From contig CANQKY010000013.1 in the NCBI GenBank assembly GCA_947624575.1, forward strand, positions 1-36,568: 36,568 nucleotides of DNA, read 5' to 3'. Made by a program: the position numbers and the translations under genes. Under the pieces are notes generated by a model. It was not told the DNA's origin and ran no database searches. It saw only the letters and a program-made list of their open reading frames with translations. Origin of the DNA: an uncultured Clostridia bacterium. GTDB taxonomy: Bacteria > Bacillota > Clostridia > Oscillospirales > Ruminococcaceae. Shown here one piece after another: positions 1 to 36,568 of this stretch. Within the stretch, counting starts at the first letter, position 1. Each line of letters begins with the position of its first letter.

Positions 1-2
1 TC

Positions 3-464
3 GCGGCGTATTTCGAGCAGAGCATCGAGGGGGTCAAAAACCCCAAAACCGTCGCCAACTTCATGCTGGGGCAGGTATTCCGCCGTCTTGATACCGAGGC
101 GGAGAAGGAAGCGTGCCATATTCCCATTCCGCCCGCCTATCTGCGGGATCTGGTGCTGCTGTTGGAGAGCGGGAAGATCAAAAACCAGCTTGCCAAGGAA
201 ACGCTTGATAAAATGCTGGATACCAAAAAGCCTGCCGGTGAGCTGATCGACGAAAGCGCGATGGGTGAATTGTCCGACGAGCAGCTGGAAGCCGCCTGCA
301 AGAAGGCGGTGGAGGGCAATCCCAAGGCGGTGGCGGACTTTTTGGGCGGAAAGGAAAAGGCGATCAAGGCGCTGATCGGACCGGTCATGCGGGAGACCCG
401 CGGCAAGGCGGACGCGCAGAAGGCGGAGGCGCTGATGATCGAGATGATCCGTTCCGGCAAATAG
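3..464 (+). CDS. gatB: Asp-tRNA(Asn)/Glu-tRNA(Gln) amidotransferase subunit B, C-terminal part
   Basis: The reading frame is open from the left edge and ends at a TAG at 462-464, giving the last 153 residues of a protein whose start lies outside the window. The sequence matches the helical tail of GatB (GatB/YqeY domain): an N-terminal segment ending in NFMLGQVF, and a C-terminal block with ADFLGGKEKAIKALIG and VMRETRGKADAQ, which is typical for the family. GatB works with GatA and GatC to amidate Glu-tRNA(Gln) or Asp-tRNA(Asn) in the cytoplasm. The tail domain helps hold the tRNA; the catalytic cradle domain is not in view. A sigma-A-like promoter begins directly after the stop codon, so the gene is probably the last of its operon. 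No terminator hairpin is evident between the stop and that promoter. Confidence 0.93.
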   Translation, partial: AAYFEQSIEGVKNPKTVANFMLGQVFRRLDTEAEKEACHIPIPPAYLRDLVLLLESGKIKNQLAKETLDKMLDTKKPAGELIDESAMGELSDEQLEAACKKAVEGNPKAVADFLGGKEKAIKALIGPVMRETRGKADAQKAEALMIEMIRSGK

Positions 465-493
465 TTGCAATTCGTTTTTTACCGTGCTATAAT
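465..493 (+). promoter_or_regulatory. Sigma-A-type promoter of the cysE operon
   Basis: TTGCAA at 465-470 and TATAAT at 488-493 are separated by exactly 17 nt. A start near 500 would place the entire T-box leader in the transcript. The -35 box begins immediately after the gatB stop codon. This is a sequence match only. Confidence 0.8.
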
Positions 494-499
494 AACCAA

Positions 500-722
500 A
501 ATCAACCCCACAATGAATGCGGAAAAGTACCGTGCCGACAGGCAAAGGAAGCAGAGACCGTTCGCCGCTGGCTGAAAGCGGACGGCGTTTGCCGCGCGGG
601 AAGTGCGCCGCGGGAGTGGGGCGGCAGGCATGCCGTTACCGTGCCATATCGAGTGACAAATCGAAGTGGAACCGCGGATATCCGCCTTCGGTCGGGATTT
701 TTTCCTGCCGAGGGCGGTTTTT
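500..722 (+). promoter_or_regulatory. T-box riboswitch leader, probably cysteine-specific
   Basis: The conserved T-box motif is seen as AAGTGGAACCGCGG at 664-677. It is followed by a terminator hairpin whose arms include CCGCC (682-686) and GGCGG (713-717) and which ends in a T-run at 718-722. T-boxes bind uncharged tRNA and form an antiterminator with its CCA end. The downstream genes are cysE and cysS, so a Cys tRNA is expected. The triplet TGC at 604-606, in the context GGAAGTGCG, is the best specifier-codon candidate. The upstream part (about 530-600) contains GA-rich and hairpin elements consistent with stem I, but I could not fold it fully by eye. The T-box identity is solid; the exact specifier position is an inference. 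Confidence 0.88.
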
Positions 723-739
723 ATAGATAGGAGGAAATT

Positions 740-1396
740 ATGATATTTCGTAATCTGTGGACAGACCTGACTGCGATCAAGGAACGGGACCCTGCAGCCC
801 GCAGCCGGTTGGAGATTTTTCTGCTTTATTCCGGCTTTCATGCCGTGCTGTGGTATCGGTTTTCCCATTTTCTGTTCCGGCACCGGCTGTTTTTCTTAGC
901 GAGATTTGTTTCCCAGCTTGCCCGCTTTCTGACCGGCGTGGAGATTCACCCGGGTGCCAAGATCGGCAGAGGGCTTTTGATCGACCACGGCAGCGGCGTG
1001 GTGATCGGCGAAACCGCCGTGATCGGGGATAACTGCACCATCTATCAGGGGGTCACGCTGGGCGGCACCGGCAAGGAAAAGGGAAAGCGCCACCCAACCC
1101 TGGGGAACAATGTCATGGTGGGGAGCGGCGCGAAGATTTTAGGTCCGTTTACGGTGGGGGATAACGCCCGCATCGCCGCCGGTGCGGTGGTGCTCGATAC
1201 CGTGCCGCCCGATTCCACGGCGGTCGGCGTACCGGCGCGGATCGCCCGCAGAGACGGGCAGAGGGTGGATATACTGGATCAGGTCCATGTGTCCGATCCG
1301 CTCGCGCAGGAGCTGATTCGTCTCAAACGGCGGGTCGCGGAATTGGAGCGGTTGCTCGATACGCAGGAAAAGGAGAGCCAAGATGAAGATTTATAA
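740..1396 (+). CDS. cysE: Serine O-acetyltransferase
   Basis: This 218-aa protein transfers an acetyl group from acetyl-CoA to L-serine, giving O-acetylserine, the precursor for cysteine synthesis. The left-handed beta-helix of hexapeptide repeats covers about residues 65-180. His83 in DHGSGVVIGE and His118 in GKRHP line up with the catalytic and substrate-binding histidines of the family. It is the short form usual in Firmicutes, without the long N-terminal domain of the E. coli enzyme. The C-terminal 35 residues are charged and may be a coiled coil. The start is supported by AGGAGG about 7 nt upstream. It lies behind the T-box and overlaps cysS by 14 nt, so cysteine synthesis and tRNA charging are co-regulated by tRNA(Cys) charging. 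Confidence 0.95.
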   Translation: MIFRNLWTDLTAIKERDPAARSRLEIFLLYSGFHAVLWYRFSHFLFRHRLFFLARFVSQLARFLTGVEIHPGAKIGRGLLIDHGSGVVIGETAVIGDNCTIYQGVTLGGTGKEKGKRHPTLGNNVMVGSGAKILGPFTVGDNARIAAGAVVLDTVPPDSTAVGVPARIARRDGQRVDILDQVHVSDPLAQELIRLKRRVAELERLLDTQEKESQDEDL

Positions 1397-2783
1397 CACA
1401 CTGACCAGAGAAAAAGAGGAATTTGTGCCGCTTTTTGAGAATAAGGCGCTGATCTACGCCTGCGGACCGACGGTCTATAACTATATCCATATCGGGAACG
1501 CCCGTCCCGCCTGCGTGTTCGATGTACTGCGGCGGTTTTTGGAGTATCGGGGGTTTGAGGTGCGGTTCGTCCAGAACTTCACCGATGTGGACGATAAGAT
1601 CATCAAAAAGGCAAATGAGGAGGGCGTTTCCTCCGCCGAGATCGGGGAGCGGTATATCGCCGAGTATCAAATCGACGCCGAGGGGCTGAATATCCGTCCC
1701 GCCACCGTACACCCCCGCGCGACCGAGAATATCGGCAGGATCATCGGGCTGATCCAGTCGCTGATCGACGGCGGCTTTGCCTATGAGAAAAACGGAGACG
1801 TCTATTTCCGCGTGGCAGCCGACCCGCAATACGGCAAGCTCTCCCATATGCCGCTGGAGGAACTGCGGGCGGGCGCTCGGATCGAGGTGGGCGAAACCAA
1901 GGAGGACCCGATGGACTTTGCACTCTGGAAAGCCGCCAAGCCGAACGAACCGCATTGGAAGTCCCCTTGGGGCGAAGGTCGCCCCGGCTGGCATATCGAA
2001 TGCTCGGCAATGGCAAAGGGGTATCTTGGCGACACCATCGACATTCACTGCGGCGGGCAGGACCTTGTCTTTCCCCATCATGAAAACGAGATCGCCCAAA
2101 GCGAGTCTGCAAACGGCGTGCCCTTTGCACGGTACTGGCTGCACAACGGTTATATCAATGTGGATCATCGGAAGATGTCCAAATCGCTGGGGAACTTTTT
2201 CACCGTGCGGGAGGTGGCACGCGAGTACGGCTATGAGCCGATCCGCTTTTTGATGCTGCAGGCGCATTACCGCAGCCCGATCAATTACAGCAGGGAGATC
2301 ATGGAGCAGTGCGTTTCCTCCCTCACCCGACTGTATACCTGTCGGGACACGCTGCGCCGCGCGATCGGCGTGGCAAAGGAGATTCCCGCACCTCCCGAGG
2401 TGCTTGCCGAGATAAACGCCTATCGGGAGGAATTTATCACCGCCATGGAGGACGACCTCAACACCGCCGACGGGATCGCCGCCGTGTTTGAGCTGGTGCG
2501 CGCCGCCAATGCAGCCGCCGCGTCGGGCGCGGGGAAGGCGGAGCTTTCGGCATATCTTACTATGCTGACCGAGCTTTGCGGCGTGCTGGGGCTTTTGTAT
2601 CAAAAACCGGCGGAGGAGGAAATTCCCGCCGAGGTGGCAAAGCTGGTAGCAGACCGTGCCGCCGCCCGAAAGGCAAAGGATTTCGCCCTTGCCGACCGGC
2701 TGCGGGAGGAGATCGCGGCGTTGGGCTATCTGGTGGAGGAGACAAGACAGGGCACACGGGTCAAAAAGGCGGGCAGCGTATGA
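1383..2783 (+). CDS. cysS: Cysteinyl-tRNA synthetase
   Basis: A 466-aa class I aminoacyl-tRNA synthetase of normal family length that charges tRNA(Cys) with cysteine in the cytoplasm. The motifs are intact: CGPTVYNY with the zinc-binding Cys27, HIGN at 36-39, GWHIECSAM with a second zinc Cys, the HHENE zinc-site segment, and KMSKS at about 264-268. The C-terminal DALR-like anticodon-binding helical region follows. The start lies inside the end of cysE, and the stop TGA overlaps the next gene's ATG, so the genes are translationally coupled. It is controlled by the upstream cysteine T-box. Nothing is unusual in the protein. Confidence 0.97.
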   Translation: MKIYNTLTREKEEFVPLFENKALIYACGPTVYNYIHIGNARPACVFDVLRRFLEYRGFEVRFVQNFTDVDDKIIKKANEEGVSSAEIGERYIAEYQIDAEGLNIRPATVHPRATENIGRIIGLIQSLIDGGFAYEKNGDVYFRVAADPQYGKLSHMPLEELRAGARIEVGETKEDPMDFALWKAAKPNEPHWKSPWGEGRPGWHIECSAMAKGYLGDTIDIHCGGQDLVFPHHENEIAQSESANGVPFARYWLHNGYINVDHRKMSKSLGNFFTVREVAREYGYEPIRFLMLQAHYRSPINYSREIMEQCVSSLTRLYTCRDTLRRAIGVAKEIPAPPEVLAEINAYREEFITAMEDDLNTADGIAAVFELVRAANAAAASGAGKAELSAYLTMLTELCGVLGLLYQKPAEEEIPAEVAKLVADRAAARKAKDFALADRLREEIAALGYLVEETRQGTRVKKAGSV

Positions 2784-3592
2784 TGGAATGCTATAATATC
2801 GCCAGCTCCAGCAAGGGGAACAGCACCTATTTCGGCACCGAGGCGGGCGGTATTCTGATCGACGCGGGAATAGGTCCTCGGATACTGGACACCTCGCTCA
2901 GGGCAGCCGGACATCGTTTGTCCGACATCAAAGCCATCTTCGTCACCCATGAGCATAACGACCATATCAGCGGGCTGAGAAAGCTCACCGAGCGGCTCGA
3001 TGTACCGGTCTACGGCTCGGTCGGCACGCTGGAGGCGCTGATTGAAAAGGGCGCGGTCAGCGGGGAATGTGAGCTTTTGGAGATCTGCCGCCGCACCGTC
3101 ACGGTCGGGGAGCTGACGGTGGCGTGCTTCCCCACCTCCCACGACTGCGCGCAGGGGCTGGGCTTTCGGCTCACCTCCGCCGAGGGGAAAACCGCCGCTT
3201 ATTGCACCGATCTCGGCTTTATCAGTACCGATGTGGCGTCGGCTTTGACCGGCTGTGACTTTGTGCTGCTGGAATCGAATTACGAGCAGGAGATGCTCCA
3301 AAACGGCATCTATCCTTTTTACTTAAAGCGGCGGATCGCGGGGGACCGCGGACACCTTTCCAATGCCGAGGCGGCGCGGGAGGTCGTGCGGCTTGCCAAA
3401 AGCGGGACCAGGCAGTTTCTGCTGGGGCATTTGAGCGAGCAGAATAACCTCCCCCAATTGGCCCTTGCCGAATCGGCGGACGCGCTCAACAAAGCCGGCT
3501 TTCGGATTGGACAAGATGTATCGCTCTGGGTCGCGCCGCCCCGCGGCTTCGGAAAGTCGATCACGATCGGGGAGGCGGAAGTTCTTGCTTAG
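2780..3592 (+). CDS. YycJ/WalJ-like metallo-beta-lactamase-fold hydrolase
   Basis: A 270-aa cytoplasmic protein starting with MMECYNIASSSKGN, the typical start of the YycJ branch of MBL-fold proteins. The metal-binding signature HxHxDH is at residues 57-62 (THEHNDH). Further metal ligands are probably in the FPTSHD segment and in the YCTDLGF segment. YycJ proteins are linked to cell-wall and DNA-repair phenotypes in low-GC Gram-positives and are predicted phosphodiesterase or nuclease-like enzymes; the substrate is not settled. The frame stays open further upstream inside cysS, but that part is shadow sequence. The ATG at 2780 overlaps the cysS stop as ATGA and fits the family N-terminus. It overlaps rlmH downstream. 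The yycJ-rlmH neighbourhood is common in Firmicutes. Confidence 0.88.
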   Translation: MMECYNIASSSKGNSTYFGTEAGGILIDAGIGPRILDTSLRAAGHRLSDIKAIFVTHEHNDHISGLRKLTERLDVPVYGSVGTLEALIEKGAVSGECELLEICRRTVTVGELTVACFPTSHDCAQGLGFRLTSAEGKTAAYCTDLGFISTDVASALTGCDFVLLESNYEQEMLQNGIYPFYLKRRIAGDRGHLSNAEAAREVVRLAKSGTRQFLLGHLSEQNNLPQLALAESADALNKAGFRIGQDVSLWVAPPRGFGKSITIGEAEVLA

Positions 3593-4067
3593 GGTCGATC
3601 TGATCTGCATCGGGCGGCTCAAAGAGCGTTGCTGGCAGGAGGCTGCCGACGAATACAAAAAGCGGCTGCAGGGCTACTGCCGCCTGACCGTGACCGAGCT
3701 GCCCGAATATCGCCTGCCCGCCCGCCCCGATCCGGCGCAGATCGCCGCGGCTCTGGAGCGGGAGGGGGAAAGCATTTTGGCAAAGCTCCCGTCTCAGAGC
3801 TATCTGATCGCGCTTTGCATAGAGGGGCAGGAGATGGATTCTCCGGCGTTTTCGAAGCTGTTGTCCGACCGCACTGTCGCGGGGGACAGCCGCGTGACGC
3901 TGGTGATCGGCGGACCGTTCGGACTGTCCGAGACGGTCAAGCGCCGTGCCGATTTTCGGCTTTCCTTTTCACCGATGACCTTTCCGCACCGTCTGGCGCG
4001 GGTGATGGCGTTGGAACAGCTCTACCGCGCGTTTCGAATCGCGTCGGGCGGGCAGTACCATAAATAA
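3585..4067 (+). CDS. rlmH: 23S rRNA pseudouridine-1915 N3-methyltransferase (SPOUT)
   Basis: The 160-aa protein methylates the pseudouridine at position 1915 (E. coli numbering) of 23S rRNA, using SAM, on assembled ribosomes. The C-terminal SPOUT trefoil-knot signature is complete: LVIGGPFGLSE, then MTFPHRLARVMALEQLYRAF, ending in YHK. The N-terminus VDLICIGRLKE matches the usual start (VGKLKE). No ATG gives the right length. The TTG at 3585 has GGAGG 9 nt upstream and yields 160 residues, against about 159 for the family, so a TTG start is called. It overlaps the end of yycJ by 8 nt, implying translational coupling. The frame remains open upstream to 3465, but that part is not RlmH-like. Confidence 0.93.
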   Translation: MLRVDLICIGRLKERCWQEAADEYKKRLQGYCRLTVTELPEYRLPARPDPAQIAAALEREGESILAKLPSQSYLIALCIEGQEMDSPAFSKLLSDRTVAGDSRVTLVIGGPFGLSETVKRRADFRLSFSPMTFPHRLARVMALEQLYRAFRIASGGQYHK

Positions 4068-4079
4068 ACCAAAAAATGC

Positions 4080-4108
4080 TTGACAGATGCATGACGATAC
4101 AGTATACT
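4080..4108 (+). promoter_or_regulatory. Strong sigma-A-type promoter of rpmH
   Basis: TTGACA (4080-4085) and TATACT (4103-4108) are spaced by 17 nt, 12 nt after the rlmH stop. The predicted transcript starts near 4115 and has a roughly 70-nt leader with a small hairpin (CACTC/GAGTG) before the rpmH ribosome-binding site AGGAGGG. High strength fits a ribosomal protein gene. Confidence 0.85.
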
Positions 4109-4185
4109 GTTATTTTACGGGGGCCTCGCCGCACTCGGCGGAGTGAGCGCCTCGGGACTTGATACGACAAGGAGGGAAAACGGAT

Positions 4186-4320
4186 ATGAAACGCACCTAT
4201 CAGCCCAAAAAGATCCATAGAAAAAAGGAGCATGGCTTCCGAAAGAGAATGGCAACCAAGAATGGCCGCAAGGTATTGGCACGCCGCCGCGCAAAGGGCA
4301 GAAAGTCGCTGTCCCACTAA
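4186..4320 (+). CDS. rpmH: 50S ribosomal protein L34
   Basis: A very short gene encoding 44 residues. The protein begins [20 protein letters not shown] and ends in [12 protein letters not shown], the invariant pattern of bacterial L34: a highly basic peptide buried in the 50S subunit. AGGAGGG lies 6-10 nt before the ATG. The gene follows a strong promoter and precedes rnpA, the order seen in nearly all bacteria. It is easily missed by length cut-offs. Confidence 0.98.
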
Positions 4321-4382
4321 AAGGCTCTTTTGGGGAGTCGGCGGTGGCAGGATATGTCCTGTGAATCGTAAAGATGCACAGT

Positions 4383-4416
4383 AAAGGCCACAGCGTTTTG
4401 TTTGTGGCCTTTCTTT
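4383..4416 (+). terminator. Hairpin between rpmH and rnpA (attenuator-like terminator)
   Basis: AAAGGCCACA at 4383-4392 pairs perfectly with TGTGGCCTTT at 4403-4412, followed by CTTTC. The T-run is mostly inside the stem, so termination is probably partial. That would reduce rnpA expression relative to the highly expressed rpmH. Confidence 0.7.
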
Positions 4417-4446
4417 CGTACCGGTGCAAAGGAGGCGCATTCGGCA

Positions 4447-4797
4447 ATGGCAGAGGTCAAAAAGCTCCGCCTGAATAAGGAATTTAAGCGCCTTTATTAT
4501 CGCGGCTCGTTCCTCTCTCACCCGCTTTTGGTCAGCTACCTTAAAGCAAATCGCCGCCCCTATAATCGGATCGGGATCACCACCTCGAAAAAGGTGGGGA
4601 ACGCCGTTTGCCGCAACCGCGCCCGCCGGATCATTCTGGCGGCATACCGCGCGCTCCAGCCGGAGCTTCCCACAGGCTACGATATGGTATTTGTCGCAAG
4701 GGAGCGCACGCCGCAGGCAAAAAGCACCGCGCTTTTGCCGGTGATGCGGGGTCAGCTGAAAAAGCTGATCCAAAAGGAAAAGGGTGCCCGCGCATGA
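4447..4797 (+). CDS. rnpA: Ribonuclease P protein component
   Basis: The 116-aa basic protein is the cofactor of the RNase P ribozyme, which removes 5' leaders from pre-tRNAs. The family hallmark RNR motif is in [15 protein letters not shown], preceded by SKKVGNAV; the N-terminal part ([14 protein letters not shown]) is also typical. The start at 4447 is preferred over the in-frame ATG at 4402, because the upstream part falls in the terminator hairpin and AAAGGAGG lies about 10 nt before 4447. The stop overlaps the yidD start as ATGA. The neighbours rpmH, yidD and yidC give the standard order for this locus. Confidence 0.95.
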
Positions 4798-5039
4798 AAC
4801 GGCTGCTGCTTTGGCTGATTCGGGGCTACCGCCGGTTTCTGTCCCCCTTAAAGAAAAAGGGGAGCTGCCGGTTCTATCCCACCTGCTCGGCATACGCGCT
4901 CGAGGCAATCGAGCGGTACGGCGCGCTGCGCGGCGGGTATCTGGCGCTGCGCCGGATCTGCCGCTGCCACCCGTGGAATCCCGGCGGTGTGGACAAAGTG
5001 CCGGAGGAATTTCACTGGCTTCAGAAAAATGTTGATTAG
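4794..5039 (+). CDS. yidD: Membrane protein insertion efficiency factor YidD
   Basis: An 81-aa protein with the YidD pattern: N-terminal amphipathic segment ([16 protein letters not shown]), then [15 protein letters not shown], and a second cysteine-containing block [10 protein letters not shown]. YidD associates with the inner face of the membrane and assists YidC-dependent protein insertion. It starts inside the rnpA stop (ATGA overlap) and ends 9 nt before yidC. Length and all the cysteines are as expected. Confidence 0.95.
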
Positions 5040-5048
5040 GAGATCGCT

Positions 5049-6101
5049 ATGAATTTTATCTACACCGTGATCGGTACCCCGCTTGGCTATGTCATGTGGG
5101 CGTGTTATAGCCTGATCCCGAATTACTGTGTTGCGCTGACCCTCTTTGTGTTGATTGCAAGGGCATTGCAGCTTCCGCTGTCGGTCAAGCAGCAGAAGAA
5201 TATGGCAAAGCAGCGGGTGCTTCAACCTCGTTTGCAGCAGCTTCAGCAGAAGTACGGGAAGAATCGGGAAAAATATCAGGAAGAGATGATGAAGTTCTAT
5301 CAGGAGGAGGGCTTCAATCCCGCGGGCGGGTGTCTCCCCATGATCGTCACCTTTCTGGTTCTGTTCGGTATCATCGATGTGGTCTATAAGCCGCTCAAGC
5401 ATATTGTCCATTTAAGCGGCGGGGTCATCACTCAGCTCTTTGAGCGGGCGGGTATCCCTGAAACCATGTCCAATCAGATTCAGCTGCTGACCAATATTCA
5501 GGGGAATCCCACCGGTTTTGCCGATCTGATCCCGCCCGAAAAGATGGAGATCATTCAGAAGTTCTCCTTCAAGCTCGGTTCGCTCGATCTCGGCATTGCG
5601 CCGAGCGCGGCGGAACACAAATGGCCGATCATTCTGATCCCGATTCTGGCGGGCGTGATCGGACTGGTGTCGGGTATCATCTCGATGCGCTCTACCTCCG
5701 CTCAGACCGAGGGTCAGGCGGGCATGGGCGCCATGAAGGGCATGATGTATGTCATGCCGATCATCTCGATCATGATCGCGTGGGGACTGCCCGCTGCAAT
5801 CGGTCTGTACTGGATCATCTCCAGCCTGTTCGGCTTGGGACAGCAGCTGGTACTGGGACGCATTTATAATCCTGAAAAGCTGGCGGAGCAGTACGAGGCG
5901 GAACGCGCCGCGAAGAAGGCGGAGCAAAAAGGAAAACGAACCGTTGTGCGAACGGTGGAGGAACAAAAGGACGGCGAAAAGCCGAAGGTCGTGGAGGAAA
6001 CAGTCTCCGAAAAGGAATATCGCCGCCGGAAGATCGCCGAAGCAAGGCGCCGCATGGCGGAGAAATACGGCGATGTGTATGACGAGGAGGACGGCGACTA
6101 A
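5049..6101 (+). CDS. yidC: YidC/Oxa1-family membrane protein insertase
   Basis: A 350-aa Gram-positive type YidC that inserts and folds membrane proteins with or without SecYEG. The first hydrophobic segment contains the hydrophilic-groove arginine (Arg38, in LIARALQLPL). The cytoplasmic coiled-coil loop (VKQQKNMAKQRVLQPRLQQL) follows, then GGCLPMIVTFLVLFGI, a central extracellular insertion, two further membrane segments near 195-260, and a long charged C-terminal tail (about 285-350) rich in Lys, Arg and Glu that may contact ribosomes. No lipobox is evident. AGGAG precedes the ATG by about 6 nt. It is followed after 25 nt by jag, its usual partner. Confidence 0.95.
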   Translation: MNFIYTVIGTPLGYVMWACYSLIPNYCVALTLFVLIARALQLPLSVKQQKNMAKQRVLQPRLQQLQQKYGKNREKYQEEMMKFYQEEGFNPAGGCLPMIVTFLVLFGIIDVVYKPLKHIVHLSGGVITQLFERAGIPETMSNQIQLLTNIQGNPTGFADLIPPEKMEIIQKFSFKLGSLDLGIAPSAAEHKWPIILIPILAGVIGLVSGIISMRSTSAQTEGQAGMGAMKGMMYVMPIISIMIAWGLPAAIGLYWIISSLFGLGQQLVLGRIYNPEKLAEQYEAERAAKKAEQKGKRTVVRTVEEQKDGEKPKVVEETVSEKEYRRRKIAEARRRMAEKYGDVYDEEDGD

Positions 6102-6126
6102 AGCGTCGGGAAGGAAGTAGTAAGGA

Positions 6127-7104
6127 ATGGAAAAAAGAGTGATCGTATCTGCCAAAACGGTCGAGGAAGCACAAAAGCTTGCCGCCGAGCAGCTTGGCGT
6201 GGCGGAGAGTGTGGTGCGTTTTACCGTGCTGGAGGAACCGAAAAAGGGTCTGTTCGGCGCGAAGAAGGACGCCAAGGTGGAGGCTGTGGTCGATATGCTG
6301 GAGGACGCACCGGCGTCCGAAGAACCGGCTTCGTCTCCGGCGGAGCTTAGCGAGGAGCATCAGAATAAGCTGCGGCTGGCACAGGAGTATCTGACCTCCG
6401 TGCTGTCCGCCATGAGCCTGCCGGACATCACCCAAACCGTGACGGTCGAGGAGGACAGCGCGGTGATCAATCTGGAGGGTGACGGCGTGGGGGTCATCAT
6501 CGGTCGTCGGGGCGAAACACTGGATTCGCTTCAGTATCTGACCTCGCTGGTCGCCAATCGGGGCGGCGGAAGCTATTTTCGGATTACGCTGGACAGCGGC
6601 AATTATCGGGAAAAGCGGAAGGAAGCACTCCGCGGATTGGCACGGCGGATCTCCCGCGGCGTGCTCAAGACCGGCAGAAGCTCCACGCTCGAGCCGATGA
6701 ACCCCTATGAGCGCCGGATCATTCACTCCGCGATCTCCGAGATCGAGGGAGTGGAGTCGAAATCCATCGGGGAGGAGCCGAACCGCAGGGTGGTGATCAG
6801 CTCGCTGAACCCGCAGCCGTCGGGTGGCGGAGAACGCCGTCCCCGCCGTCGCCGCGACCGCGATAAAGGCTTTACCCCGACGCGGTATGACAAAAAGACC
6901 GGCGAGATGCAAAAGGGCGATTTTGTCAGCATCAAAAAGTCCTCGTTTGAGGAGGAGTATAGAAACCGGCAGATCGACCGGAGCTCGATCTATCTCGACG
7001 CAGACGAGGCGGACGCCGCGTTTGAGGAGATGGACAAAAAGGCGGAGGAAGCCTTGAAGGAGAAGGCGGCCGAGGTCAAGCTCTACGGTAAGATCGAACT
7101 GTAA
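6127..7104 (+). CDS. jag: RNA-binding cell-division regulator Jag/KhpB (EloR)
   Basis: A 325-aa cytoplasmic RNA-binding protein. Residues 1-50 form the Jag_N domain (KTVEEAQKLAAEQLGV, KKGLFG). A type II KH domain at about 80-150 carries the GxxG loop as GRRG in VIIGRRGETLDSLQYL. An R3H domain follows (about 155-225) with NPYERRIIHSAI. In streptococci and lactobacilli KhpB pairs with KhpA and controls elongation-type wall synthesis. The C-terminal 100 residues are a highly charged tail not shared by all homologues, including an Arg-rich run after residue 235. The gene ends at a strong terminator. Confidence 0.94.
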   Translation: MEKRVIVSAKTVEEAQKLAAEQLGVAESVVRFTVLEEPKKGLFGAKKDAKVEAVVDMLEDAPASEEPASSPAELSEEHQNKLRLAQEYLTSVLSAMSLPDITQTVTVEEDSAVINLEGDGVGVIIGRRGETLDSLQYLTSLVANRGGGSYFRITLDSGNYREKRKEALRGLARRISRGVLKTGRSSTLEPMNPYERRIIHSAISEIEGVESKSIGEEPNRRVVISSLNPQPSGGGERRPRRRRDRDKGFTPTRYDKKTGEMQKGDFVSIKKSSFEEEYRNRQIDRSSIYLDADEADAAFEEMDKKAEEALKEKAAEVKLYGKIEL

Positions 7105-7136
7105 AAAACGCCCGCCTGATATACGGCGGGCGTTTT
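7105..7136 (+). terminator. Intrinsic terminator after jag
   Basis: A 12-bp perfect stem AAAACGCCCGCC (7105-7116) pairs with GGCGGGCGTTTT (7125-7136) around an 8-nt loop. It is the likely end of the rpmH operon, though mnmE starts only 18 nt later. Either readthrough or an unseen promoter inside jag is therefore needed for mnmE. Confidence 0.85.
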
Positions 7137-7154
7137 CCGTAGAAAGGAGCAGCT

Positions 7155-8513
7155 ATGTGGACGACCGATACGATCGCGGCGCTTGCGACGCCTGCGGCGG
7201 CGGGCGGCATTGCCGTCATTCGGATCAGCGGGGCTGACGCTCTGCCGATCGCGGAGCGGGTCTTTTCAAAACCGCTGTCCAATCAGCAGGGGTATACCGC
7301 CGTTTACGGCAGAATGGCAGCACAGGGCAAAACGCTGGACGACGGCGTTGCGCTGGTTTTCCGCGCACCCCACAGCTATACCGGTGAGGACACGGTGGAG
7401 CTGTCCTGCCACGGCGGCGTGTATCTGGCGAACCGGATTCTGCGCGCGCTCTATGCGGCGGGCGCACGGCCTGCCGCGGCGGGGGAGTTCACCCGCCGCG
7501 CCTACCAGAACGGGAAGCTCACCTTGACCCAGGCGGAGGCGGTGGCACAGCTGATCGCCGCCGACGGGGAGCAGGCGGTGCTGGCAGCCCGCGCCGGTCT
7601 GGACGGCGCGCTTGCCAGACGGCTGGACAACGAAAAGGAGACGCTGCTTCAGATACTGGCGCGGCTTTCCGCATGGGCGGATTATCCCGACGAGGATCTG
7701 GAACCGGTCGAGTGGGAAACACTTTGCGCCGAGCTTTCCGCGCTGGCGGAAAGCCTTGGGGCGCTGCTGCGGGGATATGACAGCGGCAGACTGGTTCGGG
7801 AGGGGATCGCCGCCGCCATTGTCGGGAAACCGAATGTCGGGAAATCCACCCTGATGAACCTGTTGGCGGGCTGTGATAAAAGTATCGTCACCGCACAGCC
7901 CGGCACCACCCGCGATGTGGTGGAGGAAACGGTGCGCCTGGGGAAGGCGGTGCTGCATCTGAGCGATACCGCCGGTCTGCGGGAAACCGCCGATCCGGTC
8001 GAGCGGGAGGGGGTTTCCCGCGCCCGCCGCCGTATGGAGGAAGCGACCCTCCTGATCGCGGTGTTTGACCGCAGTGAACCGCTCACGGCGGAGGATATTT
8101 CTTTGTTGGAGTCTTTGCGGGGGCGTGCGGCGATCGCGGTGCTGAATAAGGGCGATCTGCCTGCGGCGGTGGAGGAAGGGCAACTGCGTCCCTATACCGG
8201 CTATACCGTCACCCTCTCCGCCAAGGAGGGGGAGGGGCTTTCCGCCCTGATCGAGGCGGTGGAGGAGCTTTCTAAATTAAACCGGTTTGATCCGTCCGCC
8301 GCGCTGCTTTCAAATGCGCGGCAGTATCATGCCGCCTGCCGTGCGGCGGAGGCGGTCGGGGAGGGGCTTTCCGCCCTCCGGTCGGGCTTTACGCTGGACG
8401 CGGTCACCGTATCGCTGACCGATGCGCTGGCGGCACTGCTGGAGCTCAGTGGGGAATCTGTTACCGAAGCTGTGGTGGACGAGGTGTTTTCCCGCTTTTG
8501 CGTGGGGAAATAG
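7155..8513 (+). CDS. mnmE: tRNA uridine-34 modification GTPase MnmE
   Basis: A 452-aa protein that, with MnmG, installs the (carboxymethyl)aminomethyl group at C5 of wobble uridine 34. The N-terminal folate-binding domain begins DTIAALATPAAAGGIAVIRI. The inserted Ras-like G domain has G1 GKPNVGKS near residue 224, G2 GTTRD, G3 DTAG and G4 NKGD. The protein ends with FCVGK, which keeps the conserved cysteine. The length is normal. AAAGGAG lies 6 nt upstream of the ATG. The gene is followed after 7 nt by its partner mnmG. Confidence 0.97.
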   Translation: MWTTDTIAALATPAAAGGIAVIRISGADALPIAERVFSKPLSNQQGYTAVYGRMAAQGKTLDDGVALVFRAPHSYTGEDTVELSCHGGVYLANRILRALYAAGARPAAAGEFTRRAYQNGKLTLTQAEAVAQLIAADGEQAVLAARAGLDGALARRLDNEKETLLQILARLSAWADYPDEDLEPVEWETLCAELSALAESLGALLRGYDSGRLVREGIAAAIVGKPNVGKSTLMNLLAGCDKSIVTAQPGTTRDVVEETVRLGKAVLHLSDTAGLRETADPVEREGVSRARRRMEEATLLIAVFDRSEPLTAEDISLLESLRGRAAIAVLNKGDLPAAVEEGQLRPYTGYTVTLSAKEGEGLSALIEAVEELSKLNRFDPSAALLSNARQYHAACRAAEAVGEGLSALRSGFTLDAVTVSLTDALAALLELSGESVTEAVVDEVFSRFCVGK

Positions 8514-8520
8514 GGGGTGA

Positions 8521-10395
8521 ATGGCTTTGTATCCGATGGAGGAATATGATGTTGCGGTCATCGGGGCGGGGCACGCCGGTATCGAGGCTGCCATGGCGGC
8601 GGCTCGGCTGGGGTGCAAAACGGTGCTGTTCACTCTTACGCTGGACGGCATTGCCAATATGCCCTGCAATCCGTCGATCGGCGGGACTGCCAAGGGGCAT
8701 CTGGTGCGGGAGATCGACGCGCTGGGCGGACAGATGGGTGTGGCGGCGGACGCCACCTTTCTCCAAAGCCGTATGCTCAACCGCGGCAAGGGACCTGCCG
8801 TACATAGCCTGCGGGTGCAGTCCGACCGTGCGCAGTATCATTTGTATATGAAAAAGCTGTTGGAGCATCAGGCGGGTCTGGACTTGAAACAGGCGGAGAT
8901 CGTGGATATCCTCCGCACCGACGGTCGGGTGTCGGCGGTGGTGACAAGGCTCGGCGGGGTGTATCCGGTCAAGGCGGCGATCCTCTGCTGCGGCACCTAT
9001 CTGGAGGGGAAGATTCATGTCGGGGAGGTCTCCTATTCGGGCGGTCCCGATGCAGTCCGTCCGGCGATCGGGCTGTCGGAATCATTGCGGCAGATGGGTC
9101 TGCCGCTTCGCCGGTTCAAGACCGGCACCCCCGCCAGAGTACATCGGGACAGCATCGACTTTGACAAGCTGGAACGGCAGCAGGGGGATACGATCATCTG
9201 TCCGTTTTCCTTTTCCACCACAAAGCCGCTTGTCAATCGGGTGGACTGCTATATCGCCTATACCAATGAGGAAACCCATCGGGTGATTCGGGAAAATCTC
9301 CACCGTTCCCCGCTTTACAGCGGCAGGATCGAGGGGGTAGGTCCCCGCTACTGCCCCAGTATCGAGGATAAGGTAGTGCGGTTCGCGGATAAAAAAAGGC
9401 ACCAGCTTTTCATCGAGCCGATGGGGCTGGACACCGAGGAATACTATTTGCAGGGTATGTCCTCCTCCCTGCCGGAAGATGTGCAGATTCGGTTTCTCCG
9501 TACCATCAAGGGCTTGGAGCGGGTGCGGCTGATGCGGACGGCATACGCAATCGAGTATGACTGTATCGACCCGCTGGCGCTCACCCCCGCACTGGAGTGC
9601 AAGGCGGTAGCGGGGCTGTTCGGTGCGGGGCAGTTTAACGGCACCTCCGGCTATGAGGAAGCGGCGGCACAGGGACTGATGGCGGGGATCAACGCCGCCC
9701 GTAAGGTGCAGGGGAAGAAGCCGGTGGTGCTTTCCCGCTCGGACGGGTATATCGGCACCCTGATCGACGATTTGGTGACCAAGGGCTGTCGGGACCCCTA
9801 CCGTATGATGACCTCCCGCAGCGAGTACCGGCTTCTGCTGCGGCAGGATAACGCCGATGAGCGGCTGATGCCGATCGGGCACGAGATCGGGCTGGTGTCC
9901 GATGAAACACTCCACCGCATGGAGGAAAAATACCGATTGGTAGCAGCTGAGGAAAAGCGGCTTCAAAAGCTGACCATCTCTCCCGATCCGGCGCTCAACC
10001 GGCTGCTGGAGGAACGGGGAAGCGCGCCGCTGACCCAGGCGGTGCGGGCGGCAGAGCTGATCCGCCGCCCGCAGATCGGGTATCGGGATCTTCTGCCCTA
10101 TGACGAAAACCGTCCCGACCTGCCCGCCGAGGTGGCGGAGCAGGTGGAGATTCGGATTCGGTACGCGGGATATATCGCCCGCCAGCTTCGGCAGGTGGAG
10201 CAGATGAAGCGGCTGGAGGGGAAGAAAATCCCGCCGAATTTTGACTATCACGCCGTAACCGGACTGCGGCTGGAGGCAATCGAGAAGCTGTCTGCCGTCC
10301 GTCCGGAGCATATCGGACAGGCGGCGGGTATTTCGGGGGTCAGCCCTGCCGATATTTCGGTGCTGCTGGTCGCCTTGCAGGAGGGGAATCAGTGA
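8521..10395 (+). CDS. mnmG: tRNA uridine-34 modification enzyme MnmG (GidA)
   Basis: The 624-aa FAD-dependent partner of MnmE. The dinucleotide-binding motif GAGHAGIEAAMAAARLG is at residues 15-31. The family segments CNPSIGGTAKGHLVREIDA, SRMLNRGKGPAVHSLRVQ and TSGYEEAAAQGLMAGINA are intact. The C-terminal helical region that contacts MnmE and tRNA is complete, and the length is typical. GGGGGTG precedes the ATG by a few bases. The stop overlaps the rsmG start (TGATG), so the two are likely translationally coupled. Confidence 0.97.
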   Translation: MALYPMEEYDVAVIGAGHAGIEAAMAAARLGCKTVLFTLTLDGIANMPCNPSIGGTAKGHLVREIDALGGQMGVAADATFLQSRMLNRGKGPAVHSLRVQSDRAQYHLYMKKLLEHQAGLDLKQAEIVDILRTDGRVSAVVTRLGGVYPVKAAILCCGTYLEGKIHVGEVSYSGGPDAVRPAIGLSESLRQMGLPLRRFKTGTPARVHRDSIDFDKLERQQGDTIICPFSFSTTKPLVNRVDCYIAYTNEETHRVIRENLHRSPLYSGRIEGVGPRYCPSIEDKVVRFADKKRHQLFIEPMGLDTEEYYLQGMSSSLPEDVQIRFLRTIKGLERVRLMRTAYAIEYDCIDPLALTPALECKAVAGLFGAGQFNGTSGYEEAAAQGLMAGINAARKVQGKKPVVLSRSDGYIGTLIDDLVTKGCRDPYRMMTSRSEYRLLLRQDNADERLMPIGHEIGLVSDETLHRMEEKYRLVAAEEKRLQKLTISPDPALNRLLEERGSAPLTQAVRAAELIRRPQIGYRDLLPYDENRPDLPAEVAEQVEIRIRYAGYIARQLRQVEQMKRLEGKKIPPNFDYHAVTGLRLEAIEKLSAVRPEHIGQAAGISGVSPADISVLLVALQEGNQ

Positions 10396-11096
10396 TGGAG
10401 ACTCTGCGGCAGTATGCCGCGGCATACGGAATAAGCCTAACGCCGGATATGCTCACCCAGTTTTCGGCATACGCCGCGCTGCTGGCGGAGAAAAATCGGG
10501 TGATGAACCTCACCGCCATCACCGAGCCGGACGAGGTGATCGTAAAACATTTTCTCGACAGCCTTTTGCTTTTAAAGGCAGTTGAGCTGCCCGAAAACGG
10601 GAGCCTGATCGACGTCGGCACCGGCGCGGGCTTTCCGGGCGTGCCGGTGAAGATCGCCCGTCCAGACTGTCGGTTGACCCTGCTCGACAGTTTAAAAAAG
10701 CGGGTCGGCTTTCTAGAGGAGCTGCTCGATACCCTTTCCTGTGACGGGGTGTGTATCCATGCCCGCGCCGAGGACGGCGGGCGCCGTCCCGATTTGCGGG
10801 AGCAGTTTGATCTCGCTTCCGCCCGTGCGGTCGCAAGGCTTTCTCTGCTGTGCGAATACTGCCTGCCCTTTGTGAGGGTGGGCGGGTGCTTTTGCGCCCT
10901 CAAGGGGTATGAGATCGAAGCCGAGCTTTTAGAGGCAAAGCACGCAATCGGCGTGCTGGGCGGCGCGGTCCGCTCGGTGGAGAAGTTTATCCTGCCGGAT
11001 CAAAGCCGCCGCGCAATCGTGGTGATCGAAAAGGTGCGACCCACCGGCAAAGCCTATCCCCGCAATCCCGCAAAAATAGCAAAGGAGCCGTTATGA
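10395..11096 (+). CDS. rsmG: 16S rRNA (guanine-527-N7)-methyltransferase
   Basis: A 233-aa SAM-dependent methyltransferase that modifies G527 of 16S rRNA; loss in other species gives low-level streptomycin resistance. Motif I is LIDVGTGAGFPG, and the N-terminal NLTAITEPDEVIVKHFLDSL segment is diagnostic. The ATG at 10395 has GGAGGGG 8 nt upstream; a GTG at 10392 is an in-frame alternative that adds one residue. All eight phenylalanine codons are TTT, in contrast with the transporter locus further on. The stop overlaps the next gene by 4 nt. Confidence 0.95.
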   Translation: METLRQYAAAYGISLTPDMLTQFSAYAALLAEKNRVMNLTAITEPDEVIVKHFLDSLLLLKAVELPENGSLIDVGTGAGFPGVPVKIARPDCRLTLLDSLKKRVGFLEELLDTLSCDGVCIHARAEDGGRRPDLREQFDLASARAVARLSLLCEYCLPFVRVGGCFCALKGYEIEAELLEAKHAIGVLGGAVRSVEKFILPDQSRRAIVVIEKVRPTGKAYPRNPAKIAKEPL

Positions 11097-12847
11097 AAAA
11101 ACGAGAAACCGGTTGGAAGGCGCTGCGCGCCTTTCTTCCTTATTATAAAGCCTATCTGCCAATAGTCTGCCTCGATCTGCTTTGCGCGCTGCTCTCTACC
11201 GTGTGCGAGCTTGTCTTTCCGATGATCGTCCGGCAGATCACCAATACCGCCCTGACCGGTCAGATGGAGGTGCTGCTTGCCGCGGTGATCCGGCTGAGCG
11301 CCGTCTACCTGTTCCTGCGGCTGATGGACACGGCGGCGAATTATTATATGGCATATATCGGTCATGTGATGGGTGCGTCCCTCGAAGCGGATATGCGGCA
11401 CGACCTGTTTGCCCGCCTGCTGAAGCTCCCCTTTTCGTTTTACGACACCGCCAAGGTAGGGGAGATCATGTCGCGGGTCACAAACGACCTGTTTGACATC
11501 ACCGAGTTCTCTCATCACTGTCCCGAGGAGTTTTTTATCGCCGGAGTCAAGATCATCGGCTCGTTTGTGATCCTGTCGGGGATCAACCTGCCCTTGACGG
11601 TCATTTTGTTTTTGCTGCTGCCGCTGATGCTCTTTTCGGTGATCTTTTTCCGCCGGAAAATGAAGCTGGGCTTTACCCGCTCCCGTGAGCGGACGGCGGA
11701 GCTCAATGCGGGACTGGAGGACAGCCTGCAGGGGATTCGGGTGGTGCAGTCCTTCGCCAGAGAGGGTGTGGAGCAGGAGAAGTTCGACCGGAACAATCGG
11801 GATTTTCTGTCGGTCAAGCGGTATGCCTACCGGTATATGGCGCTGTTTCAGGCGGGCACCCGCTTTTTTGACGGGGTGCTGTATATTGCGGTCATTCTGA
11901 TCGGCTCGCTTTTTGTGATCGGCGGACATATCACCCCTGCCGACCTGATTGCCTTTTTGCTTTATATCCAAACGCTGATCGCCTCGGTGCGAAAGATCGT
12001 GGAGTTCACCGAGCAGTTCCAGCGCGGCACCACCGGAATTGAGCGGTTTTATGCTCTGATGCAGCAGCCGATTGCGATCGCGGACGCGCCGCAGGCAAAA
12101 CCACTGTCTGTGGTGGAGGGACAGGTGACCTTTCGGAATGTCAGCTTTTCCTACGGCAATGAGGAGGAGGTACTGTCCCATCTGGAGCTGACGGTGAAGT
12201 CGGGCGAGAATGTGGCGATCGTCGGTCCGTCGGGGAGCGGCAAGACCACCCTTTGCCACCTGATCCCCCGCTTTTACGATACCACCAACGGCGATGTGCT
12301 GATCGACGGAACACCGGTGCGGGAGATCACCCTCCACTCCCTGCGGGAGAATATCGGGCTGGTGCAGCAGGACGTCTATCTGTTCGGCGGCACGGTGGCG
12401 GAGAATATCGCCTACGGCAATCCGTCCGCCACGCCGGAGGAGCTGCGCGCCGCGGCACGTGCGGCGGGCGCGGACGAGTTTATCGAAAAGCTGCCGCAGG
12501 GGTATGATACCGAGGTCGGGGAGCGCGGGGTCAGGCTTTCGGGCGGACAGAAGCAGCGCATTTCGATCGCCCGTCTGTTTTTGAAAAATCCGCCGATCCT
12601 GATTTTGGACGAGGCGACCTCCGCGCTGGACAATGAAAGTGAGTTTCTGGTGCAGCAGTCTCTCCGCCGTCTGGCAAAGGGGCGCACCACCTTTACGATT
12701 GCCCATCGGCTCTCCACCATTCGCCATGCCGACCGGATTTTGGTGCTGACCGAACGGGGCATCGAGGAAGCGGGTACTCATCAGGAGCTGTTGGAGCAAA
12801 ACGGCATCTATGCCGGACTCTATCGCCGCACCGAGGAAATGGCATAG
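11093..12847 (+). CDS. ABC exporter half-transporter (membrane domain fused to ATPase)
   Basis: A 584-aa type IV exporter-like half-transporter. Six membrane helices occupy about residues 15-300, with the coupling sequence LKLPFSFYDTAKVGEIMSRVTND. The ATPase domain has Walker A GPSGSGKTT (about 378-386), the signature LSGGQKQR (about 482) and Walker B/D-loop LILDEATSALD, then the IAHRLSTI H-loop. All catalytic motifs are intact. It is a single gene, so a homodimer is likely. The substrate cannot be read from sequence; lipid, drug or peptide exporters share this architecture. It overlaps rsmG by ATGA, so it travels at the end of the mnmEG-rsmG operon. Confidence 0.92.
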   Translation: MKKRETGWKALRAFLPYYKAYLPIVCLDLLCALLSTVCELVFPMIVRQITNTALTGQMEVLLAAVIRLSAVYLFLRLMDTAANYYMAYIGHVMGASLEADMRHDLFARLLKLPFSFYDTAKVGEIMSRVTNDLFDITEFSHHCPEEFFIAGVKIIGSFVILSGINLPLTVILFLLLPLMLFSVIFFRRKMKLGFTRSRERTAELNAGLEDSLQGIRVVQSFAREGVEQEKFDRNNRDFLSVKRYAYRYMALFQAGTRFFDGVLYIAVILIGSLFVIGGHITPADLIAFLLYIQTLIASVRKIVEFTEQFQRGTTGIERFYALMQQPIAIADAPQAKPLSVVEGQVTFRNVSFSYGNEEEVLSHLELTVKSGENVAIVGPSGSGKTTLCHLIPRFYDTTNGDVLIDGTPVREITLHSLRENIGLVQQDVYLFGGTVAENIAYGNPSATPEELRAAARAAGADEFIEKLPQGYDTEVGERGVRLSGGQKQRISIARLFLKNPPILILDEATSALDNESEFLVQQSLRRLAKGRTTFTIAHRLSTIRHADRILVLTERGIEEAGTHQELLEQNGIYAGLYRRTEEMA

Positions 12848-12905
12848 CCCCGCTCGGCGCGTGTCACTGTGAATGACAAAAAGAAAAGTGCGCATTTAAG
12901 GTTTT

Positions 12906-12974
12906 GAATCCCACCACCATGCTGCCGCATGGTCCCCCTCCCTTTGACAAGGGAGGTCTTGACAAAGACAGTGG
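12906..12974 (-). repeat. Dispersed hairpin repeat, copy A (minus orientation)
   Basis: Read on the minus strand it contains CCTCCCTT-N4-AAGGGAGG (plus positions 12937-12956) followed by a second stem ACCATGC-N4-GCATGGT (12916-12933) and a GGGATTC end. It matches copies B (13074), C (31202, partial) and D (31296). Any frame through it is a shadow and is not called a gene. Confidence 0.8.
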
Positions 12975-13014
12975 CTTTGGGGTGGGAATTAGCCTTTAAG
13001 GTATCTAAAATAGG

Positions 13015-13046
13015 AAAAGGAAGGCTTTTGTCAGCCTTCCTTTTTT
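13015..13046. terminator. Convergent bidirectional terminator
   Basis: AAAAGGAAGGCT (13015-13026) pairs with AGCCTTCCTTTT (13033-13044), continuing into a T-run to 13046; the opposite strand has a matching A/T flank. It sits between the ABC transporter (+) and the sulfatase (-), so it can stop transcription from both sides. The rest of the 12848-13161 gap holds only the two repeat copies. Confidence 0.85.
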
Positions 13047-13073
13047 CGTGTTTCGGTAAAACTTATTTGGTCG

Positions 13074-13130
13074 CCAGTGCCTCCCTTGTCAAAGGGAGGG
13101 GGACCGCGCTTCGCGCGGTGGAGGGATTCC
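13074..13130 (+). repeat. Dispersed hairpin repeat, copy B
   Basis: Stem 1 is CCTCCCTT (13080-13087) with AAGGGAGG (13092-13099). Stem 2 is ACCGCGC (13103-13109) with GCGCGGT (13113-13119). The copy ends GGAGGGATTC. It is in opposite orientation to copy A across the terminator. Confidence 0.82.
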
Positions 13131-13161
13131 AAAGCATAGCACGGCACGGAAAGCCTGCCAA

Positions 13162-14604
13162 TTACACCTCAAAGCCTGCCGAGCGCAGAAGCGGGCGGTA
13201 AGTCCGTCCGACGACCAGCTTGCCGTCCTCGACCATTCCTTCTTCCCGTCCGGTGAGTGCCTCGATCAGATACCCGCGCAGTTTCGCGCATTCTGCGGCG
13301 TAAGCGGGATCGTCCGACAGGTCGTGCAGCTCCTTCGGATCGTTTTTTAAGTCGAACAGCTGCTCCTTCCCCGTCTGGGAGTACCAGGCGTATTTCATCT
13401 CCTTGGTGACGATGAAATGGTTGGTACGCGCTCCGATCGCGTGCTCGCCGTGGAGATAGGGGCGAAGCGGCGTTTCCTCCCGCATGGTGGGGAGCAGCGA
13501 CTGACCGTCCACCGTATCGGGGATCGGCGCGCCTGCCAGCTCGAGCAGGGTCGGCATGATGTCCCGCAGCTCCACCACCTCGTCCGACACGCCCGATTTG
13601 ATCTCCGGCGCCTTGATGATACAGGGGATATGGGCGGCGCCCTCATAGGGCATCGACTTCCGAAACAGGTTGTGGTCAAACAGCAATTCGCCATGATCGG
13701 CGAGGAAAAGAATCACCGTGTTTGTGAGCGCGTCCGCATCGTTCATCGCCATCATCAGCCGCCCGATCTCATGATCCAGATGGCTGATGCAGGCGTAATA
13801 GCCTGCCATGGCGATCCGGCGCAGCTCGGGATCGGCGGGGGCGTTCGTGCTGTCATACCGCTGCCCGTTCGGCAAAAAGCCGAGTGCTTCCTCCCAATCG
13901 CCCACCGCAGGGGGCGTCAAATCCCGACCCAGATAGTAGTTCAGATACTTCTCGGGCGGATCAAAGGGCGGGTGAGGCCGCAGATAGGACGCCATCAGGA
14001 AAAAGGGCTGCTCCCGATCGCGGCGGCGGAGAAAGTCGATACAGCCGTCGGTGACCCAGTGGGTCGGGTGAAGCGAAATGTCAAACTGCCACGGGTTCAC
14101 CACCCATGAGTTGCACTCCACCCCCTGCTCGGTCAGATCGCGGTGGATACCGAGCCGACTTTTCATCTCATAATTGTAATCGTCGGCGACCTGCTGCTGC
14201 TCATAGCTGGGGGTCGAGCCGCTTCTGTAATAATGCAGATACCCGTCGTGGAGCTTCACATGATGGAAGCCGAGACTGTTCCGCAGCGGGTGGGTGTGCA
14301 TCTTGCCGACGCATTCGGTGTGGTAGCCCGCCTTGGAAAGCTCCCCCGCCAGCGTGTGCGGATACCGCCAGGGCACCCCGTCCTTGTAGCCGACCCGTCC
14401 GTGCTTTTCCTGGCTCATGCCGGTCATCAAAGCCGCCCGCGCCGGAATACAGCTCGGGCAGGAGGAATAGGCATGGGAAAAACGCACGCCCTCGCTTGCC
14501 AGCGTGTCCAGATAGGGCGTTTTCACATCGGGGTGACCGGCGCAGGACATACAGTCGCCCCGCATCTGATCGGTCATGATCAGCAGAATATTCGGTCGCA
14601 TCAT
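13162..14604 (-). CDS. S1-family sulfatase, cytoplasmic
   Basis: A 480-aa sulfatase. The formylglycine signature is Cys-type, C-I-P-A-R followed by AALMTG (Cys52); metal ligands include Asp12 in LLIMTDQMRGD and the ADHGE segment, and GKMH is a further active-site motif. The enzyme hydrolyses sulfate esters after the cysteine is oxidised by an anSME-type maturase, which is not in the window. No signal peptide is present, so it acts in the cytoplasm on imported substrate. ATGATG offers two starts; AGGAGG is 5 nt from the first and 8 nt from the second (14601), so the second is equally plausible. It is divergent from the transporter locus with a shared regulatory gap. The specific sulfated sugar cannot be told. 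Confidence 0.9.
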   Translation of the reverse strand: MMRPNILLIMTDQMRGDCMSCAGHPDVKTPYLDTLASEGVRFSHAYSSCPSCIPARAALMTGMSQEKHGRVGYKDGVPWRYPHTLAGELSKAGYHTECVGKMHTHPLRNSLGFHHVKLHDGYLHYYRSGSTPSYEQQQVADDYNYEMKSRLGIHRDLTEQGVECNSWVVNPWQFDISLHPTHWVTDGCIDFLRRRDREQPFFLMASYLRPHPPFDPPEKYLNYYLGRDLTPPAVGDWEEALGFLPNGQRYDSTNAPADPELRRIAMAGYYACISHLDHEIGRLMMAMNDADALTNTVILFLADHGELLFDHNLFRKSMPYEGAAHIPCIIKAPEIKSGVSDEVVELRDIMPTLLELAGAPIPDTVDGQSLLPTMREETPLRPYLHGEHAIGARTNHFIVTKEMKYAWYSQTGKEQLFDLKNDPKELHDLSDDPAYAAECAKLRGYLIEALTGREEGMVEDGKLVVGRTYRPLLRSAGFEV

Positions 14605-14625
14605 GATCCCCTCCTTCTTTCTACT

Positions 14626-14654
14626 ATTATATATCCGTTTCCCGCCGATTGCAA
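14626..14654 (-). promoter_or_regulatory. Sulfatase promoter
   Basis: On the minus strand TTGCAA (plus 14649-14654) and TATAAT (plus 14626-14631) are separated by exactly 17 nt. The predicted start near 14619 gives a very short leader of about 15 nt, which just includes the ribosome-binding site. Confidence 0.72.
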
Positions 14655-14778
14655 GCCGTCCGAAAATAGGAGAATTTATACCATTTTGTTACCAATTTGT
14701 TCATAATTCTGTCTGACTTCCCAAATCGTCTAAATCTTGTATCGCTTTACAAAATATTCACAATATATGGTGTTTTGT

Positions 14779-14815
14779 GTTCAAAGTCGCAAAAATTGCG
14801 CCGGTACTTTTGAAC
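14779..14815. promoter_or_regulatory. Nested inverted repeat upstream of the transporter promoter
   Basis: Outer arms GTTCAAAGT (14779-14787) and ACTTTTGAAC (14806-14815) enclose an inner hairpin CGCAA-AAA-TTGCG (14788-14800). It lies in the 440-bp gap, about 60 nt upstream of the -35 box at 14876. It could be a regulator binding site or cruciform; no regulator gene is adjacent. Apart from this, the two promoters and the leader, I see nothing in 14605-15044. Confidence 0.45.
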
Positions 14816-14875
14816 AAATAGCATAAAAAATGCTTCCATTTTTTTACGGATTCAAGAAAAAAGTATAAAATTTGT

Positions 14876-14904
14876 TTGACAATGGCAATAGAATAGGCTA
14901 TAAT
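14876..14904 (+). promoter_or_regulatory. Promoter of the transporter locus
   Basis: TTGACA (14876-14881) and TATAAT (14899-14904), both consensus, are spaced by 17 nt. This near-ideal sigma-A promoter predicts a start near 14911 and a leader of about 130 nt before the binding-protein gene. Confidence 0.88.
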
Positions 14905-14910
14905 GTAAAA

Positions 14911-15044
14911 AATGAAGTATGATGTCTTTCTGTCCCAAAACCGCCGACCGGCAGAGGTGACTGTCGGAAAAACGGGGAAATCGGCGGCTCGGACAAAAAG
15001 CGTCCTGCATTTTGACGAAAAAGTAAGTTGAGGTGACTGCTGAC
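14911..15044 (+). promoter_or_regulatory. Structured 5' leader of the transporter locus
   Basis: The leader contains an outer stem CCGCCGA/TCGGCGG (about 14941-14986) around an inner stem CGGCAG/CTGTCG. I do not recognise a known riboswitch class, and no T-run follows. It may stabilise the mRNA or serve as a control element. Confidence 0.4.
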
Positions 15045-18008
15045 ATGAAAAGAGCTTTGACGATCTTGACCTGTGTGGCGCTGACAATCAGTATGTTCGG
15101 CACATACGGGTTCGGTGTGTCTGCTGCGGAAGGAGCAGGCGGGAGCGCGGAAGCTGCTGTTTCGGAAACTGCTCCCGTTGTTGACTTGTCACAGGACGCT
15201 GAGCTGGCAGATCTGACTACATATAATGAATTTCTGGCAGCCCATGCGGACACGCCGCAGCCCGACGCGGAGATTCCGGTGGATCTTGGCACCTTTACCG
15301 GCGCGGACGGGAACCATCGGTTGATCAGTGATTATCTGGACCGACCCGGCACCAGTCTTTATACAGATGAAACGGGATACGTGGAGTTCCCGATCACTGT
15401 TGCCGAGGCCGGCTTGTATGCTGTCAAGATGGATTTTGTTGCAGAGAACAGCCGTGGCTCCGCGGTAGAGCGTGAGTTTTACATCAACGGCGAAATGCAG
15501 CACGCCGGGATGCGGCAGATCACCTTCCGCCGGATCTACGAAAATGACATCAACGACATGGATAAAAACGCCGATGGCACCTATGCCTACCGCACCGACA
15601 CCAACGGGAACGACATTCGTCCGTCCCAGGTGGAGGTCAAGCGTTGGCAGAGCGGTTATCTCCGCGATCAGCAGGGCTATATTCTCGACGCCATGCTGGT
15701 CAACCTGAACGCGGGGGTCAATACCATTCGCTTCACCGCGGTCAGTGAGCCGCTGGTCATTGGCAGCATCACCTTCTGCCATGCACCGGTCTATCCGACC
15801 TATGAGGAGCTTGCGGCACAGAACGCAAAATACGGTCCCGCCAATGCGGAGAACCTGATTATCCAGGGCGAGGACGCAGCCTATAAGTCTGATCCGGTGC
15901 TCTACCCGAGAACCGACCGGACCACCCCGACCACCCTGCCGTATGAGCGGAATCTTCAGAAGCTCAATACCGTGGGCGGTTCGAGCTGGGCAGGCGCACA
16001 GCAGTATTTGACCTGGGAGATCGAGGTTCCGGCAGACGGGCTTTATTCCATTTATGTCAAGGAGCGGCAGAACACCGCACGGGGCGTTACCTCCAGCCGT
16101 ATGATCATGATCGACGGTGAGGTGCCCTGCGCCGAGCTGCAGCATTATCAGTTCCCGTTCGATAACGACTGGCGGATTGAACCGCTCGGGAAGGACGACA
16201 CGATATTCGAGTTCTATCTCACCAAGGGCAATCACACCATCACCATGGAAGCGAGCCTTGGCGAGATGGCGACCCGCATCAGTCAGGTGCAGGATATCCT
16301 GGTCGATCTGAATAACATCTATACCACCATCATGAAGGTCACCGGCTCCGATCCGGACAGCATGCAGAACTACGCGCTGGATTCGATCCCCGAGACCAAG
16401 GCGGCGATCGACCAGCTGGGTCCGCTGTCGGTACAGCTTGAGGAGATCAAGAACTGGTTCATCGAGTACAGCGGCAAGGGCAAGAACGACGCAACGCTCA
16501 ACACCGTGATCGTACAGCTCAATAAGATGTACAATCATTACAGCGATGTGCCGAGTGAGCTGGATTACTTCAAGACCAATATCGGTAACCTCGGTACCTG
16601 GCTGACCGACGTTGCTTCCCAGCCGCTGGAGATCGACTATCTGGCGCTGGTTTCGGACGAGAGACAGATCGAGGATCTGCCGGCAGCGAAAGCGGGCTTC
16701 TTCAAGCAGCTCGGCTATGAGATCAATCAGTTCTTCGCGTCCTTCTTCAACGATTATAACAGCATCGGTTCTTCTGCCGATTCCTCGCAGGCACAGACCA
16801 CGCTGAAGGTCTGGGTGCCGACCGGTCGTGACCAGGTGCAGATCATTCGTAAGATGGTCGATACCTCCTTTATCCCGACCCACCCCTACATCGGCGTCAA
16901 CATGGAGCTGGTCGCGCAGGCGTCCCTGCTGCCGGCAACGGTCGCGGGCATCGGTCCTGACGTATCGCTCCAGCAGCCCGATACCGAGCCGGTCAACTTC
17001 GCGGTTCGTGACGCGGCGGTCGATCTCACACAGTTTGACGACTATGAGGAGATCGCTTCCCACTTCCTGGATCGCCGTATGACCCAGCTCAAATATCAGG
17101 ACGGCGTGTATGCGCTTCCTGAGACGCAGCAGTTCAACGTGCTGTTCTACCGCAGCGATGTGCTGGCGGACCTCGGCATCACCGTTCCGCAGACCTGGGA
17201 AGAGGTCATCGCCGTGATCCCGCTGCTGCTCAAGAACAACATGAGCTTTGCACTTCCGGTTTCCACCACACTGCTTCCCCAGCAGGGCGTGGACGCCTAC
17301 TATGCGATGCTGCTCCAGTCGGGCGGCGAGGTCTACCGGAACGACGGCAGATCCTCCGCTCTGGATTCGGAGATTGCACTCAGCGCCTTCAGGCAGTGGA
17401 CGAATATGTTCTTAAACTATGAGCTGCCGCAAACTTACGACTTTAAGACCCGTTTCCGCACCGGTGAGTATCCGCTGGTGGTCGCCGACTTCAGCAACTA
17501 CAACACGCTGGTTGTTTCGGCTCCTGAAATCAGCGGTCTGTGGGGCTTCACCCTGCTGCCCGGTACCAGAAAGGCGGACGGCTCGATCGACCGTTCCACT
17601 CCGATTTCCGGTGTTGACACCGTGATCATGAACGCTTCCAAGTCGCAGCAGGAGGCATGGGAGTTCGCCAAGTGGTGGACCTCCGCCGACTCGCAGTACA
17701 ACTACGGCGTGGAGCTCGAGAGCGTGATGGGTGCTTCCGCCCGTTATGCGACCGCGAATCTGGACGCGTTCAGAAAGATCCCCTGGAACGCCGAGATGTA
17801 TAATATCCTGTCTCAGCAGATGCAGTGGGGGCAGGGCATTCCGCAGGTTCCCGGATCCTACTACATGGCGCGTAATGTGAACAACGCATTCCGTCAGGTT
17901 GTTATTTCAAAGCAGGATGCGAAGGAAACGCTCTTCGATTATGTTTACACCATCAACGAGGAGCTGACCTCGAAGCGTAAAGAGTTTGGTCTCGATGTCG
18001 AAGAATAA
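15045..18008 (+). CDS. Large secreted solute-binding protein with N-terminal beta-sandwich-like modules
   Basis: A 987-aa exported protein. Residues 1-27 form a signal peptide with a VSA|A type cleavage site and no usable lipobox, unlike the three binding proteins further on. Two beta-rich segments follow, about 75-265 and 268-425; the second opens with IIQGEDAAY, similar to carbohydrate-binding module families 6/35. A helical linker covers about 420-575. The C-terminal 400 residues are a family 1 extracellular solute-binding domain (TLKVWVPTGRDQVQIIRKM, FNVLFYRSDVLADLGI, TWEEVIAVIPLLLKNN, AWEFAKWWTS). It probably captures an oligosaccharide for the following permeases. The ATG at 15045 is preferred over an in-frame GTG at 15033 because GAGGTG is correctly spaced and the signal peptide starts MKRA. 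How it is retained at the cell surface is unclear. Confidence 0.85.
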   Translation: MKRALTILTCVALTISMFGTYGFGVSAAEGAGGSAEAAVSETAPVVDLSQDAELADLTTYNEFLAAHADTPQPDAEIPVDLGTFTGADGNHRLISDYLDRPGTSLYTDETGYVEFPITVAEAGLYAVKMDFVAENSRGSAVEREFYINGEMQHAGMRQITFRRIYENDINDMDKNADGTYAYRTDTNGNDIRPSQVEVKRWQSGYLRDQQGYILDAMLVNLNAGVNTIRFTAVSEPLVIGSITFCHAPVYPTYEELAAQNAKYGPANAENLIIQGEDAAYKSDPVLYPRTDRTTPTTLPYERNLQKLNTVGGSSWAGAQQYLTWEIEVPADGLYSIYVKERQNTARGVTSSRMIMIDGEVPCAELQHYQFPFDNDWRIEPLGKDDTIFEFYLTKGNHTITMEASLGEMATRISQVQDILVDLNNIYTTIMKVTGSDPDSMQNYALDSIPETKAAIDQLGPLSVQLEEIKNWFIEYSGKGKNDATLNTVIVQLNKMYNHYSDVPSELDYFKTNIGNLGTWLTDVASQPLEIDYLALVSDERQIEDLPAAKAGFFKQLGYEINQFFASFFNDYNSIGSSADSSQAQTTLKVWVPTGRDQVQIIRKMVDTSFIPTHPYIGVNMELVAQASLLPATVAGIGPDVSLQQPDTEPVNFAVRDAAVDLTQFDDYEEIASHFLDRRMTQLKYQDGVYALPETQQFNVLFYRSDVLADLGITVPQTWEEVIAVIPLLLKNNMSFALPVSTTLLPQQGVDAYYAMLLQSGGEVYRNDGRSSALDSEIALSAFRQWTNMFLNYELPQTYDFKTRFRTGEYPLVVADFSNYNTLVVSAPEISGLWGFTLLPGTRKADGSIDRSTPISGVDTVIMNASKSQQEAWEFAKWWTSADSQYNYGVELESVMGASARYATANLDAFRKIPWNAEMYNILSQQMQWGQGIPQVPGSYYMARNVNNAFRQVVISKQDAKETLFDYVYTINEELTSKRKEFGLDVEE

Positions 18009-18011
18009 TCG

Positions 18012-18057
18012 TTCATTTTGGGTCGGGGCGGCGGCAAGCCGCCCGACCGGAAATGAA
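18012..18057 (+). other. Long intercistronic hairpin after the binding-protein gene
   Basis: TTCATTT (18012-18018) pairs with AAATGAA (18051-18057), and GGTCGGG-G-CGGC pairs with GCCGCCCGACC inside it. There is no T-run, so it is more likely an mRNA-stabilising or processing stem than a terminator. Such stems often lie between binding-protein and permease genes and raise binding-protein yield. Confidence 0.65.
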
Positions 18058-18078
18058 TAAGAGAAAGGTGGAGGCTTC

Positions 18079-19008
18079 ATGGCACAAACCCCGGATTTGT
18101 CCAGGAAAAAGGATTTCCGCTACACGATGAAGCAGATCAGAAATAACTGGAGCGCATACGCATTCCTGCTGCCGTTTGCCATTTGTTTCGTTCTGTTCAT
18201 TCTGTCGCCGGTTCTGATTTCCATTTATTTCAGTTTTACCTACTTTAACATTCTGCAGCCGGCACAGTTCGTCGGTTTCCAGAATTACATCAACCTGTTT
18301 TTGAACGACGATATCTTCTTAACCGCAATCAAGAACACCTTGATTATCGCCATCATCTGCGGTCCGCTCGGCTATCTCATGTGCTTCTTCTTCGCATGGA
18401 TGATCAACGAGTTAAAGCCCTGGCTGAGAGCGATCATGGTCGTCGTGTTCTACGCCCCGTCTCTGTCGGGTGCGGCGTACACCATCTTTACCATCATCTT
18501 CGCGGGCGACTCCTACGGCTGGCTGAACGCGAACCTGATGAACCTCGGCTTGCTGGATTCACCAATCCAATGGCTGACAGACACCAAGTATATGCTGACG
18601 GTGGTCATCATCGTGCAGTTGTGGATGTCGCTGGGCGCAGGCTTCCTGTCCTTCGTCGCAGGCTTCCAGGTGCTGGATAAATCGCACTACGAGGCTGGTT
18701 ACATAGACGGTATCCATAACCGTTGGCAGGAGCTGTGGTTCATCACACTGCCCGGTATGCGTCCGCAGCTGATGTTCGGTGCGGTCATGACCATCACCTC
18801 GACCTTCTCGGTCGGTGACATCACCGTTCAGCTTTGCGGTAACCCCTCAACCGATTACGCCGCGCACACCATTCTGAACCACCTGTCCGACTACGGTACG
18901 GTTCGTTTCGATATGGGCTATGCCTGCGGCATTGCAACGGTTCTGTTCTTAAGTATGTTCCTGCTCAATGAGCTGATTCAGCGGATCTTGAGCAAGGTCG
19001 GACGATAA
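18079..19008 (+). CDS. Sugar ABC transporter permease (UgpA/LplB-like), first pair
   Basis: A 309-aa integral membrane protein with six predicted helices; the first follows a short basic cytoplasmic N-terminus (AYAFLLPFAICFVLFILSP). The EAA loop that contacts the ATPase reads YEAGYIDGIHNRWQ..ITLPG near residues 211-234. It belongs to the CUT1 family, whose members import oligosaccharides. It forms the heterodimer with the next gene. About 22 of 27 Phe codons are TTC, against all TTT in rsmG, which suggests codon adaptation for high expression. GGTGGAGG precedes the ATG. No ATPase gene follows. Confidence 0.93.
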   Translation: MAQTPDLSRKKDFRYTMKQIRNNWSAYAFLLPFAICFVLFILSPVLISIYFSFTYFNILQPAQFVGFQNYINLFLNDDIFLTAIKNTLIIAIICGPLGYLMCFFFAWMINELKPWLRAIMVVVFYAPSLSGAAYTIFTIIFAGDSYGWLNANLMNLGLLDSPIQWLTDTKYMLTVVIIVQLWMSLGAGFLSFVAGFQVLDKSHYEAGYIDGIHNRWQELWFITLPGMRPQLMFGAVMTITSTFSVGDITVQLCGNPSTDYAAHTILNHLSDYGTVRFDMGYACGIATVLFLSMFLLNELIQRILSKVGR

Positions 19009-19022
19009 GGAGGTAGGACGCT

Positions 19023-19904
19023 ATGGCAGCAAAATCCGGAACGAAGCGCACAGCCCGTGTCGGCCTTCGTGCGACTCACTCCCTCGGCGGCGATGTCATG
19101 AATGTCTTGGTCCTGCTGTTGGTCGGCTTTATCATGGTGATCCCGCTTGTATATGTAGTCTGTAACGCATTTAAACCTCTGGACGAGATTTATAAGTACC
19201 CGCCTGACATCATCGTGCGGAACCCGACCACCGGCAACTTCAAGGACCTGGTCGTGCTCCTGTCCGATTCATGGGTGCCGTTCTCCCGTTACCTGTTCAA
19301 CACCATCTTTATTACGGTAGCAGGTATCGCCGGTCAGCTGGTATTCGCCTCGATGGCGGCGTACGTGCTGGAAAAACGGGTATTCCCCGGACGGGACGGC
19401 TTCTTTAAGCTGGTACGGACGACCCTGTTGTTCACCACCGCCGTTACTCAGATCCCGACCTTCATCATCATGACCAAGCTGGGCTGGGTGGACACCTACT
19501 GGGCGATCATCATTCCTGCGTGGGGCGGTTCGATGGGCGTTTACCTGATGAAGCAGTTCATGTCCTCGATCCCCGACTCCCTGCTGGAAGCGGCAAAGAT
19601 CGACGGTTCGAGTGAAATGCGAACCTTCTGGACCATCGTCATGCCGAACGTCAAGCCTGCATGGCTGACCCTGATTATCTTCCAGATCCAGGCGCTGTGG
19701 ACGGCAACCGGCGGCGTGTATATCTTCAGTGAGCAGAAGAAAACGCTTTCCTACGCCATGAGCCAGGTCATGCTCGGCGGTATCTCCCGTGCGGGCGCCG
19801 GCGCAGCGGTCACGCTGGTCATGCTGGTCGTACCGATTGGCGTGTTTATCCTGTCGCAGAGCCAGATCCTCCAGACGATGGCGTCCTCCGGTATGAAGGA
19901 TTGA
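19023..19904 (+). CDS. Carbohydrate ABC transporter permease (UgpE/LplC-like), first pair
   Basis: A 293-aa CUT1 permease with six predicted helices; after a basic N-terminus the first helix is VLVLLLVGFIMVIPLVYVV. The EAA loop reads LLEAAKIDGSSEMRTFWTIVMP, close to consensus. It lies 14 nt after its partner, with AAGGAGG as ribosome-binding site. The C-terminus (FILSQSQILQTMASSGMKD) is typical of the family. It forms the translocation pore with the preceding permease, with substrate presumably delivered by the 987-aa binding protein. Confidence 0.93.
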   Translation: MAAKSGTKRTARVGLRATHSLGGDVMNVLVLLLVGFIMVIPLVYVVCNAFKPLDEIYKYPPDIIVRNPTTGNFKDLVVLLSDSWVPFSRYLFNTIFITVAGIAGQLVFASMAAYVLEKRVFPGRDGFFKLVRTTLLFTTAVTQIPTFIIMTKLGWVDTYWAIIIPAWGGSMGVYLMKQFMSSIPDSLLEAAKIDGSSEMRTFWTIVMPNVKPAWLTLIIFQIQALWTATGGVYIFSEQKKTLSYAMSQVMLGGISRAGAGAAVTLVMLVVPIGVFILSQSQILQTMASSGMKD

Positions 19905-19938
19905 TGTGTGGAGAGTAATGAGAAAAAGGGGTTTGGAT

Positions 19939-22221
19939 ATGAAAGGTAAATGCAAACGCGCGCTCATTGGTCTCCTGGCAGTTGTCACTGTGGCGGCGCC
20001 GCTTACAATCAGTGCGGCCGCGGCAGTTACGCCATATGAGAGCTACCTCTACGATTCCAATGGCGACATGAACTACGCACCTCCGGGTGCTCAGCCGGAC
20101 AACGTTCTGGAGGGCCCGACCATGGGTACCGTGGCGCTCAACGGCCCGCAGGACCTGTTCGTGGACAAAACGCATGATACACTCTATATCGTAGATACCG
20201 GAAACAACCGGATCCTGAAGATGGATAATCAGTATCAGCTGATTCGGGAGTATAAGGAGTTTTCCAATCCGGACTATGATCCGAACGCGGCGGCAGTCAC
20301 TTCCTCCGCCACCACCTCGTCGGCAGCAGCTGCCGATGCGGAAGCGGCGGACGCCGAAGCGGAGGATACCGACGCCGAGAGCGGTGACAGCTCGGAAGCC
20401 ACCGAAACCGGCTCCGGCGGCACCTCCGCCGAGGTTCCGACCACGACCGCTTCCACCACCGTGATCGACGCGGGCATGGATTCCTTCGCGGCGCCTACCG
20501 GCGTGTGGGTTGATCCGGTCACCGAGGATATCCTGATTGCGGATACCGGCCATCAGCGGCTGGTACGGCTGGATCGGGACAGCAATCTGGTCGCCATCTA
20601 TAAGGCTCCGGTCTCCAACCTGCTGCCGGGCGACTTCAACTACCAGCCCATCAAGGTGGCGTGCGACTCCGCAGGACGGATCTTCGTCTGCTCCCGCGGC
20701 TTCAACCGCGGCTTGCTGGAGCTGGACGCAAACGGCAACTTCGTTCAGATGCTGGGCGCTCCGAAGCCGGTCTACACACTGGCGGAGTCGATTCAGTACC
20801 TGCTCAGCACCGAGGAGCAGAGAGCCCGTCGTGAGTCCTTCGTCCCCTCCGAGTACAATAACCTCATGGTGGACGATGAAGGCTTCATCTATGTGACGAC
20901 CAACAGTAACGTAAAAGAGCCGGTTCGTCGGGTCAACGCAAAGGGGAACGACGTGCTTCGCCGCACCTCCGGCAAAGGACCGGTGGCAGACCTCATCGAG
21001 AACACCTTATCGAGCATCAAGGGCTCCTCGCTGGTCAACGATGTGACCACCCTGACAAACGGCATGTACGCCATTCTGGATCAGCGCCGCGGTCGTGTAT
21101 TCGTCTATAATATCGACGGCGGTATGCAGTTCATGTTCGGCGGTCTCGGCAATACAAGAGGTACCGTGACCACCCCGACCTCGCTGGTCTACTTCAATGA
21201 CGAGTTCCTGGTGCTGGACGGCTCCAAGAACGCGATTCTCACCTTCCAGTTGACCGAGTACGGCAGCCTCTTCTTCGAGGCTGAGAACTGCAAGGCAAAC
21301 AACGATTACGAGGGTGAGGCAGCCGCGTGGGCAGCACTTCTCGATTACAACCAGGAGAACGCGATGGTGCTCCGTGAGCTGGGCAACGTGGCTTACCGTC
21401 AGCGTGAGATGAAGGACGCGATGGATTACTTCGATCTCGCGTGGGATAAGGACAACTACTCCAAGGCGTGGAAGTTCTATCGCCGCGACGTCCTCAACGA
21501 GCACTTCATGGTGGTCGGCATTGTGGCGGTGGTTCTGGTGCTGGCACTCTTTGCCTACATCATCTTCCAGGCGACCTACCGGAAGAAGCACCCCAAGCCG
21601 GAGAAGAAGAAAGGACCGCTTGCTTACTGTACTTATGTATCTGGACGAATGCTCGACGGTTACTGGGATCTGAAGCGTGAGAACCGAGGCTCGGTCAAGG
21701 CGGCGTTTATCCTGATCGGACTGACGATGCTGATGATGATCCTCAAGTCGCAGTTCACCGGCTTCATCTTCCAGAGCGTCCGCCCGATCTACGCAAACAT
21801 CTTCAACGACATATTCCGAATCGCGCTTCCGTTCGTACTCTGGATCGTGGCGCAGTGGTGTATCACCTCGCTGATGGCAGGTGAAGGCTCCTTCAAGGAC
21901 ATCTTCATCGCCACCGCATACGCGCTCACCCCGCTTATTATTCTGACTCCGATCGCGACCATTCTCAGTAATGTGCTTTCTCAGGACGAGGGTGCGATTT
22001 ACACCGCACTGATTGCGATCTCCTACATCTGGCTGGTGCTGATGCTGATCGCCAGCGTGATGCAGACGCACAACTTCACATTGGGACAGACGATCGGCGT
22101 AATACTCCTTACCCTGCTGGCAATCGCGATTATCGTTTTCGTGGCGCTGCTCTGCCTGGCACTGGTACAGCAGATGATCGCATTCGTAACCGATATCGTC
22201 GAAGAGCTGGCGAACCGATAA
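19939..22221 (+). CDS. Exported NHL-repeat beta-propeller fused to a Yip1-type membrane domain
   Basis: About 760 aa. A signal peptide (about 1-31) is followed by NHL-type propeller repeats: residues 67-100 (GPQDLFVDKTHDTLYIVDTG) and from 186 (APTGVWVDPVTEDILIADTG), with more degenerate blades to about 445. An Ala/Glu/Asp/Ser/Thr-rich linker (about 115-180) interrupts the propeller. A TPR-like helical stretch covers about 450-515, a membrane helix about 523-546, and a C-terminal Yip1-like domain with several helices about 567-760. The propeller is predicted outside the cell. The ATG at 19939 has AAAAGGGG 8 nt upstream and starts a clean signal peptide; 19906 (GTG) and 19918 (ATG) are in-frame alternatives. 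The function is unknown; a sensor or scaffold for the co-encoded importers is a guess. Confidence 0.8.
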   Translation: MKGKCKRALIGLLAVVTVAAPLTISAAAAVTPYESYLYDSNGDMNYAPPGAQPDNVLEGPTMGTVALNGPQDLFVDKTHDTLYIVDTGNNRILKMDNQYQLIREYKEFSNPDYDPNAAAVTSSATTSSAAAADAEAADAEAEDTDAESGDSSEATETGSGGTSAEVPTTTASTTVIDAGMDSFAAPTGVWVDPVTEDILIADTGHQRLVRLDRDSNLVAIYKAPVSNLLPGDFNYQPIKVACDSAGRIFVCSRGFNRGLLELDANGNFVQMLGAPKPVYTLAESIQYLLSTEEQRARRESFVPSEYNNLMVDDEGFIYVTTNSNVKEPVRRVNAKGNDVLRRTSGKGPVADLIENTLSSIKGSSLVNDVTTLTNGMYAILDQRRGRVFVYNIDGGMQFMFGGLGNTRGTVTTPTSLVYFNDEFLVLDGSKNAILTFQLTEYGSLFFEAENCKANNDYEGEAAAWAALLDYNQENAMVLRELGNVAYRQREMKDAMDYFDLAWDKDNYSKAWKFYRRDVLNEHFMVVGIVAVVLVLALFAYIIFQATYRKKHPKPEKKKGPLAYCTYVSGRMLDGYWDLKRENRGSVKAAFILIGLTMLMMILKSQFTGFIFQSVRPIYANIFNDIFRIALPFVLWIVAQWCITSLMAGEGSFKDIFIATAYALTPLIILTPIATILSNVLSQDEGAIYTALIAISYIWLVLMLIASVMQTHNFTLGQTIGVILLTLLAIAIIVFVALLCLALVQQMIAFVTDIVEELANR

Positions 22222-22247
22222 TTTGAAAGGGAATAGGTGGTGATAGA

Positions 22248-24749
22248 ATGAAGCGAATGAAGCGATTGATCAGCGGTGCATTGGCGCTCATCATGGTTGC
22301 CGCAGTTTGCACATCTTGTGCAGATGACGAAGCGATTCTGTCGGTATCCGAAGAAAACGCCATTCTTCAGGTGCAGGCGGCAGACGCATATACACCTTCC
22401 GATCCGAATTATCAGCTGATGGTGGAAAATGATGATCTGGCGCTCTATGTCAACCAGGCGACCACACAGTTCCAGGTGATGGATAAAGCCAACGGCGCGG
22501 TGTATTACTCCAATCCAGAGGGGGACGAAAAGTCCAAGACGGACGTGGAAAACTCGCTGTTCGACCTTTCCTATCTGGACGGTTCCAATCAGACCGGTAC
22601 TCTCAACAGCTACGCTGACTCTGTCAAGAAGGGTCAGTTCGCGATCTCCAAGATCGACGACGGCGTGAAGATTCAGTTCACCGTCGGTGTTGCAGAACCG
22701 TTCTACTACTGTCCGTACGGCATCAGCGCCGAGCGGTTCGAGGCGATTCGGGAAAAGATCACCGATACCTTTGACCGGTCACAGCTGGTTGCAAACTACA
22801 AAAAGAGCGGCGACCTCTATGTTCTGTCGAGCGAGACACTCTCGCTTCGTACCAAGGCGACGATTGACCGGATCTTAAAGAGCACCGGTTACAACGACGA
22901 GGATTTCGAGATCGACCAGCGCAACGGTGAGACTGCTGCCACGACCGGCGTCTGCTTCAACATTTTCCTCTATCTGAAGCTGGACGGCGACCGTCTGGTG
23001 GTCGACATTCCGATGAGTGAGATCAGCGAGTTCAACGGCGCGGTGGTGACCGAGCTGCGGCTCCTGACCAACTTCGCGGCTCCCGATCCGGACGATGCAG
23101 GCAGCTACTTCCTGCTTCCGGACGGCGCGGGTTCGATTATGAACACCTACAACGGCAAGGGGCTGACGCAGGATTATCGGGTGCCGGTTTACGGCCGTGA
23201 TAGCTCCAACCCGCCTGATGAGCAGATCTTCCAGGAGGAGCCGGCGTACCTGCCGGTATTCGGGATCGGCTATACCGATAAGGCGGTGTTCGCCACCATC
23301 ACCGATGGCGCGGCGATCGCGGAGGTCATGGCAAGAACCGGAAACGATCAACAGCACTCCGGTGTTTACACCATGTTCCGCACCAGTGAAACGGCGAGGA
23401 CCTACCTCGGCTCCACCGGCGGAAACGAGTACTTCACCATATCGCAGGAGCATCATTACGAGGGCAGCCTGCAGGTGACCTACAAGTTCTTTGAGGCGGA
23501 CGCCTGCCAGGTTTCGGATATGGCGGCATACTACCGCAGCCAGCTGTTCGGCTCCGATGCGGTCGATGCGGACCAGCCGCCGATCTACATTGAGTTCCTC
23601 GGTACCATTCGTCGGCAGAACAATATCCTCGGTATCGAGATGACAAAGCCGAATGCGTACTCCACGCTGCAGGACGTCATGACGGTGGGGAACGAGCTGC
23701 TCGACGCCGGCGGAAAGAATCTGGTGTTCAAGCTGACCGGCTTCTTCAACAACGGCGTGGATACGACCTCCGCTTTGAAGCTGAAGCTGAACAAGGAGGT
23801 CGGCGACAAGCAGGATCTGCAGGATCTGCTCAACTGGGCAAGCGAGAAGGGCGTCAAGCTCTACTTCGATGTCGATCCCCAGTATGTTTACAATACGGCG
23901 TTCTTAGACGGCTTCTCCACAACGAAGGACACCTCTTACCTGCTGACCAAGACGGTGGCGCATCGCGTGAAATACTTCCCGGTTGACTTCACCGCATGGT
24001 CTTCTAACGATGACAGCTACCTTGTGAACACGCCTTATATCATGAATCCTGCCGCTGTGCGGGAGGCGATCGGAAATATCAAGGCAACGTTCAGCGATCT
24101 TGGGATCGGCGGCGTGTCCCTGCGGAGTGTCGGAAGCGGAGTCAGCAGCGATTACAAGAAGGAGCGTATGATCGAGCGGCAGGAGGCAACCAATATGCTG
24201 GTAGAGGACCTTGCTTCTCTCAGCGATTTCAGCCTGCTGACCTTCGGAGCAAACGCATATGCGCTTCCCTATATGGATCATGCGATCTCCATTCCGCTCA
24301 ACTCCTCCAAGTATGACAACACCGATGCGACCATTCCGTTCCTCCAGATGGTATTGCAGGGGAATGTGGCGTTCGCAGACGAAAGCGTCAACTTGAACGG
24401 AAATACCAAGACAGCGGTTCTGGACGCAGTCCGCAGCAACGCCGGTTTCTACTATGTGCTGACGACCAGCGAAGATTCGGATATGTCCAAGACACAGCAT
24501 ATCGACTACTTCTCCACCAGCTACAAGACCTGGAAGGAAGATATTCTGGAGAAGATCGATATTCTGAACAAGGACGGCAACGTACTCGCAAGCGGGATCA
24601 CCAATTATGAGACCCTTGCAAATAATGTATACCGGACTACAGCTCAGGACGGAAGCTACATCGTCTCGAACTATTCTACGGCAGAGTACACCTATGAGGG
24701 CACGACGATTGCCCCCGGTGCGTATCTGACAGGAAAGGTAGGTGCATAA
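22248..24749 (+). CDS. DUF5696-type surface lipoprotein, likely TIM-barrel hydrolase-like
   Basis: An 833-aa exported protein with a lipoprotein-type signal ending VCTSC (residue at -3 is Cys, atypical). The region from about 270 onward matches my recollection of DUF5696 proteins: YFLLPDGAGSIMN, then FGIGYTDKAVFATITDGAAIAEV, then a probable barrel beginning PPIYIEFLGTI with GGVSLRSVGSGVSSDY near residue 620. The layout resembles distant glycoside hydrolases, but I cannot name catalytic residues. It lies between two permease pairs, and the same family neighbours sugar importers in other Firmicutes (from memory). A role in trimming or docking the glycan before import is inferred. Confidence 0.75.
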   Translation: MKRMKRLISGALALIMVAAVCTSCADDEAILSVSEENAILQVQAADAYTPSDPNYQLMVENDDLALYVNQATTQFQVMDKANGAVYYSNPEGDEKSKTDVENSLFDLSYLDGSNQTGTLNSYADSVKKGQFAISKIDDGVKIQFTVGVAEPFYYCPYGISAERFEAIREKITDTFDRSQLVANYKKSGDLYVLSSETLSLRTKATIDRILKSTGYNDEDFEIDQRNGETAATTGVCFNIFLYLKLDGDRLVVDIPMSEISEFNGAVVTELRLLTNFAAPDPDDAGSYFLLPDGAGSIMNTYNGKGLTQDYRVPVYGRDSSNPPDEQIFQEEPAYLPVFGIGYTDKAVFATITDGAAIAEVMARTGNDQQHSGVYTMFRTSETARTYLGSTGGNEYFTISQEHHYEGSLQVTYKFFEADACQVSDMAAYYRSQLFGSDAVDADQPPIYIEFLGTIRRQNNILGIEMTKPNAYSTLQDVMTVGNELLDAGGKNLVFKLTGFFNNGVDTTSALKLKLNKEVGDKQDLQDLLNWASEKGVKLYFDVDPQYVYNTAFLDGFSTTKDTSYLLTKTVAHRVKYFPVDFTAWSSNDDSYLVNTPYIMNPAAVREAIGNIKATFSDLGIGGVSLRSVGSGVSSDYKKERMIERQEATNMLVEDLASLSDFSLLTFGANAYALPYMDHAISIPLNSSKYDNTDATIPFLQMVLQGNVAFADESVNLNGNTKTAVLDAVRSNAGFYYVLTTSEDSDMSKTQHIDYFSTSYKTWKEDILEKIDILNKDGNVLASGITNYETLANNVYRTTAQDGSYIVSNYSTAEYTYEGTTIAPGAYLTGKVGA

Positions 24750-24752
24750 CGA

Positions 24753-25679
24753 ATGGCTGAAGCTGTGGCTGTAAAGGCAAAACCCAAAAAGAAAGTGAAA
24801 TCCTGGGAGCAGAAGAAAAAGACAATCGGTTATGTATTCACAACACCGTTTATCATCGGCGCGTTCTTCTTCCTCCTGCTGCCGGTCATCACCTCGCTGA
24901 TCTATTCGTTCAGCAATCTGAACATCAGCGCGTCCGGCTATATTCTGGAGAATGTGGGGTTTGAGCATTACCGGTATCTGTTCACGATAGATCCGGACTT
25001 CCTCGGAAATATCGGCGCGATGCTGCTTGACACCATGCCGAACGTCATCGTGGCTTTGATCTTCAGCTTCTTCATTGCGAGCTTGCTGAATCAAAAATTC
25101 CACGGGCGTGCGCTGGTACGCGGAATCTTCTTCATGCCGGTCATTCTCTCCTCCGGTATCTACACCCAGCTGCAAACCGGAGATACGCTGTCCAATATGT
25201 ACAGCAGCGCACAGTCGACCAGCGATGCAGGCTCAGTAACGGCGGCATTCACCACAACGCTTGCCAACATGGGCTTAAGCGAAGGTATCTCGAAGTTCCT
25301 GGTTGACTCAGTGGGTCGTATTTCCTCGATCGTGGCGATGAGCGCGATCCCGATCATCATTTTCTTAGCAGGCTTCCAGAGCATTTCGCCCTCCATTTTC
25401 GAAGCGTCCTATATCGAGGGCGCTACCAAGTGGGAGGTTTTCTGGAAGATCAGCTTCCCGATGGTCAGCCCGCAGATCTTAGTATCGCTGGTCTACATCA
25501 TCATCGACTCGTTCACGACCTCTACCAATGCGATGATCCAGAATATCCACACGGTCACATTCAACAACCTGAATTACGGGCGAGGTGCCGCAATGGCGTG
25601 GGTCTATATGCTGGTGATATTCATTATCATCGGGATATGCTTCTTCATAGTCAACCGTCTGGTATTCTACTACGATTAA
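24753..25679 (+). CDS. Sugar ABC transporter permease, second pair (UgpA/LplB-like)
   Basis: A 308-aa CUT1 permease starting 3 nt after the previous stop. A Lys-rich cytoplasmic N-terminus (about 30 residues) precedes the first helix, TTPFIIGAFFFLLLPVITSL. The EAA loop is FEASYIEGATKWEVFWKISFP. An extracellular Ser/Thr-rich loop (about 145-185) lies between helices 3 and 4. It is clearly divergent from the first-pair permease at 18079, so the locus encodes two distinct importers rather than a recent duplication. It pairs with the next gene. Confidence 0.93.
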   Translation: MAEAVAVKAKPKKKVKSWEQKKKTIGYVFTTPFIIGAFFFLLLPVITSLIYSFSNLNISASGYILENVGFEHYRYLFTIDPDFLGNIGAMLLDTMPNVIVALIFSFFIASLLNQKFHGRALVRGIFFMPVILSSGIYTQLQTGDTLSNMYSSAQSTSDAGSVTAAFTTTLANMGLSEGISKFLVDSVGRISSIVAMSAIPIIIFLAGFQSISPSIFEASYIEGATKWEVFWKISFPMVSPQILVSLVYIIIDSFTTSTNAMIQNIHTVTFNNLNYGRGAAMAWVYMLVIFIIIGICFFIVNRLVFYYD

Positions 25680-25697
25680 GGAAGGGGGAACCGGTTT

Positions 25698-26666
25698 ATG
25701 GAAATTTCGTATAAGACTAAAAAGCGTATTGCCAAATACACCGTGTCTACCGGTAACTGGTTGCTCCGCACGGTACTGTTCATCGGTATCAGCTTCGTGA
25801 TCCTTTATCCGGTGGTCTCGAAAATCCTGGTTTCCTTCATGACCGTGGAGGACGTGTACGACGCTTCGGTGCAGTACATTCCGAAGAACTGGACGCTCAG
25901 AAACTATCAGAACGCATGGGACTTCTTAGAGATGAACAGCCTGCTGCTCAACAGCTTTTTGTATCCGCTGATCACCTCCTTCGTCCAGATGTGTTCCGCA
26001 ACACTGGTTGCGTACGGCTTTGCACGGTATAACTTCCGCGGGAAGAACTTCCTGTTCGTGCTGGTCGTTGTGGCGATGGTGATCCCGCCCGACCTGACCC
26101 TGCTGCCGCTCTACATGGGATTCCGTTATTTCGATATCGGCATCAGCGTGGGCGCATTCCGGTTTGGGCTGCTCCAGTTGATCACAGGCAAATCACTGAA
26201 TGTGCTGAACACGGTTGTACCGTATGTTCTGCTCGGCATCACCTGTACGGGCTTGAAGAACGGGCTTTACATCTTCCTGATGCGGCAGTACTTCCGCGGC
26301 CTGCCGAAGGAGCTGGAGGAAGCCTCCTATGTGGACGGCGCTTCCACGGCGCAGGCTTTCATCAAGGTGTTCCTCCCCTCTGCCACTCAGATCATGATTA
26401 CAGTGTTCCTGTTCTCCTATGTGTGGCAGTGGCTGGACGACATTTACTCATCTGTGTTCCTGCAACAGGTTCCGGTTCTGGCAACCGCGCTGACCCGACT
26501 GCTGGAGAACGCCAGCACGGTAAGCGCCGGCATCAGTAATCTGACCGAGGTCAGCCTGGTACGAAACTGCGCCATGCTCTTCCTCATCATACCGATGCTG
26601 GTTCTCTACCTGATTTGCCAGAGATATTTCACCGAAAGTGTGGAGCGTTCCGGTCTGGTTGGATAA
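25698..26666 (+). CDS. Carbohydrate ABC transporter permease, second pair (UgpE/LplC-like)
   Basis: A 322-aa CUT1 permease, somewhat longer than its 293-aa counterpart at 19023. The first helix is LLRTVLFIGISFVILYPVVS. The EAA loop is LEEASYVDGASTAQAFIKVFLP near residues 210-232. The region between helices 3 and 4 is extended (YFDIGISVGAFRFGLLQL). It lies 18 nt after its partner, with GGAAGGGGG upstream. The three tandem binding proteins that follow are its likely substrate suppliers. No ATPase gene is found nearby. Confidence 0.93.
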   Translation: MEISYKTKKRIAKYTVSTGNWLLRTVLFIGISFVILYPVVSKILVSFMTVEDVYDASVQYIPKNWTLRNYQNAWDFLEMNSLLLNSFLYPLITSFVQMCSATLVAYGFARYNFRGKNFLFVLVVVAMVIPPDLTLLPLYMGFRYFDIGISVGAFRFGLLQLITGKSLNVLNTVVPYVLLGITCTGLKNGLYIFLMRQYFRGLPKELEEASYVDGASTAQAFIKVFLPSATQIMITVFLFSYVWQWLDDIYSSVFLQQVPVLATALTRLLENASTVSAGISNLTEVSLVRNCAMLFLIIPMLVLYLICQRYFTESVERSGLVG

Positions 26667-26708
26667 TCGGCGGAACGGCGCATACACTGAATAAAAGGAG
26701 GTCATTTA

Positions 26709-28124
26709 ATGATGAAATGGAAACGCGTCATCGCGGCGATCCTCTCAGCTATGATGGTCACCGCTGTGTTCGCCGGCTGCGGTCCCGGCGATGAAGGCGG
26801 CGGCACAGGCGGAGCAGTCGGCACGGACGATCTGGACTTCAAAGGTGAAACCATCACCTTTGCCTATCCGCCGGGCTACGACATGGTCTACACCGAGGAT
26901 ACCGACGACCCCTATTTGATCTATCAGCGCGAGCGCATGGACGAACTGGAGCAGCGCTTCAACTGCAAGATCGAGCAGATCGAGGGTAAAGGTCAGTACT
27001 GGACCCAGATGGCAACAACAGTTGCGGCAGGTTCTCCGCTTGGCCACATCATGGTCACCCAGGAAAACTATATTCTGGACTGGTTTAAGCGTGGCGCTAT
27101 CGCCAACCTTGCCGACGCCATGGCAGAAACAGGGATCGACTTTACCGACAGCCGGTACAGCCAGACTGTGCGGAAGATGACCCGTTTTGACGGCGGACAG
27201 TATGCGTTCTGCGATGTGCCGCTGAATCCGACCGGTGCACTGTGGTTTGCAAACCTCTCCCTGTTTGAGAGAGATCAGCTCGGTGACATCTATGAGATGA
27301 TCGAGAACAAGGAGTGGACCTGGGATAAGTGCGAGGAGATCGCAACCAAGGCAACCAAGACCGATGCCACCGGTACCACCACCCAATGGGGTATCAGAGC
27401 GTATCAGCACTGGGCATTCCTGCTTTCGCTGGCAGTCAGCAATGGCGGAAGTATCGCGAGCTTTGACTCGGAAGGTAACCCGACCCTGCCGCTGAGTGAG
27501 CCGGCAGCGACCCAGGCGTTCCAGAAGTTCTATGACTGGGGCGTTATCAAGAAGATCGCCAATATCAACGACGGCAGTCAGAACTGGGATCAGCCGCTGC
27601 AAGAGTTCACCGAGGGCAACATCGCCCTGCTGGTTGCAGGCAACAAGCTGCTCCAGATCGCGCAGGAGAACGCGATGGAAGATCAGATCGGCGTGATCTA
27701 TCCGCCGATGGGTCCGGAGATGGACGATTATGCCATCAACTCCCAGTGCGGTCAGATGTACTTCATTCCGACCACCTATCAGGATATGGCTTCCGAGCTG
27801 CTGCTGCTGGTCAACGAGCTGTATGCTCCCTATGAGGATATGACCCATGAGGATATGATCATGGCGAAGTATTCCAAGCGGATCGACAACGAGGATTCGA
27901 TGCGGATCTACATTGATCTGGCGACCAATGCGGATCGGTATGCTTACGATGCTGTGCAGCTGACCAAGCTCGACTGGACGTCGCCTTCGGTGCATGAGAT
28001 GTGCGCGAAGGTGCTGCACGGTGACCAGACGCCGGGTGACGCGATCGCGGCGAACACCCAGCAGTTCCTCGCCACCATGTCCGACATGATGGAAGGTCAC
28101 ACACTGAAGATGAACGAACCCTAA
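26709..28124 (+). CDS. Extracellular solute-binding lipoprotein, paralog 1 of 3
   Basis: A 471-aa family 1 solute-binding protein. The signal peptide ends in a lipobox-like VFAGC (Cys at about 23), so it should be lipid-anchored next to the second permease pair. Hallmarks include DELEQRFNCKIEQIEGKGQY near residue 75, GQYWTQMATTVAAG, TRFDGGQYAFCDVPLNPTG and ENKEWTWDKCEEIATKA. Ends in GHTLKMNEP, shared by all three paralogs. AAAGGAGG lies 7 nt before the first of two tandem ATGs (26709; 26712 is an alternative). The gene is followed by a strong hairpin terminator that may set its expression apart from paralog 2. Confidence 0.92.
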   Translation: MMKWKRVIAAILSAMMVTAVFAGCGPGDEGGGTGGAVGTDDLDFKGETITFAYPPGYDMVYTEDTDDPYLIYQRERMDELEQRFNCKIEQIEGKGQYWTQMATTVAAGSPLGHIMVTQENYILDWFKRGAIANLADAMAETGIDFTDSRYSQTVRKMTRFDGGQYAFCDVPLNPTGALWFANLSLFERDQLGDIYEMIENKEWTWDKCEEIATKATKTDATGTTTQWGIRAYQHWAFLLSLAVSNGGSIASFDSEGNPTLPLSEPAATQAFQKFYDWGVIKKIANINDGSQNWDQPLQEFTEGNIALLVAGNKLLQIAQENAMEDQIGVIYPPMGPEMDDYAINSQCGQMYFIPTTYQDMASELLLLVNELYAPYEDMTHEDMIMAKYSKRIDNEDSMRIYIDLATNADRYAYDAVQLTKLDWTSPSVHEMCAKVLHGDQTPGDAIAANTQQFLATMSDMMEGHTLKMNEP

Positions 28125-28141
28125 ATAGCACCATATCAAAA

Positions 28142-28186
28142 ATAAAAATGGGGGGGCATCTCAATCAGATGCCCCTCCATTTTTAT
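28142..28186 (+). terminator. Strong terminator after binding protein 1
   Basis: A 20-bp stem with a single G-U pair: the left arm 28142-28161 pairs with 28167-28186 around a 5-nt CAATC loop. The 3' arm ends in TTTTTAT. It probably ends the main transporter transcript and leaves paralogs 2 and 3 to readthrough or their own promoters. The core GGGGCATCT/AGATGCCCC recurs in the terminator after paralog 3. Confidence 0.85.
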
Positions 28187-28268
28187 ATTGGCGGCGTGCC
28201 GGTATGCTGCCAAACGCGCAAACAGACCCTAAGCGTTTCAATCATCAGACAAAAAGGAGGTTTCCTCA

Positions 28269-29669
28269 ATGAAGACAAACCTGAAACGGTTTCTGGCGGC
28301 TGTCCTTTCCGCCTTGACGGTCACGGCACTTCTTGCCGGTTGCGGCGGCGGGGAGGAAGCGGCAGTCAGCACAAATGATTTGGATTTTGGGGGTGAAACC
28401 ATCACCTTTGCCTATCCGTCCGAATTTAGCATGGCATACACCGAGGGTACAAACGACCCCTATCTGATCCATCAGCGTCAGCGCATGGACGAGCTGGAAC
28501 AGCGGTTCAACTGCAAGATCGCGCAGGTCGAGGGGAAGGGTCAGTACTGGACCCAAATGACAGCTTCGATCGCGGCTGGCACGCCGCTCGGTCATGTGAT
28601 GGTGACGAAGGAAGGCTATCTTCTCGACTGGTTCAAGGCGGGCGCGATCGCCAACCTTGCCGACGCTATGGCACAGACCGGCATCGACTTTACCGACAGC
28701 CGGTACAGCCAGACCGTGCGGAAGATGACCCGCTTCGACGGCGGACAGTATGCGTTTAGCGATCTGCCGTCAAGCCCGACCGGTGCGCTGTGGTATGCCA
28801 ATCTCTCCCTGTTCGAGCGGGAACAGCTCGGCAACATCTATGAGCTGATCGAGAATAAGGAGTGGACCTGGGACAAGTGCGAGAAAATCGCTGCTAAGGC
28901 GACCAAGACCGATGCGTCGGGCAACACCACCCAGTGGGGCATCAGAGCGTCACAGGGCACCCAGCTCCTGCTTTCGCTGGCGGTCAGCAATGGCGGAAGC
29001 ATCGCCGGCTTTGATGCGGAGGGAAAGCCCACCCTGCCGTTGAGCGAACCGGCGGCGACCGAAGCGTTTCGGAAGTTCTATGACTGGGGCATCGTCAAGA
29101 AGATCGCCGATATCGGTGACGGCAGCACCAGCTGGGATCCGGCGCCGCTCGCATTTACCGAGGGGAATATCGCCATGCTGGTTTCGGACAATGCTCTGTT
29201 CCAAACAGCACAAGACCATGCCATGGCAGATCAGATCGGCGTGATCTACCCGCCGATCGGTCCTCAGATGGACGATTATGCCACCTCGGCAAGCTGCGGG
29301 CAGATGTACTTTATTCCGGTGACCTATCAGGATATGGCTCCCAAGCTGCTGCCCTTGGTCAACGAGCTGTTTGCCCCCGATGAGGAGCTGATGGAAAAAG
29401 AGGTGGTTTACAAATATCCGCGGCTGAACGACAGTGCGGATTCGCTTCGCGTTTATCTGGACATTCTCACCAATTCGCAGCGGCATTTCAGTGACGCCAC
29501 GCAGCTATTGAAGGTCGACTGGGTGTCGCCTACGGTGCATGAGATGTGCGCGAAGGTGCTCAGTGGCGAGCAGACGCCGGACGAGGCGATCGCGGCAAAC
29601 ACCCCGCAGTTCCTCGCCACCATGTCCGACACGATGGAGGACCACACCCTGAAAATGAACGAACCCTAA
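28269..29669 (+). CDS. Extracellular solute-binding lipoprotein, paralog 2 of 3
   Basis: A 466-aa family 1 solute-binding protein with a perfect lipobox LLAGC. It shares long identical blocks with paralog 1 (FTDSRYSQTVRKMTRFDGGQ, ENKEWTWDKCE), but differs in parts likely to face ligand: SEFSMAYTEGTN at the start of the mature domain, SDLPSSPTG in place of CDVPLNPTG, and a different segment around 365-400 (EELMEKEVVYKYPRLNDSAD). AAAAAGGAGG lies upstream of the ATG. Gap 28187-28268 holds no clear promoter, although its sequence resembles the region before paralog 3 (GGTATGCT(G/A)CCA). A different or overlapping sugar specificity is an inference. Confidence 0.92.
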   Translation: MKTNLKRFLAAVLSALTVTALLAGCGGGEEAAVSTNDLDFGGETITFAYPSEFSMAYTEGTNDPYLIHQRQRMDELEQRFNCKIAQVEGKGQYWTQMTASIAAGTPLGHVMVTKEGYLLDWFKAGAIANLADAMAQTGIDFTDSRYSQTVRKMTRFDGGQYAFSDLPSSPTGALWYANLSLFEREQLGNIYELIENKEWTWDKCEKIAAKATKTDASGNTTQWGIRASQGTQLLLSLAVSNGGSIAGFDAEGKPTLPLSEPAATEAFRKFYDWGIVKKIADIGDGSTSWDPAPLAFTEGNIAMLVSDNALFQTAQDHAMADQIGVIYPPIGPQMDDYATSASCGQMYFIPVTYQDMAPKLLPLVNELFAPDEELMEKEVVYKYPRLNDSADSLRVYLDILTNSQRHFSDATQLLKVDWVSPTVHEMCAKVLSGEQTPDEAIAANTPQFLATMSDTMEDHTLKMNEP

Positions 29670-29681
29670 GCGCCAGTGTGA

Positions 29682-29710
29682 TTGACTTATCGCGGCGGGT
29701 ATGCTACCAT
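29682..29710 (+). promoter_or_regulatory. Candidate promoter and hairpin before paralog 3
   Basis: TTGACT (29682-29687), 17 nt, TACCAT (29705-29710) preceded by TG at -15/-14, so an extended -10. GTATGCTA...TAGCATAC (29700-29726) forms an inverted repeat over the -10 and start region, so it could also be an operator. The -10 matches only four of six consensus bases. Confidence 0.45.
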
Positions 29711-29742
29711 AATGGTATAGCATACAAAGGGGAGGTTGTCTC

Positions 29743-31143
29743 ATGAGCGGGAACCCGAAACGGTTGACAGCGGCTGTCCTTTCCGCCCTGACGGTCACGG
29801 CACTTCTTGCCGGCTGCGGCGGGGAGAAAGCGGCAGTCGGTACAGAGGATTTGGATTTTGGCGGCGAGACCATCACCTTCACCTATCCGCCGGGCTACGA
29901 CATGGTCTACACCGAGGATACCGACGACCCCTACCTGATCTATCAGCGTCAGCGTATGGACGAGCTGGAGCAGCGGTTCAACTGCAAGATTGAGCAGGTC
30001 GAGGGAAAGGGTCAGTACTGGACCGGTATGGCGACCTCGATTGCGGCAGGCTCACCGATGGGTCATGTGATGGTCACACAGGAAAACTATATTCTCGACT
30101 GGTTCAAGGCGGGCGCGATCGCCAACCTTGCCGACGCGATGGCGGAAACGGGGATCGACTTTACCGACAGCCGGTACAGCCAGGTCGTGCGGAAGATGAC
30201 CCGCTTCGACGGCGGACAGTATGCGTTTTGCGATGTACCGCTGAACCCGACCGGCGCATTGTGGTATGCAAACCTCTCCCTGTTCGAGCGGGAACAGCTC
30301 GGCGACATCTATGAGCTGATCGAAAATAAGGAGTGGACCTGGGATAAGTGCGAGGAAATCGCGACCAAAGCGACCAAGACCGATGCGTCCGGCACCACCA
30401 CCCAATGGGGGCTGGTGGGCTCGCAGGGGCACGCCTTCTTCCGTGCGCTTGCCAATTCCAACGGCGGCAGCGTGGCGGGCTATGACGATGAGGGGAATCC
30501 CGCTTTGCTGCTGACCGATCCGGCGTCGGGAGAGGCGCTCGAAAAGATGTATGACTGGGCGGTGATCAAGAAGATCGCCAATGTCAATGACGGCAGCCTG
30601 AACTGGGATCAGCCGCTGCATGAGTTTACAAAGGGCAGTATCGCCATTCTCTGCGGGGCGAACAAGCTGCTCCAGATCGCGCAGGAATCGGCAATGGAGG
30701 ATCAGATCGGCGTGATCTACCCGCCGATCGGTCCCCAGATGAACGATTATGCCACCTCGGCAAGCTGTGGGCAGATGTACTTTATTCCGGCGACCTATCA
30801 GGATATGACCACCAAGCTGTTATTGCTGGTCAACGAGCTGTACGCTCCCTATGAGAATATGACCCACGCGGACATGATCATGGCGAAGTATTCCAAGCGG
30901 ATCGACAACGAGAAGTCGATGCAGGTCTATATCGACATCTCCGAGAATGCAGATCGGTATATGCTCGACGCCGTGACGCTGGCGGGGCTGGATTGGAACT
31001 CGCCGTCTATCACCAGTATGTGCGGCGAGGTGCTGCGCGGCGAACAGACGCCCGGCGACGCGATCGAGAAGAATAAATCGCAGTTTCTGGCAAGGCTTCA
31101 GGACGAGATGGCAGGTCACACCCTGAAGATGAACGAACCCTAA
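29743..31143 (+). CDS. Extracellular solute-binding lipoprotein, paralog 3 of 3
   Basis: A 466-aa family 1 solute-binding protein with a perfect lipobox LLAGC and a signal peptide nearly identical to paralog 2. The sequence is a mosaic: the first 200 mature residues (PPGYDMVYTEDTDDPYLIYQ, CDVPLNPTG) follow paralog 1; ATSASCGQMYFIP follows paralog 2; and a block of about 50 residues, from GLVGSQGHAFFRALANSNGG to TDPASGEALEKMYDWAV, fits neither. That block lies where the C-lobe of the sugar pocket should be. The last part (DMIMAKYSKRIDNEKSM) again follows paralog 1. GGGGAGG precedes the ATG. A 16-bp terminator follows. Confidence 0.92.
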   Translation: MSGNPKRLTAAVLSALTVTALLAGCGGEKAAVGTEDLDFGGETITFTYPPGYDMVYTEDTDDPYLIYQRQRMDELEQRFNCKIEQVEGKGQYWTGMATSIAAGSPMGHVMVTQENYILDWFKAGAIANLADAMAETGIDFTDSRYSQVVRKMTRFDGGQYAFCDVPLNPTGALWYANLSLFEREQLGDIYELIENKEWTWDKCEEIATKATKTDASGTTTQWGLVGSQGHAFFRALANSNGGSVAGYDDEGNPALLLTDPASGEALEKMYDWAVIKKIANVNDGSLNWDQPLHEFTKGSIAILCGANKLLQIAQESAMEDQIGVIYPPIGPQMNDYATSASCGQMYFIPATYQDMTTKLLLLVNELYAPYENMTHADMIMAKYSKRIDNEKSMQVYIDISENADRYMLDAVTLAGLDWNSPSITSMCGEVLRGEQTPGDAIEKNKSQFLARLQDEMAGHTLKMNEP

Positions 31144-31158
31144 GCGTGATTTTGTGTG

Positions 31159-31201
31159 AAAGTACGGGGCATCTTTAAGATGCCCCGTACTTTATGTTTT
31201 T
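31159..31201 (+). terminator. Terminator after binding protein 3
   Basis: A 16-bp perfect stem: AAAGTACGGGGCATCT (31159-31174) pairs with AGATGCCCCGTACTTT (31178-31193) around a TTA loop, followed by ATGTTTTT. It ends the transport locus. Confidence 0.88.
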
Positions 31202-31242
31202 GCAATTCTGCCGTCTTTGTCAAAACCTCCCTTGTGAAAGGG
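31202..31242 (+). repeat. Dispersed hairpin repeat, copy C (partial)
   Basis: It carries the first stem only (CCTCCCTT..AAAGGG) and differs from the first 41 nt of copy D at a single position (40/41). It then diverges. Confidence 0.8.
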
Positions 31243-31295
31243 CTTTCCTGCAGAAGCGTGCCCTGTGGGCGAGGAAGCGAGGCGGGAACGCAACC

Positions 31296-31368
31296 GCAAT
31301 TCTGCCGTCCTTGTCAAAACCTCCCTTGTGAAAGGGAGGGGGACCGCGCTTGCGCGGTGGAGGGATTC
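31296..31368 (+). repeat. Dispersed hairpin repeat, copy D
   Basis: Stem 1 CCTCCCTT (31320-31327) with AAGGGAGG (31332-31339), stem 2 ACCGCGC (31343-31349) with GCGCGGT (31352-31358), end GGAGGGATTC. With copy C it forms a direct repeat 94 nt apart. The frame through 31156-31389 is judged a shadow of these repeats. Confidence 0.82.
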
Positions 31369-31449
31369 AAAAAAACTTGCTTTCTGTAAACCGCTTTCTC
31401 ACAGCAGACGCTCTTTCTGTGTGGAAACCGAAAACTAGGTAACGACCCA

Positions 31450-31492
31450 CAAGAGGGGAAAGTCTTTTTCAGAAAAAGATTTTCCCCTCTTG
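31450..31492. repeat. Second intergenic hairpin element
   Basis: A near-perfect 19-20-bp stem: CAAGAGGGGAAA (31450-31461) with TTTCCCCTCTTG (31481-31492), continued by TCTTTTT/AAAAAGA, with a 3-nt loop. No T-run follows, so it is not a typical terminator. The surrounding 31369-31720 stretch has no gene I can support; a minus-strand frame at 31435-31851 shows no recognisable protein and crosses the GH2 promoter. I recall similar elements in related genomes but cannot verify this. Confidence 0.6.
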
Positions 31493-31729
31493 GCTCCCTT
31501 TAGAAAAACTTTCGGTTGCTGGAATCTCGGTGAGACCTCAAGCGTGCCTGTATGCGGCATAAGTGTAAAATCGGAACAAAGAACATCGCAGCACGGAAAG
31601 CTTGCCGCCGGTGTTCTTTTCATTCCGCACGGTGGCAGAAAGCGAAACTGGTATATCACCCCGATGTAGGCGGCAGAATACCCTCCCGATTTTTCTGCTG
31701 TTTTTTCTGAAAAAAAGCCGCTATTTGGG

Positions 31730-31757
31730 TTGACTTCATGGGTGAGTGTGTTATAAT
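31730..31757 (+). promoter_or_regulatory. Promoter of the GH2-GH29 operon
   Basis: TTGACT (31730-31735), 16 nt, TATAAT (31752-31757). The leader (about 31764-31834) contains a GCGGCGG/CCGCCGC stem (about 31771-31789) and an AAAGGAG ribosome-binding site before the ATG at 31835. Confidence 0.8.
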
Positions 31758-31834
31758 GAACGGGATATAAGCGGCGGTGTTTCCGCCGCGCTGCAACAGG
31801 ATAAGCCGCATGGCAAAGCGGAAAGGAGAACAGC

Positions 31835-34030
31835 ATGATCCGGAACATCAATCACGATTGGAATTACGCGCCGGTTCCGTATGACAAAACGGGGAGCACG
31901 GCAAAAATGGAACGGGTGCATCTGCCGCACACCAACTGTGAATTGCCGCTGACCTATTTTGACGAGCGGGTCTATCAGTTTGTGTCGCACTATGTCAAGA
32001 CCGTCACGGCAACGGAGGAGGAAGCCGCCGGACGCAGCTTCATCATCTTTGAAGGCGTGATGGCGAAGGCGGACGTCTACTTAAACGGGCAGAAGCTGGG
32101 CGAGCATTGGGGCGGTTACACCCGCTTTTCCTTTGAGATGACCGGCATTTTGCAGGCAGGCGATAACACGCTGGTGGTCGAGGTGGACTCCCGAGAGCTT
32201 GATGATATGCCGCCGTTCGGCTTCGCGATCGACTATCTGACCTTTGGCGGCATCTACCGCGATGTAGACCTCCGCTTTACCGGCAACACCTGTATCAAGA
32301 ATGTGTTTGCCCGTCCGGAGCAGGTGCTCAGCGAGAAAAAGGCGCTGCGTGCCGATCTGACGCTGGACGCGGCGGAAGCGGAAAGCGGCGCCGTTACCCT
32401 CACCCTGCGGGGAGACGGGGTGGAAGCGTCGATCGAGCAGGAGGTCGCACTCACCGCCGGCGAAAACGCGGTGAGCATCACTATGTCCGATCTTGCCGGT
32501 ATCCGGCTCTGGTCGCTGGAGGATCCGGCGCTGTACGAGCTTACCGTTTCCTATCGGTCGGAGAACTGTTCCGACGAAACGGTCACACGGGTCGGCTTCC
32601 GCACTGCCGAGTTCACCGATCACGGCTTTTTCTTGAACGGCGAACGGGTGAAGATTCGCGGGCTGAACCGGCACCAGTCTTTTCCGGTCGTGGGGTATGC
32701 CATGCCGCGGCGGGCGCAGCGGAAGGACGCCGAGATTTTAAAGTGCGAGCTGGGGCTGAACCTTGTTCGCACCTCCCATTATCCCAATTCCAAATACTTC
32801 CTTGACCGCTGTGACGAGCTGGGACTGATGGTCTTTACCGAGCTGCCCGGCTGGCAGCACGTGGGAAACGATATCTGGAAGCGGCATGCGGTGGACAGTC
32901 TCCGCGAGATGATCCTGACCGACCGGAACCACCCCTCTATTGTCCTCTGGGGCGTGCGGATCAACGAATCGAAGGACGACCACGATTTTTATCTGGAAAC
33001 AAACGCGCTGGCGCATGAGCTGGACCCCACCCGCCAGACCAGTGGTGTTCGCTGCATCACCAACAGCGAGCTGCTGGAAGATGTCTACGCGATGAACGAT
33101 TTCTGCCGCGAGGAAGTGATCGCCGTGCGGGATCAGCAGGTCGTGACCGGACTGGATCATAAGGTGCCGTATCTGATCTCCGAGATGGGCGGGCATATGT
33201 ATCCCACCAAGCGGTATGACGGCGAGAACCGCTCGATCCGGCACACCGAGAACCATATGATGATGCACAACACCGCCGGACTGGACGATTCGATCAGCGG
33301 CGTGATCGGCTGGTGCGCCTTTGATTATCATACCCACAATAACTTCGGCTCGGGCGACAAAATCTGCTATCATGGCGTTTACGATATGTTCCGAATCCCG
33401 AAAATGGCGGCTGCCTTCTATCGGAGCCAGCGCGATCCCAAAAAGTATGGACCGGTGATCGAGGCGGCTACCAACTGGACGGTGGGCGACCGTTCGCAGG
33501 GCGGTATCAATCCGCTTTATATCTTCACCAACTGCGACCGGATCGAGGTCTATACCAACGATAAGCTGTTCGGCACCTATTATCCCGATCATGAGACCTT
33601 TGCCGGTCTGCCGCACCCGCCCTGCCTGGTGACCGACTTCCATGTGGTCTGGGGTCAACGGTGGGGGAGCGCCGTGATGCGAGGCTATATCGGGGACGAA
33701 AAGGTGATCGAGCGGCGGTATGCCCATAAGCCGATGCCGACGACACTTTCGGTCGTACCCGATGACACCGCGATTTCCGCCGACGGGATTGACGTCACCC
33801 GCGTGGTGGTCAAAGCCTGCGATCAGGCGGGCAATCCGATGCCCTATTTCTTCAGCCCGCTCAGTATTTCGGTGAGCGGCGCGGGTCGGCTGATCGGGGA
33901 CAGCGAGGTTTCTCTGATCGGCGGCGTGTATGCGGTTTGGGTCAAGGCAGGCGAGGAATCGGGCGAGATCAAAATACATCTGTCCAGTCCCCGCTTTGAC
34001 GATGTCGATTTGACCATTACGGCAGAATAA
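31835..34030 (+). CDS. Glycoside hydrolase family 2 beta-glycosidase
   Basis: A 731-aa cytoplasmic enzyme. Domain order is the GH2 jelly-roll sugar-binding domain (about 1-150; RSFIIFEGVMAKADVYLNG), the immunoglobulin-like domain (about 155-260), the TIM barrel (about 260-560; FFLNGERVKIRGLNRHQ, VRTSHYPNSKYFLDRCDELG), and a C-terminal beta domain (about 610-731). Predicted acid/base is Glu378 in VRINES and nucleophile Glu450 in ISEMGG, with the usual roughly 70-residue spacing. GH2 includes beta-galactosidases, beta-glucuronidases and beta-mannosidases; I cannot choose among them. The absence of a signal peptide means it acts on imported sugars. It is the first gene of a two-gene operon with the fucosidase. 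Confidence 0.88.
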   Translation: MIRNINHDWNYAPVPYDKTGSTAKMERVHLPHTNCELPLTYFDERVYQFVSHYVKTVTATEEEAAGRSFIIFEGVMAKADVYLNGQKLGEHWGGYTRFSFEMTGILQAGDNTLVVEVDSRELDDMPPFGFAIDYLTFGGIYRDVDLRFTGNTCIKNVFARPEQVLSEKKALRADLTLDAAEAESGAVTLTLRGDGVEASIEQEVALTAGENAVSITMSDLAGIRLWSLEDPALYELTVSYRSENCSDETVTRVGFRTAEFTDHGFFLNGERVKIRGLNRHQSFPVVGYAMPRRAQRKDAEILKCELGLNLVRTSHYPNSKYFLDRCDELGLMVFTELPGWQHVGNDIWKRHAVDSLREMILTDRNHPSIVLWGVRINESKDDHDFYLETNALAHELDPTRQTSGVRCITNSELLEDVYAMNDFCREEVIAVRDQQVVTGLDHKVPYLISEMGGHMYPTKRYDGENRSIRHTENHMMMHNTAGLDDSISGVIGWCAFDYHTHNNFGSGDKICYHGVYDMFRIPKMAAAFYRSQRDPKKYGPVIEAATNWTVGDRSQGGINPLYIFTNCDRIEVYTNDKLFGTYYPDHETFAGLPHPPCLVTDFHVVWGQRWGSAVMRGYIGDEKVIERRYAHKPMPTTLSVVPDDTAISADGIDVTRVVVKACDQAGNPMPYFFSPLSISVSGAGRLIGDSEVSLIGGVYAVWVKAGEESGEIKIHLSSPRFDDVDLTITAE

Positions 34031-34042
34031 AGGAGTATATCC

Positions 34043-36055
34043 ATGCAATTCACCCAGAATTTTGTCCGGATCGAGCCGGACGATACGAGGGAAACGCTGC
34101 TGCAAAAGGCGGCGACCGTCGTTCCGACCGAGCGGCAGTACCGCTGGCAGACCATGGAGCTGACGGCGTTTATCCACTTTGGAACCAACACCTTCACCGA
34201 CCGAGAATGGGGAGACGGTACTGCCTCCCCTTCGGTGTTTGCTCCGACCGAGCTGGACGCCCGCCAGTGGATCGGCACTCTTGCCGAAGCGGGCTTCAAG
34301 GGCGTGATCCTCTCCTGTAAGCACCATGACGGCTTCTGCCTTTGGCAAAGCCGGTATACCGATTACACCGTTGCCGCTTCCCCCTGGCGGGACGGCAAGG
34401 GCGATGTGGTGCGGGAGGTGGCGGACGCCTGTCGGGAATACGGCATGAAGTTCGGCGTCTATCTCTCGCCGTGGGATCGCCACGATGCGCGGTACGGCGA
34501 CTCCGAACGGTATAACGATTTTTTCTGCAATCAGCTCACCGAGCTGTTGACCAATTACGGCGAGGTTTACGAGGTCTGGTTTGACGGCGCCTGTGCCGAG
34601 GGTCCCAACGGGAAGAAGCAGGAGTACGACTGGGCGCGGTATTACAGCCTGATTAGACATCTTGCACCCGATGCGGTGATCTCGATCTCTGGTCCCGATA
34701 TCCGCTGGATCGGCAACGAGGCGGGCAGGGGCAGGCAGGAGGAATGGTCGGTTGTCCCGATGTATCGCTGTGAGCAAAACGGCGACGACGGCTATCTGCT
34801 CTTTACGGGCGGCGACCCGAAGGATCGGGATATCGGCAGTGCGGCTGCACTGATGGCGGCAAAGGAAAAGGGAAGCGGCTATTTGAGCTGGTTCCCCGCA
34901 CAGGTGGACACTTCGATCCGTCCGGGCTGGTTCTATCACAGCAAGGAGGACGATCAGGTTAAGAATTTAGCGACCCTTGCGGAAATCTACCGCGTCTCGG
35001 TGGGCGGCAATACCCAGCTTCTGCTCAATATTCCGCCCGACCGTAGGGGTCTGTTCCATGAAAACGACGTCAAGCGGCTGCTGGAACTGGGTGCGTATAT
35101 CCGCGCCGCTTCCGCCGAGGATCTGGCAGAGGGCGGTGCGCTGCAAACCGAGGAGGAAAACGGCGTTTACCGCACCACTCTGACACTGCCGAAACCTGCT
35201 GTCTGCAATCAGATCACCCTGATGGAGGACATCATGCAGGGGCAGCGGATCGCGGCGTTTCGGGTGATCGGCAGACTGCCGGACGGAAGCGAAAAAACGC
35301 TTGGCACCGGCAAAACGGTGGGCTATAAAAAGATGCTGCCCTTTTCGGAGGAGACGCTCACGGCGGTGATCGTGGAGACGACCGACTACCGTCTGCCGCC
35401 CGTTTACCGGCATATCGGGCTGTACCGCACGCCGAAGCTGCTGGCAGCACCTGTGATTCGCCGTCAAAAGGGAATGGTCGTCATCACGGCGGAGGAAGGC
35501 GCGGCGATCCGTTACGGCATCAACGGCAGACCGAACCGCCCCTATGAAGGTCCCTTTGAGCTGGCGGATTCCTGCGTGCTGTCGGCGGTGGCGCATACGC
35601 CCGAAACCGGCGACAGTCCGATCGGTCAGCAGCGGTTCGGGTTCAGCCGCCGGAATTGGACGATCCTTTCGTCTACTCATACTCCCATGGCGGGGAGTGC
35701 GCTTGCCGACTGCATCACCGAAAACGCACCGCCGACGCGGTTTGATACCACTGATCCCATCACCCTGACCATTGATCTGGGCGAGCGGGTCACGGCGGGA
35801 CGGTGGATTTTCGATCCGGCGACCCAGCCGCCCGATACCGAGAGCAATCTGCGAAGCTACCGGATCGAGATGAGCGAGGACGGGGAAAGCTGGACGACCG
35901 CGCTGGAGGGCGAGTTTGATAACCTGCCGAACAATCCGCTGCGGCAGATCAGACCCTTTGCCACCCCGTTTGTCGGACGGTATCTGCGGTTCACCGTGGT
36001 GAAAAGCTTCGGCATGACCTCTACCGCACTGGGACAAATTTCCCTCTGTGAATAA
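34043..36055 (+). CDS. GH29 alpha-L-fucosidase with C-terminal F5/8C-like module
   Basis: A 670-aa enzyme that removes alpha-linked L-fucose. The GH29 barrel covers about residues 25-350: FIHFGTNTFTDREWG, GVILSCKHHDGFCLWQS, YGMKFGVYLSPWDRH, and VWFDGA with the nucleophile Asp181. YLSWFPAQVDTSIRPGWFYH and TQLLLNIPPDRRG are family-typical and fit the B-type subfamily that cuts alpha-1,3/1,4 linkages, but this needs alignment. A short beta domain (about 470-540) and an F5/8 type C (discoidin-like) module (about 545-670) follow. There is no signal peptide, so it is cytoplasmic, which is less common for enzymes with binding modules. It starts 12 nt after the GH2 gene. Confidence 0.92.
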   Translation: MQFTQNFVRIEPDDTRETLLQKAATVVPTERQYRWQTMELTAFIHFGTNTFTDREWGDGTASPSVFAPTELDARQWIGTLAEAGFKGVILSCKHHDGFCLWQSRYTDYTVAASPWRDGKGDVVREVADACREYGMKFGVYLSPWDRHDARYGDSERYNDFFCNQLTELLTNYGEVYEVWFDGACAEGPNGKKQEYDWARYYSLIRHLAPDAVISISGPDIRWIGNEAGRGRQEEWSVVPMYRCEQNGDDGYLLFTGGDPKDRDIGSAAALMAAKEKGSGYLSWFPAQVDTSIRPGWFYHSKEDDQVKNLATLAEIYRVSVGGNTQLLLNIPPDRRGLFHENDVKRLLELGAYIRAASAEDLAEGGALQTEEENGVYRTTLTLPKPAVCNQITLMEDIMQGQRIAAFRVIGRLPDGSEKTLGTGKTVGYKKMLPFSEETLTAVIVETTDYRLPPVYRHIGLYRTPKLLAAPVIRRQKGMVVITAEEGAAIRYGINGRPNRPYEGPFELADSCVLSAVAHTPETGDSPIGQQRFGFSRRNWTILSSTHTPMAGSALADCITENAPPTRFDTTDPITLTIDLGERVTAGRWIFDPATQPPDTESNLRSYRIEMSEDGESWTTALEGEFDNLPNNPLRQIRPFATPFVGRYLRFTVVKSFGMTSTALGQISLCE

Positions 36056-36056
36056 A

Positions 36057-36096
36057 AAGAAAGGACACGGCAAATCATTTGCCGTGTCCTTTTTGT
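36057..36096. terminator. Terminator after the fucosidase gene, probably bidirectional
   Basis: AAAGGACACGGCAA (36060-36073) pairs with TTGCCGTGTCCTTT (36079-36092), with an A-run before (36054-36058) and a T-run after (36090-36094). It sits between the convergent fucosidase and XRE genes. Confidence 0.85.
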
Positions 36097-36118
36097 GCCA
36101 CTATACCCGATTTTTTTG

Positions 36119-36319
36119 TCATGCTTCGTCCGTAAACCGTACCACATCTTCCGGCTTGCACCTGATGATGCGGCAGAGCTTTTCCAGCGTCAGCATGGTG
36201 ATATTGCGGTTGTTTTTCAGCGCGTCCAAGGTCTTGTTGTCGATCCCCGCCTGTAACAGCCGGTACTGGGTCACGCCCTTTTTCCGCATGGTCTCCCATA
36301 AGGGACTGTAATCGATCAT
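36119..36319 (-). CDS. Small XRE-type (Cro/CI-like) transcriptional regulator
   Basis: A 66-aa protein: MIDYSPLWETMRKKGVTQYR, then a helix-turn-helix (LLQAGIDNKTLDALKNNRNI) and TLEKLCRIIRCKPEDVVRF. It is a stand-alone HTH without effector or peptidase domain, a common type in mobile or accessory regions of Clostridia. The start at 36319 is supported by GAGGATATG with GGGGTGAGG upstream and by the family N-terminus; a longer frame to 36394 would run through the operator and palindrome. It is divergent in function from the glycan genes; whether it controls them or only itself is unknown. Confidence 0.85.
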   Translation of the reverse strand: MIDYSPLWETMRKKGVTQYRLLQAGIDNKTLDALKNNRNITMLTLEKLCRIIRCKPEDVVRFTDEA

Positions 36320-36342
36320 ATCCTCACCCCGCCGATCTCCGT

Positions 36343-36368
36343 TAGGAAAAGTATAGGTCAGTTTCCTA
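36343..36368. promoter_or_regulatory. Operator-like inverted repeat over the XRE promoter
   Basis: TAGGAAA (36343-36349), 12 nt, TTTCCTA (36362-36368). On the minus strand TATACT (plus 36350-36355) sits between the arms and is a good -10 box for the XRE gene; the -35 is weak. Binding here would block the promoter, so autoregulation is plausible. Confidence 0.55.
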
Positions 36369-36407
36369 TAATGCCATATTGTGAATATATTCACAATATG
36401 GCATTAT
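36368..36407. promoter_or_regulatory. Perfect 40-bp palindrome
   Basis: Positions 36368-36407 read identically on both strands, with no mismatch and no spacer; the centre lies between 36387 and 36388. The core TGTGA-N6-TCACA at 36380-36395 matches the spacing of CRP/FNR-type sites. It includes the stop codon of the SH3-domain gene on the minus strand and starts 49 nt upstream of the XRE start. It may be an operator, a terminator for the upstream gene, or both. Confidence 0.85.
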
Positions 36408-36568
36408 TTCACATAGTCCTCGCCGTTATACCGCAGCGCGATATAGCCGCTGGGGATTTTGCCCCAGTACTCGCGGTCGGAGAGCTTTGTGACCTCCTGC
36501 ACCGTGACGGCAGTACCCGCTTTCAGCACCGCCATCTCCTGCTCGAGCGCGTGCGCCTGCCCGTCGGC
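36404..36568 (-). CDS. C-terminal fragment of an SH3-domain protein
   Basis: The minus-strand frame is open from the right edge and ends with TAA at 36406-36404, giving 54 residues. VLKAGTAVTVQEVTKLSDRE, then YWGKIPSGYIALRYNGEDYV resembles the last strands of bacterial SH3 domains that end cell-wall hydrolases and similar exported proteins (compare the WGKI-SGWI-L pattern). The enzyme or role lies outside the window. Confidence 0.6.
   Translation of the reverse strand, partial: ADGQAHALEQEMAVLKAGTAVTVQEVTKLSDREYWGKIPSGYIALRYNGEDYVK

Follow-up and report, generated by a model that had tools for sequence, protein, structure and literature searches.

Gene content and organization of the locus

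Ten ORFs separated by small spacers run along the + strand at 15045-31143 of the window, i.e., the whole stretch of 36,568 nucleotides analyzed here, which is one entire contig from a draft genome of 2.4 Mb. They occur in the order SBPbig, P1a, P1b, NHL-TPR-Yip1, DUF5696, P2a, P2b and three small lipoprotein solute-binding proteins (SBPs). The earlier note had placed genes at these positions with short gaps between them, and all ten were indeed recovered there with the backing of Pfam. Upstream of the block, a promoter-like site (TTGACA-17-TATAAT; 14876..14904, + strand) agrees with the consensus at 12/12 positions; promoter-like sites in the block region are no more numerous than in shuffled sequence, and this one is identified by its consensus match alone.

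The first gene, SBPbig (15045..18008; an alternative GTG start is possible at 15033), encodes a 991-aa protein with two beta-sandwich (CBM35-like) domains, a helical bundle and a C-terminal family-1 SBP domain. It is followed by the CUT1-type permeases P1a (18079..19008) and P1b (19023..19904), the 771-aa NHL-TPR-Yip1 protein (19906..22221), DUF5696 (22248..24749), a membrane-anchored GH129-like protein which, as judged by Pfam, fold and alignment, is devoid of the GH129 catalytic residues, and a second set of CUT1-type permeases, P2a (24753..25679) and P2b (25698..26666). The block concludes with small SBP 1 (26709..28124; SBP_bac_8, lipobox FAGC), SBP 2 (28269..29669; Pfam SBP, 72% identity to SBP 1) and SBP 3 (29743..31143; Pfam SBP, 77% identity to SBP 1).

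The block is flanked by three likely cargo enzymes recognized with Pfam: a divergent sulfatase with a C-I-P-A-R motif on the opposite strand (13162..14604), retained in the sister genome L095, and, on the + strand, a GH2 enzyme (31835..34030) and a GH29 alpha-L-fucosidase (34043..36055). None of the three has a hydrophobic N-terminal segment, and such a lack of signal peptides is as expected if oligosaccharides are imported intact.

Permeases, solute-binding proteins and a single orphan ATPase

All four permeases possess the BPD_transp_1 domain (Pfam), with P2a scoring 24.4 against a cut-off of 26.4 when searched alone and above the cut-off in the genome search. The EAA loop is found in 45/45 homologs of P1a and 43/43 of P1b, and can likewise be read in the sequences of P2a and P2b. 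With just 25-27% identity between the two pairs, their earlier description as non-redundant holds. That description had also noted the absence of a dedicated ATPase and called for a search for an MsmX-like enzyme: we found no ATPase gene within the block and a single orphan elsewhere, namely the sole OB_MalK ATPase of the genome, which adjoins a PucR-like regulator and ftsEX and is MsmX-like. Binding-protein-dependent permease genes of any kind number 15 in this genome.

The permease pair with its EAA loops, the family-1 SBP and the MalK/MsmX-type ATPase of a CUT1 ABC sugar importer are thus all accounted for, and the block belongs with these importers, not in a new category. It resembles those CUT1 importers that share MsmX or MsmK in having type I sugar permease pairs with EAA loops, family-1 SBPs and an orphan common ATPase. 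In contrast to them, it has two permease pairs along with two constant accessory proteins, and one of its SBPs bears large N-terminal beta-sandwich domains.

Pfam SBP_bac_1/8 domains are present in SBPbig and in the three lipoproteins of ~466 aa. In SBPbig, SBP_bac_1 covers residues 633-888; in the AF2 model of the protein (pLDDT 84.7), the SBP domain matches Lin1841 (5ysb) with a Z of 36.7. Residues 313-408 show a profile match (E 1e-7) to 5x7g, the matched part of which we take to be a CBM35 domain. A fold search with the N-terminal half returned a list swamped by matches to the SBP domain; hence, the fold proposed for this half relies on secondary structure and the weak profile match. The three lipoprotein SBPs were rightly called as such at the outset, with the correction that they are tandem paralogs, 70-77% identical to each other. 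A search of PDB sequences with a small SBP yielded no relative. At the equivalent place, locus L066 has about five small SBPs as against the three seen here, indicating that this section expands easily.

A very stable hairpin of 20 pairs occupies the spacer between SBP 1 and SBP 2 (28142..28186, + strand; -32 kcal/mol, z -8.5), and a terminator-like hairpin with a 16-pair stem closes the block (31159..31193, + strand; z -7.2). The two have a common core, GGGGCATCT...AGATGCCCC, suggesting that an SBP was duplicated together with its hairpin. The spacer hairpin might act as an attenuator or mRNA stabilizer, with SBP 1 possibly made in excess owing to it.

Conservation of gene order and phyletic spread

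The order SBPbig-P1a-P1b-NHL/Yip1-DUF5696-P2a-P2b extends across the phylum. We compiled two sets of loci: one anchored on DUF5696 matches from the phylum and from close relatives (L061-L120 plus the window), and the other on SBPbig matches from named genomes (L121-L200), including Paenibacillus, Cohnella, relatives of Bacillus, Lachnospiraceae, Halanaerobiales and Treponema. In the first set, NHL-Yip1 directly precedes DUF5696 in 57/57 loci, P2a-P2b directly follow it in 59/60, and SBPbig-P1a-P1b lie immediately upstream of NHL-Yip1 in 40/51; in the second, the full set is present in 68 of the 69 named loci for which >9 kb of downstream sequence is available. Median spacers between adjacent block genes range from -17 to +16 bp. 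The same order with tight gaps is seen in more than 100 loci, an arrangement far beyond chance, and the fixed linkage that had been suspected from the window is borne out by these adjacencies. In a few loci (L111, L112 and L167) the two halves of the block are rotated. In the Caldicellulosiruptor-like locus L079 (3362-6221), P1b is interrupted by a transposase-like ORF of 442 aa on the opposite strand, the remaining block being intact. Four ATPase-like ORFs close to named loci were judged to lie outside the block. On a plasmid of Paenibacillus cellulosilyticus (L212, 12533-30556), one ugpC ATPase gene lies immediately 5' of the whole block.

At the genome level, 26 of 299 Bacillota genomes contain a strong DUF5696 match, and NHL-Yip1 and SBPbig are both present in all 26 (with truncation at the edge of a contig in G103), so that NHL-Yip1 and DUF5696 prove to be the constant partners they had been taken for. 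Outside these 26, a fragment of NHL-Yip1 turned up in one genome, and SBPbig close to the ends of contigs in three. The marker-gene co-occurrence over the 299 genomes has Fisher p values of about 1e-36 and 2e-34. Across 102 loci, the distance matrices of the seven block proteins correlate at 0.87-0.95, values that in part reflect the shared species phylogeny. The largest partial correlation links NHL-Yip1 with DUF5696 (0.54), followed by P1a-P1b (0.49), SBPbig-P1b (0.44) and P2a-P2b (0.43), a pattern consistent with P1 and P2 forming a unit each and the accessories a pair.

Some families have extra NHL-Yip1/DUF5696/P2 blocks without SBPbig-P1 nearby. In the multi-copy genome G062, about ten DUF5696 blocks accompany about four copies of SBPbig, which rules out one-to-one copy parity between the two; hence, P1 need not be matched one-to-one, and one P1 may serve several P2 blocks. 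Overall, the block spans hundreds of bacterial species; it occurs in about 9% of the sampled Bacillota species and in at least 570 genome stretches, often in multiple copies per genome, as well as in Treponema. The latter is a diderm (loci L177 and L183), and the range of the block thus extends beyond the Gram-positives. The viral contigs searched contain no relative of the block.

The NHL-Yip1 and DUF5696 proteins

Pfam detects NHL, TPR-like and Yip1 domains in the 771-aa protein. Its assignment to the Yip1 family is clear, with a score of 45.6 bits against a cut-off of 28.6 and five hydrophobic segments. Its hydropathy profile reveals a signal/anchor, the propeller followed by its TPR tail, a single TM segment, a basic stretch and the five Yip1 TM segments, from which the propeller and TPR tail are predicted to be external and the basic stretch cytoplasmic. 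In some genomes NHL and Yip1 are encoded by a single gene, whereas in many relatives they are two adjacent genes, which accounts for the unusual fusion in the window.

DUF5696 is recovered by Pfam with an E-value of 6.5e-131, and its AlphaFold model is confident (pLDDT 85). The closest solved structures are the GH129 enzyme NagBb (5wzn) and the GH129-like DagB (5opq), with Z ~27 over 550-570 residues, followed by a cluster at Z ~18-19 with GH101 among its members. Sequence profiles point the same way (E 1e-10 to DagB and 1e-7 to NagBb), as does an hhalign comparison with GH129 relatives (probability 99.2). The latter were the weak DUF5696 hits L055-L057, one of which was checked against NagBb. 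These loci, from genomes belonging to the same order as the window, encode enzymes of the GH129 type that are separate from DUF5696 and retain their catalytic motifs. The overall fold is, thus, that of GH129, with the same beta-sandwich, TIM barrel and C-terminal Ig-like domain. A scan of 199 genomes with the Pfam GH129 model (PF11308) returned zero matches; the control was equally silent, so this count shows nothing.

This fold raises the alternative that DUF5696 is a working GH129-like surface glycosidase, trimming a terminal sugar before import, with NHL-Yip1 merely anchoring it. The likeness to GH129/GH101 spans its entire length, and the homolog in Anaerocellum bescii is annotated as GH129. 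The active site tells against it. In NagBb numbering, the nucleophile is D435 in 'AYLDVF', and E478 in 'SSEE' is what we take to be the acid/base residue. D435 is the catalytic residue common to NagBb and DagB (PMC5698469). The corresponding strand in the window copy reads 'GVSLRSVG', with R626 and S627 in place of the Asp, and the acid/base position is occupied by F666. Neither column is conserved in the family: the nucleophile column has Asp in 5 of 129 homologs, and the acid/base position has Asp or Glu in 43%. The next residue after the nucleophile column (627) is Asp in 74/129 (~57%), and catalytic residues can move within GH families, as noted for DagB (PMC5698469), so some DUF5696 members could still be active. 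The DUF5696/GH129 alignment is gapped and imperfect around the catalytic stretch; hence, we limit the claim to the GH129 catalytic signature not being a feature of the family and being absent from the window copy. Further, DUF5696 is constant while the enzymes encoded at its loci differ widely. Weighing these points, we consider an active glycosidase unlikely, the most credible among the alternatives, and DUF5696 appears more likely to be a glycan binder than an enzyme. The earlier suggestion that it acts on a glycan becomes doubtful in view of the lost catalytic positions.

Unlike GH129, DUF5696 is also membrane-anchored and importer-linked. A hydrophobic N-terminal segment is present in 59 of 61 homologs and a lipobox-like motif in 13; the window copy has an atypical VCTSC. 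Of its initial description as a lipoprotein, the membrane anchor stands and the lipobox is doubtful, making 'membrane-anchored' the safer term. Position 729 is Glu in 91% of the homologs and Arg in the window copy.

Relationship to the xylan-induced operon of Anaerocellum bescii

It had been thought that such neighborhoods lacked an assigned function. However, the same block heads a known operon of A. bescii (Caldicellulosiruptor), xloEFG-X-GH129-axoFGE-xynF-..., for which xylan and cellulose are inducers and XynR and AraR the regulators (PMC8579813). The XynR operator was located ahead of Athe_0174 (PMC12285236), and the published 20-mer has an exact match at L117:1706-1725, 150 bp upstream of the start of the SBPbig homolog. 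The genes downstream of the block in L117 (an SBP and a GH43 with CBM6) also agree with the published operon. Therefore, the xylan degradation locus begins with this block, 'X' corresponding to NHL-Yip1 and 'GH129' to DUF5696; the published annotation leaves the former just as 'X' and takes the latter for an enzyme. Our literature search for DUF5696 or Yip1 together with importers found nothing useful.

The window shares with this operon the order SBPbig-P1-NHL/Yip1-DUF5696-P2-SBP with homologous proteins, the absence of an ATPase gene and a presumably shared ATPase of the MsmK type. In A. bescii, deletion of MsmK, which serves the oligosaccharide transporters, leads to poorer growth on oligo- and polysaccharides (PMC8579813). 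The flanks differ: xylanases and GH43 in A. bescii as against only the sulfatase, GH2 and GH29 fucosidase in the window, where we see no xylan-active enzymes. The window also has three small SBPs, unlike the A. bescii operon.

A proposed mechanism of oligosaccharide uptake

We favor, with moderate confidence, the interpretation that the block is one oligosaccharide-uptake machine, in which two ABC pores draw on a common ATPase, two accessories are obligate and specificity is set per locus. Briefly, P1 would pair with the CBM-bearing SBPbig, and P2 with the small, readily duplicated lipoprotein SBPs, both CUT1-type importers being powered by the cell's lone MsmX-like ATPase. NHL-TPR-Yip1 would be a scaffold embedded in the membrane with an extracellular propeller, and DUF5696 a membrane-anchored GH129 derivative that has lost catalysis and probably binds glycan ends. 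Accessories and importers together would keep glycan chains on the outside of the cell and presumably pass fragments to the SBPs and permeases, perhaps with the accessories docking on the permeases as a physical complex. Specificity would come from the SBPs and adjacent enzymes, being directed to xylan in A. bescii and to GH26-type mannan, GH43 or GH10 substrates elsewhere.

A rival to such a joint machine is that these are two independent importers for related oligosaccharides that are just co-transcribed, with the accessories serving one of them or envelope upkeep. The published annotation does treat XloEFG and AxoFGE as two transporters, with predicted substrates (PMC8579813). The low identity between the permease pairs and the ability of the NHL-Yip1/DUF5696/P2 part to stand without P1 nearby are in keeping with this. 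Yet the joint order is near-invariant over many families, the components co-occur in 26/26 genomes, and SBPbig is present in every DUF5696 genome of the sample; we accordingly regard independence as rather improbable. A glycan sensor formed by NHL-Yip1 and DUF5696, gating the importers or signaling to them or to a nearby regulator, appears very improbable: NHL propellers are often ligand- or protein-binding modules, and LacI or AraC with His kinase regulators are common beside the block, but our domain search found no signaling domain in either protein, and the adjoining regulators vary between loci.

Within the framework of a single uptake machine, we tentatively raise a stronger and less probable version, in which the block encodes an ABC glycan importer with two pores, and both NHL-Yip1 and the degenerate GH129 protein belong to its structure as genuine subunits; such a complex would take up large oligosaccharides and be the Gram-positive equivalent of the Sus systems. 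In the SusCD systems of Bacteroidota, surface capture feeds a transporter; the parallel would be one of logic only since the block has neither a TonB receptor nor SusD and is ABC-driven. If this version were true, Yip1 proteins would acquire a role in bacterial nutrient import. Should NHL-Yip1 and DUF5696, the constant proteins of a widespread block, be importer parts, the textbook CUT1 importers would have a widespread elaborated form, and the GH129 label would be misleading for a gene of the biofuel model organism A. bescii. Because A. bescii lends itself to genetic work and carries an operon with an established response to xylan, their roles are directly testable.

Local specificity and the probable substrate of the window locus

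The enzymes encoded near block loci include GH42, GH26, GH95, GH31, GH3, GH43, GH5 and GH10, a variety that rules out a single substrate. Thus, the block is better seen as a general chassis with local specificity. In the window, the presence of genes for a sulfatase, a fucosidase and a GH2 enzyme makes a sulfated, fucosylated oligosaccharide, degraded inside the cell, the probable substrate. In the P. cellulosilyticus locus, LLM-class flavin oxidoreductases are encoded between the SBP genes at the end of the block, a hint that the substrate there is a non-standard one.
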